Source of the DNA: an uncultured Flavobacteriales bacterium
GTDB taxonomy: Bacteria; Bacteroidota; Bacteroidia; Flavobacteriales_E; Vicingaceae
Assembly (NCBI GenBank): GCA_905479915.1
Contig: CAJQOH010000021.1
Location: forward strand, 1 to 64,000
Length of the DNA stretch: 64,000 nt
Direction: 5' to 3'
The position numbers were made by a program, and so were the translations under genes. Below are positions 1 to 64,000 of the stretch, one piece after another (within the stretch, counting starts at the first letter, position 1; the number at the start of each line of letters is the position of its first letter). A model generated the notes under the pieces. That model was not told the DNA's origin, did not search any database, and was given only the letters and a program-made list of their open reading frames with translations.

Positions 1-82
1 TCAATTATCAATTATCAATTATCAATTATCAATTATCAATTATCAATTATCAATTATCAATTATCAATTATCAATTATCAAT
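1..82. repeat. Perfect 7-bp tandem array (TCAATTA)n, about 11.7 copies, open at the left window edge
   Basis: Period-7 match is uninterrupted from base 1 to 82 and breaks at 83 (c instead of t). Confidence 0.98.
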
Positions 83-1155
83 CGACTTGTTCTATTTCTT
101 AATAAATGATCTACAATTACCATTGCGGCCATACTTTCTACAATAATTGTTGCTCTTGGTAAAACACATGGGTCATGTCTTCCTCTTCCAGTTATTTCAA
201 CTTCTTCAAAATCTTTGTTGATTGTATTTTGTTTTTGCATGATGGTTGCTACAGGTTTAAAAGCAACATTAAAGAAAATGTCTTCGCCATTACTAATACC
301 TCCTTGAACTCCGCCAGAATTGTTGGTTCGAGTTCTTACATCTTCGTTGTCAATATAAAATTCATCATTGTGTTCTGAGCCCTTTTGAGTAACACCTTCA
401 AAGCCAGATCCAATTTCAAAACCTTTAGTGGCGTTTATGCCTAGCATGGCTTTTGCCAGATCAGCTTCCAAACGATCAAAAACAGGCTCGCCCAATCCAA
501 TAGCTGTACCATTAATAACACAGCTTATGATTCCTCCAATCGTATCACCTTCTTTTCTTACTTTATCGATGTAATTAAACATCATATCTACCAGATGCTC
601 ATCAGGGCAACGGACTACATTGTTATAGGTGGTTGATAAATCTAATTCAGAATAATGTTTTATAACTTTTAGATCTCCAACCTGAGAAACGTAGGCATCC
701 ACTCTTATCCCATAGTGTTTAAGGATTTGTTTGGCAATGGCACCACCTACAACTCTACATGCAGTCTCTCTTGCAGAGCTTCTTCCGCCACCACGATAAT
801 CTCTTACGCCATATTTACTCTCGTAAGTATAGTCAGCATGAGAAGGTCTAAATTTGTCTTGTATATGAGAATAATCTTGAGATTTTTGATTGGTATTTTT
901 GATGACAAATCCAATAGAGGTCCCAGTAGTTTCTCCTTCAAAAACTCCAGATAGTATTTCTACTATATCATCTTCTTTTCGTTGAGTTACAATCTTAGAT
1001 TGACCAGGTTTACGTTTAGTCAATTCTTCTTGGATAAATTCAAGATCTAATTTTAATCCAGCAGGACATCCGTCAATTACACCGCCAATTGCTTCACCGT
1101 GAGATTCTCCAAAAGTGGTGATTCTAAATATGTTGCCAAATGAATTTCCTGCCAT
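64..1155 (-). CDS. aroC: Chorismate synthase
   Basis: [40 protein letters not shown] and [11 protein letters not shown] motifs. Start placed at MAGNSFGN (ORF extends to 1200). Last five codons and stop lie in the heptamer array. Confidence 0.95.
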
Positions 1156-1224
1156 TATTATCTTGTTAAAATCGTAGGCTAAAATACTATTAATTTTCAC
1201 TAATTTCGGACGATAATTAAGTAA

Positions 1225-2475
1225 ATGATGAGCAAGATTTTAATTAAGAATATAAAAGAGTTAATTCAAGTAGAAACAGAACTTAAAACTAAAGTGGCTG
1301 GGATAGAAATGAAAACTTTGCCTTCTATTAAGGATGCATGGTTGGCTATTGAAGATGGTGTAATTATAGGTTTTGGAGAAATGATTGATCTAGAAATTAC
1401 TGACTGGGTAGGTTTGGAGATATTAGATGCTGATGGAAAGATGGTATTTCCATCGTTTTGTGATTCGCATACACATTTAGTTTATGCTGCAAGTAGAGAG
1501 GAGGAATTTGTAGATAGGATTAATGGTTTAACTTATGAAGAGATTGCTAAAAAGGGGGGAGGGATATTGAATTCAGCAAAAAAGTTGCAGAATAAATCAG
1601 AAGACGAATTGTTTAATGATGCATGGAAGAGGTTGGAGGAAATTAAAAGAACAGGAACAGGTGCGGTTGAAATTAAAAGTGGGTATGGTTTAAGTGTAGA
1701 AGGTGAATTGAAAATGCTTAGAGTTATTAAAAGATTAAAGGCTGAAAGCGAATTAACGATAAAGGCAAATTTCTTAGGTGCTCATGCAATTCCGACAAAA
1801 TATAAAGAGAACAGATCTGATTATATTGATTTGATAATCAATGAGATGATACCTGTAATTGAAAGTGAAGATTTAGCAGACTATATAGATGTGTTTTGTG
1901 AGACAAATTATTATACTCCAGAAGAAACCGATAGGGTTTTACAGGCAGGAATTGCAATCGGATTAACCCCAAAAATTCATGTCAATCAATTTACTTCTAT
2001 AGGAGGGATTCAGGTAGGAATAAAAAACAATGCGCTTTCTGTTGATCATTTAGAGGTTATGGAAGAGCAAGATATACAGGATTTAATTAAGTCTGATGTA
2101 ATGCCAACCTTATTACCTTCATGTTCATTCTTTTTAGGGATACCTTATGCACCTGCACGTAGATTAATTGATAGTGGTTTGCCAGTATCTCTAGCTACAG
2201 ACTTTAATCCAGGGTCAACTCCTTCAGGAAATATGCCTTTTGTTTTATCATTGGCCTGTATAAATTATAAAATGACACCAGAAGAAGCAATAAATGCTAC
2301 AACGATAAATGCAGCATATGCTATGGGGTTAAATAAGACTCATGGAAGTATAGCTATTGGTAAAACAGCTAATTTATTTATTACAAAAGAGATTTCTTCA
2401 GTTGCTTTTATACCTTATTCTTTTGGTACAAATTGCATTGAAACAGTTATTCTTAACGGAGAAATTGCGAACTAA
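1225..2475 (+). CDS. hutI: Imidazolonepropionase
   Basis: Amidohydrolase with [40 protein letters not shown] and [17 protein letters not shown] motifs. Confidence 0.93.
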
Positions 2476-2526
2476 TTCTTTGATTTCACTTATAATTTTT
2501 TAGCTTTATACCATTATAGATAGTTT

Positions 2527-4785
2527 ATGAAAAGACAATTTTACTGTTTTGTATTCAGTGTTATTTTATTATTAGTTTCTTTCCGTGTTTCTGCACAGTA
2601 TGATTCTAGGGGGAAGTCTTTTAATTATGAAGATGCTGAAAGTTTTTATAATGCAGAGAATTATTACGATGCATTGCCTTTATATGAAGCCTTAGTAACC
2701 GATAACCCTAAGGTAACAGAGTATTATCTCAAGATTGGTATTTGTCATTTACACCTTACAGTTTCTCCAGAAAAAGCAATAGATTATATTGAGAAAGTTT
2801 ATGAAAAAAAACCTAAAACTGAAAATGTTCAATATTATTTGGGTAAAGCTTATGCGTTAAATTATAAGTTTGATTTGGCTATTGAGACTTTTAATAAAGC
2901 TCTTTCTAATTCAAAAACATCAGATGATATTAAAAATGAAATTCCTCTTTTAATAAAACAATGTGAAAATGGGAAGCTTTTGATTCAAGATTCTATTGAT
3001 GTAGAAATAGTTAATGTAGGAGCTCCTATTAATACGATGGACAATGAATACAGTCCAACTGTTAATGCAGATGAAACTACACTAATATATACTTACAAGG
3101 GACCTAAGAGTATAGGGGAGCGACAAGATGAATTTAATAGACCTTTGGTAAATGGTAATTTTTATGAAGATATTTACGTTTCATATTATACAGAAAATAC
3201 TTGGTCAACTCCTAGTTCTATAAGTGATAGTATTAATTCAGAGTTACATGAAGCAAGTATTTCATTGAGTCCGGATGGGCAAAAGTTATATGTATATAAA
3301 GATACTAAAGAGTACTCTGGAGATATTTTCAAAACAAAAAAAGAAAATGGAGAATGGGGAGAGCCTGTAGGTTTGTTTATTAACTCTGAACATTGGGAAG
3401 GTCACGCAACAGTTGCTCCTAATGGTGAGTTTATGATATTCTCTAGTGATAGACCTGGTACATTAGGTGATAGAGATTTATATAGTGCAGAATTATTAGA
3501 AGATACTACTTGGGGAAATGTTAGGAATTTGGGACCTACAATTAATACACCATATAATGATGATGCCCCATTTATTCATTCAGATGGAGTAACGTTTAAT
3601 TTTAGTTCTGAAGGTCATTCTTCAATGGGAGGATATGATATTTTTGAATCTAAAATATTAACCGATACTACTTATTTAGAACCTAGAAATATTTGTTATC
3701 CTATAAATACGACTTCAAATGATATTTTCTTTTATGTATCTGGAAAAGGGAATGCCTACTATTCTTCGGCAAGAGAAGGTGGTTTTGGTCAGCATGATAT
3801 CTATAGGATTAAAGTGAATGACGTTGTAACAAGTAAACCTGTTTTACTGGTTAAGGGGGTGATTACAACAGATGGGATTTTTGATGTTGCAAAGGTTACT
3901 GTTAGAACTGAATCAGGAAAAGATTTAGGGACATACTATTCCGATTTGTCAGATGGTAAATATCAATTTTATGTTGATTTAAATGATTATTATGTAATTA
4001 CTTATGAGGTTGATGGGGTTTCATCACAAATTGCTTCTATTGATGCTACAGGTTATACTGAGTATACCGAAATTGAAAAAAACATAAATTTTTTATCTAG
4101 AGATGTAAATATTAGCGGTATAGCAATTACTAAAGAAAACTCATTGTCTCCGATTATGAGTTTAAGAGTCAACCTATCGAATACAGACAATACGTTTTCT
4201 GAAACAGATACGATAGATGGTGAAGGAAGATACGATTTTAATAATCTACCTAATGATGATTATTATTTAATGTTTTTAGATGAGGAAGATGAAAAGTTAA
4301 TAGAAGATACTTCTTATATTTTTAAAGGACAAATAACGCTTAAAGGCTTACCATATGCTAATGCAATGATTAATGGAGAGCGAACTGATGATGAAGGTAA
4401 TTTTCGAATTGAAATGAGAAACCGTTATTTAGACTTACTTAACGGTACTGGGTCTATTTTGGATGAAATGTCGGCAGAAGATATTATGCTAAGGTTTGGA
4501 GATCAATCTTCTAAAGGCTTGGTTTTTAGTGTGCAAGTTGCAGCATATACTAATGCAAAAAATTACAGAAGTAACCATTTGGAAGGCCTAGGAAAAATAG
4601 AAACTGTTATTTTAGAGGATGGAATAACAAGATTTACTATTGGCCAGTTTACTACTTTAAGAGCCGCAAAGGCACTTCAGACTAAGGCAGTAGAAAAAGG
4701 GCAAGATGATGCATTTGTAATTCTATTTATAGATGGTAAAAGAACTTACCTAGATGAACTGGTTAATACCGGAATATTTAAATAA
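2527..4785 (+). CDS. Envelope protein: signal peptide, TPR, PD40/WD40-like propeller, regulatory-like beta domain, C-terminal SPOR-like domain (PorE-like architecture without OmpA domain)
   Basis: TPR-like N-terminus; PD40 motifs (FMIFSSDRPGTLGDRDLYSA, FNFSSEGHSSMGGYDIFES); C-terminal FSVQVAAYTN...ITRFTIGQFTTLRAAKALQTKA...AFVILFIDGKR. Confidence 0.75.
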   Translation: MKRQFYCFVFSVILLLVSFRVSAQYDSRGKSFNYEDAESFYNAENYYDALPLYEALVTDNPKVTEYYLKIGICHLHLTVSPEKAIDYIEKVYEKKPKTENVQYYLGKAYALNYKFDLAIETFNKALSNSKTSDDIKNEIPLLIKQCENGKLLIQDSIDVEIVNVGAPINTMDNEYSPTVNADETTLIYTYKGPKSIGERQDEFNRPLVNGNFYEDIYVSYYTENTWSTPSSISDSINSELHEASISLSPDGQKLYVYKDTKEYSGDIFKTKKENGEWGEPVGLFINSEHWEGHATVAPNGEFMIFSSDRPGTLGDRDLYSAELLEDTTWGNVRNLGPTINTPYNDDAPFIHSDGVTFNFSSEGHSSMGGYDIFESKILTDTTYLEPRNICYPINTTSNDIFFYVSGKGNAYYSSAREGGFGQHDIYRIKVNDVVTSKPVLLVKGVITTDGIFDVAKVTVRTESGKDLGTYYSDLSDGKYQFYVDLNDYYVITYEVDGVSSQIASIDATGYTEYTEIEKNINFLSRDVNISGIAITKENSLSPIMSLRVNLSNTDNTFSETDTIDGEGRYDFNNLPNDDYYLMFLDEEDEKLIEDTSYIFKGQITLKGLPYANAMINGERTDDEGNFRIEMRNRYLDLLNGTGSILDEMSAEDIMLRFGDQSSKGLVFSVQVAAYTNAKNYRSNHLEGLGKIETVILEDGITRFTIGQFTTLRAAKALQTKAVEKGQDDAFVILFIDGKRTYLDELVNTGIFK

Positions 4786-4899
4786 CGACCGTTCATTAGA
4801 CCAGATTTAGTATTCTTCTTCTTGAGGAGTTAGATTTTTTGAGTTTTAATCTTAAAAGGTTAAATTTATAGACTTAACTACCTAACTACCACTTGAACT

Positions 4900-7800
4900 A
4901 TGAAAAAAACATTACTATTTATTTCTATATTCTCTGCCTTATCGCTTTCAGCGATGGAAGAAACAATTGTTTTAACAGGAAAAAAAGCCTCAGAAAAGGT
5001 TCGTAATAGTGAAATGGTGAGGCTGAAAAGTTTTACCAACGTTCCTAATTATGTGAAATTTAGAAAAGGAAAAGAAATTCCATTAGAAAAACTAGAAGGA
5101 TGGCTAAGTCAATTTTATAATGGAGACGCTAAATATGGCATTAAACTTCTTAAAAAGGAAGTAGGAAGTCTAGGTCTAACTCATTACCGTTACCAACAAA
5201 CAGTTAATGGTACGCCTGTAGAATTATCTGCGTTTTTAGCACATGTAAAAAATGGATTGGTAATTTCTGTTAATGGAGAGTTGTTTAGTGATATAAGCAT
5301 TCAAACTTCAGTTTCTTTGACTGAAGGATCAGCTTTAAGTGCAGCTTTAAGTCATATAAGTGCAGAATTGTATAAGTGGCAAATTCCTGCAGAAGAAGAT
5401 CATTTAAAGAGAGAACAAAACGATCCGAACGCAACCTATTATCCTTCAGGAAGCTTGGTATTAATTAATGAAGGAGGTAAAGTTGAAGATCAATTCGTAT
5501 TGGCTTACAAATTCAATATTTATGCTCAAAAACCTTTTTCTAGGAGAGATATCTATGTTAATGCGCAAACAGGAGAAATAGTTTGGGAACAATCAAAAAT
5601 ACACCACGTTGATGCTCAAGGAACAGCGGTTACAGCATATAGCGGAACTAAAACTATGACGACTGATAGTTTAAGTCCAACAAGTTTTAGGTTGAGGGAG
5701 TCAGGAAGAGGTAATGGTATTGAAACTTTTGATATGAATTTGGGAACGAATTATGGTGCAGCGGTAGACTTTACTGATAATGATAATAATTGGAATAATG
5801 TGAATGTAGATTTGGATGAGTATGCTACTGATGCACATTGGGGGTCTGAAATGACTTATGATTATTTTCTAAACGAACATGGAAGAAATAGTATTGATGA
5901 TAATGGATTCACCTTAAGAAGTTATGTACATTTTGATTTAGTAGCATTTGGATATCCTTCTCAGTCAAATGCTTTTTGGGACGGACAAAGAATGACATAC
6001 GGAGATGGAGGTAATGGTTTAACACCTTTAACAGCTCTTGATATCTGTGGTCATGAAATAACACATGGATTAACAACCAATACAGCTGATTTAATTTATC
6101 AAGATGAATCAGGGGCATTGAATGAGTCGTTTAGCGATATATTTGGTAATTCAATAGAAATAGTTGCTAGACCTACTCAAAATAGCTGGCAAATGGGAGA
6201 GGATATGAATTGGGTAATTCGAGACATGTCTAATCCAAATAATAACAATGACCCAGATACATATTTTGGTACCGATTGGCAGCCCTTAGGGGGAGCAGAT
6301 AATGGAGGTGTTCACTCTAATAGTGGAGTACAAAATTTTTGGTATTACTTACTTGTTAATGGAGGAACAGGAACAAATGATAACGGAGATAGTTATACTG
6401 TAAATGGGATAGGCTTGTCGGATGCAGGTAAGGTTGCGTTTAGAAACTTAACAGTTTATTTAACACAAAGTTCTCAGTTTGCTGATGCACGTTTTTATGC
6501 AATTCAATCTGCCATTGATTTATTTGGAGCATGTACTCCTGAGGTTCAGGCAGTGACAAATGCATGGTATGCTGTAGGTGTAGGTTCTGAATACTTACCA
6601 TATACATTAAGTGATTTTGATGTTCCAGTAGATTCATCGTGTATCGCTCCATTTACGACTACTTTTAATAACCTAAGTATAAATGGTATTACCTATAGTT
6701 GGGATTTTGGTGATATGAGTCCTGTAAATACACAAACAAACCCAACTCATACTTATAATAATTATGGAGTATATACTGTTGAGTTAATTGCTGATGGTGG
6801 AGTATCATGTGGCGCAGATACCACGGCTAAAGTTGCATATATAGTAGTGGATTCTTTGTTGCCATGTATTTCTACTTTACCAGGAACAGGAACAATGAAT
6901 ACCCAAACAAGTTGTGTAGGTACTGTTTATGATAGTGGTGGGCCAGGTTCTGATTATGGAGCAGATCAAGATGCTCAGATTACAATATCTCCAACAGGAG
7001 CATCTAGTATTGATTTAACTTTTGTAAGTTTTGATGTAGAGGCAGGGCAATCTGGTTCTTGTAATTATGATTATGTGAGAGTTTACGATGGTGCAAATAC
7101 TACATCTCCACTGATAGGAACTTATTGTAATAACAATGTTCCTACAACAATTTCATCAACAGGAGGATCAATTACTATAGTATTTCATTCAGATCAAGCT
7201 ACAGAGGGTGCAGGGTTTCAAATCGATTGGCAATGTCAAATGCCAAATCAAGCTCCAGGTACAGATTTTAGTGTAGATGTAGATACAACATGTACTGGAA
7301 TAGTAAACTTTACAGATCAATCTACAAATGGACCTACATCTTGGCTTTGGGATTTTGGAGATAGTGGGTCAGGGTCTACATTGCAAAACCCAAGTTACAT
7401 ATATACCTCTAATGGTTTGTATACAGTAGAGTTAACAGCAACTAATATCATAGGGTCAAATTCTGTGATTAAAACAGCATTAATTTATGTTGACTTACCA
7501 GTGGCACCTGTTTTATCAGGAGATTCGATTTGTGAAAATAACCCAGCCAATTTATCAGGTACAGGATCTGGAACTTTAAAATGGTATTCAACAGCTGCAG
7601 GAGGAACAGCATTAAATACAGGTTTAACGTATACTACACCTATATTAACATCAACAACAACTTATTATGCTGAAAATGTTATTGTTGCTCCTAGTCAAAC
7701 TTTAGGTAAGCCTAATACTACCGGTGGAGGAAATAACTTTAATAACAATCATTATTTAGTTTTTGATGTGTACCAACAGATGGAAATAGAATCAGTAGTT

Positions 7801-8424
7801 GTTGAATCAGGTGCAACTGGTAATAGAACGATTGAATTGAGAAATGCTTTTGGAGGATTGTTGCAGTCAAAAACTGTTAATATTCCTATAGGAACTCAAA
7901 CAGTAGCATTAGGATTTGTTGTAACACCAGGATCTAATTATCAATTAGGACTTTCAAATGGGTCGAATATTGATATGTATAGAAATAATGCAGGTGTTAG
8001 TTATCCTTATACATTAAATGGAGTTGCTTCAATTACTAAGAGTAGTGCAAATCAAAACGGTGGATTAGATCATTACTATTTCTTTTACGATTGGAAAGTT
8101 AAAGAAATGGATTGTGTAAGTTCTAGGACTCCAGTTACTGCAATAGTTAGTGTTTGTACTGGAATTAATGAATTAAATGAAGATTCTCATGTAACATCAT
8201 TTATGAATCCATCTAATAATTTACAATTAGATATGGTTGGCCTTAGCGGTAATTATAAGTTAATGATATTAAATGCTCTTGGGCAGGTTATAGTATCTGA
8301 ACAAATAAGTGTTGATTCAAAAGTACAAACTGAAATTATCAAGATGCAGCATATTTCTAAAGGATTGTATTATGTAAATCTTTATAGTCAAGATGACAAT
8401 TATTCGATGAAGATAGTTAAGTAG
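4900..8424 (+). CDS. Secreted M4 (thermolysin-like) metallopeptidase with propeptide, PKD, CUB, second PKD, Ig-like region and T9SS C-terminal sorting domain
   Basis: DICGHEITHG...ESGALNESFSDIFGN; PKD motifs YSWDFGD and WLWDFGD; CUB-like segment; C-terminus KGLYYVNLYSQDDNYSMKIVK. Confidence 0.93.
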   Translation: MKKTLLFISIFSALSLSAMEETIVLTGKKASEKVRNSEMVRLKSFTNVPNYVKFRKGKEIPLEKLEGWLSQFYNGDAKYGIKLLKKEVGSLGLTHYRYQQTVNGTPVELSAFLAHVKNGLVISVNGELFSDISIQTSVSLTEGSALSAALSHISAELYKWQIPAEEDHLKREQNDPNATYYPSGSLVLINEGGKVEDQFVLAYKFNIYAQKPFSRRDIYVNAQTGEIVWEQSKIHHVDAQGTAVTAYSGTKTMTTDSLSPTSFRLRESGRGNGIETFDMNLGTNYGAAVDFTDNDNNWNNVNVDLDEYATDAHWGSEMTYDYFLNEHGRNSIDDNGFTLRSYVHFDLVAFGYPSQSNAFWDGQRMTYGDGGNGLTPLTALDICGHEITHGLTTNTADLIYQDESGALNESFSDIFGNSIEIVARPTQNSWQMGEDMNWVIRDMSNPNNNNDPDTYFGTDWQPLGGADNGGVHSNSGVQNFWYYLLVNGGTGTNDNGDSYTVNGIGLSDAGKVAFRNLTVYLTQSSQFADARFYAIQSAIDLFGACTPEVQAVTNAWYAVGVGSEYLPYTLSDFDVPVDSSCIAPFTTTFNNLSINGITYSWDFGDMSPVNTQTNPTHTYNNYGVYTVELIADGGVSCGADTTAKVAYIVVDSLLPCISTLPGTGTMNTQTSCVGTVYDSGGPGSDYGADQDAQITISPTGASSIDLTFVSFDVEAGQSGSCNYDYVRVYDGANTTSPLIGTYCNNNVPTTISSTGGSITIVFHSDQATEGAGFQIDWQCQMPNQAPGTDFSVDVDTTCTGIVNFTDQSTNGPTSWLWDFGDSGSGSTLQNPSYIYTSNGLYTVELTATNIIGSNSVIKTALIYVDLPVAPVLSGDSICENNPANLSGTGSGTLKWYSTAAGGTALNTGLTYTTPILTSTTTYYAENVIVAPSQTLGKPNTTGGGNNFNNNHYLVFDVYQQMEIESVVVESGATGNRTIELRNAFGGLLQSKTVNIPIGTQTVALGFVVTPGSNYQLGLSNGSNIDMYRNNAGVSYPYTLNGVASITKSSANQNGGLDHYYFFYDWKVKEMDCVSSRTPVTAIVSVCTGINELNEDSHVTSFMNPSNNLQLDMVGLSGNYKLMILNALGQVIVSEQISVDSKVQTEIIKMQHISKGLYYVNLYSQDDNYSMKIVK

Positions 8425-8445
8425 CTTAACCTTAAGTATACATGG

Positions 8446-8477
8446 AAAAAGCTTACTCATTAGAGTAGGCTTTTTTT
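8446..8477 (+). terminator. Rho-independent terminator of the M4 peptidase gene
   Basis: aaaaagcttactc-att-agagtaggcttttttt: near-perfect stem followed by a T run, directly after the CDS. Confidence 0.85.
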
Positions 8478-8518
8478 ATTGGGAAAATGTTTCAAATAAT
8501 TTTAACTATTTTTAGTAG

Positions 8519-10393
8519 ATGAAACCCTGTAGAATTGCTCTTTTTCTTGTGCTAATTTTTTATGGCAGTTTAACTTTTGGTCAGTTATCTGCTGCTCAAA
8601 ATTTGAAATTAGATTCTTTGAGTGATATTATTACTAGGAATGAGCATGATACTTCTGTATCTAGGGCTTATCTTAACCTTACTGAGATTCTTTATTTAAC
8701 AAATTTTGATACGGTAATAGTGCTTTGCCAAAAAGCTGTAGAGATTTCACAGAGAAATTTAGAGGATGATATCTCGAAAAATGAAAGGTTAAGTTTTCAA
8801 ACAACCTTATCTGGAGCATATAATAATATGGGGTATATATATGATGATCAAGGCAGGGTTGTTGACGCATTGGAGTATTATCATAAATCTTTAAGGATAA
8901 GGGAAGAAATAAGAGATAAACAAGGAATAGCTGAATCTTTAAATAATATTGGTGTAATATATGTTAATCAAGGAGAACTTGATCAGGCCTTAAAATATTA
9001 TTTAAAATCTTTAGCAGCTAAAGAGGATTTAGGAAATAAAAAGAGTATCGCCACCTCACTTAACAATATTGCCGCAATTTATAGAAATAAGGGCGAAATA
9101 AAAAAGGCATTATGGTACTATAAACTTTCTTTAGTATTAAGAGAAGAGTTAGGAGATGAAAGAGGTGTTTCAATTTCATTGAACAATATAGGTTCTGTTT
9201 ACAATAGGATAGATAGTCTTGATTTAGCGTTGGATTACTATCAAAGAGCATTGTTGATACGAAACAAAATTGGAGATAAAAGAGGTGAAGCAAATGGCTT
9301 ATCAAGTATAGGTAATATTTATATGAAAAGAGGTAATGTGCAATTGGCTAAGAAATATGCTAAACAGTCTTTACTTCTTTCTGAGGAGCTTGGTTTTCCA
9401 GAACGAATTAAGGGTGCGGCTAATTTATTATCTCGAGTTTATAAGAGTGAAAAAAAATGGAAGAAAGCTTTTGAGATGCAGCAACTTCATCATAAAATGA
9501 AGGATAGCTTAAGAAATGAAGAAACAGAGTTAGCATCCATTAAAAAGCAGGCTAGTTATGAAATTGAAAAGGTTGAAAAAGAAAAGAAGTTGATGGCAAA
9601 GGAGTCTGACCTTCAGAATTTAAAATTGAATAGAGATAAAATTATTGGATTGTTTTTCATTATTGCGTTTGTACTTTTATTAGTACTGGTTTTCGTTATG
9701 TATAGAGGTTATCGTAAGACTATATTAATTAATGAATTGTTAGAGAAACAAGAGTTAAAATCCATTAAAATTCTTGAAGAAAAAAATGTAATGCTCAAGG
9801 AAATTCATCATCGCGTAAAAAACAATTTACAGGTTGTAAGCAGTTTGTTGAGGTTGCAGTCTCATGAAATAGAAGATGAATCAATTTTAGGAATGTTTAA
9901 TGAAAGTCAAAATAGAATACTGTCTATGGCTCGATTGCATGAACAAATGTATATGTCTGAAGATCTTAAAAACATCAATATACAAGAACATTTTATTCAT
10001 TTAATTAATGAATTGATTAAGGATTATCAATTGGAGACAAAAATTCAAACAGATGTTGAAATAGGTGAGATTGAATTAGGAATTAAAACCTTAGTTCCAT
10101 TAGGATTAATTATAAATGAAATGATTTCAAATTCTTTAAAATATGGATTTGTAGATCGAGACAGCGGAAAAGTAAAAGTTCATATCAAGCATGTTGAAGC
10201 GATAAAGTATGAGCTTTTAATTGGTGATGATGGAGTAGGGATGAACCAAAAAAGTAACATTGAGGAATCGTCAACTTTTGGAAGTGAATTGATACAACTA
10301 TTTGCAGATCAATTGAATGGTGTTGTAAAGAGGTTAGATGAGCCAGGGACAATGTTTAGTATTGTCTTTGATAAAATTGATGAAGATTTATAG
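8519..10393 (+). CDS. TPR-containing sensor histidine kinase (HisKA_2/HATPase type)
   Basis: Signal peptide; repeated ~40-aa TPRs (SLNNIGVIYVNQGELDQALKYYLKSL); TM helix; [23 protein letters not shown] and GLIINEMISNSLKYGF. Confidence 0.9.
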   Translation: MKPCRIALFLVLIFYGSLTFGQLSAAQNLKLDSLSDIITRNEHDTSVSRAYLNLTEILYLTNFDTVIVLCQKAVEISQRNLEDDISKNERLSFQTTLSGAYNNMGYIYDDQGRVVDALEYYHKSLRIREEIRDKQGIAESLNNIGVIYVNQGELDQALKYYLKSLAAKEDLGNKKSIATSLNNIAAIYRNKGEIKKALWYYKLSLVLREELGDERGVSISLNNIGSVYNRIDSLDLALDYYQRALLIRNKIGDKRGEANGLSSIGNIYMKRGNVQLAKKYAKQSLLLSEELGFPERIKGAANLLSRVYKSEKKWKKAFEMQQLHHKMKDSLRNEETELASIKKQASYEIEKVEKEKKLMAKESDLQNLKLNRDKIIGLFFIIAFVLLLVLVFVMYRGYRKTILINELLEKQELKSIKILEEKNVMLKEIHHRVKNNLQVVSSLLRLQSHEIEDESILGMFNESQNRILSMARLHEQMYMSEDLKNINIQEHFIHLINELIKDYQLETKIQTDVEIGEIELGIKTLVPLGLIINEMISNSLKYGFVDRDSGKVKVHIKHVEAIKYELLIGDDGVGMNQKSNIEESSTFGSELIQLFADQLNGVVKRLDEPGTMFSIVFDKIDEDL

Positions 10394-11164
10394 TATTTTC
10401 TTAATCAATCTCAATCTATGAGAATAGGTGTTGGTTTCAATGTTGAAAATGCCTTGATGATCAATCCTATCTATTCGAACATTACCTGAAGCATGAATAA
10501 TCCTGTTGTTTTCTAACATGATTCCAACATGGATAATATTGCCTTCTTCATTATCAAAAAAAGCTAAGTCACCACTTTCTGACTCTTCAATAAAACTCAA
10601 TGTTTCTCCAATCTCGGCTTGTTGTGAAGCATCTCTTGGTAATTTTACACCATTAAGCTTATAAATTACCTGAGTAAATCCAGAACAATCAATGCCAAAA
10701 GGAGAGCGTCCACCCCATAAGTAGGGAGCGTTTAAATACATCATTGCATTACCAATAATATTTTCCTTAGGTTGATTGGTTGAGGTGTTTATAGAGCCCC
10801 CATTAAATGAAAAAGACTCTTCAGCAAAATTTAGTTTAGAATTTTCTAGGTTAGGTAAAGTACTTCCTAAAGAAATGGGGGTTACAATTTTTGAACCTTC
10901 TTTTTCAATAACGTCAACTAGCTCGGTTGAAACAAAATTTGAATTGACAGCATTAAATTCTTCTTCTGAAATAATGGTTACTTGTTTAATATCTATCCAA
11001 CAATCGTAGTTGTCATAAGCTGTTTTAGCTCTTCGCCAGTCTCTTTTTTTCTCTTCGTAAATTTTTACAGTTTCACCATAGAGTAGCTGGGTAACCATTT
11101 CACTGGTGTCAACTGGTTCCAATCTGCAGGGAACATTACTTAAATGACAAATTCCGTATTTCAA
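10388..11164 (-). CDS. NlpC/P60 (C40) cell wall peptidase with N-terminal SH3-like region
   Basis: LWGGRSPFGIDCSGFTQVIYK, SGDLAFFDNEEGNIIHVGIML, RIIHASGNVRID. Confidence 0.92.
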   Translation of the reverse strand: MKYGICHLSNVPCRLEPVDTSEMVTQLLYGETVKIYEEKKRDWRRAKTAYDNYDCWIDIKQVTIISEEEFNAVNSNFVSTELVDVIEKEGSKIVTPISLGSTLPNLENSKLNFAEESFSFNGGSINTSTNQPKENIIGNAMMYLNAPYLWGGRSPFGIDCSGFTQVIYKLNGVKLPRDASQQAEIGETLSFIEESESGDLAFFDNEEGNIIHVGIMLENNRIIHASGNVRIDRIDHQGIFNIETNTYSHRLRLIKKIL

Positions 11165-11200
11165 AAGAGTAAAAAGTTATTAGTTATAAAGTTTAAAGTA

Positions 11201-11256
11201 ATGTTTTGTCCTTTTTCCTCTATTCTAAACTGAATAAATGAAAAAGGACAAAACAT
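11201..11256. other. 17-bp perfect inverted repeat with a structured 22-nt loop
   Basis: atgttttgtcctttttc (11201-11217) is the exact reverse complement of gaaaaaggacaaaacat (11240-11256). Confidence 0.9.
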
Positions 11257-11266
11257 GAATTCTAAA

Positions 11267-12442
11267 TTATATATTTTCGATAACCATTGCTGAGGCACCA
11301 CCACCACCGTTACAAATACCGGCAGCACCAATTTTACCTCCGTTTTGTTTTAAAACGTTGATCAAAGTAACAATGATTCTTGATCCAGAATTTCCAAGAG
11401 GATGTCCTAAAGAAACAGCACCACCATTTACATCTACTTTAGAAGGGTCTAACCCTAACTCTCTAGTGTTAGCAATACCAACAACAGAAAATGCTTGGTT
11501 TAATTCCCAATAGTCAACATCATCATTGGTTAAATTAGCTTTCTTTAATGCTTTTGGTACAGCCAATGAAGGGGCAGTAGTAAACCACTCAGCATCATGA
11601 GCAGCATCAGCATAACTAACAACTTTAGCAATAGCTTTAACTCCTAGTTCTTCTGCTTTTTCTTTGCTCATTAAAACAAGTGCTGAAGCACCATCATTTA
11701 AAGTAGAAGCGTTTGCAGCAGTAACAGTACCTTCTTTATCGAACACAGGACGTAAAGCAGGAATCTTTTCCAGTTTTACAGCAGTATATTCTTCATCTTT
11801 GTTTACGATAATTGCATCACCTCTTCTTTGAGGAACTTCTACAGGAACAATTTCTTCATCAAACTTCCCCGCGTCCCAAGCAGCAGCAGATCTGTTGTAA
11901 GATTCTATTGCAAAAGCATCTTGATCTTCTCTAGTGATGTTTTTTTCTGTAGCACATTTTTCAGCACAAACTCCCATGTGTACTTTGTTGTAAACATCAG
12001 TTAAACCATCCTTAACCATTCCATCAGCCATTTTTACATCTCCTAATTTAGTAGATGATCTTGCATTCATGTAATGTGGTACTTGGCTCATGTTTTCCAT
12101 TCCGCCAACAACAACACAATCATTATCACCAGCAATAATAGATGCAGCACCTAAAGCAATAGATTTCATTCCAGAAGCACAAACTTTATTTACCGTAGTA
12201 CAAGGAACGTTTGTATTTAATCCAGCAAATATAGCAGCTTGTCTTGCTGGTGCTTGACCAACATTAGCTTGCAATACATTTCCCATAAACACTTCGTCAA
12301 CAACATCTACTGAGATGTTTGCTTTTTCAATAGCTCCTTTAATTGCAGCTGCACCTAATTTAGGAGCAGGAACACTAGATAAACTTCCTAAAAAACTTCC
12401 TATAGGTGTTCTTACTGCTGATACGATATATACTTCTTTCAT
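11267..12442 (-). CDS. Acetyl-CoA C-acetyl/acyltransferase (thiolase)
   Basis: VNKVCASGMKSI, GGMENMSQVP, NGGAVSLGHPLGNSGSRI, GICNGGGGASAMVIE. Confidence 0.95.
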   Translation of the reverse strand: MKEVYIVSAVRTPIGSFLGSLSSVPAPKLGAAAIKGAIEKANISVDVVDEVFMGNVLQANVGQAPARQAAIFAGLNTNVPCTTVNKVCASGMKSIALGAASIIAGDNDCVVVGGMENMSQVPHYMNARSSTKLGDVKMADGMVKDGLTDVYNKVHMGVCAEKCATEKNITREDQDAFAIESYNRSAAAWDAGKFDEEIVPVEVPQRRGDAIIVNKDEEYTAVKLEKIPALRPVFDKEGTVTAANASTLNDGASALVLMSKEKAEELGVKAIAKVVSYADAAHDAEWFTTAPSLAVPKALKKANLTNDDVDYWELNQAFSVVGIANTRELGLDPSKVDVNGGAVSLGHPLGNSGSRIIVTLINVLKQNGGKIGAAGICNGGGGASAMVIENI

Positions 12443-12550
12443 GTCTTAGTTTTTATTGTTTTATTATAGTGACATGGAACTCACAATCTTAAAACCTCCA
12501 AAAGAGTGAGGTTCTTTATGCTCGTTTCAAGTCTTAGTTTTTATTGTTTT
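12443..12550 (-). promoter_or_regulatory. Thiolase 5' leader with a duplicated 20-nt element and alternative hairpins
   Basis: gtcttagtttttattgtttt at 12443-12462 and again at 12531-12550, exactly 88 bp apart; complementary segments between the copies. Confidence 0.5.
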
Positions 12551-12651
12551 TCTGAGCACGAAGTTAATTATTTTAAGTTTAAATTTAATGGTTTAAAAAT
12601 TTAAAGTCCAATTCTGTATTTTCGCAAAATATATTCTACTTTTAAACCCAT

Positions 12652-14712
12652 ATGGCAAACAATTTTGTTAATAATTTAAGAAACAAACACGAGCTGATAT
12701 TTAAAGTGCTTTTGTTTATAACAGCTATATTTTTAGTTGTATTTCTTTTGCCTAAGGAAGCTAAGTTCAAATACGAGTTTCAAAAGAATAAACCTTGGGT
12801 TCATCAAGATTTATTAGCTCCTTTTGATTTTGCGATAAACAAAACTGAAAATGAATTATCAGAAGAAAGATTGAGCATTCAAGAGCATCATCTTTTTTGT
12901 TTTAACAATGATACAGACATTAGAGAAATTGCATTATCAAATTATAAAAAATGGATATTAACAAATTGGACGAACTCTCTTGGTATTGGGAAGGTTGATC
13001 CTTATATAATAGAAGGGGAGAAGTATTTAGAAGTTATTTATACCAAAGGAATAATTGAAGTTATTGATGATTTAGATAGTAAGGAAGAAAGCTTTTCAAT
13101 ACTACTGTTAGGGAAGGATAATGTTGGAGAGGAAGTTGAGTTGGGTGATTTTTTCACTATAAAATCTGCATATGATTATGTGGTGAATGATTTGAAAAAC
13201 AACGATAATATCAACGCAGAATTTTTATTGTCGGGAATTGAGAACACCTTATTACAAAATATAAAATACAATAGTTCATTAACAGAAAAAGACTTAGAAA
13301 GTGAACTTAGTCAGATTTCATTAGTAAAAGGAGGGGTTTACGAAAAAGAAAAAATTATCTCAAAAGGAGAGCTGGTTTCTGATAGTAAATTTACGGTATT
13401 ACAGTCGTTAAAATCAGAATATGAATCGAAACGAGGAAATACCAATCAATCCAATTGGATACTGTTGGGTCAGATTATCATTGTGGTACTGCTTTTTTAC
13501 TCCATTTTTGTTTTTCTTAAAAACATCAGTAAAAATGTATACAATAATAATTTTGACATAGGTTTTATAGCCATTATTGTTGTTGGCTTTGTTGCTTTAA
13601 CTGCTTTGGTTTTAAAAATAGAAACGGTTAGTGTTTATGTTGTTCCTTATTGTATTATTCCTCTTTTAATTAGAACATTTTTTGGAAATAGATTGGCGTT
13701 GTTTATTTATGTGATCTCAATTTTTATTATCAGTTTTTTAGTTCCAAATTCATTTGAGTTTGTTTTGTTGGAAATGATTACTGGAATATTAACGCTTTAT
13801 ACGGTGTTGAACGTGAATAAACGTGCAGAACTGTTTTATACATCTGTTATCATATTTATTGTTTTTTCAATTTCTTATATAGGTTTCTCTTTATTGCAAG
13901 GTGGAGGTATTGATGGCATTGCTTGGAATTCTTTTGGTTATTTTGGAATGTCTGCAGGATTTACTCTATTGACTTACCCGTTAATTTACTTGTTCGAAAA
14001 ACTTTTTGGTTATATATCTGATGTTACTTTATTGGAGCTTTCTGATACAAATAATGACTTGCTAAGAGAGTTGAACTTGAAAGCTCCTGGAACCTTTCAG
14101 CATTCCTTGCAAGTATCCAATTTAGCTGAAGAAGGAATTAGAGAGATAGGAGGTAATCCTTTATTGGTAAGAACTGGAGCATTGTATCACGATATTGGTA
14201 AAATGCTAGCTCCAGCTTATTTTATTGAAAATCAATCTGGAGTTAATCCTCATGATGAATTAGGGTATGAAGAAAGTGCAGGTATTATTATTGACCATGT
14301 TTTAAGAGGGATAGAGTTGGCAAAAGAACATAAGTTACCAGAACAGATTATTGATTTTATTAGAACACATCACGGAACAACTAAAACACAATACTTTTTA
14401 AGGATGTTTCAGAATGAGCATCCAGATGAGGAAGTTCCTGTTGAGTTGTTTCAATATCCTGGACCGATACCATATTCTAAAGAAACTGCAGTGTTAATGA
14501 TGGCAGACTCTGTAGAGGCAGCTTCGCGTAGTTTAAAGGTTTACGATAATGACTCGATTACTAAATTGGTTGAAGGGATTGTTGGTGCTCAGGTAGCAGA
14601 CAATCAGTTCATTAATACCAATATTACGTTCAATGATATTACTATTATTAAAAAGATGTTCATTAAGAAGTTGATGAACATTTATCATGTTAGAATAGAG
14701 TATCCGAAGTAG
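12652..14712 (+). CDS. 7TM-HD (HDIG) membrane phosphodiesterase, PgpH-like
   Basis: N-terminal TM and extracellular region, multiple TMs, HD domain PGTFQHSLQVSNLAEEG...GALYHDIGKM...IDFIRTHHGTT. Confidence 0.9.
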   Translation: MANNFVNNLRNKHELIFKVLLFITAIFLVVFLLPKEAKFKYEFQKNKPWVHQDLLAPFDFAINKTENELSEERLSIQEHHLFCFNNDTDIREIALSNYKKWILTNWTNSLGIGKVDPYIIEGEKYLEVIYTKGIIEVIDDLDSKEESFSILLLGKDNVGEEVELGDFFTIKSAYDYVVNDLKNNDNINAEFLLSGIENTLLQNIKYNSSLTEKDLESELSQISLVKGGVYEKEKIISKGELVSDSKFTVLQSLKSEYESKRGNTNQSNWILLGQIIIVVLLFYSIFVFLKNISKNVYNNNFDIGFIAIIVVGFVALTALVLKIETVSVYVVPYCIIPLLIRTFFGNRLALFIYVISIFIISFLVPNSFEFVLLEMITGILTLYTVLNVNKRAELFYTSVIIFIVFSISYIGFSLLQGGGIDGIAWNSFGYFGMSAGFTLLTYPLIYLFEKLFGYISDVTLLELSDTNNDLLRELNLKAPGTFQHSLQVSNLAEEGIREIGGNPLLVRTGALYHDIGKMLAPAYFIENQSGVNPHDELGYEESAGIIIDHVLRGIELAKEHKLPEQIIDFIRTHHGTTKTQYFLRMFQNEHPDEEVPVELFQYPGPIPYSKETAVLMMADSVEAASRSLKVYDNDSITKLVEGIVGAQVADNQFINTNITFNDITIIKKMFIKKLMNIYHVRIEYPK

Positions 14713-14714
14713 GG

Positions 14715-14867
14715 TTACTCTTTTTGTTCTTTAGCCTTTCGAATAATTTCTTTCAATCGTTTTTTATTGGCTTCTTGTTCAGTTTTCTTTTTGTTGGTTT
14801 TTTGAGCTAAGAGCTTGTTGTGTTTAGCTTTATTCTTTGCGTTTTTATTTTTACCAACTTTTGCCAT
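14715..14867 (-). CDS. Small basic protein of 50 aa (not in supplied ORF track)
   Basis: Manual translation: MAKVGKNKNAKNKAKHNKLLAQKTNKKKTEQEANKKRLKEIIRKAKEQKE*; tail-to-tail 2 nt from the preceding CDS. Confidence 0.55.
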   Translation of the reverse strand: MAKVGKNKNAKNKAKHNKLLAQKTNKKKTEQEANKKRLKEIIRKAKEQKE

Positions 14868-14890
14868 GAAGCTGTAAAGTTAGCCTTCTT

Positions 14891-15126
14891 TGTCATTCAG
14901 AGCGATATTTTGTCCAACTTCATGTTGGAAACAAAATGAAGCGTGGAATCTTTTTGTTTTGAGAGAATCAACTATTTTAATTATAGGTTCTCGATATAGT
15001 TTAATTTTATCCTTCGATAAACTCATGATGACATTAAACCACTCGAACTGACAATAATTAAAATAGATTCTTCAAGTTGATTTGTATAGAAAATAAATTT
15101 TCTACAAATCTGCATTCAGAATGACA
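14891..15126. repeat. Candidate degenerate interspersed intergenic element with TGTCATTC/GAATGACA ends
   Basis: tgtcattc at 14891 and gaatgaca ending at 15126 are reverse complements; internal hairpin tccaac-ttcat-gttgga; no coding content. Confidence 0.4.
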
Positions 15127-15148
15127 TTGCGTTTACTTTTGTGCTACA

Positions 15149-17638
15149 ATGAATTTCGATTATTCTAAAATAGATTTACCCGTTAAAGACGTTATCCCTA
15201 AAATACAGGAAGAGCTTAATAATGCGTCAACATTAATACTAAAAGCACCACCCGGAGCAGGAAAGAGTACGTTGGTGCCCTTGGCTTTAATGGAAGAAGT
15301 TTGGCTTAATGGTAAAAAGATTTTAATGCTTGAGCCAAGAAGGTTGGCAGCAAAAACTATTGCCAACAGAATGTCAGATTTGTTGGGAGAAAAAGTAGGG
15401 GAATCTGTTGGTTATCGTATCCGTTTTGAGAGTAGGGTTTCTGAAAAAACGAAGATTGAAGTTTTAACTGAAGGGATTCTTACGAGAATGATTCATGATG
15501 ATAACGGGTTAGAAGGAGTAGGGCTAGTTATTTTTGATGAATTTCATGAAAGAAGTATTCATGCCGATGTAGCAATGGCTTTATGTAGAGAATCTCAAGA
15601 AGTGTTACGACCAGATTTGAGAATTTTGGTGATGTCTGCAACACTGGATATGCCAGAATTATCTAAAATGTTAAAAGCTCCAATTGTAGAAAGTTTAGGA
15701 AGACAATATCCTGTAGAACTAAATTATGCTGGAGATAGTGATGTAAGAATGTTGCCAGAACTAACAAGCCGAGTTGTTAAAATGGCAATCGATAAGCATG
15801 AAGGGGATGTGTTGGTTTTTTTACCAGGGCAAGGAGAGATTAAAAAGTGTGAGGAGATTTTAAAACATTCCTTAAAAGGAATACTGATTCATCCATTATA
15901 CGGACAACTTCCTCCGAATAAGCAGTTTGCAGCAATTATGCCGAATAGAGAAGGTACAAGGAAAGTGGTTTTAGCGACTAATATAGCAGAAACCAGTTTA
16001 ACTATAGAAGGGGTTAAAATTGTAATTGATTCTGGTTTTGAACGTACAGCCCGTTTTAATCCTAACACAGGTTTATCTCGTTTAGAAACCATTCAAATAT
16101 CTAAAGATTCTGCAGATCAACGAGCAGGTAGAGCGGGGAGGCTAAGTGCTGGGGTTTGTTATCGTATGTGGACTTTGGCAACACAATCACGTTTAGATGA
16201 GCATGGAAAACCCGAAATTGAACAAGCAGATTTAAGTTCTTTGGTTTTAGATATGGCTCAATGGGGAATTGCGAATGCCGAAGATTTATCTTGGGTAACT
16301 CCACCTCCTAAAAAGAATATTTCTAAAGCGTCTAAATTATTACATGAATTAGATGCTTTGGAAGATGATAAGATAACAGCGCATGGAAAAGAGATTCATC
16401 GTTTGCCAACACATCCAAGAATAGGACATATGCTAATAAAAGCTGAGGAAGTTAATCAACTATCTCTAGCTACCGATATTGCGCCATTGTTAGAAGAAAG
16501 AGATCCTTTGCCTCCAGAGACAGGAATAGATATTAATTTAAGAATAGAAGCGTTAAGAAGGTACCGTAAAGAAAAGGCAGGAACCAACCGTTTGGCAAGA
16601 ATTGAGAAAATAGCATCTCAATACCGCAGTATGTTTAAAATAGATATTGATAATTCTGTTTTTGATGATTACGAGACAGGTATTTTATTGGCTTATTGTT
16701 ATCCAGAACGAATTGCTTGTGCCAGACCAGGGAACAATGCCCAATTTCAAATGGCCAATGGTCAATTGGCTGCAGCTGGTCATAGAGATGATTTGGCTAG
16801 TGAACCTTGGTTATCTGTTGCCCATGTAAATGATAGGCATGGTGGTGTTGGTAAAATATTTATGGCCTCACCACTTAATCCTAAAGATTTAAGACCAATG
16901 CTTAGAACTAAAGAAGTTATTGCATGGAACACTAAAAAAGGTGGGTTGATTGCTTCTGAGAATATGGGGATTGGAAATATTGTATTGCAGAGTAAGCCTT
17001 TATCAGACCCTGATGAGCACCTAATTTTTAAAGCCCTTATTGGAGCGGTTAAAAAGGAGGGGAGTTCTTTATTGAATTGGGATGAAGACGTGGAGCAATG
17101 GCAAAACAGAGTGCTTTCAATGAGGGTATGGTATCCAGAAGATGATTTTCCTGACGTGAGTACTAAATCATTATTGTTGAATGCTGAAGATTGGTTAGGT
17201 CCTTATCTGAATGCTATAGAGAGTCCTGATGATTTTAAAAAGATAAATTTAAAAGAAGTATTGCAATATAGTTTAGAGTCATTTCTTCAAACAAAGTTAA
17301 ACGCTCATGCGCCTAAAACAATAGAGGTTAAAAGTGGTTCAAAAATTAAGTTACAATATACTTCTAATGGATCTGAACCAATATTGGCGGTTCGATTACA
17401 GGAATGTTTTGGAATGGCAGATACACCAAAGGTAAATCAAGGAAAAATAAGTGTATTAATGCATTTGCTTTCTCCAGGGTTTAAAATAGTTCAGATTACA
17501 TCGGATTTAAAAAGCTTTTGGGACAATGCTTATTTTGATGTTCGTAAAGATTTAAGAATGCAGTATAAACGTCATTTGTGGCCAGAAAAACCTTGGGAAG
17601 AAGAGGCGATTAAAGGCTCTAGAAAAAGAAGGAAGTAG
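15149..17638 (+). CDS. hrpB: ATP-dependent helicase HrpB
   Basis: APPGAGKSTLVPLAL, DEFHERS, MSATLD, ATNIAETSLTIEG, DQRAGRAGR, plus HrpB C-terminal region. Confidence 0.93.
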   Translation: MNFDYSKIDLPVKDVIPKIQEELNNASTLILKAPPGAGKSTLVPLALMEEVWLNGKKILMLEPRRLAAKTIANRMSDLLGEKVGESVGYRIRFESRVSEKTKIEVLTEGILTRMIHDDNGLEGVGLVIFDEFHERSIHADVAMALCRESQEVLRPDLRILVMSATLDMPELSKMLKAPIVESLGRQYPVELNYAGDSDVRMLPELTSRVVKMAIDKHEGDVLVFLPGQGEIKKCEEILKHSLKGILIHPLYGQLPPNKQFAAIMPNREGTRKVVLATNIAETSLTIEGVKIVIDSGFERTARFNPNTGLSRLETIQISKDSADQRAGRAGRLSAGVCYRMWTLATQSRLDEHGKPEIEQADLSSLVLDMAQWGIANAEDLSWVTPPPKKNISKASKLLHELDALEDDKITAHGKEIHRLPTHPRIGHMLIKAEEVNQLSLATDIAPLLEERDPLPPETGIDINLRIEALRRYRKEKAGTNRLARIEKIASQYRSMFKIDIDNSVFDDYETGILLAYCYPERIACARPGNNAQFQMANGQLAAAGHRDDLASEPWLSVAHVNDRHGGVGKIFMASPLNPKDLRPMLRTKEVIAWNTKKGGLIASENMGIGNIVLQSKPLSDPDEHLIFKALIGAVKKEGSSLLNWDEDVEQWQNRVLSMRVWYPEDDFPDVSTKSLLLNAEDWLGPYLNAIESPDDFKKINLKEVLQYSLESFLQTKLNAHAPKTIEVKSGSKIKLQYTSNGSEPILAVRLQECFGMADTPKVNQGKISVLMHLLSPGFKIVQITSDLKSFWDNAYFDVRKDLRMQYKRHLWPEKPWEEEAIKGSRKRRK

Positions 17639-17693
17639 TTGTGAGTCACAAGTAAAAAGTCACAAGTGAAAAGTGATCAGGAATTAGTTTTTT

Positions 17694-17771
17694 TGACTAC
17701 TGACTACTGACTACTGACTACTGACTACTGACTACTGACTACTGACTACTGACTACTGACTACTGACTACT
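17694..17771. repeat. Perfect 7-bp tandem array (TGACTAC)n, about 11.1 copies
   Basis: Period-7 match uninterrupted from 17694 to 17771, between hrpB and the lipoprotein gene. Confidence 0.98.
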
Positions 17772-18111
17772 TATCCCCTCCAGATTTTTCTTTTCCTGGT
17801 TTAACCCCCATACGTTTTTTCTTAACGAACTTAGCATTCCTTTTAGCCATAATGGCTTTTTTCTTATCCAGCTCTTTTTGCGCTTTTTTTGCTGCCTTTT
17901 TAGGGTCTTTATAATGTTTGTTTTGTTTTTGATATCCTTTCGCAATTTGAACACTTGGTGCTGTTTTACGATTTAATCCAGTGTTGTAAACTCCTTTTTT
18001 ATTCTTATTAGATCTACCACTAAACATCGTGCTTTGATCTAGTTTACTTTTGCAAGATCCTAAAAGCACTAATACAAGAATGATTCCTATGGTTTTTGTG
18101 ATGACATTCAT
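17767..18111 (-). CDS. Small highly basic lipoprotein
   Basis: Lipobox LLGSC; Lys/Arg-rich mature region. Stop codon (cta on plus, 17767-17769) lies in the heptamer array. Confidence 0.7.
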   Translation of the reverse strand: MNVITKTIGIILVLVLLGSCKSKLDQSTMFSGRSNKNKKGVYNTGLNRKTAPSVQIAKGYQKQNKHYKDPKKAAKKAQKELDKKKAIMAKRNAKFVKKKRMGVKPGKEKSGGDK

Positions 18112-18123
18112 ACTTTTTTCTTT

Positions 18124-18777
18124 TTAATTTTCCTTATACTCTTCTATTAACGCATAAATATCAATAATTAGTCTGTCAACATCTTCTTTTGATGTTCCAT
18201 CGTAAAAACCTCTTAATCTTTTGTCCTTATCAATTAGTACAAAGTTTTCGGTATGCACAAAGTCATTAATACCTCCATCACCTTCCGTTACAGCAGCAAA
18301 ATAAGTTTTTCGGGCTAAGTTATAAATCTGTTTTTTATCACCCGTAACAAAGTTCCATTTATCAGAAGATACACCTAATTCTTTTGCATATTGATTTAAA
18401 ACAGGAACTGAATCTGCCTCAGGCATTACCGTATGAGATAAAAAAGAAATGTCACTGTTCTCCATAAACTCATCGTAAACACGATTCATTTGTTTTGTCA
18501 TTTTAGGACATATAGTAGGGCAGGTAACAAAAAAGAAGTCGGTAACATAAATTTTACCTTCATAATCGTTTTCTGTTATCTCTTTTCCATCTTGATTGGT
18601 TAAACTAAAAGAGCCCACTCTATGTAATTTATCAACGCTTCTTAGTGATTCGTCAACCAATTCAGGGTTAACGTCTATGGGATTAAAAACCTTTAATACT
18701 TTTGGTTGGTCTATCATAAAATAGGCAATTGTAATGCCTATAACCGCAATTAAAAAAGCCGGAATAAATCGTTTCAT
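18124..18777 (-). CDS. SCO1/SenC family protein
   Basis: FFFVTCPTICPKMTKQM and later HTENFVLIDKDKRLRGFYDGT. Confidence 0.92.
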   Translation of the reverse strand: MKRFIPAFLIAVIGITIAYFMIDQPKVLKVFNPIDVNPELVDESLRSVDKLHRVGSFSLTNQDGKEITENDYEGKIYVTDFFFVTCPTICPKMTKQMNRVYDEFMENSDISFLSHTVMPEADSVPVLNQYAKELGVSSDKWNFVTGDKKQIYNLARKTYFAAVTEGDGGINDFVHTENFVLIDKDKRLRGFYDGTSKEDVDRLIIDIYALIEEYKEN

Positions 18778-18778
18778 A

Positions 18779-20281
18779 TTATTTCTTCTTTCTTGCTTTT
18801 TCTTTGTCCATGATCGTTTTTAAAAGATCTGTATCTAATTTCTTAGCGATAATTTTTTTGCCCTTATCTAAAAGATAAATTTGTGGTGTAGTATACACAT
18901 CGTAAGTTGTGTTATAATTTAAACTTTTTAAATCTGTAAACCCTCTTAAAATGTATTCTGTAGCTTTTTGTTGATCCTCGTATACATCTTTAGGAACAGC
19001 AACATTTACAAAATCTAAACGATTCTCTCTAATAAACTTCTTCCATTGCTCGTTATGGTGAGAACTAACAGAGTATACCTTGATATCAACTGTAGTTTTA
19101 ATAGAATCAACATAGTTAGCTAACTTAGGTAGCTCTTTTTTACAGTGTCCACAGTCAGGATCCCAAAAAACTAACACGGTATATTCAGATTCCACATCCT
19201 TGTACATGTTGATCCAGTTGTTACCTGTGTCTAATAGGCTCAAATTAATAGCTTGTTTTCCAATAACTAAAGGAGCTATTTTTCTAGCTCTATCTTGCAC
19301 TTTTTCTATTTGACTAGAATCTGCCCAATAAGCTAATTCATGTGTGTAGTAGTTTAAGCCTATGTGAGAAAAAACGCCATCCATTCCCATTATTTTAGAT
19401 TTTTCATAAGAACTCAATAAGTGGTGAACGGTATATTTAAAAATATCGTCATTTGCTTTGGATTTTTCAATAACTAGATCTACATCTTTAATGATAGAGT
19501 CAGGCATTGGGTATACTATGCTTTTGAAATACTTTTCTAACTTGTTGTGAAAAATAGGGGTATAGTTAATTCTAGGGTCAGAAAAGTCTACATCATCCCA
19601 ATAATGTTTTTTAACGTATTGGTATTTTAATAATCTTTTTAAAGAATCACTTTCAATTTCATTGTAGTCAGGAACTTGAGGTTCCTTCATTGTTTTAAAG
19701 ATTTTAGATACTAGTAAGTCAGGGTGTTCTTTAATAATGTTTAATCTAAAGGCTATGATTTCATCACCAATTGCAGCGAGCTCTTCATTTGCTTTTTCTT
19801 TTTCTTTATCAGAAGTTTTTTCTGATTTAACCTTTTCTCTTAAAGGTTCTGAAGCTTTCTGTTTTTCCGAAATAAATTTTAAATTATTGAAGAATATTTC
19901 ATTCTCTTTTGACTTTTTTATCTTCATGTTTCCAATATAGTCTAGTGTATCAGTTTCAAGATCTACAAGGGCTTCATTGTTAATTACAATTTCAAATAAT
20001 AATTTCCCACCAGTATAAACACCATATATACCTCCATGGTGAGCTTCGTCTCCTTCAAAAATAACAAGACCAGAATTGTCAAATTGAGCAGTATCTTTAT
20101 AGTAACGTTGTTGTCCGAAATAATTGATTAGGTAACAAGGAGATTCCTTCATGCCATCAATTTTCATTTTGATTTTAAAACCTTTGTTTTCAGCATATCC
20201 AGCTAAAGAAATGGTAAGTATTAAAAGAATAGATAATATTTTCTTCATATTTTTGACTAGTTTAGAATTCAAATTTAGCAT
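18779..20281 (-). CDS. TlpA-like thioredoxin-fold protein with DUF4369-like N-terminus
   Basis: FWDPDCGHCKKELPKLANYV; N-terminal FKIKMKIDGMKESPCYLINYFGQQRYYKDTAQFD. Confidence 0.85.
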   Translation of the reverse strand: MLNLNSKLVKNMKKILSILLILTISLAGYAENKGFKIKMKIDGMKESPCYLINYFGQQRYYKDTAQFDNSGLVIFEGDEAHHGGIYGVYTGGKLLFEIVINNEALVDLETDTLDYIGNMKIKKSKENEIFFNNLKFISEKQKASEPLREKVKSEKTSDKEKEKANEELAAIGDEIIAFRLNIIKEHPDLLVSKIFKTMKEPQVPDYNEIESDSLKRLLKYQYVKKHYWDDVDFSDPRINYTPIFHNKLEKYFKSIVYPMPDSIIKDVDLVIEKSKANDDIFKYTVHHLLSSYEKSKIMGMDGVFSHIGLNYYTHELAYWADSSQIEKVQDRARKIAPLVIGKQAINLSLLDTGNNWINMYKDVESEYTVLVFWDPDCGHCKKELPKLANYVDSIKTTVDIKVYSVSSHHNEQWKKFIRENRLDFVNVAVPKDVYEDQQKATEYILRGFTDLKSLNYNTTYDVYTTPQIYLLDKGKKIIAKKLDTDLLKTIMDKEKARKKK

Positions 20282-20320
20282 TTAATAGCAAAGACTAAAC
20301 CAAATTAACATTCTTTTAAC

Positions 20321-21118
20321 TTGACCAAAATTCTTGTCTATATAATTATAATTATACCAGCAGTATTAATTGGTTTAGGTATTGCTGTATATATATTTCA
20401 AGAACGGTTAATCTTTCATCCAGATAAACTATCGGCTAAGTATAAGTATGTTTTCTCTGTTCCTTTCGAAGAACTTAATTATCAAACAGCAGATGGAAAT
20501 ACAATTAATGCACTTTTGTTTAAGGCAGAAAATGCTAAGGGAGTAATATATTACCACCATGGTAATGCAGGTGCTTTAGCATCTTGGGGCGAAAAATCGA
20601 TAGATTTTACAAGTAAGGGTTATGATGTTTTAATGTATGATTACCGAAGTTATGGGAAAAGTACAGGGAAAATAAGTAGTGAGAAAATGCTTTATGCGGA
20701 TGCAGCGATGATTTACAAAAAGTTGTTGTATGATTATAAGGAAAGAGATATCATCGTTTATGGAACCTCTTTAGGTACTGGTATAGCATCATACATTGCT
20801 TACAATAACAATCCAAAGAAACTTATTTTGGAGACACCTTACTTTAATTTTTACGATGTTGCGAAATTTCACTACCCGTATTTACCAAACTCAATACTCT
20901 TGCAATATCAATTTAAAACAAACAAATACATTTCTAAAGTGAGTAATCCGGTGTACTTATTTCATGGTACAGAAGATGAGACAATACCTTATAGTGCAAG
21001 TCAACGTTTATCTAAATTGTCGGAGAATATTATTTTATATACAATTGAGGAAGGTTCTCATAATAATCTAAATACTTTTGAAGAGTATCATAGTAGATTA
21101 AATGAAGTACTTAACTAG
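20321..21118 (+). CDS. Alpha/beta hydrolase (TTG start)
   Basis: YYHHGNAGALASW, YGTSLGTGIASYIA, YLFHGTEDETIP. Confidence 0.88.
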   Translation: MTKILVYIIIIIPAVLIGLGIAVYIFQERLIFHPDKLSAKYKYVFSVPFEELNYQTADGNTINALLFKAENAKGVIYYHHGNAGALASWGEKSIDFTSKGYDVLMYDYRSYGKSTGKISSEKMLYADAAMIYKKLLYDYKERDIIVYGTSLGTGIASYIAYNNNPKKLILETPYFNFYDVAKFHYPYLPNSILLQYQFKTNKYISKVSNPVYLFHGTEDETIPYSASQRLSKLSENIILYTIEEGSHNNLNTFEEYHSRLNEVLN

Positions 21119-22034
21119 GTCTCTTGTGTTTCCATCTTTTGTGAGACCATAACCATATTTCGGGTTGTTTGATGATATCTTGTTCTAATCTTTTTGTGTG
21201 CATTTCAGAAATTTCACCTTTATTGGTTTCTTTAGGGTTCTCACAGAGTAAGTCTGTAGTCATTTCATAGTGACCTCGTTTAACTCTGTTTAAACTTACG
21301 TAAATAACAGGGTAGTTTAATTTTTTAGCAATAACCTCAGTCCCCATAAATATAGGGGTGTCTTGGTTTAAAAAAGTGGTCCAATAAGCTTGGTTGGGTT
21401 GTGGTGTTTGGTCTGCAATAAAAGTAGTTGCACTCGAAGTTGTATTGTCGTTTAATTTTAACATCGTTCTATATGTTTCTGCCATAGGCATAATCTGAGT
21501 GCCAAATCTTACTCTTTTTTTATTGATTAAATTGTTAAAGTATTTGTTGGACAGAGGTTTGTAAATAACATGTAATTGGTAATCGGTATTTTCAGCCATT
21601 TCTGCTCCAGCCAGTTCGTAGTTTCCAAAATGACCCATTACAAAAATTACTTTACGGTTTTCAGTATAAAACCTTTCTAATAAAGAGTAATCTTTAAAAT
21701 GACATCGTTTTATCATCTCCTTTTTACTTAACGTAATAGACTTAATCATTTCTAGTACCCAGTCACAAAAAAAAGAATAAAACTCTTTTCGAATTTTATT
21801 GATTTCTTTTTCTGTTTTTTCAGGGAAAGAATTTTTAAGGTTTTCAGTTACAACACTTTTTCGATAACCAAAAACAATGTAGATGATAAAGTATAAAAAA
21901 TCAGATATTTTATAGAGAATCCAAAAAGGAAGTATAGATATAAAATAGATGAATGGTAGCGATATGTAATAAATAATAGCTTGCACTTCGACAAAAATAG
22001 TTAAAAAACAATTAGTGTTCATAGCTGGTATCAC
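21111..22034 (-). CDS. LpxL/HtrB-like lysophospholipid acyltransferase
   Basis: GHFGNYELAGAEMA, FIADQTPQPNQAYWTTFLNQDTPIFMGTEVIAKKLNYPVIYVS, WLWSHKRWKHK. Confidence 0.9.
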   Translation of the reverse strand: MIPAMNTNCFLTIFVEVQAIIYYISLPFIYFISILPFWILYKISDFLYFIIYIVFGYRKSVVTENLKNSFPEKTEKEINKIRKEFYSFFCDWVLEMIKSITLSKKEMIKRCHFKDYSLLERFYTENRKVIFVMGHFGNYELAGAEMAENTDYQLHVIYKPLSNKYFNNLINKKRVRFGTQIMPMAETYRTMLKLNDNTTSSATTFIADQTPQPNQAYWTTFLNQDTPIFMGTEVIAKKLNYPVIYVSLNRVKRGHYEMTTDLLCENPKETNKGEISEMHTKRLEQDIIKQPEIWLWSHKRWKHKRPS

Positions 22035-22058
22035 TATGTTTTAAAAGGCTTTTTAGTT

Positions 22059-22075
22059 TTGGCACAGCATTTGAA
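22059..22075 (+). promoter_or_regulatory. Candidate sigma-54 promoter (TTGGCAC-N5-TTGA)
   Basis: TTGGCACAGCATTTGAA resembles TGGCAC-N5-TTGC with one -12 mismatch; 12 nt before the first ATG. Confidence 0.45.
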
Positions 22076-22116
22076 AGAGGGGAGGTATGTTTAACAAAAT
22101 TATAGGAGGATTAATT

Positions 22117-22962
22117 ATGAAAAATTTAAGTTTAGTATTCGCATTATCACTTTTTAGTAACGTATTGTTCGGTCATGGAAATTATTCTTTAAACAATTAT
22201 AATTCAGATTTGAATGTTAAAATGTGGGATAACTCTAGTTTTATTATAACGGTAAACAATTCACCTGCAAGAAAGACTAGAAACTTTAATTTGAAAAACA
22301 TTCAACCGGGAAACCATTATGTTAAAATTGTAAAAAGAAGCAAGAATCATCATTACGGTCGTAAAAATAGTCGTCAATACGGTGGTTTTGTAGAAACAAT
22401 CTTTCAAGGTAACATTAGGGTTCCTGCTAAAAAAAATGTTTTTGTTAGTGTTGAAGGAAAAAACTGTTTGAACTTTAAGTTCTTTAAAAAGAATAATCAT
22501 CATAACAATGGTAATGGTTCTCATAACAATAATAGCCGAGGATACAATAACTATTATGGGCAAGGAGTTCAAAATGTAAATGTTGGCTGTCAATCATCAA
22601 ATTTTAAAGGTGGTAATTATGGAAATGCTCAATATGGAAATGCTCAATATGGAAGAGGGAGTTATGGACCAGTTGTGATGAGTAGTAATAGTTTTAATCG
22701 TTTGATGAATATTCTTAGAGAAGAACATTTTGATAGTGATAGGTTAGGAGTAGCTAAACAGGCATTAGCATCAAACAATATGAATGTTAATCAAGTATCG
22801 GCTATTGTAGAACAGTTTACTTTTGATAGCTCTAGATTAGATTTTGCTAAGTCGGCTTACAACAAAACAGTAGATAGAGAAAACTACTTTGTAATCAATG
22901 GAAAATTTGATTTTTCAAGTAGTGTTTCAGAATTGAACAATTATATTAGACACAATTCCTAA
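22117..22962 (+). CDS. Secreted DUF4476 protein (start at internal ATG; ORF opens at 22087)
   Basis: Signal peptide MKNLSLVFALSLFSNVLFG preceded by AGGAGG 7 nt upstream; C-terminal FNRLMNILREEHFDSDRLGVAKQAL...YNKTVDRENYFVI. Confidence 0.85.
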   Translation: MKNLSLVFALSLFSNVLFGHGNYSLNNYNSDLNVKMWDNSSFIITVNNSPARKTRNFNLKNIQPGNHYVKIVKRSKNHHYGRKNSRQYGGFVETIFQGNIRVPAKKNVFVSVEGKNCLNFKFFKKNNHHNNGNGSHNNNSRGYNNYYGQGVQNVNVGCQSSNFKGGNYGNAQYGNAQYGRGSYGPVVMSSNSFNRLMNILREEHFDSDRLGVAKQALASNNMNVNQVSAIVEQFTFDSSRLDFAKSAYNKTVDRENYFVINGKFDFSSSVSELNNYIRHNS

Positions 22963-22964
22963 AC

Positions 22965-22994
22965 AAAAACTCCCGAAATATTTCGGGAGTTTTT
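22965..22994. terminator. Bidirectional intrinsic terminator
   Basis: aaaaactcccgaaatatttcgggagttttt: perfect palindrome with A/T flanks between convergent genes. Confidence 0.95.
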
Positions 22995-24593
22995 TTATTG
23001 TTCGACCATTTCTGTTTTAAATTCTGAAGTAGTGTGGAAGGTGATTTCTGGGTAATCACTTTCTGCACTTTGCAATAAGAACCTTGTTTGTGCTAAAAAG
23101 ACATAGTTGTCATCTTTGTCTTTAGCAATGTTCGTTGCTTTACGTTTTATAAAGTCTTCTAATTTTTGTTCATTGTCAGTGGTCATCCAACATGCTTTAT
23201 AAAGGTTTTTGGCCTCAAAAGCAGCAGAAGCACCATATTCATGTTCTAAACGATATTGAATTACTTCAAACTGTAATTCTCCTACTGTTCCAACAATTTT
23301 ACGATTACCAGGTTGTTGGATAAATAATTGAGCAACTCCTTCATCAGTTAATTGTTGTATTCCTTTTTCCAACTGTTTAGTTTTCATAGGATCTTTGTTT
23401 ACCAATTCTTTAAAAATCTCAGGAGAAAAGCTAGGGATCCCTTGAAATTCCATTTTTTCACCTTCAGTTAAAGTATCTCCAATCTTAAAGTTTCCAGTGT
23501 CATACAATCCAATAACATCTCCAGGAAAAGCTTCTTCAATAACACTTTTGTCTTGAGCCATAAAACTAGTAGGGTTACTAAAACGCATTTTCTTATCTAT
23601 TCTAATGTGTTGGTAGAACTTATTACGTTCAAACTTCCCTGAACATATTCTTAAGAATGCGATACGATCTCTATGTTTAGGATCTAAATTGGCATGTATT
23701 TTAAAGATAAAACCACTAAATTTAGAATCGGTAGGGTTTACTACTTTGATATTTGTCTCTCTACTTCTTGGGAAAGGAGCAATCTTAACAAAGGTATCTA
23801 AGAGCTCTTGTACACCAAAGTTGTTTAAGGCACTACCAAAAAATACAGGAGCTAAATCTCCAGAGTTGTATCGTTCTACTTCAAATTCATCGTAAACACC
23901 TTCAATTAATTCAACATTTTCTCTTAGGTCATCAGCAGCTTCTCCAATTTGTTCGTTTAAAACTGGGTCGTTAATATCTTTAATGGAAACAATTTCTCGT
24001 TCCATTTTAGTTTTATTGCTATCAAATAAATTTAAGTGATTTTCAAACATGTTGTAGACTCCTTGAAAAGTACTTCCAATACCAATTGGCCAACTTAAAG
24101 GCCTAACATTGATTCCTAAATGAGATTCAATTTCATCCAATAAATCAAAAGGGTCTTGACCTTCACGATCCATTTTGTTAATGAATACGATTACAGGAGT
24201 TTTTCTCATCCTACAAACTTCCATTAGCTTTTTTGTTTGAGCCTCTACACCATTGGCACAATCAATTACCAAAATAACACTATCAACAGCAGTAAGTGTT
24301 CTGTAGGTGTCCTCAGCAAAATCTTTGTGTCCAGGAGTATCTAAGATGTTAATCTTAACATCTTTATAGTTAAAAGCCATTACAGAAGTTGCAACAGAAA
24401 TTCCTCTTTGCTTTTCTATTTCCATAAAATCGGAAGTAGCAGTTTTTTTAATCTTATTAGATTTTACGGCTCCTGCAGATTGAATTGCACCACCAAATAG
24501 TAGTAGTTTTTCAGTTAGGGTAGTCTTTCCTGCATCAGGGTGACTAATAATTCCAAAGGTTCTTCTTTTGCTTATTTCTTGCTCTAAACTCAT
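22995..24593 (-). CDS. prfC: Peptide chain release factor 3
   Basis: [44 protein letters not shown]; translational GTPase motifs. ORF extends to 24650. Confidence 0.96.
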
Positions 24594-24635
24594 AATGAGG
24601 CAAAAGTACTTTTTACTTTTGTTATATACTATATA

Positions 24636-24665
24636 AAATCCCGCTAGCATCTACTAGCGGGATTT
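24636..24665 (-). terminator. Intrinsic terminator downstream of ssb
   Basis: aaatcccgctag-catcta-ctagcgggattt: 12-bp perfect stem, 6-nt loop. Confidence 0.85.
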
Positions 24666-24684
24666 AAGCAGGAATAAAAAATAA

Positions 24685-25023
24685 TTAATTCTTACCGCCT
24701 AACATTAAAATTTCATTCACTACAATTTCTGTTACATAACGTTTGTTTCCATCTTTATCATCATAACTGCGGTTGGTTAATTTACCTTCTATAGCTACCT
24801 CGTTTCCTTTTTGCACATATTTTTCAATAATGTCTGCAGTCTTCCCCCAGGCAACCAAATTGTGCCATTGAGTGTTTTCTATTTTTTCTCCCTTATCATT
24901 TTTATATGCTTCATTTGTTGCAATGGAAAATTTAGCAACTTTCTTTCCTGATTCTAAATTTTTAATTTCTGGATTCATTCCTAAGTTTCCGATTAATTGT
25001 ACGCTGTTTCTTAAATTGTTCAT
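24685..25023 (-). CDS. ssb: Single-stranded DNA-binding protein, short form (112 aa)
   Basis: OB-fold LRNSVQLIGNLGMNPEIK...WHNLVAWGKTADIIEKYVQKGNEVAIEGKL; ends LMLGGKN without an acidic tip. Confidence 0.92.
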   Translation of the reverse strand: MNNLRNSVQLIGNLGMNPEIKNLESGKKVAKFSIATNEAYKNDKGEKIENTQWHNLVAWGKTADIIEKYVQKGNEVAIEGKLTNRSYDDKDGNKRYVTEIVVNEILMLGGKN

Positions 25024-25137
25024 AATGTAAATTGTTTTAAGTTTTTTATTGTTAAACCCGATTCGTTCAGATTTGATGATGCAAAGTAAGGAGGGGGTGA
25101 AATATTTAATCGGTTCTTAAATGTTTACTTTCGTTTA

Positions 25138-25190
25138 TAGTCGGTTGTAATCACTTGTAGTCGTTTGTAATTGAATATTTAGTATATTTG
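25138..25190 (+). promoter_or_regulatory. Direct-repeat operator candidate plus TAnnTTTG -7 element
   Basis: tagtcggttgtaat (25138-25151) and tagtcgtttgtaat (25158-25171), 20-bp period; TATATTTG at 25183-25190, 4 nt before ATG 25195. Confidence 0.45.
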
Positions 25191-25194
25191 TATT

Positions 25195-25545
25195 ATGGAA
25201 AAAAAGAAATGTTTAGAATGCTTAGATCCCTTTGTAGGTAGGGTGGATAAAAAGTTTTGTTCAGACGGTTGTAGAAACTCTTACAACAATAAAATTAACA
25301 AAGACGGTAAGAACCTAATTAGAAATATAAATAACCGTTTAAGAAAAAATTGGAGAATTTTAGAAGAATTAAACCCAAAAGGTAAAGGAACAGTAAGTAA
25401 GAAAAAGTTGGATATGAAAGGATTCGATTTTAATTATATTACAGAAGTGTATACCACAAAAGCAGGAAAAGTATATTATTTCTGTTACGATCAAGGTTAT
25501 TCTGTTTTGGAGAACGATTTGTACATGTTGGTACGAAAAGATTAA
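25195..25545 (+). CDS. Small zinc-ribbon protein (DUF2116-like)
   Basis: N-terminal CLECLDPF...FCSDGCRNSYNNK cysteine motif. Confidence 0.7.
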   Translation: MEKKKCLECLDPFVGRVDKKFCSDGCRNSYNNKINKDGKNLIRNINNRLRKNWRILEELNPKGKGTVSKKKLDMKGFDFNYITEVYTTKAGKVYYFCYDQGYSVLENDLYMLVRKD

Positions 25546-25617
25546 ATAACAAAACCATGTTTACAACATTGCACGGTTCTTGTAAGAATAAGATACATTT
25601 CTCTTTTTCTTTGAATT

Positions 25618-26580
25618 ATGATTAAAATTATAAAAGACATACCGTTTACACTTGCTTTGTTAACTACTGTTAATCTAGCTGCACAGCCATTTTTAAATCA
25701 AGATAGGGTAGTTGAAGTTTCTGGATTACACGAATCATTAAATTATCAATTCATAGAAAATCAGCAATTATTTAAAGATGGTTGGGATAAATTAGAACAG
25801 CCAAATTTTTGGAGAACTCTTATGACGATGGAAGACGATTCTGCTTTAATCAATATTGGAAGTACGCGTCAGATTATAAGAAAAGTTGCAGTTAAAGACT
25901 GGAATAAGATGTCTGATGATGGTAAGAACGCTGTTAGAGATAGTGTTAAAAAACATTATGATTTACCAGATGAAGAGCACGTTTATATGACTTCTGGTAA
26001 AAAAGCATTTTATGATTTTGAAAAAGTAATACCAAGTATTGGAAGGGGGATAGAAATATTTACTGAAAATAAAGTAGACCCCTTTTATGCTCAAGCCATT
26101 CTGTTAATAGAAAGCCCTAATAAAATGCAGAAGTCTCCAGTTGGAGCTTATGGTTCTTTTCAAATTATGAGAAAAGTTGCAATTAACTTGGGGTTAAAAG
26201 TGAATAGGTATGTAGATGAACGGAAGGATTTTGACAAATCAGCATGGGCTTCGGCCAAATTAATTAGAACTATTTGTATACCAGAAACCAATAAGATTCT
26301 AGATAAAAAAGGCATCAAATATAACCCAAATGATTTATGGTATAAGTTGTTGGTATTGCATACCTATCATGCAGGAGCAGGAAATGTAGGCAATGCTATT
26401 AACTATATCAATCCTGTAAAAGGGAGTATGAAACTGATTACTACATTGTGGCAAACTGAAGTAGGAAGCTTTAGGAATGCGTCTCAAAATTATTCTCAAC
26501 TGGCATTGGCTTCATTAATAGAGTTGGATAACATTATCCATGAAAAAGGAAAGTCAATCTACTATTGTCCTTCTTATTAG
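25618..26580 (+). CDS. Lytic transglycosylase (SLT-like)
   Basis: AILLIESPNKMQKSPVGAYGSFQIMRKVA and LVLHTYHAGAGNVGNAIN. Confidence 0.78.
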   Translation: MIKIIKDIPFTLALLTTVNLAAQPFLNQDRVVEVSGLHESLNYQFIENQQLFKDGWDKLEQPNFWRTLMTMEDDSALINIGSTRQIIRKVAVKDWNKMSDDGKNAVRDSVKKHYDLPDEEHVYMTSGKKAFYDFEKVIPSIGRGIEIFTENKVDPFYAQAILLIESPNKMQKSPVGAYGSFQIMRKVAINLGLKVNRYVDERKDFDKSAWASAKLIRTICIPETNKILDKKGIKYNPNDLWYKLLVLHTYHAGAGNVGNAINYINPVKGSMKLITTLWQTEVGSFRNASQNYSQLALASLIELDNIIHEKGKSIYYCPSY

Positions 26581-26641
26581 ATTAAAATATTTCTTTTATA
26601 TTAAATAATAATTTATATTTAGTTCATCAAACTAATAAGGT

Positions 26642-28075
26642 GTGAGCGAAATAGAACAATTAAAATCTAGGATAAAAGAATTAGAGCAAGAAAATGAACT
26701 TTTACTGAAGAAGGTTGCTCCTGTATTTCCTTCTGGGAATACAGTAAATGTTCCAGATCACTTCAAGGATATTTTTAATAAAGCCGAAAAAACTGTTGGA
26801 AAGTATTTTGAAGGTTTCTCTACAGACCCTTCAAAAGGAATAATTGAAATTAATGATGAGCGTTATGTTTTGTTAAGAGCTTCGTCTTTATCAGTTGGCT
26901 TTTTAAATATTATTAAGGATCTTTATTCTGATAAAGGTGAAAAGGAGGCGTTTCAAATAGGTAAGAATTTCCTATTTGATATTGCACATGTTATTGGTCT
27001 GGAGGATGCAAAAAAGTTTCATTTGTCTATGGAGTTGAAAGATCCTGTTGCAAAACTTTCTGCAGGGCCTATACACTTTGCGTATACTGGCTGGGCGTAT
27101 GTTGACATTTTACCAGAAAGCTCTCCATCTCCTGATGAGAATTATTACCTGAAATACAATCATCCATATTCTTTTGAAGCGGATTCATGGATAAAATCTG
27201 GAGTAAAATCAGATCAGCCTGTCTGTATTATGAATGCTGGGTATTCTTCTGGTTGGTGTGAAGAGAGTTTTGGAATAGAGTTAACTGCTGTAGAAATAAG
27301 TTGTAGAGCAAAGGGAGATGAGAAATGCACTTTTATAATGGCGCCTCCACATAAAATTGAAGAGTACGTTAAGTCTGAAGCTTTAGTTAATAAGGAGGAA
27401 GAGCCTTATGATGTTCCTTTATTTTTTGAGCGTAAAAAAGCTGAGGAAAAAATAAAACAATCTTTAGTTGAAAAAGATGTTTTATTAAAAGAGATACACC
27501 ATAGAGTTAAAAATAATTTACAAATTATTTCAAGCTTATTAAACCTTCAATCTAACTATTTGGATGATAAAGTTTCTGAGAAGCTATTCAAAGAAACCCA
27601 AAATAGGATTAAAACAATGGCGTTAGTACATGAAAAACTGTATAAGTCTGAAGATGTTGAATATGTAAATATTGAAGAGTATGCAACATCAATTGTTAGT
27701 CTGTTAAGTTATTCTTATGATAAAGAATTTATTGATGTTGAATATGATTTTAATACAGATGGCATAGGGCGGTTTGATATTGAAAAAGCTATCCCTTGTG
27801 GACTAATCATAAATGAAATTATTTCAAATTCATATAAATATGGATTTCCAAAGCGCTTAAATGGAAAAATTAAGATAGGATTAAAAAAAGAGGGTGATTT
27901 TTGTGTGATGATAGTTTCCGATAATGGTATTGGGATGCCGGAAGAAATTGATTTGAATAATTCAAATTCATTAGGAATAGAGTTGATTCACTCCTTGGTA
28001 GATCAAATTGATGGCTCTATTGAAATTGGTTCTGAAAATGGAACGAAATATTTAATCAGTTTTCCAATAACTTAA
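26642..28075 (+). CDS. V4R-domain sensor histidine kinase (HisKA_2/HATPase), GTG start
   Basis: V4[42 protein letters not shown]; kinase: [44 protein letters not shown]. Confidence 0.85.
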
Positions 28076-28153
28076 AATTTCGTTATAAACGGAATGAATA
28101 CTAATCTTTTTACTACTTTTATTTCACGAAAATATTTTTACTAAATTTCTTTT

Positions 28154-29707
28154 ATGGAAAAGTACGATTTATGTGTTATTGGTGGTGGAGCTGCAGGGTA
28201 TGCTGCGGCTATGAGAGCAATTGATTTTGAGAAAAGAGTTCTTTTGGTTGAGAAAGAAAAGTTGGGGGGAGCAGGTATTTATAATGGAGCGTTGTCTTCT
28301 AAAACATTGTGGGAGCTCTCTACAAGATATAGAAAGGTACAGGAGGATTTAGGTAAAAATGGAGAACGTAAGTTAGATGTTTCTTTTGAAGATGTTAAGG
28401 CATTGATGGAGGAAGCTGTTTTTGATCGTAAATTTCAGCTTACCTGCCATTTAAGAATAATACATGCTGAGACGAACTTGATTACTTATGAAAAAGGTTT
28501 GGCAAGTTTTGTCTCTGATAAAGAGATTAAAATAACTAAAGAGGATGGAAAAGAAGAGATTGTTTATGCTGAGCATACAATTATAGCTAGTGGAAGTCAC
28601 CCTAGAAAATTACCAAACACAGAGGTAGATGAAAAAATTATAATGACTAGTGATGGAATTCATCATATGGATGAATTTCCTAAGAGCTTAGTGATTGTTG
28701 GGGCAGGAGTTATAGGCTGTGAATATGCTACTATTTTTGCAAATTATGGGAAAACCAAGGTTTATTTAATAGATAGAGCAAAACGAATCTTACCGTTTGA
28801 AGATGAAGACATTTCTGAGTTAATTTCTAAAAACATGGAGAAGGAAGGCGTTGTAATACACCGCTCTGCAAGTTTAAAGAGGTTAGAGGTTAAGAATGGA
28901 ATGGTTGAGTATGAGATAGAATGTGCTGATGGAACCGTAGAAATTATAGAGGTTGAAAAAGCTTTATTATCAATTGGAAGGGTTCCAAACATTAAAGCAT
29001 TAAATATTGAGAATGCGGGTGTTAAGATGAGTAAGAGAGGAGTTCATATTGGAGATGTAGATACTCAAACAAGTGTTCCTCATATTTTTGCTGTTGGAGA
29101 TATATCTGGGAGAATACCTTTAGTTAATGTTGGTGAAAGAGAAGCAAGACATGCTGTAGTTAAAATGTTTGCCGATTTTCCTGTTAAACCAATAAACTAT
29201 GATAATGTTTCAACTATTATGTTCTTGAATCCAGTAGTAGCATCTGTTGGTGCTAACGAAAAGAATTTAAGAGAAGAGAATATACCATATCGTATGGCTA
29301 AAGTAGATTATTCTACAATTGCTAGAGCAATATCTATGGGAAAACCAGAAGGGTTTTTCAAGTTAATAGTTTCTGATGATGACGAAATGAAAGTTTTAGG
29401 AATGAGAGCTGCTGGAGCACATGCATCATCTGCAATTCAGAGTATAGCATTATTGATGTATATGAATAAAGGTATTGATGAATTGGCTCATATGATTCAC
29501 CCTCATCCATCTATTGTAGAGGGGGTTCAAGAAGCAGCAAGAATGTTACTTGGTAAATCTGTATATAAATCTGCAGTATTTAAAGATAAATTAAAGTGCT
29601 ATAGGTACAGAGATGGTGTAGAAACACCATTGAACATTATAGACGAAGAGAAGCTAATTAAGTTTGAAGATGTTGCTAAACATTTTCATGAAGGTCAAGA
29701 AGATTAA
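28154..29707 (+). CDS. Dihydrolipoamide dehydrogenase/SthA-like FAD oxidoreductase lacking both redox cysteines
   Basis: DLCVIGGGAAGYAAAMRAI; LGGAGIYNGALSSKTLWEL where GGxCxNxGCxPSK is expected; VIVGAGVIGCEYATIFANYG; MIHPHPSIVEG. Confidence 0.88.
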   Translation: MEKYDLCVIGGGAAGYAAAMRAIDFEKRVLLVEKEKLGGAGIYNGALSSKTLWELSTRYRKVQEDLGKNGERKLDVSFEDVKALMEEAVFDRKFQLTCHLRIIHAETNLITYEKGLASFVSDKEIKITKEDGKEEIVYAEHTIIASGSHPRKLPNTEVDEKIIMTSDGIHHMDEFPKSLVIVGAGVIGCEYATIFANYGKTKVYLIDRAKRILPFEDEDISELISKNMEKEGVVIHRSASLKRLEVKNGMVEYEIECADGTVEIIEVEKALLSIGRVPNIKALNIENAGVKMSKRGVHIGDVDTQTSVPHIFAVGDISGRIPLVNVGEREARHAVVKMFADFPVKPINYDNVSTIMFLNPVVASVGANEKNLREENIPYRMAKVDYSTIARAISMGKPEGFFKLIVSDDDEMKVLGMRAAGAHASSAIQSIALLMYMNKGIDELAHMIHPHPSIVEGVQEAARMLLGKSVYKSAVFKDKLKCYRYRDGVETPLNIIDEEKLIKFEDVAKHFHEGQED

Positions 29708-29737
29708 ATAAAGAAATTTTTACATTTCTTTATTTAA
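29704..29737. terminator. AT-rich bidirectional hairpin between convergent genes
   Basis: 14-bp perfect stem ttaaataaagaaat/atttctttatttaa with 6-nt loop, overlapping the stop of the upstream CDS. Confidence 0.55.
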
Positions 29738-30382
29738 GTTTTTAAGAATAGAGAAGGCTCTATCTACACTTTCGTCACCTACGATAATTGTAAATTCGTG
29801 CATAGTAGATATTAAATCTGAGATATTAATCCCTTCCCAAGCTAATTTTTTAAGGATAAAGTAATAAATCCCAGAAACATCAGCATTTTCACTAGGTAAC
29901 TTTATTGTAATAGAAGATAGTCCGCTTGTTTCTTGTACTAAAGTTTCTGCTTTAAATAGATTGTCTACATCATTATGTTCAGAATCACTTAGGATAATAC
30001 TTGTTTCATAAACACCTTGAGAAAAAGCGAAAAAGGTATCTTTTTTTCCTTTTAACCTATTTAATAATTCTGTTTGTTTGTCAATGATAGTGTCAGAATT
30101 AACAAATGTAAAGTAGGTAATTTTTGATCGAACAGTAATGTCTCCAAGTTTATTAATAACTTTTTTTACTTTTATTTTAAGGTTCGGATCAAACTTAGGT
30201 GAAAGTCTTTTTAAAGCCATAACGATAGCGCCTATCTGCACATCCTTATTAAGTTCTTCGTCAATTTCAGGTTTTATCTGCCTAGATAAAGAGGATAAAT
30301 TTATAATCCCTTCAGCTAAAGCTTCTTCTAAAAAAGGAGATTTCTTAATAATTTCTTCTACTATGACGTGTGTTGCTTTCAT
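29720..30382 (-). CDS. ACT-domain protein (aspartokinase-regulatory-like)
   Basis: C-terminal SSITIKLPSENADVSGIYYFILKKLAWEGINISDLISTMHEFTIIVGDESVDRAFSIL. Confidence 0.65.
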   Translation of the reverse strand: MKATHVIVEEIIKKSPFLEEALAEGIINLSSLSRQIKPEIDEELNKDVQIGAIVMALKRLSPKFDPNLKIKVKKVINKLGDITVRSKITYFTFVNSDTIIDKQTELLNRLKGKKDTFFAFSQGVYETSIILSDSEHNDVDNLFKAETLVQETSGLSSITIKLPSENADVSGIYYFILKKLAWEGINISDLISTMHEFTIIVGDESVDRAFSILKNLNKEM

Positions 30383-30531
30383 CTTTTATTATTTAACGAA
30401 TATTCCGCAAATATAGAATAAAAAAAACAAATTAGTTAAAAATTTAACAATCAAGATGTATTTTTTCGTTGAAAAGTAATGGGAAATGTTAAATGATTAA
30501 TTAGTTCATCAACTTTTTTTTTCGTTTTTTT

Positions 30532-31386
30532 ATGATGAATTCAAAAGTAGAAATGGAATATATAGAGTTTAAGGCATCAATATTGCCTTTAAAGGTAGGT
30601 AGAGAAGTGTTGATAGCCGAATTGTCTGAAGTTGGTTTCGAAAGTTTTGTTGAGACTGATCAAGGGGTGGAGGCATATATTCAATCTGAACAGTTTGAAG
30701 AATCAATCATTAATAGTTTAAACATTTTGGAAAATGTAAACTTCCAAATAGATTATTCAGTGAAAGTTATTGAGGATCAAAATTGGAATGCAGAATGGGA
30801 AAAAAACTTTAATCCAATTCATGTTGAAAATAGATGTAGTATTAGAGCTCCTTTTCACGAGAAAATAGATAGTATTGAATTTGATATTATTATAGATCCA
30901 AAAATGTCTTTTGGAACAGGGCATCATGAGACTACATATTTAATGGTAAAGCGATTGTTGGATATGAATTTGCAGGATAAGAAGGTGTTGGATATGGGGT
31001 GTGGAACTGGAGTTTTGGCAATTTTGTCTAAAATGAAAAATGCTCAATATGTAAAGGCTATAGATATTGATGAATGGGCCTATAATAATACATTAGAAAA
31101 TATTCGGAATAATAATTGTGAAGAGATAGAAGTTGAATTTGGCGGTGCTGAAAAAATAGGAACGATTAGTTTTGATGTACTAATTGCGAATATTAACAGA
31201 AATATATTGTTAAACGATATGAAAAATTACGTTAAATCAATGGCTGTTGAAGGAAGTTTATTGTTAAGTGGTTTTTTTAGCTCTGATAAAGAAACATTGT
31301 TAGAAACAACCTCTAAATTAGGACTGGAATTGATATATACTGAAAGTAAGAATGATTGGACTTTATTACATTTAATAAAAAGATGA
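30532..31386 (+). CDS. prmA: Ribosomal protein L11 methyltransferase
   Basis: MSFGTGHHETTYLMVKRLL, VLDMGCGTGVLAILSKMKNAQYVKAIDIDEWAYNNT. Confidence 0.93.
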   Translation: MMNSKVEMEYIEFKASILPLKVGREVLIAELSEVGFESFVETDQGVEAYIQSEQFEESIINSLNILENVNFQIDYSVKVIEDQNWNAEWEKNFNPIHVENRCSIRAPFHEKIDSIEFDIIIDPKMSFGTGHHETTYLMVKRLLDMNLQDKKVLDMGCGTGVLAILSKMKNAQYVKAIDIDEWAYNNTLENIRNNNCEEIEVEFGGAEKIGTISFDVLIANINRNILLNDMKNYVKSMAVEGSLLLSGFFSSDKETLLETTSKLGLELIYTESKNDWTLLHLIKR

Positions 31387-34300
31387 ATAAATTTTATAAA
31401 TATATAATTGTTGTAATATGTTTTTTAACAGCTCTTTCGAGTTATTCTCAAACTAAAATAAAGCATTTCTCATCAGATTCATCTCTATTTTTTCAGGAGA
31501 TGGAAGAGTTTTTAACCTATTCTAGAAAGCAAGATGGAGTTTTGGTAATGGATCAATTTTCATGGTCATGGTTTGGGGGTAAATTTTCAGACAAAGAAAA
31601 AGAAGGGGTTTATAAAATTTGTAATTTGATGCTTAAGAAAAGAAAGAAAGCTTTTCCTGATTTTAAAAACTACTTGTTTTCTGTTTCTGAATTTGTAAAT
31701 AGCGAATATCAATCTGAAGAGAGTTTTGAGAGTTGGCAAAAAATACTGGTTAAATTGATTAATGGTAAAAGTAAAAAGCGATTTACGGATTACCTAAAAG
31801 CTTGTAATAGCTTATTTAGTGAGAATTTACTGTATAAATCAGCTTCTAATTCTTGGGCTGCGAATAATAGTAATTATGCATTTGGTTACGATAGTCTGCC
31901 AACCATAGAGTTTGAATCTCTAAACTTAACATGTTATTCTAAAGGAGACAGCTCTGTTATTTACGATACGAAAGGGATCTATTACCCAACAGAATCAAAA
32001 TGGGTTGGAGATGGTGGTAAAATTAATTGGAAGAGAGCAGGTTTTTCTTCAGATTCAGTTTATGCAGAAATTAATGATTATACCATAAGTACTAAGTCTC
32101 CTAAATATACAATTAAGGATGTTAAATTTTATGACCTCTATTATTTTGAAGAACCAATGATTGGGGTTCTTAATGAGAAGGTATTAGCTAATGTTAAAGC
32201 ATTAAAAGCAACTTATCCTAGATTTGATTCTTATGAAGCAATATTTGTGATTAAAGATATATCAAAAGATGTAGATTATATAGGAGGATTCTCCCTTTAT
32301 GGAAGAAAGGTTTTAGGAAGAGGGACGGAAGATCAAGATGCGTATTTGATTTTTAATAGAAAGAACCTTCCTTTTTTAAAGGTGGCATCTAAAACTTTTA
32401 TTATTAAACCAGAACGTATTGTATCTCAAATTGCTGCGACTACATTTTATATTAAAGAAGATTCTATATTCCACCCAGGTCTTTCGTTTAAGTATTTTGT
32501 AAATGATAGAAATGTATCTTTAATTCGAGACAATAAAGGAATCAAAATAACACCTTACTTTAATTCATATCATCAGGTAGATATGGATTTTGAGTCATTA
32601 AATTGGAAGATTGATTCACCCATGGTTGAGTTTAGGAACATGAAAGGGGGAACAAGAACTAGAGCAACATTTATTTCATCGAATTATTTTAGAAAAAGTG
32701 ACTATATGAAGTTGATGGGGCTTGAATCTAAGCACCCACTATATACCATTTTTAAGTTGGCTAATAAGTTGGATACAAATTTCATAACAAACGATGATGT
32801 AGCAAGTTTTACATTAAAGTCTTATTCTACTATTGAAACAATGTTGTTGGACTTGTCAAATAAAGGATTTATAAATTATAATTATGATGATAAATCTTTT
32901 ATCGTCAAGCCCAAATTGATTGATTGGGTTCAGGCAAGTGGAGGTAATGTAGATTATGATGTTATTGGGTTTTTATCCAATGTAAAAGGGTATAGTAATG
33001 CAAAATTAAGTCTTTTAAATTATGACCTGCAATTAAGTGGGGTGAATAGTATTAATGTTAGTGATTCTCAAGAGGTTATAATTTATCCATCACATCGGGA
33101 AGTGACATTAAAAAAGAACCGAGATTTTGATTTTAGTGGGGTAGTTCAAGCTGGACGTTTTGATGTTATGGGGAGTAACTTTAAATTTAAGTACGATGAA
33201 TTTAAAATTGAGATGCCAAATGTTGATTCTTTAAGAATATATGCTGAAATACCTCGTAAAGATAAAAATGGAAACCCTATCATAAGACCTGTAAAAACGA
33301 TGATAGAAAAGATAACGGGAGACTTATTGATAGATAAACCGGATAATAAATCAGGTGTTAAGCCTGCAGATGAATATCCAATTTTGAATAGTTATAAAGA
33401 TTCCTATGTTTTTTATGATAAGAAATCGATACAGGGCGGTGTGTATAAAAAGGATGATTTCTATTTTCATGTTGAACCATTTACAATTGATAGTTTAGAT
33501 AATTTTGATAATGAACAACTTCAATTCAAAGGAACAATGTTGTCTGCAGGAATATTTCCTGATTTTGATGAGACGTTAACTTTACAGCCAGATCATTCTT
33601 TAGGTTTTGTTAGAGAGACACCTAAAGGAGGTTTCCCTATGTATGGAGGAAAAGGAACATTCCATGATACGATTAAATTGAGTAATGAAGGGTTAAGAGG
33701 AAGTGGTAAATTAGAGTATATAGCGTCAACAACGTATTCAAATGATTTTATTTACTTTCCAGATTCGATGAATGCAATAGCTCAAAATTACAATGTGAAA
33801 GAGAGTCCTGTTGAAGTTGAATTCCCTCCAGTGGAAGGTGAAGATGTTATGACTCGATGGTATCCAAGTAAAGATATTATGATTCATAGAGAAAGAAGTA
33901 AACCTATTGCTATGTATGATATGAAATCTTACATGCATGGTCAAACAATGATTCGACCAGATGGATTATCAGGTTCAGGAGTATTTGAATTTAAAAAAGC
34001 TGAATTAGAAGCAAATCTAATTAAGTTTAAGTTTAAAGATTTCCAATCCGATACAGCAGACTTTAGATTAAAAGACGAAGGTAATACAGATGTTGAAGCT
34101 TTGGCTTTCTCAACAGTAAATGTCAATGCTTATGTAACTTTTGATGGTAGGTATGGTCAATTTAGGTCAAATGGAGGTGGGTCATATATTAAGTTTGATC
34201 CAATGCAGTACATCTGTTATATGGAGGAGTTTAAATGGTTTATGGATAATGATGATATTGAGCTTTCTGCTGGAGAAGCTAAATCGACAGATGCTTCTGG

Positions 34301-35837
34301 GGTTAAGTTAGATGGAGCCCAGTTTATATCGGTTCATCCAGATCAAGATTCTTTAAGTTTCTTTTCATCAAAAGCAAAATATGATTTGAAGAAAAAGGTA
34401 ATTTATGCTAAAGGAGTTAAGTTTATGAATGTTGCCGATGCAATGCTTTATCCGGATAGTGGAAATGTTACTATTGATAAAAAAGCAAAAATGCGAACGC
34501 TTAATAACTCTAGAGTTGTTGCAAGTTTTGTAACTCAGAACCATAATATGTACAACTCTACAATAAATGTTTTTGGTAAGAAGAAGTATGCTGGTAGTGG
34601 GTATATAGATTATGTTGATGAAATAGAAAAAACACAAACAATTTATTTAGAAAATATAGGGGTAGATACAACAGGCCAGACTTATGCTACAGCCGAGCTG
34701 AAAGATACTGCTAATTTCACTCTAAGTCCAAATTATGAGTTCTATGGAAAAGTTAAATTGTTTGCTAATAATGAGTATTTAACATTTGATGGTTATTCAA
34801 GGGTATTTCATGAGTGTGATTTATTAAGTAGAAATTGGTTTAGTTTTGAATCTGAAATAAACCCTACAGAAATATATATACCTGTAGATAGTACTACTAA
34901 AGATATAAGTGGAAACCCTTTATTGGCGAGCGTTTTCTTGAGTCCAGATTCTCTAGGAATATATACGTCTTATTTAAATACGAAGAAAAAGTATAGTCAT
35001 ATCCCTGTATTGCCAGCAGAAGGGTTTTTATTCTATGATAAGGAGAAAGAAGAATATAAGATCTCTAATAGAGATAAGTTACAAGAAATGTCTTTCGGAG
35101 GAAACTATTTGAGTTTAAATACTAAAAACTGTAAAGTGTACGGGGAAGGTACTATCAATTTAGGTGAGGAGGTAGGTCAAGTAGAGCTTCAAACCGCTGG
35201 TGTCATTGAACATAATCAATTAGATGACGAAGTGATATTTGATATGGTAATGACAACAGATTTTTTCTTTAATGATGAATCCCTAAAGAAGATGACTAAA
35301 CAGCTACAAGAGGCAAGTTCTTTAAAACCTGCTAAATTAGATAGACCTACTTTTGAAAAAGGGTTAAGAGAAATTGTAGGCTCTGTAGAAGGCGATAAGT
35401 TAATTGCACAGGCTAATTTAAATGGAGAGTTTAAGAAAGTGCCTAAATCTCTAGAAAAAACCTTTGTATTTAATGATTTGAAAATGAGATGGAATGATGA
35501 TAGCAAGTCATATAAGTCATTTGGTACTATAGGTATTAGTAATATTAAGAATAAGCAAATCAATAAATATGTAACAGGAAAGATAGAGTTGGTAAAGAAG
35601 AGAAGTGGAGATATCTTAACGATATATATAGAGGTAGACAGAAATAATTGGTATTTCTTTACCTATACTCGAGGGATTATGCAGTCAATATCTTCTAATG
35701 CGGACTTTAATTCTGCGATTACTGAAACAAAAACTGATAAACGAAAATCAAAGGCAGAAAAAGGTCAAGAGTCATACCAGTATATGTATTCAACAGATAG
35801 GAAAAAGAAAGATTTTATTAGAAAATTTGAAAATTAG
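31383..35837 (+). CDS. Giant (~1484 aa) exported protein of unknown function
   Basis: Signal peptide MNKFYKYIIVVICFLTALSSYSQ; single uninterrupted beta-rich-looking ORF; ATG overlaps prmA TGA (ATGA). ORF opens at 31356. Confidence 0.85.
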   Translation: MNKFYKYIIVVICFLTALSSYSQTKIKHFSSDSSLFFQEMEEFLTYSRKQDGVLVMDQFSWSWFGGKFSDKEKEGVYKICNLMLKKRKKAFPDFKNYLFSVSEFVNSEYQSEESFESWQKILVKLINGKSKKRFTDYLKACNSLFSENLLYKSASNSWAANNSNYAFGYDSLPTIEFESLNLTCYSKGDSSVIYDTKGIYYPTESKWVGDGGKINWKRAGFSSDSVYAEINDYTISTKSPKYTIKDVKFYDLYYFEEPMIGVLNEKVLANVKALKATYPRFDSYEAIFVIKDISKDVDYIGGFSLYGRKVLGRGTEDQDAYLIFNRKNLPFLKVASKTFIIKPERIVSQIAATTFYIKEDSIFHPGLSFKYFVNDRNVSLIRDNKGIKITPYFNSYHQVDMDFESLNWKIDSPMVEFRNMKGGTRTRATFISSNYFRKSDYMKLMGLESKHPLYTIFKLANKLDTNFITNDDVASFTLKSYSTIETMLLDLSNKGFINYNYDDKSFIVKPKLIDWVQASGGNVDYDVIGFLSNVKGYSNAKLSLLNYDLQLSGVNSINVSDSQEVIIYPSHREVTLKKNRDFDFSGVVQAGRFDVMGSNFKFKYDEFKIEMPNVDSLRIYAEIPRKDKNGNPIIRPVKTMIEKITGDLLIDKPDNKSGVKPADEYPILNSYKDSYVFYDKKSIQGGVYKKDDFYFHVEPFTIDSLDNFDNEQLQFKGTMLSAGIFPDFDETLTLQPDHSLGFVRETPKGGFPMYGGKGTFHDTIKLSNEGLRGSGKLEYIASTTYSNDFIYFPDSMNAIAQNYNVKESPVEVEFPPVEGEDVMTRWYPSKDIMIHRERSKPIAMYDMKSYMHGQTMIRPDGLSGSGVFEFKKAELEANLIKFKFKDFQSDTADFRLKDEGNTDVEALAFSTVNVNAYVTFDGRYGQFRSNGGGSYIKFDPMQYICYMEEFKWFMDNDDIELSAGEAKSTDASGVKLDGAQFISVHPDQDSLSFFSSKAKYDLKKKVIYAKGVKFMNVADAMLYPDSGNVTIDKKAKMRTLNNSRVVASFVTQNHNMYNSTINVFGKKKYAGSGYIDYVDEIEKTQTIYLENIGVDTTGQTYATAELKDTANFTLSPNYEFYGKVKLFANNEYLTFDGYSRVFHECDLLSRNWFSFESEINPTEIYIPVDSTTKDISGNPLLASVFLSPDSLGIYTSYLNTKKKYSHIPVLPAEGFLFYDKEKEEYKISNRDKLQEMSFGGNYLSLNTKNCKVYGEGTINLGEEVGQVELQTAGVIEHNQLDDEVIFDMVMTTDFFFNDESLKKMTKQLQEASSLKPAKLDRPTFEKGLREIVGSVEGDKLIAQANLNGEFKKVPKSLEKTFVFNDLKMRWNDDSKSYKSFGTIGISNIKNKQINKYVTGKIELVKKRSGDILTIYIEVDRNNWYFFTYTRGIMQSISSNADFNSAITETKTDKRKSKAEKGQESYQYMYSTDRKKKDFIRKFEN

Positions 35838-35908
35838 TATAGAGAAAAATCTATTTTTTGCATCCATATAATATATTCTTAATTTTGACAATTGGCTTCG
35901 GCTTATAA

Positions 35909-38900
35909 ATGATAAGAAAAAATATACATAAAATAACATTAACAGTAGTGGCCCTACTGTTTTTTGCTGTTAATTCTAGAGCACAATATGCTTCAGAAGA
36001 TGAGATGAAAACAGCTGCAAATGAAATGTTTGAAGAGGCGAACTATATAGGTTCTATCAAGTTATTTTCTCAATTATTAAGTACATACCCTAAAGATCCT
36101 AGTTATAATTATAAATACGGTGCTTGTGTTCTTTTTGGATCAAGAGATAAAGAAAAAGCATTAAAGTATTTAAAGTTTGCTGTTTCTAAATCTAATGTAG
36201 ATCCTGAAGCATTTTATTTTTTAGCGAAAGCTTATCATCACAATTATCAATTTGCTCCGGCTATAGTTTATTACAATAAGTATAAAGGAAAAACTACAGC
36301 TAAAGATCATCAAAAATATAATATTGATAGAGAGATTAAGATGTGTGAAAATGGAAGTCAGTTGATAAAAAGTATGACGAACATTGGTGTTTTGAGTAAA
36401 AAAGAGATTAAAGCGACAGATTTTTTTAGATCATACGAATTGAATGGAATAGGAGGTAAGATAATTGTTAAGCCTGATGATTTTAAAAGTAAGTTAGATA
36501 TTAAGAAAAATGAGAACTCGGTTATTTACCTAGGAGAGAAGAAGGATATGGTTGTTTATTCCTCTTATGGTAAAACGGATGACAATGGTAAAGATATTTA
36601 TAGGGTTGTTAGACTTCCAAGTGGAGAATGGAGTAAGCCAACATCTATAGGAGATGAAATAAATACAGAGTTTGATGAAGATTATCCTTTTTTACACCCA
36701 GATGGAAGAACGCTTTACTTTAGTTCTAAAGGGTATAACAGTATGGGGGGGTATGATATTTTTAAATCAACATTAGACCCTAGTACTGGTAAATGGACTT
36801 ATCCAGAAAATTTAGACTTTCCAATAAATACTCCAGATGATGATATTTTATTTATTTCTGATATAGATAATAAGTTAGCTTACTTTGGTTCTTCTAGAGC
36901 AAGCAAGCAAGGAGAATTAACTGTTTATAGAGTTAAGGTAGATCCTGAACCAGTAGGAAGTTCAGTTATTAAGGGATTTTTTGTGTCAGAATCTAACCCT
37001 ACTATGAAATCTGCAACAATTACGATAAAAGATGCAGAGCAAGATAGGAGATATGGTGTGTATAAAACAAATAATGAATCAGGTGAATACCTACTTGCTT
37101 TTCCTAGTAATGGAGGGAAGTTTAAAATCTTAGTAGAGACAACAAGTGATGCTCCTGTTCATGCAGCCATTATAGAGTTGCCAGAATTAGATGGATTTAG
37201 AGCGTTAAAGCAAGAGTTAAGATTAGTTGGAGAAGGAGATGCTGAAAAGTTAGTTGTTAAAAACCTATTTGATGAAACGGATGAGTTTGATATCAATGAC
37301 CCATTAGTTGTTCAGAATATTTTAAAAGAAAGAGCTAAGCTAGAAGTTAATACAACAGAAGAGGAAGTTAACAACTCTTTAGCGAACAGTTTAAAAGCAG
37401 CTTTAGAGAATCAGTCAAAACCTAAATCTAGTTATAGTGATTTGTCGGATGATCAATTGGTGAATAAAACTGATGAAGTAGCTGCTAATATTATAGATCA
37501 AACAGCAACATCAAAAGAACAAGCCAATAAATCGTATGAAATAGCAAATACAAAAAGTGCCGAGGCTAAGGAATTGTATAATGAGGCAAAAACATTAAGT
37601 GCTAATGGAGATGTTGAGAAAGCAGAAGCTAAAAAGTTAGAAGCAGCTAAGTTGATAAATGAGGTTGTTGCTGCATTAGCTATAGCTAAAACATTAGATA
37701 ATGAAGCTGTTGAGAGAGAGAGTGATTTAGAGAAAGTAAAATCACTTCAAGAAAATATCAATACTAGTATTGATAATGGAAATAGAGAAGAGGCTGAAGC
37801 TAAAATGACAGAATTAGATGAAATAGCTTCTGCAACTTATCATACGGAGTCAGCTCTAGAAAAAGAAGAGGAACTTTCTGATGATAATTTAGCTGAAAAA
37901 GAGAAAGTATACACTGAAAACAATGAGTATTTAACTGAATTAACAGATAGAGAGTATGAGTTAAAAGAAACAATTAAAAAATTAGAAGAGAAGAAGGAAA
38001 CTACAAAAAAGAAAAGTGAAATAGCTGATATAGATACAAGAATTGAAGCTTTAAAAATAGATGTAGAAGATACTAAGTTTGATATAGATAATGCAAAAAA
38101 TAAAACAACTAAGATTGATCTGTCATATAATAAAGCTAAGTCAGAAGCAGCAATTACTAAAGACGTAATTGCTTCAGTGGGAGAGGGAGAAGTTGTGGGA
38201 ACACCTATTAGTGAAGCAAGTAAACTTCAACTAGAGAATGATGTTGTTTACTTTGAAAATGAAGGTATGGTTGGAATTTATCCAACTGAAAGTGAAATTT
38301 CTTCAGAAGAACCAATAGTAGCTGTTGAAAGTTACAATTTAGAAGAACATAAAGATGAATATGCTATTATTGATGATTCGGGTGAAATCATTGATTACAA
38401 TACAACATACAGTTCTAAAATAGTTGATGCTGATAGTTCTACTGACCCAGTAGAACGAGCTGAAATTGTAATGCAAATTAATGAGAGTTGGATTAAAGAT
38501 ATCGGTGATGAAATTGCGATAAGAGAAAAGCAATTGAATGCTGAAACAAGCACTTCAGAAAAAACTAAATTAGAAGATAGAATTGAGGTATTAAAGGCAT
38601 TAAAATTAGAGAAGCAAAAAGAGTTTATTGAAAATGAGAAGTTGATTGCTGACAATAAACCTATTTTAACAGAAGAGACAACAAGTCCTGTTGTTTCAAC
38701 TAGTTCTGAAGAGGATGTGAATATCATGAATACTGATGGGACTCTAATTGATTATGAAACAAAATACAATTCAGAATTAGATGCTTTAGGAGATGAAGAA
38801 ACGTATGCTACTTCGGCTAAAAAAGCAGAAATTCATGGCAATTGGGCAAATGCTACTGAACAAGAAATTCTAATTAAGAAAATGGCGTTGGTAGAAGCTG

Positions 38901-41900
38901 ATGAGGCTGATAAAAATGAGATAGAAAATGAAATAGCTGTTTTAGAGAATACCTTGGTAGAACAGCAGGAATTTGCAGGATTGTATGAAATGCAAGCTGA
39001 ATCTATGAAACCAGAAGGAGTTGTAGAGGAAGAGCCAATAGCTAGTACAGAAGAGGCGGTAACAACAACTGAAGAACCAATAGTTGAAAATGAAGAGCCA
39101 GTAGCACGTGTTGGATCGAACTATGAAGAAGAGTTAGAAGCTATAGGAGAAGAAGATACTTATGAATCAAATGTTAAGAAAGCAGCAATACATAATGATT
39201 GGGCAAAAGCAACAGAAAAAGAAATAGCAACCAAAAAAGAAGCTTTAAGTGTTGCTGATGAAGCAGATAAGAATGGTATTGAAAATGAAATAGCTGTTTT
39301 AGAGAATACCTTGGTAGAACAGCAGGAATTTGCAGGATTGTATGAAATGCAAGCTGAATCTATGAAGCCAGAAGGAGTTGTAGAGGAAGAACTAATAGCT
39401 AGTACAGAAGAAGCAGTAACAACAACTGAAGAAGCAGTAGTTGAAAATGAAGAACCAGTTGCACGCGTTGAATCAAACTATACTGAAGAGTTAGAGGCTA
39501 TAGGAGATGAAGATACTTATGAATCAAATCTTAAGAAAGCAGAAATTCATGGTAATTGGGCAAAAGCAACAGAAAAAGAAATAGCAACCCAAAAAGAGGC
39601 TTTAAGTGTTGCTGATGAAGCAGATAAGAATGGTATTGAAAATGAAATAGCTGTTTTAGAGAATACCTTGTTAGAGCAGCAAGAGTTTGCAGGGTTGTAT
39701 GAAATGCAAGCTGAATCTATGAAACCAGAAGGAGTTGTAGAGGAAGAGCCGATAGCTAGTACAGAAGAGGTAGTAACAACAACTGAAGAACCAATAGTTG
39801 AAAGTGAAGAGCCAATCGCTAATTCTGAGAGTATTTTAAATACTGAGTTAAAAGAAGAGGATTTAACAGTAAATAATTTAAATGATCCATCAGATGATTT
39901 TTCTAATTTGAAGTACAACAATAAGTTTAATTATCAATCTACTCAATCAAAAAATTCAGTAGCTACAATAGCTGATTTGAAAAATGAAGCAAGAGAATTA
40001 AAAGAAGAATCTGAGGTTAAAATAAATACAGCTGGTAATGCTTCTTCAGAAGAAGAGAAGGAACAATTAACTGCAGAAGCTAATGAATTGCTTGATCAAT
40101 CAAACGGTAAACAAGAGCGTATTGCTAAAGTTTATGAGGGAGCTAATAGAAGTGAATTTTATAATAATCAGGCTACACTTTCTGAGTTGAAATCAGAAAA
40201 TCCTAATAAAGGGTCGAATGAAACAATAATGGCAGAACTATTAGTTGAGGAATCTGATAACTATTATGATCAAGCAAAACGAAAGCGAGAACAGGCAGCT
40301 GATATGCCAAATTTCACTTCAAAAACAGTTACCTTACAACAAGCATATGAGCTTGAAATGAAAGCAATAGAGAAACAAAAAATGGCAATGAATAAATTGT
40401 CTGGAGGTAGTACAAGTGAACCAATAGTTAGTACTACAACAACAGAACCAGTTTCTGATAATGAGAACCCTGTTGCAACAAGTGATGAAATATCAACAGA
40501 AGATCAAACAGTTCTTTTAAACCTTTCACCTGTAGAAATTTCAGCAATTCAAGATTCAGAAGATTTTCAAGAATATGCAGCTTTAAAGAAAACGAAAAGA
40601 AGGTTAGTTAAAGAAGCTAAAGTAGAATATGTTGAGGCTGCTAAGTTTGAAGAGGAAGCAAAAGATCAAGAACAATTAGGACTTAGTTTAAAAGCTATGG
40701 CTGAAGGTGCTGCAACAGAAGAGGATAAAGCTAAAAAGCTTTCTCAAATAGAGAAATTAAATAAAATGATTGCGGATAATAAATCAAAATCAGCAGAGTT
40801 AAAAAGTAGTGCAGCTGATAAAGAAACTCAAGCAAAAGAGGCAGGAGACAAATCAGATTTCATATTAATTAATACGGATGAAGATGTAGCGAATAATTAT
40901 ACTGCGATAGAGAAAGCAGAAACCTTTGACGGTGAATTTATGGCTAAAGTAATGGCTAGAACTTCAACACCTTCTCCAGCCGTTGATGAACCATTGGCTT
41001 CTATAGAAGAACCAATAGTAGAAGAGGTAGCCACCGAAGAGCCAATAGCAGAAGAACCTGTAATAGCGAATGAGGAGGTAGTTGTGGAAGAAAATCCTGT
41101 TGCAACAAGTGAAGAACCAATAGTTGAAGAGGTAGCTACTGAAGAGCCGATAGCAGAAGAACCTGTAATAACGAATGAGGAAGTAGTTGTTGAAGAAAGC
41201 CCTGTTGCAACAAGTGAGGAACCAATAGTTGAAGAGGTAGCTACTGAAGAGCCGATAGCAGAAGAACCTGTAATAACGAATGAGGAAGTAGTTGTGGAAG
41301 AAAATCCAGTTGCTACTAACGAAGATCCTATAGTTGAAGAACCTGTAGTTACAAATGAAGAGCCTAAAACTGAAGAGCCAATTGTAGAGGAAACGGCAAC
41401 AAATGATCAGACTTTGGAGAATATAGATGTAATACCAGAAGTACTTAGTAAATCAATATTTGTTATTAATAACAATAAAGCTGCTTATAATAGTAGCAAA
41501 AGAATACCAACAACAACAAAATTACCAGAAGGGTTAGTCTTTAAGGTTCAAGTTGGTGCATTTAGAAATGCTATTCCACAAGATCACTTTAAAGGGTTTG
41601 CACCAATATTGGCAGAAGATGCAGGGAATGGGATAACACGATATACTGCAGGTTTATTTAAGACATTTAACACTGCAAATGAAGCAAAAGGATCTATTCG
41701 ATCTATTGGGTATTCTGATGCCTTTGTTGTAGCATTTTATAACGGTAAAAGAATTAACATTAACGAGGCTAGGGCTATGATAGATTCTGGTACTGAAACT
41801 AACGATTCATTTGAGAATACTCCTATAGTAAGTACTGAAACTGTTGAGAATACGGAAACACCTACAGTAACTGAAGAACCTGTAGCTACAGAAACAAATG

Positions 41901-42604
41901 ATACACCAATTGTAACTACTGAAGAAGTTAAGGATGGTGTTTCTACAGATGTAAGAAATATTACTGGAGCCTTTTATACAATACAGGTAGGAGTTTACTC
42001 TAAAGAGGTAACTGCAGGACAATTAAATAATGTTTCACCTATCAATAGTGAAAGAACATCTGGCGGATTAATTCGTTATACTTCTGGAGTTTATAAAACA
42101 TTAGAAGATGCAAATACTGCAAAAGAGAGAATAAGAGGGTTGGGTATTACTGATGCATTTGTAATTGCTTATAATGGAGGAGTAAAAATTAAAGTGGCAG
42201 AAGCAACTGCTCTATTAAATAATGACAATCCAACTAGTGAATCTGTAGAGGAGGAGGTTGAGGTACCAGTTGAGGCGCCAGTTGAGGAAATTCCAATAGA
42301 GAGTGAAGTTGTTCAAAATGATTTGAATTTAGAATTTAAAGTAATGTTGGGAGAATATGTAGAAGATGTACCTGTTGATGAAGCTGGAATATTTTTAAAA
42401 TTATCGGAGAAAGGAATTACGAATTACGAAGAAAACGATAAAACAATTTATATTGTAGGCTCTTTTACCGACTATCAATCTGCATTAGATTTGCAAATTG
42501 AGGTAAAAGAAATGGGGGTTAAAAATCCAAAGACTATAGCTTTTAAAGATGGAGAAGATATTACTATAGAAGAAGCATTGGAACTAATTAAAAACAATAA
42601 ATAA
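35909..42604 (+). CDS. Giant (2231 aa) envelope protein: TPR, PD40, regulatory-like domain, acidic coiled-coil repeats, three C-terminal SPOR-like domains
   Basis: N-terminus resembles the 2527..4785 product; YFSSKGYNSMGGYDIFKS; SPOR-like FKVQVGAFRN, YTIQVGVYSK and FKVMLGEYVE. Confidence 0.8.
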   Translation: MIRKNIHKITLTVVALLFFAVNSRAQYASEDEMKTAANEMFEEANYIGSIKLFSQLLSTYPKDPSYNYKYGACVLFGSRDKEKALKYLKFAVSKSNVDPEAFYFLAKAYHHNYQFAPAIVYYNKYKGKTTAKDHQKYNIDREIKMCENGSQLIKSMTNIGVLSKKEIKATDFFRSYELNGIGGKIIVKPDDFKSKLDIKKNENSVIYLGEKKDMVVYSSYGKTDDNGKDIYRVVRLPSGEWSKPTSIGDEINTEFDEDYPFLHPDGRTLYFSSKGYNSMGGYDIFKSTLDPSTGKWTYPENLDFPINTPDDDILFISDIDNKLAYFGSSRASKQGELTVYRVKVDPEPVGSSVIKGFFVSESNPTMKSATITIKDAEQDRRYGVYKTNNESGEYLLAFPSNGGKFKILVETTSDAPVHAAIIELPELDGFRALKQELRLVGEGDAEKLVVKNLFDETDEFDINDPLVVQNILKERAKLEVNTTEEEVNNSLANSLKAALENQSKPKSSYSDLSDDQLVNKTDEVAANIIDQTATSKEQANKSYEIANTKSAEAKELYNEAKTLSANGDVEKAEAKKLEAAKLINEVVAALAIAKTLDNEAVERESDLEKVKSLQENINTSIDNGNREEAEAKMTELDEIASATYHTESALEKEEELSDDNLAEKEKVYTENNEYLTELTDREYELKETIKKLEEKKETTKKKSEIADIDTRIEALKIDVEDTKFDIDNAKNKTTKIDLSYNKAKSEAAITKDVIASVGEGEVVGTPISEASKLQLENDVVYFENEGMVGIYPTESEISSEEPIVAVESYNLEEHKDEYAIIDDSGEIIDYNTTYSSKIVDADSSTDPVERAEIVMQINESWIKDIGDEIAIREKQLNAETSTSEKTKLEDRIEVLKALKLEKQKEFIENEKLIADNKPILTEETTSPVVSTSSEEDVNIMNTDGTLIDYETKYNSELDALGDEETYATSAKKAEIHGNWANATEQEILIKKMALVEADEADKNEIENEIAVLENTLVEQQEFAGLYEMQAESMKPEGVVEEEPIASTEEAVTTTEEPIVENEEPVARVGSNYEEELEAIGEEDTYESNVKKAAIHNDWAKATEKEIATKKEALSVADEADKNGIENEIAVLENTLVEQQEFAGLYEMQAESMKPEGVVEEELIASTEEAVTTTEEAVVENEEPVARVESNYTEELEAIGDEDTYESNLKKAEIHGNWAKATEKEIATQKEALSVADEADKNGIENEIAVLENTLLEQQEFAGLYEMQAESMKPEGVVEEEPIASTEEVVTTTEEPIVESEEPIANSESILNTELKEEDLTVNNLNDPSDDFSNLKYNNKFNYQSTQSKNSVATIADLKNEARELKEESEVKINTAGNASSEEEKEQLTAEANELLDQSNGKQERIAKVYEGANRSEFYNNQATLSELKSENPNKGSNETIMAELLVEESDNYYDQAKRKREQAADMPNFTSKTVTLQQAYELEMKAIEKQKMAMNKLSGGSTSEPIVSTTTTEPVSDNENPVATSDEISTEDQTVLLNLSPVEISAIQDSEDFQEYAALKKTKRRLVKEAKVEYVEAAKFEEEAKDQEQLGLSLKAMAEGAATEEDKAKKLSQIEKLNKMIADNKSKSAELKSSAADKETQAKEAGDKSDFILINTDEDVANNYTAIEKAETFDGEFMAKVMARTSTPSPAVDEPLASIEEPIVEEVATEEPIAEEPVIANEEVVVEENPVATSEEPIVEEVATEEPIAEEPVITNEEVVVEESPVATSEEPIVEEVATEEPIAEEPVITNEEVVVEENPVATNEDPIVEEPVVTNEEPKTEEPIVEETATNDQTLENIDVIPEVLSKSIFVINNNKAAYNSSKRIPTTTKLPEGLVFKVQVGAFRNAIPQDHFKGFAPILAEDAGNGITRYTAGLFKTFNTANEAKGSIRSIGYSDAFVVAFYNGKRININEARAMIDSGTETNDSFENTPIVSTETVENTETPTVTEEPVATETNDTPIVTTEEVKDGVSTDVRNITGAFYTIQVGVYSKEVTAGQLNNVSPINSERTSGGLIRYTSGVYKTLEDANTAKERIRGLGITDAFVIAYNGGVKIKVAEATALLNNDNPTSESVEEEVEVPVEAPVEEIPIESEVVQNDLNLEFKVMLGEYVEDVPVDEAGIFLKLSEKGITNYEENDKTIYIVGSFTDYQSALDLQIEVKEMGVKNPKTIAFKDGEDITIEEALELIKNNK
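38759..39829 (+). repeat. Intragenic 357-bp (119-aa) tandem repeats, three copies (approximate bounds)
   Basis: Copy 2 starts at SNYEEELEAIG (tcg 39116), copy 3 at SNYTEELEAIG (tca 39473), exactly 357 bp apart; copy 1 in register and more divergent at its 5' end. Confidence 0.95.
41006..41320 (+). repeat. Intragenic 105-bp (35-aa) tandem repeats, three full copies plus a degenerate partial
   Basis: EEPIVEEVATEEPIAEEPVI[AT]NEEVVVEE[NS]PVAT[SN] starting at 41006, 41111 and 41216; next E[ED]PIVEE at 41321. Confidence 0.96.
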
Positions 42605-42606
42605 TT

Positions 42607-42879
42607 ATGACTGAAACCTCATTAGAAGATGTAGTAGAGTTAAAAGAAGAAGTTGTTAAAGAACATATCTTAGTATTGTTTGATGATAATGTAAATACTT
42701 TTGACCATGTTATTGAAATGTTAGTTAAAGTTTGTGATCATGATGCTATTCAGGCAGAACAATGTGCAACATTAGTACATTATAAAGGGAAATGTTCGGT
42801 TAAAAAAGGTGACTTTAAAGAACTGAAACTTATGGCCGAAATTTTAGGGGATAGTGGTTTAACAGTAGAAGTTAACTAG
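42607..42879 (+). CDS. clpS: ATP-dependent Clp protease adaptor ClpS
   Basis: HILVLFDDNVNTFDHVIEMLVKVCDHDAIQAEQCATLVHYKGKCSVKKG. Confidence 0.93.
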   Translation: MTETSLEDVVELKEEVVKEHILVLFDDNVNTFDHVIEMLVKVCDHDAIQAEQCATLVHYKGKCSVKKGDFKELKLMAEILGDSGLTVEVN

Positions 42880-42951
42880 GCTATTATATAGTATTGACTA
42901 AATGAAATAATCTCTAAAAAATGAGATTAAATTATTACAATTAAGTAATCA

Positions 42952-43761
42952 ATGAAAGTATTTAAAGTAACAGCAACAGTAGTTGTAATAACACTTGTAA
43001 TTATATCTTGTTCAACAGTTCCAATTTCAGGAAGAAAACAAATTAGTTTGTTACCAGAAAGTCAAATGATGAGTATGAGTTTAACACAATACCAGGCTTT
43101 TTTAAATGAAAATAAAGTTGTTCCTGATAATATGGCACAGGCTAAGATGGTTAAAAGAGTAGGACAACGTATTGCGCATGCTGTTGAAAAATACATGAAA
43201 GATAACCATATGTCTAGTAGGATAAAAGGATATAAATGGGAGTTCAATTTAGTAGATGAAAATACGGTTAATGCTTGGTGTATGCCAGGAGGTAAAGTAG
43301 TGGTTTATACAGGAATACTGCCTGTTACAAAAACTGAAGAAGGTTTAGCGGTAGTTATGGGACATGAAATAGCTCATGCAATTGCTCGTCATGGAAATGA
43401 AAGAATGAGCCAAGGGATGGTTGCTCAAGGAATTACTACAGGTTTGGCTGTAGCAATGAGAGATAAGCCTCAAGCTACACAAGCAATATTTTTGGGTGCT
43501 GTTGGTTTAGGAAGTAATGTTGGTATGTTGGCTTTTGGTAGAAATCAAGAGAGTGAGGCGGATAAATTAGGAATGGTATTTATGGCTATGGCAGGATATC
43601 AACCTTCAGAAGCAATTCCTTTTTGGGAAAGAATGAAAGCTGTTGGAGGAGGAGGTGGAACTCCTGAATTTTTAAGAACCCATCCGAGTGAAAATATTAG
43701 AATTGAAAGAATAAAGGAATGGTTACCCAATGCTGAATCTTATTACCAGAAAGCGAATTAA
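42952..43761 (+). CDS. M48 family metallopeptidase, lipoprotein
   Basis: Lipobox ISCSTVPISGRKQISLL; VVMGHEIAHAIARHGNERMSQ; ESEADKLGMVFMAMAGYQP. Confidence 0.94.
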   Translation: MKVFKVTATVVVITLVIISCSTVPISGRKQISLLPESQMMSMSLTQYQAFLNENKVVPDNMAQAKMVKRVGQRIAHAVEKYMKDNHMSSRIKGYKWEFNLVDENTVNAWCMPGGKVVVYTGILPVTKTEEGLAVVMGHEIAHAIARHGNERMSQGMVAQGITTGLAVAMRDKPQATQAIFLGAVGLGSNVGMLAFGRNQESEADKLGMVFMAMAGYQPSEAIPFWERMKAVGGGGGTPEFLRTHPSENIRIERIKEWLPNAESYYQKAN

Positions 43762-43773
43762 TAAATAGGCATT

Positions 43774-44241
43774 ATGAAACGACTAATAACATTAATTGCA
43801 GTATCAGTAAGTTTAATCGCTTGTCAACCGGAAGGAAGGGTGTATGTAGAACACCAAGAGCTATCAGCAGAGTTAGAGTGGCTAAAGAGTGATGTTAAAA
43901 CTTTTAAGGTGCCAGTAGAGGATAATGCCGTAAATTATAACTTAAGTCTCTCATTTAGATATGCAACAGGTTATCAATATGAAACAGCAAATGTTAAAGT
44001 AACCGAAACATCTCCAAGTGGAGTTGAAACGGTTAATGAATATGAACTTACAGTAAGAACTCCAGAAGGTGATTACCTAGGTGAAGCTGGTTTAGATATA
44101 TGGGATAGTGAACATTTAGTAGAAGCCAATAAGCAATATGCTGAATCAGGAACATATACCTATGTTATTGAGCAAAACACGCCAGTAGATCCATTAAACT
44201 TTGCAATGGAAATAGGAGTTATTTTAGATAAGGCTAAATAG
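43774..44241 (+). CDS. GldH-like gliding motility lipoprotein (tentative)
   Basis: Lipobox LIACQ; size and YNLSLSFRYATGYQYETANVKVTETSPSG...LTVRTPEGDYLGEAGLDIWDSEHLV resembling GldH layout. Confidence 0.5.
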   Translation: MKRLITLIAVSVSLIACQPEGRVYVEHQELSAELEWLKSDVKTFKVPVEDNAVNYNLSLSFRYATGYQYETANVKVTETSPSGVETVNEYELTVRTPEGDYLGEAGLDIWDSEHLVEANKQYAESGTYTYVIEQNTPVDPLNFAMEIGVILDKAK

Positions 44242-45784
44242 AAGCAATCGCTTCAGCACACTTTTGTCCATCAATAGCTGCAGAAACAATTCCTCCAGCA
44301 TAACCAGCACCTTCACCACAAGGAAATAAACCTTTAATGTCTGGGTGTTGAAATGTAGCTCTATCTCTAGGAATCTTAACTGGGCTAGAAGTTCTACTCT
44401 CTACACCAACAACAATAGCATCAGGATGAAGATAACCTTTCATTTTGTGACTAAACATTGTAAACCCTTCTTGTAGCCTTTTGGTGATAGCTTTTGGTAA
44501 AATATCATGTACAGGAGCGCTTATAACCCCAGGAGTGTAAGAACAATCAGGAAGACTAGTAGAAACTCTTCCTTTTATAAAATCGGATAAACGTTGTGCA
44601 GGAGCATGTTGTCCTTCTTTATTTTTATTTCCAGCAATATCGTAAGCCTTTTTTTCAATTGATTTTTGAAATTCTAATCCAGCTAATGCACCATATTCTT
44701 TAAAAGGTTCTAAATCTTCTTCTTCAACAGTAACAACAATTCCAGAGTTCGCATAAGGGTTGTTTCGTTTAGAAGGTGACCAACCATTGGTAACGATTTC
44801 TCCGGGAGCAGTAGCACAAGGAGCAATTATTCCTCCAGGACACATGCAAAAAGAGAATACACCACGTTGTTTAACCTGTTGTACTAATTTGTATGATGCA
44901 GGAGGTAAGAATTCACTCTTTGCTTTAGAGTGATATTGAATAGTATCAATTAAGTTTTGCGGATGCTCTACTCGTACTCCTAGAGCAAAAGGTTTATTTT
45001 CTATTGCAATTTCCTTATCATTTAACAAGTAAAAGATGTCTCTTGCAGAATGCCCTGTAGCTAAAATAACGTTGTTAGAAAGGATTTCTTCTCCATTATG
45101 AGTAACAACTCCTTCTATTTGGTTATCGTTTATTATTATGTCTGTAAGCTTTGTGTCGAACAGAAGTTCACCACCATATTTCAATATGGTTTCTCTCATC
45201 TCTGTTACTACCTTAGGTAATTTGTTGGTTCCAATATGCGGGTGAGCGTCTACCATTATGTCTTCAGAAGCTCCGTGCTGAACTAAAGTTGCCAAAACAG
45301 CGTTTACGTCACCTCTCTTTTTAGAACGCGTATAGAGCTTCCCATCTGAATAAGTTCCAGCACCACCTTCACCAAAACAGTAATTGGATTCAGGATTGAC
45401 AAGGTGTTCTTTATTAATAGCAGCTAAATCGCGTCTTCTACTTCTAACGTCTTTTCCTCTTTCAAGAATGATGGGTTTTATGCCCAATTCAATTAATTTA
45501 AGAGCGGCAAACATACCGGCTGGCCCAAATCCTACAACAATTGCTGGGGTTGCATTAGAAACATCCTGGTATTTATTTTCTATAGCTGTTTTTGGAATAG
45601 TTTCTCCATTAAAATAGACCTCAATCTTAAGATTTATGGTGACAGGTTTTCTACGCGCATCAATTGATCGTTTAAGAATCTTAAATTCAAAATTAGAAGT
45701 GTCGAATTCTTCTATTAATAATTCTTTAAGAAGTTCATTGTTTGCAGCTGTTTTTGGTAGAACAGAAAGTTGAATGGTTTCCAT
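44234..45784 (-). CDS. FAD-dependent dehydrogenase-like protein (uncharacterised FAD-utilising family)
   Basis: IVVGFGPAGMFAALKLIELGIKPIILERGKDVRSRRRD, YCFGEGGAGTYSDGKLYTRSKKRG, FPCGEGAGYAGGIVSAAIDG. Confidence 0.9.
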   Translation of the reverse strand: METIQLSVLPKTAANNELLKELLIEEFDTSNFEFKILKRSIDARRKPVTINLKIEVYFNGETIPKTAIENKYQDVSNATPAIVVGFGPAGMFAALKLIELGIKPIILERGKDVRSRRRDLAAINKEHLVNPESNYCFGEGGAGTYSDGKLYTRSKKRGDVNAVLATLVQHGASEDIMVDAHPHIGTNKLPKVVTEMRETILKYGGELLFDTKLTDIIINDNQIEGVVTHNGEEILSNNVILATGHSARDIFYLLNDKEIAIENKPFALGVRVEHPQNLIDTIQYHSKAKSEFLPPASYKLVQQVKQRGVFSFCMCPGGIIAPCATAPGEIVTNGWSPSKRNNPYANSGIVVTVEEEDLEPFKEYGALAGLEFQKSIEKKAYDIAGNKNKEGQHAPAQRLSDFIKGRVSTSLPDCSYTPGVISAPVHDILPKAITKRLQEGFTMFSHKMKGYLHPDAIVVGVESRTSSPVKIPRDRATFQHPDIKGLFPCGEGAGYAGGIVSAAIDGQKCAEAIASI

Positions 45785-45806
45785 AAAAGGTTTGTGATTT
45801 CAATTA

Positions 45807-46535
45807 CTATCCTTCAAAGGTAAGCGAAAGGAGGAACATTTTAGAGTTGATTTTATCGACAGGATTACTGAACTCAGTATTGTCATTATAAAGTAAGTTC
45901 TTCAATCCGTAAGACATTTTTAATTCAATACCAAATTTAAAATATTCGAGATAGAAATCAGTTCCGAAACCAACTTCAGCCATATAATCATGTTTTTGAA
46001 TGGCAAGAATAATGTCGTTAGGATCATTAGATAGATTATCATTTCCGGCATTCGAAGCTAAATCTAGGCTGTATGCCGCTCCTGCTAAAATGTAAGCACT
46101 AAAATTATTAACCCTAACAGATTTGTACTTAATACTTAGTGGGAGATTAATTAGCGTAGACTCTATGACTTTAGTGTATTGCTTAGGGCCTTCTATGGTT
46201 TCAAAAGTATAGATTAAATTTCTCGAGGCAAAAGCAAGGTTAGGAGTAAATCGTAAACTAAAATAGGTGTTTAAGTGCATAGATGATATTATCCCTAAGT
46301 TAAACCCTGTACTTGATTTAGGATCTAAAACAAAAAGTGAATCAGCACCAGTATTAAGAGCAGTAGGTGGGTGACGTTGAACGTAAAAATCTGCAGAATT
46401 AATTCCTAATAGAAATCCAAAGTGCATAAAACGATGGTCAAACTTTGGTAAATTCTGGGTTGTTGCTTTTTGACTGTAAACGTTTGTAAACAGTGTGACA
46501 GAAAGAATTAATATGACTATTTTATGTTTATGCAT
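45807..46535 (-). CDS. porT: PorT-family outer membrane beta-barrel protein (T9SS/gliding)
   Basis: HFGFLLGINSADFYV...GFNLGIISSMHLNTYFSLRFTPNLAFASRNLIYTF; directly downstream of ubiE. Confidence 0.75.
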   Translation of the reverse strand: MHKHKIVILILSVTLFTNVYSQKATTQNLPKFDHRFMHFGFLLGINSADFYVQRHPPTALNTGADSLFVLDPKSSTGFNLGIISSMHLNTYFSLRFTPNLAFASRNLIYTFETIEGPKQYTKVIESTLINLPLSIKYKSVRVNNFSAYILAGAAYSLDLASNAGNDNLSNDPNDIILAIQKHDYMAEVGFGTDFYLEYFKFGIELKMSYGLKNLLYNDNTEFSNPVDKINSKMFLLSLTFEG

Positions 46536-46571
46536 TACCTTTTCAGGACTATTAACGGCTAATTTTTAGTT

Positions 46572-47282
46572 TTATTTGTTTGCCTTGTAAATTGATGCAA
46601 TTCCAAACATTAATCTTATTGAAGTAGGGTTTTTATAACCAACTTTTGTTAAGATATTGGTAAACTCTTCTCCGTCAGGAAAAGCATTTACAGATTCCGG
46701 TAAATAGGTGTAGGCACTACTATCTTTAGATACTAGCTTACCAATACCTGGAAGAACTTTATTAAAATAGAATTTGATTAAAGGAGACTTTGGCTTAGAA
46801 CATTCTAAAATAACAGCTGTTCCGTTTGGTTTTAAAACACGTAACATTTCTGATAAACCTTTTTCTAGGTTTTCAAAATTTCTAACCCCAAACCCAACAG
46901 TATAGGCATCAAAGGTATTGTCTTCAAACTCTAAATTTTCAGAATCACCTAGCTTTAGTTCTACAACATTTTGTAATCCCTTATTTTTAATCTTTTCCTT
47001 CCCAACATTTAGCATGCCTTCAGAGATATCAATTCCAGTAACTTTGGTAGGTTTTAAGCTCAATGCTTCTATTGCAAAATCTCCAGTTCCTGTAGCAATA
47101 TCTAAGATTTGTTTCGGTTGGCTTGGTTTTAATAAACGTATCGCTTTTTTTCGCCAAAGAATATCTATCCCTAGAGATAGAAAATGATTTAAAAAATCAT
47201 ACTTCTTAGAAATGTTATTAAACATTGTAGCAACCTGTTCTTTTTTGCTTTCTGTTTTTTCTTTGTATGGGATTACAGCCAT
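46572..47282 (-). CDS. ubiE/menG: Demethylmenaquinone methyltransferase
   Basis: [76 protein letters not shown]. Confidence 0.96.
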
Positions 47283-47289
47283 CTTAGAA

Positions 47290-48288
47290 TTAAATTAAAT
47301 TAGCTATTGATTCTGATAATAATAGGTCTTTATCTATTGGTACAACACCTATACTTTCACATACCAAACCACCAGCAAGATTTGCTATTTCTGCAATCAT
47401 ACTAATTGGTTGATTTAATGCTAGACATAATGATGCAACACTAATTACAGTATCTCCAGCCCCAGAAACATCAGCAATACTTCTAACGTGAGCAGGGATT
47501 TGATTTTTACTAGAATTATCTTTTATAAAGACACCATGCTCAGAAAGTGTAATAAAGTTTATTTTATTACGCTGAGAAGCGTTTAATTGATCTATTGCAG
47601 CTTCAACTTCATTAGCATTAGCAGGGTCAATATCTATGTTTAAACCTTCTTTTAGTTCTTTAAGGTTAGGTTTGAATAGGGTAGCGTTTTTATAATGCGT
47701 AAAGTTTCTTTTTTTAGGGTCAACAGTAGTGGGTATGTTTTTATCGTTGCACAGTTTTGTGATTTGTTCAATCAATTCTGCAGTAATAATCCCTTTGTCA
47801 TAATCTTGAAAAATAACAACATCAATATTTTCAGTATCAATGATTGAATGAATGGCTTTTGTAAGGTCTTTATTTTCTGAGTTAGAAAGAGGAATATCAA
47901 CTTCCGAATCAACACGAAGAACTTGATGTTTGTTACCAATGACTCTTGTCTTAACTGTTGTAATACGCTCGTTACTGTTTATGATTCCTTTATTGCTTAA
48001 TTGTTCAGAGCTTAAAAGGTCATTAAATTTCTCTGAAGCACTATCTTGTCCAATTACAGAACATAATATTGGATTAGCACCTAAAGCTTTTATGTTTAAA
48101 GCAACATTTGCAGCACCACCTAGTCGATTATCTTTTTGATTTACAGAAACTATAGGAACAGGTGCTTCAGGAGAGATTCGATTGACATCTCCATAGTAAT
48201 AAGAGTCAATCATAACATCTCCAATAATCAACACATTTAAGTTGTTGAAGCTTTTAAAGAGGTTAACTATTTCGTTTTTGTTCATCAT
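47290..48288 (-). CDS. PfkB carbohydrate kinase, heptose-7-phosphate kinase-like (HldE/RfaE domain I)
   Basis: [65 protein letters not shown]. Confidence 0.88.
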
Positions 48289-48290
48289 TA

Positions 48291-49493
48291 TTAATTTAAT
48301 AACGCTAACGTTTCTTTAATTCTTTTAATTGCTTCAGTTAAAACCTCTTCTGAAGTAGCGTAAGATAATCTAATGCAGTTTGGATCTCCAAAAGCTTCTC
48401 CAGTAACTAAAGCTACCAATCCTTTATTTAAAAGGAACATGGTTAAATCTGTTGCGTTATTTATTGTTGTTTCTTCGTAAGATTTTCCAAAATAGCTAGT
48501 TACATCAGGAAAAACATAAAAAGCACCTTTTGGGTAATTTAGTTTTAACCCTGGAATTTCGTTCATTAAAGAAAGTACCAATTCTCTTCTTTTTTCAAAA
48601 GATATTCTCATCTCTGATGTACATGAGGGATCTGCTTCTAATGCTGCCTGAGCAGCTTTTTGAGCGATACTACAAGTTCCAGAAGTAAATTGTCCTTGCA
48701 TTTTTATACAGGCATCAGCAATCCATTTTGGAGCACCCATATATCCAATTCTCCAACCTGTCATGGCAAAACCTTTAGAAACACCGTTTACAGTAACTAC
48801 TTGGTCTTTAATGAAGTCAAATTGAGCGATACTTTCGTGTTTGCCACTAAAGTTGATGTGCTCATATATTTCATCAGAAACAATTATAATATTAGGGTAT
48901 TCAGCAATTAATTGAGCAATATCATGTAACTCGTCTTTAGTATAAACAGAACCACTAGGATTGCATGGAGTGCTAAACCAAACCATTCTTGTTTTAGGTG
49001 TTATAGCAGCCTTTAATTGAGCTACATTAACTTTAAAGTCTTGATCTATTGTTGTTTTGATGCCAACAGGAGTAGCGCCAGCAATTTTAATTATTTCGTG
49101 ATAGCTTACCCAATAAGGAGCAGGAAGAACAACTTCATCTCCAGGATTTAAAAGACTAATAGAAATATTTGCTAAAGAATGTTTTGCACCTGTAGAAACT
49201 ACAATTTGATCTGGAGTATACTCTAAATCATTGTCTCGCTTAAATTTTTGAGATATAGCCTTTCTTAACTCAGGATATCCCGGAACAGGAGTATAGTGTG
49301 TATAGTTTTCATCAATGGCTTTTTTTGCAGCATCTTTAATAAAAGTCGGTGTATCAAAATCTGGTTCACCAATACTTAAACTAATAATATCTTTTCCTTC
49401 AGCAATTAACTCTCTACTCAATCTAGTCATAGCTAGTGTTTGAGATTCGCTTAGGTTGTTTAAAGTGTTTGAGATTTGATTATTCATAGTCAA
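48291..49493 (-). CDS. PLP-dependent class I aminotransferase (aspartate aminotransferase-like)
   Basis: LSIGEPDFDTPTFI, WFSTPCNPSGSVYTKDEL, VSDEIYEHI, VNGVSKGFAMTGWRIGY. Confidence 0.94.
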   Translation of the reverse strand: MTMNNQISNTLNNLSESQTLAMTRLSRELIAEGKDIISLSIGEPDFDTPTFIKDAAKKAIDENYTHYTPVPGYPELRKAISQKFKRDNDLEYTPDQIVVSTGAKHSLANISISLLNPGDEVVLPAPYWVSYHEIIKIAGATPVGIKTTIDQDFKVNVAQLKAAITPKTRMVWFSTPCNPSGSVYTKDELHDIAQLIAEYPNIIIVSDEIYEHINFSGKHESIAQFDFIKDQVVTVNGVSKGFAMTGWRIGYMGAPKWIADACIKMQGQFTSGTCSIAQKAAQAALEADPSCTSEMRISFEKRRELVLSLMNEIPGLKLNYPKGAFYVFPDVTSYFGKSYEETTINNATDLTMFLLNKGLVALVTGEAFGDPNCIRLSYATSEEVLTEAIKRIKETLALLN

Positions 49494-49602
49494 AATATAT
49501 AAGCAACGAAATTAATAAAATTGTGTCTATTTACGTTCTAAATAATGAATTCGAAAAAGTTGTTTGTTTTTTATAATTTTACCTTCACCTTAAAAAGAGA
49601 TA

Positions 49603-50124
49603 ATGGATACATTTTTAGAGATATTAAAATACATATTACCTTCATTCGTAATGTTTGGAGCGCTTTATTTTGTAATGAACAGATTTTTAGATACTGAACA
49701 TAGAAAGCAGCTGATGGTCTTAAGAAAAGAGAACAATACGGTTACAACCCCGCTTCGTTTGCAAGCATACGAAAGGTTGGTGTTGTTTTTAGAGCGTATT
49801 TCTATGGATAAGTTGGTGCTTAGAGTAAATAAGCCAGGTATGAGTGCAAAATTGCTTAAGGCAGAATTGTTAAGAACGATACAGCAGGAGTTTGATCATA
49901 ACTTAACACAACAATTGTATATTTCTAATACCTCTTGGGATACTGTTAAAAAAGCAAAAGATGAGTATTTAAAGGTTGTTAATTTGGCAGGTTCTCAAAT
50001 GAAACCAGATTCTAATTCTCTTAACTTGGCTCAAAAGATTTTTGAAATTATGACTAAGCTAGAAAAGTCTCCATCACAAATAGCAATTCTTATTCTTAAA
50101 AAAGAAATTAGGCAGTTGTTCTAG
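49603..50124 (+). CDS. Conserved Bacteroidota protein (DUF7935-like), one N-terminal TM
   Basis: TPLRLQAYERLVLFLERISMDKLVLRV; N-terminal TM segment. Confidence 0.65.
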   Translation: MDTFLEILKYILPSFVMFGALYFVMNRFLDTEHRKQLMVLRKENNTVTTPLRLQAYERLVLFLERISMDKLVLRVNKPGMSAKLLKAELLRTIQQEFDHNLTQQLYISNTSWDTVKKAKDEYLKVVNLAGSQMKPDSNSLNLAQKIFEIMTKLEKSPSQIAILILKKEIRQLF

Positions 50125-50169
50125 TGAATCTCTATTTTGGTCAAGCAAAATAGGAAGTTGAACTATCTC

Positions 50170-51027
50170 TTACTTGATAGGGGATCTAGTTTTTTTATTG
50201 AAAAGATTAAAAGATACTCCAAAATCATAATTTAACTGAGTAAACCAAAAATGTTGGCTGGCTCTGTCATTTGAGTTGGGAGTGGTTCTGATGTCTGGCA
50301 TGTTAATAAAGCCAGCTTTGTATTCCGATCGAATAAAAAAGAAGCGAAAAAAGGTAAGATCAAGACCTATTTTTGCAGCAACACCATAACCTGCAAAGTG
50401 GAATTCATCATGTCTCTCATTATTCATTAAAGTTACATTAGACCTTGGCATTAAAGCGCCAATGCCAATACCAGCCAAATAATTTAATGCAATTTTATTT
50501 CTGTTGCTATTTAATTTAAAGAGTTTTAAGAAATCTTCATTGTAGGTTACTTCAAGATTTAGATAGTTTAGTCCGTCAGTATGTTCAAACTTTAAAAATT
50601 CTTCAGAAATAATGATGTCATCATTGTCGTATTCTCCAGAGAAAAGAGATTCGTTTTCAATTTTTCCTGTAATGGAAGATTGTTGATTCGCTACCATTAC
50701 GTATTTCATGTGATCTACACCAAAAGAGATATCAATATTCTCATTGATGAAGTAACCAATTCTAAAATTTGTTTGAGGAATGGTTATCCGAGAAGGTTTA
50801 AAGTAATCGTTATAGCTAAAAGGTGTTGGTCTATCAGTGGCTTCAACATTGTCTAAGGTAAAATCGTAATTGTCTCCAGTAAAGTTGATGTCAGAATTAC
50901 TGTACCAGCCATTGTTCCATCCCCAAAGAATATAAATTTTCCCTTTATTTGGTTTTACTTTCTCAATATCTTGAGCGCTTATTGCAAAGCTTGGAAGTAG
51001 AAATAAAAATAAAATGGACAATCTCAT
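50170..51027 (-). CDS. Outer membrane beta-barrel protein
   Basis: Signal peptide, alternating beta strands, FRIGYFINENIDISFGVDHMKYVM. Confidence 0.7.
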   Translation of the reverse strand: MRLSILFLFLLPSFAISAQDIEKVKPNKGKIYILWGWNNGWYSNSDINFTGDNYDFTLDNVEATDRPTPFSYNDYFKPSRITIPQTNFRIGYFINENIDISFGVDHMKYVMVANQQSSITGKIENESLFSGEYDNDDIIISEEFLKFEHTDGLNYLNLEVTYNEDFLKLFKLNSNRNKIALNYLAGIGIGALMPRSNVTLMNNERHDEFHFAGYGVAAKIGLDLTFFRFFFIRSEYKAGFINMPDIRTTPNSNDRASQHFWFTQLNYDFGVSFNLFNKKTRSPIK

Positions 51028-51083
51028 ATTAAAAATTAAAGAACAAAGTTAGCCTGAATTATTTTAATAGGATATGATTTTGA

Positions 51084-52103
51084 TTAGCTTTTAAAAATTG
51101 ATACCAATTCTTTTGCAGCTTTAAACGGACTAAGGTTTCCTTCTAAAACATCATTTTCTAATTCTTTTAACTTTGTGGCAACCTTTTCGTCAGTATAAAA
51201 AAGTGACTTAACAGATTCTTGAATGGTGTGTTCTAGCCAAAATTTAGCTTGCTTCTTTCTGTTTTCATGAAAAGAGCCGTTTGATATTGTAAGATTTTTA
51301 AAGCTTTCAATCACTTCCCAAATACGATCAACTCCTTTATTTTCAATGGCAGAACAAGAATCAACTTTTGGTATCCAATTGTTTAGATTAGGAGGGAAGA
51401 GGTGAATTGCATTTTTATATTCTTGAATGGCCAAACGTGCTTTTTTAGTGTTTTCACCATCTGCTTTATTTATGAAAATACCATCGGCAATTTCCATGAT
51501 GCCCCTTTTAATCCCTTGTAGTTCGTCTCCAGCACCAGCAAGCATAAGTAGTAAAAAGAAGTCTACCATAGACTTTACTTCTATTTCAGATTGACCAACA
51601 CCCACGGTTTCAATTAAGACAACATCAAAACCTGCGGTTTCGCATAAAATAGTGGTTTCTCTTGTGGTTTTAGCAACGCCACCTAAAGTGCCTGAAGATG
51701 GGGAAGGTCGAATAAAAGCATTGTCGTTTATAGACAAGTTATTCATTCTGGTTTTATCGCCTAAAATACTTCCGCCACTTTTTTTACTACTAGGGTCAAT
51801 GGCTAATACAGCTACTTTTTTGTTTTTTTCTTCAATTAAATAAGACCCGAAAGATTCTATTAGTGTACTTTTTCCTACACCTGGCACACCTGTTACTCCA
51901 ATTCTAATCGAGTTTCCAGAATGGGGGAGACAAAGTTCTATTAGCTCTTCTGCAATCTTTTGATGTTTTTGATTGGTGCTTTCTACTAGCGTAATAGCTT
52001 TACTTAGAATAGCTCTATTTCCATTTTGGATAGCAGAGAAGTATTCCTTAGCTGTTAAAGGGTTTCTTGCGTTAAGTTTTATTTTGTTGATGTTATTCTT
52101 CAT
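51084..52103 (-). CDS. meaB: Methylmalonyl-CoA mutase-associated GTPase MeaB/ArgK
   Basis: IGVTGVPGVGKSTLIESFGSYL, VLAIDPSSKKSGGSILGDKTRM, VLIETVGVGQSE. Confidence 0.94.
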   Translation of the reverse strand: MKNNINKIKLNARNPLTAKEYFSAIQNGNRAILSKAITLVESTNQKHQKIAEELIELCLPHSGNSIRIGVTGVPGVGKSTLIESFGSYLIEEKNKKVAVLAIDPSSKKSGGSILGDKTRMNNLSINDNAFIRPSPSSGTLGGVAKTTRETTILCETAGFDVVLIETVGVGQSEIEVKSMVDFFLLLMLAGAGDELQGIKRGIMEIADGIFINKADGENTKKARLAIQEYKNAIHLFPPNLNNWIPKVDSCSAIENKGVDRIWEVIESFKNLTISNGSFHENRKKQAKFWLEHTIQESVKSLFYTDEKVATKLKELENDVLEGNLSPFKAAKELVSIFKS

Positions 52104-52256
52104 GCTTATTGTGAGAATAAAAGTAGTGAAATAAACAGCATACTGTTAATATATTTATCGACAAATAAATGGTTTTAGTCGTCATTTTTGTTATATTTAT
52201 AGATAATTAAAATTTAATAACACGAATTACCTATCGCTTAACCAAATATTTATACT

Positions 52257-52370
52257 ATGGATTCAGGAATTGTAACTGGGATTATAACAACAGTTTTTTT
52301 AATCGGAGTTCTTGTTTGGCTTTACTCTATTGGTAAAGACTACGACTCTAAAAAGAAAAGAAATAAGTGA
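52257..52370 (+). CDS. 37-aa single-TM protein, CcoQ/FixQ-like (not in supplied ORF track)
   Basis: Manual translation: MDSGIVTGIITTVFLIGVLVWLYSIGKDYDSKKKRNK*. Confidence 0.6.
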   Translation: MDSGIVTGIITTVFLIGVLVWLYSIGKDYDSKKKRNK

Positions 52371-52473
52371 TTTAAGCCATTTATCATTTTAATCTTCCTT
52401 TTGTGTAAATTAACTTTATGGACCAGAAGAAGTAATCTACTTTTACTAAGGAAATTACTTATTCTAATAAAGG

Positions 52474-53175
52474 ATGATCGAGATAAAAGATTTACACAAA
52501 TCTTATAAAATAGGAAAGAACTCATTACATGTCTTAAAAGGCATTAACATTAATGTTGAAGAGGGTGAGTTAGTTGCGATTATGGGGTCTTCCGGTTCTG
52601 GAAAATCTACGTTGCTTAATATTCTAGGGATGTTGGATGTGGCTGATGAGGGAACGTATACTCTTGATGCTGTTCCTATAAAAGATCTAGATGAAACCAA
52701 AGCTGCGAAATACCGAAATAAATTTCTAGGGTTTATCTTCCAATCTTTCAATTTGATTAATTATAAAACAGCTGTAGAAAATGTAGCTCTTCCTTTGTAT
52801 TATCAAAAAGTAGGGCGTAAAGAACGTACAGAAAAAGCAATGCAATACCTTCAAAAAGTTGGATTGGCAGATTGGGCTTCTCATTTGCCAAGTGAGCTTT
52901 CTGGAGGGCAAAAGCAACGTATCGCTATAGCAAGAGCTTTGGCGGCTGAACCAAAAGTATTGTTAGCAGATGAGCCAACTGGAGCATTAGATTCTACTAC
53001 ATCTTATGAGGTAATGAATTTGATTCAAAACATTAATGACGAAGGAAAAACGATTCTAGTTGTAACACATGAGAACGATATTGCAAAAATGTGCAAGAGA
53101 GTTGTTCGATTGAAGGATGGTGTAATTATAGAAGATGAAAAAGTAAACCAAGTACGCGCTTCAGATCATGTTTAG
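52474..53175 (+). CDS. ABC transporter ATP-binding protein (MacB/LolD class)
   Basis: GSSGSGKSTLLNILG, LSGGQKQRIAIARALAAEPKVLLADEPTGALDS. Confidence 0.96.
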   Translation: MIEIKDLHKSYKIGKNSLHVLKGININVEEGELVAIMGSSGSGKSTLLNILGMLDVADEGTYTLDAVPIKDLDETKAAKYRNKFLGFIFQSFNLINYKTAVENVALPLYYQKVGRKERTEKAMQYLQKVGLADWASHLPSELSGGQKQRIAIARALAAEPKVLLADEPTGALDSTTSYEVMNLIQNINDEGKTILVVTHENDIAKMCKRVVRLKDGVIIEDEKVNQVRASDHV

Positions 53176-54397
53176 TAGAGACAGTTGGCAAGAAATATTC
53201 GAAACAATTTCGAAGAATAAACTCAGAACTTTTCTTTCAGGGTTTACTGTAGCTTTAGGTATTTTTATTTTTGTTATTCTATTTGGCTTTGGGAATGGTT
53301 TAAAAAACTCTTTCCAAGAGTTTTTTATGGATGATGCTACCAATATTTTCAGGCTTTTTCCGGGTAGAACAACTGTTCCTCACAATGGGTTTAAATCTGG
53401 TAGAACAATTGAATTTGATAATGATGATTTAGCAGCAATTAAGAAAAGTTTTGCTTTTCAATTGCAATACATTACTCCACGTATTCAGAGAAATTATACG
53501 GTAAAATATAAAAATAAATCAAATAACTATGGTTTAAGAGCTGTAGCTCCAGGGCATCAGCAGGCAGAAAAAACGATTATGATGAAAGGAAGATTCATTA
53601 ATAGTCAAGACATTTCTAATAAAACAAAATATGCTGTAATTGGGCGATTGGTAGAAAAAGATATTTTTAAAGGAGAAGATGCTTTAGGAAAGTTTATTGA
53701 TATCGGTAAACGATCTTTTAAGGTGGTAGGGGTTTTTCAAGATGATGGAGGAGATAATGAAGAACGTTTCGTTTATGTTCCTTATACAACAAATCAGCTT
53801 ATAGAGAAAAATACAGATAAAGTAGATCAAATTATTGTTGCCTTTAAACCAATTATAGGTTATGAAGGAGCGATACAGTTTGAAGAAGAGTTAATGGAGT
53901 TTATGAAAAAGAGGCATGACATAAGTTCGATTGATGAAGGGGCTATTTATTTAAGGAATGTTGCAGATGATTTAGAGCAGAACCAGCAATTTGGAAGCCT
54001 GCTTCAAATGGTAGTAACATTTGTTGGTATAGGAACTTTAATTGCTGGAATTATTGGTATTAGTAATATCATGGTTTATGTAGTAAAAGAAAGAACCAAG
54101 GAGTTGGGTATTAGAAAAGCTATTGGAGCAACTCCTCGTTCAGTTATCGCAATTATTCTTCAAGAATCTATTTTTATTACTACTGCAGCCGGTTATATAG
54201 GCCTTTTCGGAGGCATTTTTCTATTAAATTATATAGGTGATTCTTTGGATAATTATTTTATTAAGAATCCATATATCAATATGGGTACAGCTTTATTTGC
54301 AACAATAATATTGATCATTTTTGGAGGAATTGCGGGTTATGTTCCTGCAAGAAAAGCAGCAAGAATTAAACCTATTGTAGCCTTAAGAGATGAGTAG
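53168..54397 (+). CDS. MacB/FtsX-type ABC permease 1
   Basis: N-terminal TM, periplasmic domain, VVKERTKELGIRKAIGATPRSVIAIILQESI, C-terminal VPARKAARIKPIVALRDE. Confidence 0.93.
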   Translation: MFSRDSWQEIFETISKNKLRTFLSGFTVALGIFIFVILFGFGNGLKNSFQEFFMDDATNIFRLFPGRTTVPHNGFKSGRTIEFDNDDLAAIKKSFAFQLQYITPRIQRNYTVKYKNKSNNYGLRAVAPGHQQAEKTIMMKGRFINSQDISNKTKYAVIGRLVEKDIFKGEDALGKFIDIGKRSFKVVGVFQDDGGDNEERFVYVPYTTNQLIEKNTDKVDQIIVAFKPIIGYEGAIQFEEELMEFMKKRHDISSIDEGAIYLRNVADDLEQNQQFGSLLQMVVTFVGIGTLIAGIIGISNIMVYVVKERTKELGIRKAIGATPRSVIAIILQESIFITTAAGYIGLFGGIFLLNYIGDSLDNYFIKNPYINMGTALFATIILIIFGGIAGYVPARKAARIKPIVALRDE

Positions 54398-54502
54398 TTA
54401 ATTATAGATTTATTAATGAGTTAATGTGAAAATAAAAAGAAATAGAAAATTGTTGTCTTTTAGCGAAGCGATCTTTTCTCTTATTTCTTTTATCTAAATA
54501 AG

Positions 54503-55762
54503 ATGTTAATACTAAGTAGAGATACATGGCAAGAGATATTCGGTTCTATTCAAAAGAATAAAGCTCGAACTATCATAACCGTAATTGGTGTGCTTTGGGG
54601 TATTTTTATTTACATCGTATTGTCTGGAGCGGCAAAGGGTCTTGATAATGGTTTTGAAGAGCGTTTTGAGAATATAGCAATGAACAGTATGTTCGCTTGG
54701 GCGCAAACAACCAGTGTACCCTATGCAGGTTTTAAAACAGGTAGACCTATACAGCTTAAGCTTGGTGATGTAAGAACATTAGCAACAAGAGTTCCAGAAA
54801 TACAATACATAGCTCCGAGAATTGTAAAAGGTGCTTTTGGAGGAGAATCGGGCTCTGTGGTTTATGGACAAAGAACAGGTTCTTATAGTGTGTATGGAGA
54901 TTTTCCGGTATTGTCAAAAATAGCAGCACAAAAGATATATGTTGGAGGTAGGTTTGTAAATGAAGGAGATATTAAAGAGAATAGGAAAGTTTGTGTGATT
55001 GGTGAAAGAACTCAAAAAGAGCTGTTTGGAAAATACATTGATCCAATAGGAAAATTTATAAGAATAGACAATGTGTTCTTTAAGGTTATAGGAATCAAAA
55101 AGTTTGAAGATGGTGGAGGGTTTGGAGATGATGGAGACATTACAATTCCATTTTCAACTTACAGGAAGTTGTACAATACAGGTGATAATGTTGGTTGGTT
55201 AGCAATAGCTGCTTATGATGATGCAGATGTAATAAAGGTAGAACAAGATGTAAAAAAGGTATTGAAGAAGATTCATAAAATCTCTCCAGAAGATGAGCGT
55301 GCAATAGGTTCATTTAATTTAGGAGAATTGTTTACTAAGATTAGCGGTTTTGCGAAGGGGTTAACTTTTTTATCTCTAGTTGTGGGTATCGCAACTATTA
55401 TTGCAGGAGTTATTGGTATTGGTAATATATTGTTGATTTCAGTAAAAGAACGAACAAAAGAATTGGGCGTTAGAAGAGCTTTAGGGGCAACTCCAAGTGA
55501 AGTAAGGGGGCAGATTATTTTAGAGTCGGTTTTTTTAACCTTAATTGCTGGAATTTTTGGAATAATACTAGGCTCATTTGCTTTAAAAGGAATTGCAGTA
55601 GCAAGTGAAGGGGCTGATATTCCTTATACCAATCCTACAGTTCCAATTCCATTTGTGCTTGGAGCGTTGTTTATAATGGTGGTATTGGGAACATTAATAG
55701 GATTGATACCTGCACAAAGGGCTGTTAGTATTAAGCCAATAGATGCATTAAGAGAAGAATAA
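54503..55762 (+). CDS. MacB/FtsX-type ABC permease 2
   Basis: SVKERTKELGVRRALGATPSEVRGQIILESV, C-terminal IPAQRAVSIKPIDALREE. Confidence 0.93.
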   Translation: MLILSRDTWQEIFGSIQKNKARTIITVIGVLWGIFIYIVLSGAAKGLDNGFEERFENIAMNSMFAWAQTTSVPYAGFKTGRPIQLKLGDVRTLATRVPEIQYIAPRIVKGAFGGESGSVVYGQRTGSYSVYGDFPVLSKIAAQKIYVGGRFVNEGDIKENRKVCVIGERTQKELFGKYIDPIGKFIRIDNVFFKVIGIKKFEDGGGFGDDGDITIPFSTYRKLYNTGDNVGWLAIAAYDDADVIKVEQDVKKVLKKIHKISPEDERAIGSFNLGELFTKISGFAKGLTFLSLVVGIATIIAGVIGIGNILLISVKERTKELGVRRALGATPSEVRGQIILESVFLTLIAGIFGIILGSFALKGIAVASEGADIPYTNPTVPIPFVLGALFIMVVLGTLIGLIPAQRAVSIKPIDALREE

Positions 55763-55770
55763 TTTATTGA

Positions 55771-55830
55771 GTTGTAGCGTTGTTTCATGTTGAAACGTTA
55801 CAAACGTAAAAACTTTAAAACGTGATAAAC
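55771..55830. repeat. Imperfect AACGTT-rich intergenic repeat
   Basis: TTGAAACGTTACAAACGTAAAAACTTTAAAACGTGATAAAC; shares motifs with 61225-61279. Confidence 0.45.
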
Positions 55831-55843
55831 TAAAGAGAAAAAA

Positions 55844-56989
55844 ATGAAAAAAGCAGTGAAGTACATTTTGATTATTGGATTAATATTGGGAGTTGTTTAT
55901 GCAACAAGCTTCTTTATATCTACAAACAATCAAGATCCAATTCAGTATGTATCAGAAAATCCGGTTAGAACAACAATTGAACGAAAAACAGTTGCTACTG
56001 GGAAGGTTGTACCTGAAGATGAAGTAGAGATCAAACCACAAATTTCTGGAATAGTTCATGAGGTTTTTGTAAAAGAAGGAGAGGTTGTTACTACTGGAGA
56101 TTTAATAGCAACCATAAAGGTGGTTCCAAATGAACAGTCTTTAAACAGTGCTTTAGGAAGGGTTGATAATGCTAAAATTGTTTTAGAAAATAGTACTGTA
56201 GATTTTGATAGAAACAAACAATTGTATGATAAAGGAATTATCTCTAATCAAGATTTTATTGCTGTAGAATTAAGATATAATCAAGCCAAGCAAGAGTTGG
56301 TAAATGCAGAAAATGACTTGAAAATAATTCAATCGGGTACTGCGGGAAGGGGAGCTGCAAATACGAATATAAGAGCTACCGTTTCGGGTACTGTGCTTAC
56401 TGTTCCTGTTAAAAAAGGAGATCAATTGGTAGAGAGTAATAATTTTAATCCAGGAACTACTGTTGCAACAATTGCGGATTTAACCGATATGATTTTTGAA
56501 GGCCAGGTTGATGAAGCTGAAGTAAGTAGGTTAAGTATGGATATGCCTTTACTGATTAGTTTGGGTGCAATTAATGATAAAACATTTGATGCTAAGTTAA
56601 GGTTTGTAGCACCTCAAGGAATTGAAGAGCAAGGAGCAGTTCAGTTTAAGATTGAGGCAAATGTTGTTTTAGATACCAACTTCTTTGTTAGAGCAGGATA
56701 TAGTGCTAATGCAACTATTGTAATTGGACAAAAGAAAAATGTGTTGGCTGTTAAAGAAGCTTTAATTCAATTTGATGAAGAAACAGATCAGTCTTTTGTA
56801 GAATTAGAATTGGGAGACCAAGAGTTTGAACGTAGAGATATTGAATTGGGTATTTCTGACGGTATTATGGTTGAAATAGTTGATGGTTTAACAGAAGCTG
56901 ACAAGGTGAAAGTGTGGAACATCACAGAACCTTTTAAGAAAAAGTCTGACGAGGATAAAAAGAAGAAGAAAAAGAAAAGAAGTAGTTAA
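55844..56989 (+). CDS. MacA/HlyD-type periplasmic adaptor protein
   Basis: N-terminal TM, KPQISGIVHEVFVKEGEVVTTGDLIATI, RATVSGTVLTVPVKKGDQLV. Confidence 0.92.
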   Translation: MKKAVKYILIIGLILGVVYATSFFISTNNQDPIQYVSENPVRTTIERKTVATGKVVPEDEVEIKPQISGIVHEVFVKEGEVVTTGDLIATIKVVPNEQSLNSALGRVDNAKIVLENSTVDFDRNKQLYDKGIISNQDFIAVELRYNQAKQELVNAENDLKIIQSGTAGRGAANTNIRATVSGTVLTVPVKKGDQLVESNNFNPGTTVATIADLTDMIFEGQVDEAEVSRLSMDMPLLISLGAINDKTFDAKLRFVAPQGIEEQGAVQFKIEANVVLDTNFFVRAGYSANATIVIGQKKNVLAVKEALIQFDEETDQSFVELELGDQEFERRDIELGISDGIMVEIVDGLTEADKVKVWNITEPFKKKSDEDKKKKKKKRSS

Positions 56990-57057
56990 GAGTGGTGAGG
57001 GGTAGTTTCTGTGTGTGTTAAAATGTACGTTGAGTTAATCAAACAATAAAAAAGTAA

Positions 57058-58389
57058 ATGAAAGTTTTATCATTAATAGTAGGTTTAGGGTTGTTGAGCA
57101 GTTTGTCTGCTCAAGAAAATAAAGTATGGACACTAAAAGAATGTGTTGATTATGCTTTAGAAAACAACATATCGGTTAAACAATCGGAGTTAGATAAGAA
57201 TATTGCTATAGAAGATGTTAAGGTGGCTAAATGGAATTTTGCTCCCAATTTAAATGCTTCAGCATCTCAGAATTTTAATTTTGGTTCTTCTATTGGAGTT
57301 TCTGGAGCTAGAATTCCGGCTGATTTTAGGTCCAACAATTTTGGAATAAACTCTTCAGTTAATTTATTTGATGGTTTTGCCAATGTTCATTCATTAAAAC
57401 AATCTAAACTTAATGTTGAAGCACAAGATGCAGCAATAGCAAAAATGAAGAACGATATTGCGTTAAATGTTGTAAATGCCTATTTACAAATATTATTTGC
57501 TAAAGAACAATTTAAGGTAGCTCAATCACAACTAGAAATAAGTGAAGGGCAAGTGAGAAGGATTGAAGAATTGTATAAAGCTGGAGTATTGGCAGAAGGA
57601 GATTTATTGAACATTAAATCTACTATGGCCAATGATAAGCAAAGTTTAATTGTTGCAGAAAACACAATTACCATTACAAGCTTAAATTTAGCTCAGTTGT
57701 TGCAGTTGGAGGGTATGAGTATTGAGGTAGAAGAAGTTAGTGTTGATATTCAGAATCAAACCATTTTAGGAAATGATGTTTCTACAATTTACAACAAAGC
57801 CAATGAGAGTTTTCCTGAAATAAAATTGGCTGAGTTGAATATTCTGAGTGCAGAAAAAAGCGTGAAAATTGCAAGGGCAAGTTATTATCCTTCATTAACA
57901 GCTAGTTTTGGTATGAATACTGCCTATCAGCATAGGCAAAGTACTACAGATATTTCTCCATTTTTGTTTAGCGATCAAATCAGTGATAATTTAGGACAGT
58001 CCGTTATGTTCTCTTTAAACATTCCAATATTTAATCGTTATCAATTTAGGAGTAATGTAAATAAATCTAAAATCAATTACGAAAAGATAAAATATAACTT
58101 AGAGAGTGAGCAATTGCGTTTGCAACAAACAATACAAACTGCTTACACAGATGCATTGGCTTCATCTAAATCATACGATGCTGCTACAACTTCTGTGGGT
58201 GCTCAAACCAAAGCATTTGATTATGCTCAAGAACGTTTTAAAGCAGGAGCAATAAACTCTTATGATTTTAATCAGATAAAAAACAACTTGGTAAACGCTC
58301 AATCACAATTAATACAAAGTAAATATGACTTTATGTTTAAGTTGAAAGTGTTAGAGTTTTATTTTGGAGTACCGTTTGCAGGCAAGTAG
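57058..58389 (+). CDS. TolC family outer membrane efflux protein
   Basis: VWTLKECVDYALENNISVKQSELD; duplicated TolC-type helices; FGVPFAGK end. Confidence 0.93.
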   Translation: MKVLSLIVGLGLLSSLSAQENKVWTLKECVDYALENNISVKQSELDKNIAIEDVKVAKWNFAPNLNASASQNFNFGSSIGVSGARIPADFRSNNFGINSSVNLFDGFANVHSLKQSKLNVEAQDAAIAKMKNDIALNVVNAYLQILFAKEQFKVAQSQLEISEGQVRRIEELYKAGVLAEGDLLNIKSTMANDKQSLIVAENTITITSLNLAQLLQLEGMSIEVEEVSVDIQNQTILGNDVSTIYNKANESFPEIKLAELNILSAEKSVKIARASYYPSLTASFGMNTAYQHRQSTTDISPFLFSDQISDNLGQSVMFSLNIPIFNRYQFRSNVNKSKINYEKIKYNLESEQLRLQQTIQTAYTDALASSKSYDAATTSVGAQTKAFDYAQERFKAGAINSYDFNQIKNNLVNAQSQLIQSKYDFMFKLKVLEFYFGVPFAGK

Positions 58390-58392
58390 AGT

Positions 58393-59718
58393 TTAGTTTG
58401 TTCCACTATTGAATCCAACCATTCTGTCAAAATTATCATTGAGTTGCCTGTGGTAGACTAAGATGGTGTATTCATTTCCTGTTTCGAAATGCGAACCTTC
58501 AACCAAAGCAATGTCGCCTTTGTTTTTAGATCCATCCTTTACAAAACAATATTGGTAATTGTAATAGCCTTGTTTGAGTAGAACTTCTTTTACATACTGT
58601 TGGTTTACGGTATCATAATCGAGTTTTAATTCATCTTTAAACTTCCAGTCACAGAATTTCCCAAACAAATAAAGACTACCATTTTCAATAGGAGGAGAGT
58701 AGGGAAGTGTAAAATGTACTTTAACGTAATCAGCCTCTATTTCGCTATTTTGGCCTTCATTTCGTTTAATTAAAAAGTTTCCGTTTAGATCGGGTTGAGT
58801 GTAGTATTGCTTAAAAGACCTTCTTTCATCATTTAATAGATAAGAGTGTATCATTCTGTCATGGTTTTCAAACTGTATTTTTTTAACCCTTATCGTATTG
58901 TATTTAACACTCTTTAAATCAAATTCTCTAAACTCATTGTTCGCATCAAAAACATTTTCTCCATTGTTAAAATCATAGTCCAGTTCAGTATCTTTAATGA
59001 ATCTTGGTTTTAGTCCAGTAATTGCATTATCCCATCGGTAGTTTTGCATGAGTACAACATTTAATCTCCCGAAAGGATCAGTAATATCATAGCCATCATG
59101 ATTTAATTTAAAATCAACTTCCTGTCTGTAATAGCTTTCATTTACATCTGTAGCTCTTTTAATATTCATTGAAATGGATACATTGCTTTCATAAATCATA
59201 AAGCGTTTAGTTAAAATCGGATTTTCTTTATCATTTACTTTATAAACCATCATAATATAGTTTCCAGAAACTATTGGTTTCATGTTTTCATTCGGAAAAG
59301 TAAGGTTGTAGTGTGTATAGTATAGATCAGTATTACTTGCATAGTCAAAATCAAACAATTCATCCTCTTGAAAACCTTCTATATATTCGTTTGGAGTTAA
59401 ATCAGATGGTTCCCAGTTAGCATTGCAATGAATTATAGTGTAATTGTAAATAGGGTTCTCTCTTCTTAGGTCATCAAAACTTAGCTTTACTGTTTCATTA
59501 CCATTCATTCTAATTATAGGGTAACTCATTTGGGAGTTAGAATTGTATAGTAAAACAGTTTTTATGCTATCGTCATAAATAAAATCATCATATCGAATAT
59601 GGTTTTCTACAGCATAATCGTCTTCATCATTGTTAATAACCCGATGAGAACTGCAAATAATAAATACAAACCCTATTAAAGTTGTAATTGCTGAAAGCTT
59701 TAGGATATGGGTGTTCAT
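58393..59718 (-). CDS. DUF5103 / type IX secretion system plug protein
   Basis: DDSIKTVLLYNSNSQMSYPIIRMNGNETVKLSFDDLRRENPIYNYTIIHCNANWEPSDLTPNEYIEGFQED; LSFDDL and HCNANW pattern. ORF extends to 59739. Confidence 0.85.
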   Translation of the reverse strand: MNTHILKLSAITTLIGFVFIICSSHRVINNDEDDYAVENHIRYDDFIYDDSIKTVLLYNSNSQMSYPIIRMNGNETVKLSFDDLRRENPIYNYTIIHCNANWEPSDLTPNEYIEGFQEDELFDFDYASNTDLYYTHYNLTFPNENMKPIVSGNYIMMVYKVNDKENPILTKRFMIYESNVSISMNIKRATDVNESYYRQEVDFKLNHDGYDITDPFGRLNVVLMQNYRWDNAITGLKPRFIKDTELDYDFNNGENVFDANNEFREFDLKSVKYNTIRVKKIQFENHDRMIHSYLLNDERRSFKQYYTQPDLNGNFLIKRNEGQNSEIEADYVKVHFTLPYSPPIENGSLYLFGKFCDWKFKDELKLDYDTVNQQYVKEVLLKQGYYNYQYCFVKDGSKNKGDIALVEGSHFETGNEYTILVYHRQLNDNFDRMVGFNSGTN

Positions 59719-59805
59719 AAAAGTGATCTTAGTTGCCAAAAATACGATATTGAACTAAGCAAAATCGGTACCAATCTAAATTGTTATAAATTCTTTTTAT
59801 TTAAC

Positions 59806-59835
59806 TTTGAAATAGCATTCTATTTTATAAATTTG
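59806..59835 (+). promoter_or_regulatory. Bacteroidota-type promoter for the nqr operon
   Basis: TTTG (59806-59809), 18-bp spacer, TAAATTTG (59828-59835); 27 bp upstream of nqrA ATG. Confidence 0.65.
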
Positions 59836-59861
59836 CTGTCTTATTCCACAAAAAAAGATAT

Positions 59862-61214
59862 ATGTCAAAAGACGTAAAAATTCGAAAAGGCGTAAACATT
59901 AAGTTAAAAGGCGTTGCTGAAAGACTTTATGCTGATGCTGCTTCTACTTCTGATGTTGTAATAAAACCTACTGATTTTCCTGGATTAACTCCAAAGTTAG
60001 CTGTTAAAGTTGGTGATAAAGTGAAAGCTGGATCTCCTCTTTTTTATAATAAGGAAATGGATAGGATTCTATTCACTTCTCCAATTAGTGGTGAAGTAAC
60101 AGAAATTAACAGAGGAGAAAAAAGAAGAATATTAGAGGTTAAAGTTAAAGCTGATGGAGCTAACACTTATGAAACTTTTAAGCAGGGAGATCCTGCTAAC
60201 ATGGCTAAAGAAGAAATTCTTGACACAATGTTAAAAAGTGGAGTATGGCCGTTTGTTCGTCAAAGACCATTTGATATTGTTGCAAACCCAATGGATACAC
60301 CTAAAGCAATTCATGTAACTGCTTTTGATTCTGCTCCTTTAGCACCAGACTATGGTTTTGTTGCTCACGGACAAGGAGATGCATTACAAGCAGGTTTAGA
60401 TGCTTTAGCAAAATTAACTTCAGGAACAGTTCATTTAAACATTACTGGAAACGCTAATGCTGATGAGGCTTTTAGTGGAGCTAAGAATGTTCAAATCAAT
60501 AAAGTTTCAGGACCGCATCCAGCAGGTAATGTTGGTATCCAAATGCACCACATAGACCCTATTAATAAAGGAGAGGTTGTTTGGACGTTAAGTGCGCTAG
60601 ATGTATTAACAATAGGTAAAGTATTTAAAGAAGGTAAATTTGATGCTTCAAGAGCAATTGCTGTTGCAGGATCTAAAATTACTGCTCCCAAATATGTTAA
60701 AACGATATTAGGAGCTAATATTGGTGACATCCTTAAAGGAAACTTAGAAGAAGGTGCTCGTGTAATAAGCGGTAATCCTTTAACTGGAACTCATGTTCAA
60801 GAAAATGGACATTTAGGATTTTACAATTACCAAGTAACAGCTATTCCAGCTGGTGGTGAACCAAGGTTTATGGGATGGTTACCTTTCTTAGGATTTGGTG
60901 GATTTAGTTTATCAAGAACTTCATTCTCATTTTTAACACCTAATAAGGAAAGAGATTTAGATGCGAATATGAATGGAGAGGAAAGAGCTTTTGTAATGGC
61001 TGGCCAATACGAAAAGCTTTTCCCAATGGATATTTTCCCTGTTCATTTGGTAAAATCTATGATTTATAAAGATATTGATTTAATGGAAAATTTAGGAATC
61101 TACGAAGTAGCTCCTGAAGATTTTGCTTTGTGTGAGTACGCATGTACATCAAAGGTAGAAACACAAAAGATAGTAAGAGAAGCATTAGATTTAGTACGTA
61201 AAGAAACTAGTTAA
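59862..61214 (+). CDS. nqrA: Na+-translocating NADH:quinone reductase subunit A
   Basis: VKIRKGVNIKLKGVAE, QRPFDIVANPMDTPKAIHVTAFDSAPLAPDY. Confidence 0.96.
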   Translation: MSKDVKIRKGVNIKLKGVAERLYADAASTSDVVIKPTDFPGLTPKLAVKVGDKVKAGSPLFYNKEMDRILFTSPISGEVTEINRGEKRRILEVKVKADGANTYETFKQGDPANMAKEEILDTMLKSGVWPFVRQRPFDIVANPMDTPKAIHVTAFDSAPLAPDYGFVAHGQGDALQAGLDALAKLTSGTVHLNITGNANADEAFSGAKNVQINKVSGPHPAGNVGIQMHHIDPINKGEVVWTLSALDVLTIGKVFKEGKFDASRAIAVAGSKITAPKYVKTILGANIGDILKGNLEEGARVISGNPLTGTHVQENGHLGFYNYQVTAIPAGGEPRFMGWLPFLGFGGFSLSRTSFSFLTPNKERDLDANMNGEERAFVMAGQYEKLFPMDIFPVHLVKSMIYKDIDLMENLGIYEVAPEDFALCEYACTSKVETQKIVREALDLVRKETS

Positions 61215-61224
61215 TAAAAAGAGT

Positions 61225-61279
61225 TGAAAACGTTAAAAAGTTGAAACGTTAAAACGTGACAACATTGAAACGTTAAAAA
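61225..61279. repeat. Three spaced copies of TTGAAA(A)CGTTAAAA between nqrA and nqrB
   Basis: Copies at 61225-61239, 61242-61255 and 61266-61279. Confidence 0.85.
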
Positions 61280-61284
61280 CAAAT

Positions 61285-62469
61285 TTGTATATGAAAGCAT
61301 TAGAAGAATTTATGCAAAAAATGAAACCGAAGAGTGATGGGAAATTCCCGTTGGCTCATGCGGTTTGGGATGGTACTTATACTTTCCTATTTGTTCCTGG
61401 GCACACGAACAAAAACGGAGTTCACATTAGAGATAGTGTGGATTTGAAAAGAACAATGATTATTGTTGTATTGGCTTTAATTCCTTGTTTATTATTTGGT
61501 ATCTATAATGTTGGACACCAACACTTTTTAGCATTAGGAGATTGTGTGGCTGGAGATTGTGCTACTGATTTGTTTATGGATAAAGTTTTATTCGGTTTAA
61601 TGAAAGTTTTACCTCTAGTTGTGATCTCTTATGGAGTAGGATTAGGGATAGAGTTTATATTTGCTGCAATAAATAGACATCCTATACAAGAAGGATTTTT
61701 AGTGTCAGGAATGTTAATTCCTTTAATTGTACCAGTTGATATACCTTGGGCGATGTTAGCTGTAGCAGTTGCATTTGCAGTTGTTTTAGGTAAAGAGGTT
61801 TTTGGAGGTACAGGAATGAATGTTTTAAATGTTGCTTTAGTAACAAGAGCATTTTTATTCTTTGCTTATCCAACAAAAATGTCTGGAGATCAAGTTTGGA
61901 CGAATACTTCATTAGAAGAAGGACAAGCATTGGTAGATGGTTATTCTGGAGCTACACCATTAGGTAAAGCTGTTGAAGGAGGAGTAGAAGCTATTCCATC
62001 TATTATGGAATCAGTTATTGGATTTATTCCTGGTTCTATAGGAGAAACTTCTATAATTGCTATTGGATTAGGAGCGTTACTGTTATTGTTTACAGGAATT
62101 GCAAGTTGGAGAATTATCCTTTCTACTTTTATTGGTGGTTATTTAATGGGGTTTGTATTCAATCAAGTTGCAGGAGATAACTTGTTTATGCAAGTGCCTG
62201 CTTTACATCAGTTAATGTTAGGTGGTTTTGCTTTCGGAGCAATATTTATGGCTACTGATCCTGTTACAGGAACACAAACAAATGCAGGTAAATGGGTGTA
62301 TGGTATTTTAATCGGAATTCTTGCAATTCTTATTAGAGTAGCAAATCCAGCATACCCAGAAGGAGTTATGTTAGCTATTTTAATAGGTAACGTATGTGCA
62401 CCATTAATTGATCACGTAGTGATTAGTTCAAATATTAAGAAAAGATTAAAACGAGTTAAAACAGCATAG
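61285..62469 (+). CDS. nqrB: Na+-translocating NADH:quinone reductase subunit B
   Basis: RDSVDLKRTMIIVVLALIPCLLFGIYNVG, EVFGGTGMNVLNVALVTRAFLFFAYP, SGATPLGKA. Confidence 0.97.
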   Translation: MYMKALEEFMQKMKPKSDGKFPLAHAVWDGTYTFLFVPGHTNKNGVHIRDSVDLKRTMIIVVLALIPCLLFGIYNVGHQHFLALGDCVAGDCATDLFMDKVLFGLMKVLPLVVISYGVGLGIEFIFAAINRHPIQEGFLVSGMLIPLIVPVDIPWAMLAVAVAFAVVLGKEVFGGTGMNVLNVALVTRAFLFFAYPTKMSGDQVWTNTSLEEGQALVDGYSGATPLGKAVEGGVEAIPSIMESVIGFIPGSIGETSIIAIGLGALLLLFTGIASWRIILSTFIGGYLMGFVFNQVAGDNLFMQVPALHQLMLGGFAFGAIFMATDPVTGTQTNAGKWVYGILIGILAILIRVANPAYPEGVMLAILIGNVCAPLIDHVVISSNIKKRLKRVKTA

Positions 62470-62471
62470 AT

Positions 62472-63287
62472 ATGGCTATAGATAGAGATAGTAACGTTTA
62501 TACAATTGTTTTTGCTACCGTAATGGTAGTGATAGTAGGTGGTTTGTTAGCTTTTATTGCTTCAAGTTTAAAACCTATTCAAAAAGCAAATACAACCAAC
62601 GAGAAAATGCAAAACATTTTGCAAGCAATTGGTTTAGAAGAAATGCGAACACTTCAAAGAGATGAAGCAGGAGCTATATTTAACGATTTCGTTAAAAGAA
62701 GAGTAACAATCAATTACAAAGGAGAAATTTTAAGTGATAAAAGTGCAGCAGATGCAATTGATCCACAAGATAAATTAGATGCCTTTAATATTGACTTAAG
62801 AAAAGAATACTCTAGAGCAGTTAAGCCTATTTTAAGTGCAAACAAAGGGGATGACGAAGCAATTAAAACAGCATTGAGTCAATCTGAAGCTATTCATTTC
62901 CCAATTTTTATTTGTGAAAAAGATGGACAAAAATACTATGTGCTTTCAGCAAGTGGAAAAGGATTATGGGATGATGTTTGGGGATACATTGGATTTAAAG
63001 CTGATGGAGAAACCGTAAATGGAGCAGTATTCGATCACAAAGGAGAAACACCTGGTTTAGGATCAATTATTACTGAAGCTTGGTTCGAAGATCAATTTGT
63101 TGGTAAAACAATTGCTGAGAACGGTGCATTTACTCCAATAAAAGTTTTAAAGCCTGGTAAAAACTTAAACAATCATCAAGTAGATGGTATTAGTGGAGCA
63201 ACTTTTACAGGAGTAGGAGTAGATGAGATGTTAACTAGAAATTTAGAAGTATACTATAACTTCTTTAAGAACAATTCAGAATTTTAA
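62472..63287 (+). CDS. nqrC: Na+-translocating NADH:quinone reductase subunit C
   Basis: N-terminal TM; GLWDDVWGYIGFKADGETVNGAVFDHKGETPGLG; VDGISGATFTGVGVDEML. Confidence 0.96.
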   Translation: MAIDRDSNVYTIVFATVMVVIVGGLLAFIASSLKPIQKANTTNEKMQNILQAIGLEEMRTLQRDEAGAIFNDFVKRRVTINYKGEILSDKSAADAIDPQDKLDAFNIDLRKEYSRAVKPILSANKGDDEAIKTALSQSEAIHFPIFICEKDGQKYYVLSASGKGLWDDVWGYIGFKADGETVNGAVFDHKGETPGLGSIITEAWFEDQFVGKTIAENGAFTPIKVLKPGKNLNNHQVDGISGATFTGVGVDEMLTRNLEVYYNFFKNNSEF

Positions 63288-63308
63288 TAAGCTATATTCG
63301 TAAAAGCT

Positions 63309-63974
63309 ATGAGTGAAGAAAAAAAATCAGAACCATTATTCTCTAAGAAGAATAAAGCGTTAATAACAAATCCATTAAACTCAATTAACCCTGTTACGAT
63401 TCAGGTATTGGGTATTTGTTCTGCATTAGCAGTAACAGTACAAATGGATAACGCAATTATTATGTCATTGGCGGTAACAGCTGTATTAATTATTGGAAAT
63501 GTATTGGTTTCTCTTATGAGAAACATCATTCCTGGTAAGATTAGAATTATTGTACAGCTAGTTATTGTAGCGGCATTGGTAATTATTGTAGATCAAGTAT
63601 TAAAAGCATACGTATATGATGTATCTAAAAAACTTTCTGTATTTGTTGGATTAATTATTACCAACTGTATTATTATGGGTCGTTTAGAAGCATTTGCTTT
63701 AGGTAACAAATCTTGGGCTTCTGCTTTAGATGGTTTAGGAAATGGAATTGGATACGGTTTAGTTTTAGTTGTTGTTGCTTTCTTTAAAGAAGTTTTTGGA
63801 TCAGGAACATTAACAATACCTGGTTTAGGGAAATTAACGATCATACCAGAATCTGTTTATGATATGGGATATATGGACAATGGATTAATGCTATTGCCAC
63901 CATCATCATTATTTATTGTAGCAGTTTACATCTGGGTACAAAAAACAAGAAACCCTGAATTAATAGAAGATTAA
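63309..63974 (+). CDS. nqrD: Na+-translocating NADH:quinone reductase subunit D
   Basis: NPLNSINPVTIQVLGICSALAVTVQMDNAIIMSLAVT; NCIIMGRLEAFALGN. Confidence 0.96.
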   Translation: MSEEKKSEPLFSKKNKALITNPLNSINPVTIQVLGICSALAVTVQMDNAIIMSLAVTAVLIIGNVLVSLMRNIIPGKIRIIVQLVIVAALVIIVDQVLKAYVYDVSKKLSVFVGLIITNCIIMGRLEAFALGNKSWASALDGLGNGIGYGLVLVVVAFFKEVFGSGTLTIPGLGKLTIIPESVYDMGYMDNGLMLLPPSSLFIVAVYIWVQKTRNPELIED

Positions 63975-64000
63975 ATTAGATGCTAAAGAATCAAGATTTT

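Follow-up and report, generated by a model that had tools for sequence, protein, structure and literature searches.

What does a protein of 2231 residues, with a TPR-PD40 module at one end and SPOR domains at the other, do in the envelope of a Flavobacteriales bacterium? The reading frame at 35909-42604 (+) of the window, by which we mean the whole 64,000-nucleotide stretch analysed, is intact from ATG to stop and free of frameshifts. It is an orthologous core gene: among 295 genomes sampled from the class Bacteroidia, 138, or about half, encode an orthologue of this giant protein, normally as a single copy 1700-2600 aa long. The carriers span many families and include the culturable Brumimicrobium and Salibacter. 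The orthologues share a fixed layout that runs from a signal peptide through TPR, short propeller, CRD and an acidic helical spacer, itself variable, to SPOR domains in tandem (Table 1). Because this layout recurs in orthologues that are 35-88% identical in the head, it is not a product of chance, and its recurrence across many families rules out a one-off or an assembly artefact. The earlier note had named absence from close relatives as grounds for doubt; the gene is present in them. No curated family was found that describes the protein, and its family was not found in the literature on SPOR, PD40 and gliding proteins or on Bacteroidetes SPOR-TPR proteins; this is apparently a previously undescribed envelope protein. 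A possible promoter lies within the 71-bp gap 5' of the reading frame. The pattern occurs four times across the window against 5.5 expected, which is not above chance, and it is position alone that makes this candidate suggestive.

Given the constancy of this architecture across orthologues of many families, we propose, with a probability of about 0.5, that the giant protein is a soluble periplasmic scaffold, whose two competent SPOR domains, SPOR1 and SPOR2, attach to denuded glycan at the septum and fix the position of a partner complex bound to the head.

Table 1. Features of the giant protein and its flanking genes, in window coordinates.
Feature	Coordinates	Strand	Residues	Basis
UP1493, large secreted-type protein, 1483 aa from ATG (~1490 aa)	31386..35837	+		family searches, adjacency, model, fold search
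Possible Bacteroidetes-type promoter, TTTG-N19-TAnnTTTG	35857..35887	+		pattern search
Type-I signal peptide, ...NSRA/Q, without lipobox	35909..35983	+	1-25	by eye from translation
TPR domain	35996..36373	+	30-155	AlphaFold2 pLDDT about 87-95; PDB TPR matches by sequence and fold
Shortened PD40 beta-propeller	36386..36943	+	160-345	Pfam PD40, model strands, own-genome paralogue alignment
CRD-like beta domain, conserved KNLFD at its end	36962..37276	+	352-456	model strands, alignments
Acidic Glu/Lys/Ala-rich spacer	37277..41488	+	457-1860	composition, net charge, conservation profile
85-aa helical repeat, copy 1	38387..38641	+	827-911	profile search over orthologues
85-aa helical repeat, copy 2	38744..39004	+	946-1032	profile search over orthologues
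85-aa helical repeat, copy 3	39116..39361	+	1070-1151	profile search; inside recent 357-bp tandem duplication
85-aa helical repeat, copy 4	39467..39718	+	1187-1270	profile search and tandem-repeat evidence
105-bp tandem repeat, 3.2 copies, encoding Glu/Val/Pro-rich linker	41006..41340	+		tandem-repeat evidence
SPOR1, glycan-site Gln and Arg kept	41528..41782	+	1874-1958	Pfam, ligand-residue alignment
SPOR2, glycan-site Gln and Arg kept	41963..42214	+	2019-2102	Pfam, ligand-residue alignment
SPOR3, diverged, Gln to Met and Arg to Ile	42323..42601	+	2139-2231	profile-profile comparison, ligand-residue alignment
M48 peptidase, LoiP/BepA-like, lipobox LVIISC	42952..43761	+		matches under curated cut-offs

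The N-terminal head and its relatives

The TPR-PD40 head that the earlier note recognised at the N-terminus is borne out by Pfam PD40 (29.3 bits against a cut-off of 20.9), by matches to solved TPR proteins in the PDB (TMt 0.7-0.8 in the fold search), and by an AlphaFold2 model with pLDDT mostly 80-95 across residues 30-450. Fold searches gave clean matches to the TPR only, with low-TM matches for the propeller and CRD part. The modelled propeller has three complete blades plus strands 161-168/183-187, and alignment gives the paralogues in the same genome about two blades more, a loss that sets the head apart from a standard PorE-type module. By eye, the N-terminus (...FFAVNSRA/QYA) carries no Cys at the cleavage point, and most orthologues are alike. 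The head is among the best-conserved parts of the protein, and because it is also well modelled, with a TPR that matches solved domains, it is probably the end that binds proteins, and its docking partner would sit either in the periplasm or on the inner side of the outer membrane.

The product of 2527-4785 in the same window had been taken for a clear paralogue on the strength of shared motifs (ENGSQLI/ENGKLLI and S-MGGYDIF). Both proteins do carry these and belong to one superfamily, but the GGYDIF type is general to that superfamily and the two are not a pair. With own-genome paralogues taken as separate genome regions, the giant head makes up a separate clade whose sister is a family of ~990 aa, whereas the 2527-4785 product clusters with two other proteins of this genome and ranks only 10th among the giant protein's own-genome relatives; tree and ranking together rule it out as sister paralogue. 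Like the giant protein, the 2527-4785 product and a further protein of this genome (L202:2252-5338) combine a PD40 head with a SPOR-type C-terminus, but they fall in a separate clade, have a longer propeller and lack the giant spacer. This occurrence in separate clades suggests that SPOR was fused to PD40 heads more than once.

Two characterised families with related heads bear on an alternative in which the giant protein is a general outer-membrane-to-wall tether, Pal/OmpA-like, acting envelope-wide rather than specifically at the septum. PorE of the type IX secretion system (T9SS; PG1058, NCBIfam NF052230) is a predicted outer membrane-associated lipoprotein with an OmpA_C-like domain (PMC5053529), and has the same order of TPR, beta-propeller, CRD and then wall-binding domain. 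CHU_0125, an OmpA-like outer membrane integrity protein (NCBIfam NF053607) whose loss leads to outer membrane defects and increased vesicle release (PMC5891637), has a related TPR-PD40 head. The giant head is distantly related to both families, whose members carry OmpA-type wall-binding domains. However, it scores only 76-78 bits against cut-offs of 600-620 (77.5 against a curated 600 for PorE, with the best stretch at residues 224-373, and 76 against 620 for CHU_0125). Unlike PorE, the giant protein has a type-I signal peptide in place of a lipoprotein signal, a long spacer and SPOR domains, and it shares the TPR and CRD but not the full-length propeller. A Pfam search of the whole protein gave no OmpA match, in contrast to CHU_0125; its wall-binding part is SPOR, with the residues for denuded glycan kept, rather than OmpA_C. 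The span- or tether-like envelope role of the earlier note is plausible, but an N-terminus without a lipobox offers no direct outer membrane anchor, and we consider a general tether unlikely.

The acidic spacer and the SPOR tail

Between head and tail of the proposed scaffold lie ~1400 residues, with a net charge of -207 over residues ~461-1860. This stretch is long, acidic and helical, as had been described, but it is not one coiled coil of ~1000 residues: nine segments totalling ~350 residues are predicted as coiled coil. It contains an ~85-aa helical repeat, found by profile search in four copies here and in 0-5 copies in other orthologues, together with Glu-rich linkers, and the DNA of the region carries tandem repeats with 357-bp and 105-bp units. 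A spacer built from these observed repeats would provide reach and flexibility, its length shifting by duplication of helical units.

Three SPOR-like domains close the protein, in agreement to about 20 bases with their earlier placement. Pfam SPOR (PF05036) scores 33.6 bits on the whole protein against a gathering cut-off of 21, and SPOR1 and SPOR2, each scored with its neighbours, reach 24.1 and 23.2 bits. SPOR3, which starts at residue 2139-2143, is not recognised as SPOR by Pfam on its own; profile-profile comparison shows it to be homologous to SPOR1/2 (probability 98.5, E 1.7e-15, 84 columns). PDB searches gave a weak match to the CwlC SPOR for SPOR1/2 (E 0.01) and chance helical-repeat matches only for SPOR3.

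In RlpA, Q270 and a basic patch touch denuded glycan (PMC6895207). Among 94 proteins of the giant family, a few of them present twice across collections, the Gln matching Q270 is kept in 93/93 SPOR1, 93/93 SPOR2 and 35/63 third SPOR domains; for the Arg that corresponds to R309 the counts are 92/94, 91/93 and 4/63, respectively. A point against the scaffold model is that only one of the three RlpA arginines is retained. Because these residues are kept in SPOR1/2 and far less in the third domains, SPOR1 and SPOR2 would be the domains that bind the peptide-stripped glycan left by cell-wall amidases and enriched at the division septum, a tandem of two competent domains adding avidity. SPOR3, which here has lost both residues, is better explained as a domain for protein-protein contact or spacing, and the multiple peptidoglycan binders of the earlier note thus come down to two. 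The same genome encodes an Amidase_3 protein with the same SPOR subtype, which would yield denuded glycan and so favours the scaffold model. Against the model, it encodes further SPOR proteins as well, and the absence of the giant gene from about half of the class speaks against a general need for it in division.

Tandem SPOR domains and an amidase of matching subtype would also suit an FtsN/DamX-style divisome regulator, taken to the septum by SPOR targeting, with wall synthesis as its target instead of an outer membrane-side complex as its cargo. Like RlpA, DamX, FtsN and CwlC (PF05036), the giant protein has domains that score as SPOR, SPOR1 and SPOR2, whose glycan site retains its Gln and one Arg. 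It differs from them in having neither an enzyme nor a transmembrane part, and in carrying on a very large scaffold a third SPOR domain that has diverged, beside two competent ones. FtsN and DamX have a transmembrane anchor and a cytoplasmic part that it lacks, and its TPR-propeller-CRD head is typical of outer membrane-side scaffolds. It is also missing from about half of the class, and is therefore not required for division in general. As such, a regulatory role of this kind appears quite improbable.

Genomic neighbours and the proposed scaffold

The main neighbour of the giant gene encodes UP1493, the ATG of which overlaps the prmA stop. UP1493 is present in 245/295 sampled genomes (83%) and matches no Pfam or NCBIfam family; Pfam OstA/LptC/LptD models gave no match in 31 members. 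Its model is predicted all-beta (mean pLDDT 86.9, pTM 0.55), and fold searches returned local matches to LptC/LptA at TMt ~0.5, with low whole-length TM. UP1493 resembles LptA/LptC/LptD locally and may have a similar extended antiparallel beta fold, as predicted. However, UP1493 has a winged-helix-like insert, no outer membrane barrel is evident, and its whole-length TM to LptD is only about 0.1 (query-normalised). UP1493 may be related to lipid-carrying machinery. Both genes were located in 119 genomes. In 49 of these, from 12 families, UP1493 sits directly upstream of the giant gene on the same strand, less than 3 kb away. In the other 70 the two are not adjacent, and more than 100 genomes have UP1493 without the giant protein, both of which count against a partnership. 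Of 55 named loci in which this could be tested, 29 have the M48 lipoprotease gene no more than 1.2 kb downstream. The neighbourhood also contains the housekeeping genes prmA, tpiA and plsY, and the adjacency of the giant gene and UP1493 may therefore reflect old gene order rather than partnership.

A role as a T9SS or gliding accessory, a SPOR-bearing PorE analogue, is very doubtful: in its favour are the partial PorE-profile match of the head, a GldH gene (Pfam 67 bits) that follows closely downstream in the window, as it does in two near relatives, and SprA in the host genome, but GldH adjacency is lost beyond close relatives and is ruled out as gliding evidence, co-occurrence with the nearly universal SprA (284/295, against 138/295 for the giant protein, with at least 146 SprA genomes lacking it) is uninformative and lends the earlier description of an outer membrane/T9SS-type module no specific support, and one 95%-complete genome (G094) has the giant protein without a SprA match.

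The periplasmic scaffold that we favour would be exported by the general secretion route, its signal peptide being cut off, and the first candidate partners for its head are UP1493 and the M48 lipoprotease, in view of the neighbourhood counts given above. Overall, it would bring a complex for envelope building or quality control to places where the wall is being actively remodelled, chiefly the septum. A more far-reaching version, which we regard as a long shot, is that the giant protein and UP1493 form an undescribed envelope system of Bacteroidia. UP1493 would then form a beta-structured conduit in the periplasm that carries lipid or LPS, brought to septal denuded glycan by the giant protein, perhaps with two half-propellers pairing into a six-bladed ring, so that outer membrane growth would be coupled to division, with the M48 lipoprotease serving quality control.

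If the giant protein does target the septal wall, it would offer an entry point to the poorly known coordination of outer membrane and wall at division in Bacteroidota. UP1493, so widespread and yet without a family, could prove to be a component so far missing from the picture of outer-membrane biogenesis.

A large, predicted secreted protein of many Bacteroidia

One uninterrupted frame (35909-42604) encodes a 2231-aa protein, here called the giant, which has a putative type-I signal peptide (...FFAVNSRA ahead of QYA), no lipobox at its N-terminus, and PD40 and SPOR domains that both score above the Pfam cut-off. A search of 60 relatives returned one strong orthologue in nearly every same-family genome (head identity 48-88%), together with orthologues in many other families. 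Across a 295-genome sample of the class the head was present in 138 genomes at E <= 1e-48, normally in single copy, and most of the frames are 1700-2600 aa long. Among the 80 named loci are those of Flavobacteriales and Crocinitomicaceae MAGs, Salibacter halophilus and Brumimicrobium salinarum; the longest orthologues seen have 3197 aa (locus L137) and 3129 aa (L123).

Features of the giant (residues) and of its gene neighbourhood (window positions)
Feature	Position	Remark
UP1493 (upstream neighbour)	31386-35837	~1490 aa, secreted-type; overlaps prmA stop
TPR helices	residues 30-155	AlphaFold2 model
Strands	residues 161-168 and 183-187	AlphaFold2 model
Three complete propeller blades	residues 205-343	AlphaFold2 model
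CRD-like beta domain	residues 352-452	AlphaFold2 model
Three SPOR-like domains	residues 1874-1958, 2019-2102, 2139-2231	
GldH lipoprotein	43774-44241	adjoins M48 gene; Pfam 67 bits

The SPOR tail

The three SPOR-like domains lie where the earlier note had placed them. SPOR3 is not recognized by Pfam, and by profile comparison it is homologous to SPOR1 and SPOR2 (probability 98.5, E 1.7e-15). Complete orthologues usually end in two or three SPOR domains and only seldom in one or four; the L078 orthologue is exceptional in having a single weak SPOR, and none was found in that of L080. In RlpA, Q270 and R309 contact denuded glycan (PMC6895207). Among 94 orthologous proteins, a few of which are the same genome in two collections, the matching Gln is present in 93/93 first, 93/93 second and 35/63 third domains, and the matching Arg in 92/94, 91/93 and 4/63, respectively; SPOR3 in the window has Met and Ile at these positions. 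Of the three RlpA arginines, SPOR1 and SPOR2 keep only one. Because Gln and Arg are nearly always kept in these two domains but not in the third, we read the tail as two probably competent SPORs and a diverged third.

Elsewhere in the same genome, an Amidase_3 protein (L218:2127-3299) has a C-terminal SPOR of the giant's subtype, which would link the maker of the substrate to its binder. A 386-aa protein with no Pfam match (L204:10467-11627) ends in a SPOR scoring 92 bits with the giant-type profile, the highest among same-genome proteins other than the giant, and two adjoining genes (L210:1684-5328) encode a 507-aa protein with a giant-type SPOR and a PorG/DUF6089-like one of 689 aa that carries three SPOR domains.

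Head, paralogues and spacer

The head was modelled with AlphaFold2 from a 22-sequence alignment (mean pLDDT 79.1, pTM 0.70). Relative to same-genome paralogues, about two propeller blades have been lost in the alignment, their place being occupied by a conserved FFRSY-L-GIGGKIIVKP stretch, and this short, conserved propeller is a distinctive trait of the giant. Speculatively, two such half-propellers could pair into one six-bladed ring. Giant heads form one clade (support 97/98), sister to a ~990-aa TPR-PD40 family (100/100). Members of the latter (L181:3768-6737, L182:3744-6698) adjoin an aminotransferase and CN_hydrolase, and none was among the matches listed for the window's own genome. The window protein 2527-4785, which the earlier note had paired with the giant as its paralogue, falls in a separate clade with same-genome L202:2252-5338 and L208 (100/98) and ranks only 10th among same-genome relatives of the head; the two window proteins are fellow members of a superfamily and no special pair. 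L202:2252-5338, a close relative of the 2527-4785 product, is a PD40 protein of 1028 aa and carries two SPOR domains.

The order TPR, propeller, CRD and wall-binding domain is shared with PorE, a predicted lipoprotein that is associated with the outer membrane and carries an OmpA_C-like domain (PMC5053529). In contrast to PorE, the giant lacks a lipobox, a full propeller and an OmpA domain and fails on NCBIfam score, and we therefore rejected its assignment as PorE; it may nevertheless act in a similar, scaffold-like manner. A search of mainly open-access literature returned nothing on the giant.

The spacer (residues ~461-1860) is acidic (net charge -207), as first proposed, and coiled coil is predicted in nine segments, ~350 residues altogether. 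A repeat of ~85 aa, whose sequence pattern suggests helices, has 4 copies in the giant of the window, where part of the array is a recent 357-bp tandem duplication, and 0-5 in orthologues. A Glu/Val/Pro linker is encoded by a 105-bp repeat, and further modules (e.g. residues 571-600, 1471-1500, 1561-1590) are moderately conserved. Given the limited coiled coil, the repeats and the patchwise conservation, we see the spacer as a series of conserved, probably helical modules and variable linkers rather than one long coiled coil.

Gene neighbourhood and proposed role

UP1493 matches no Pfam or NCBIfam family and is present in 245/295 class genomes (83%). Of the 119 genomes in which both genes were located, 49 (12 families) have UP1493 immediately upstream of the giant; plsY intervenes in several lineages. 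Its model (residues 130-1322; pLDDT 86.9, pTM 0.55) is nearly all beta; a fold search gave local matches to LptC and LptA (TMt ~0.5) and a weak one to LptD. A helical insert (residues ~437-518, about 32694-32939) weakly matched MarR-type winged helices, a modelled likeness that would be odd in a periplasmic protein. An M48 lipoprotease follows the giant in 29/55 testable named loci, and GldH only in close relatives. Since prmA, tpiA and plsY are housekeeping genes, adjacency may reflect conservation of gene order and counts as no more than a lead. An M4 metallopeptidase elsewhere in the window (4900-8424) has PKD and CUB domains as well as a weak C-terminal sorting domain of T9SS type.

What the sequences themselves show is the domain layout with its conservation, the pattern of ligand residues and the gene neighbourhood. 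The best-supported reading, to which we assign a probability of about one half, is a periplasmic scaffold targeted to the septum. A general tether between outer membrane and wall is a less likely role, and regulation of the divisome is more doubtful again. An accessory function in T9SS or gliding is, marginally, the least probable. T9SS is not discriminating, as SprA occurs in 284/295 genomes. As a septal scaffold, the giant would reside in the periplasm, where its head would dock on a partner and its spacer would provide reach, while SPOR1 and SPOR2 would bind glycan that is denuded and therefore mainly septal.
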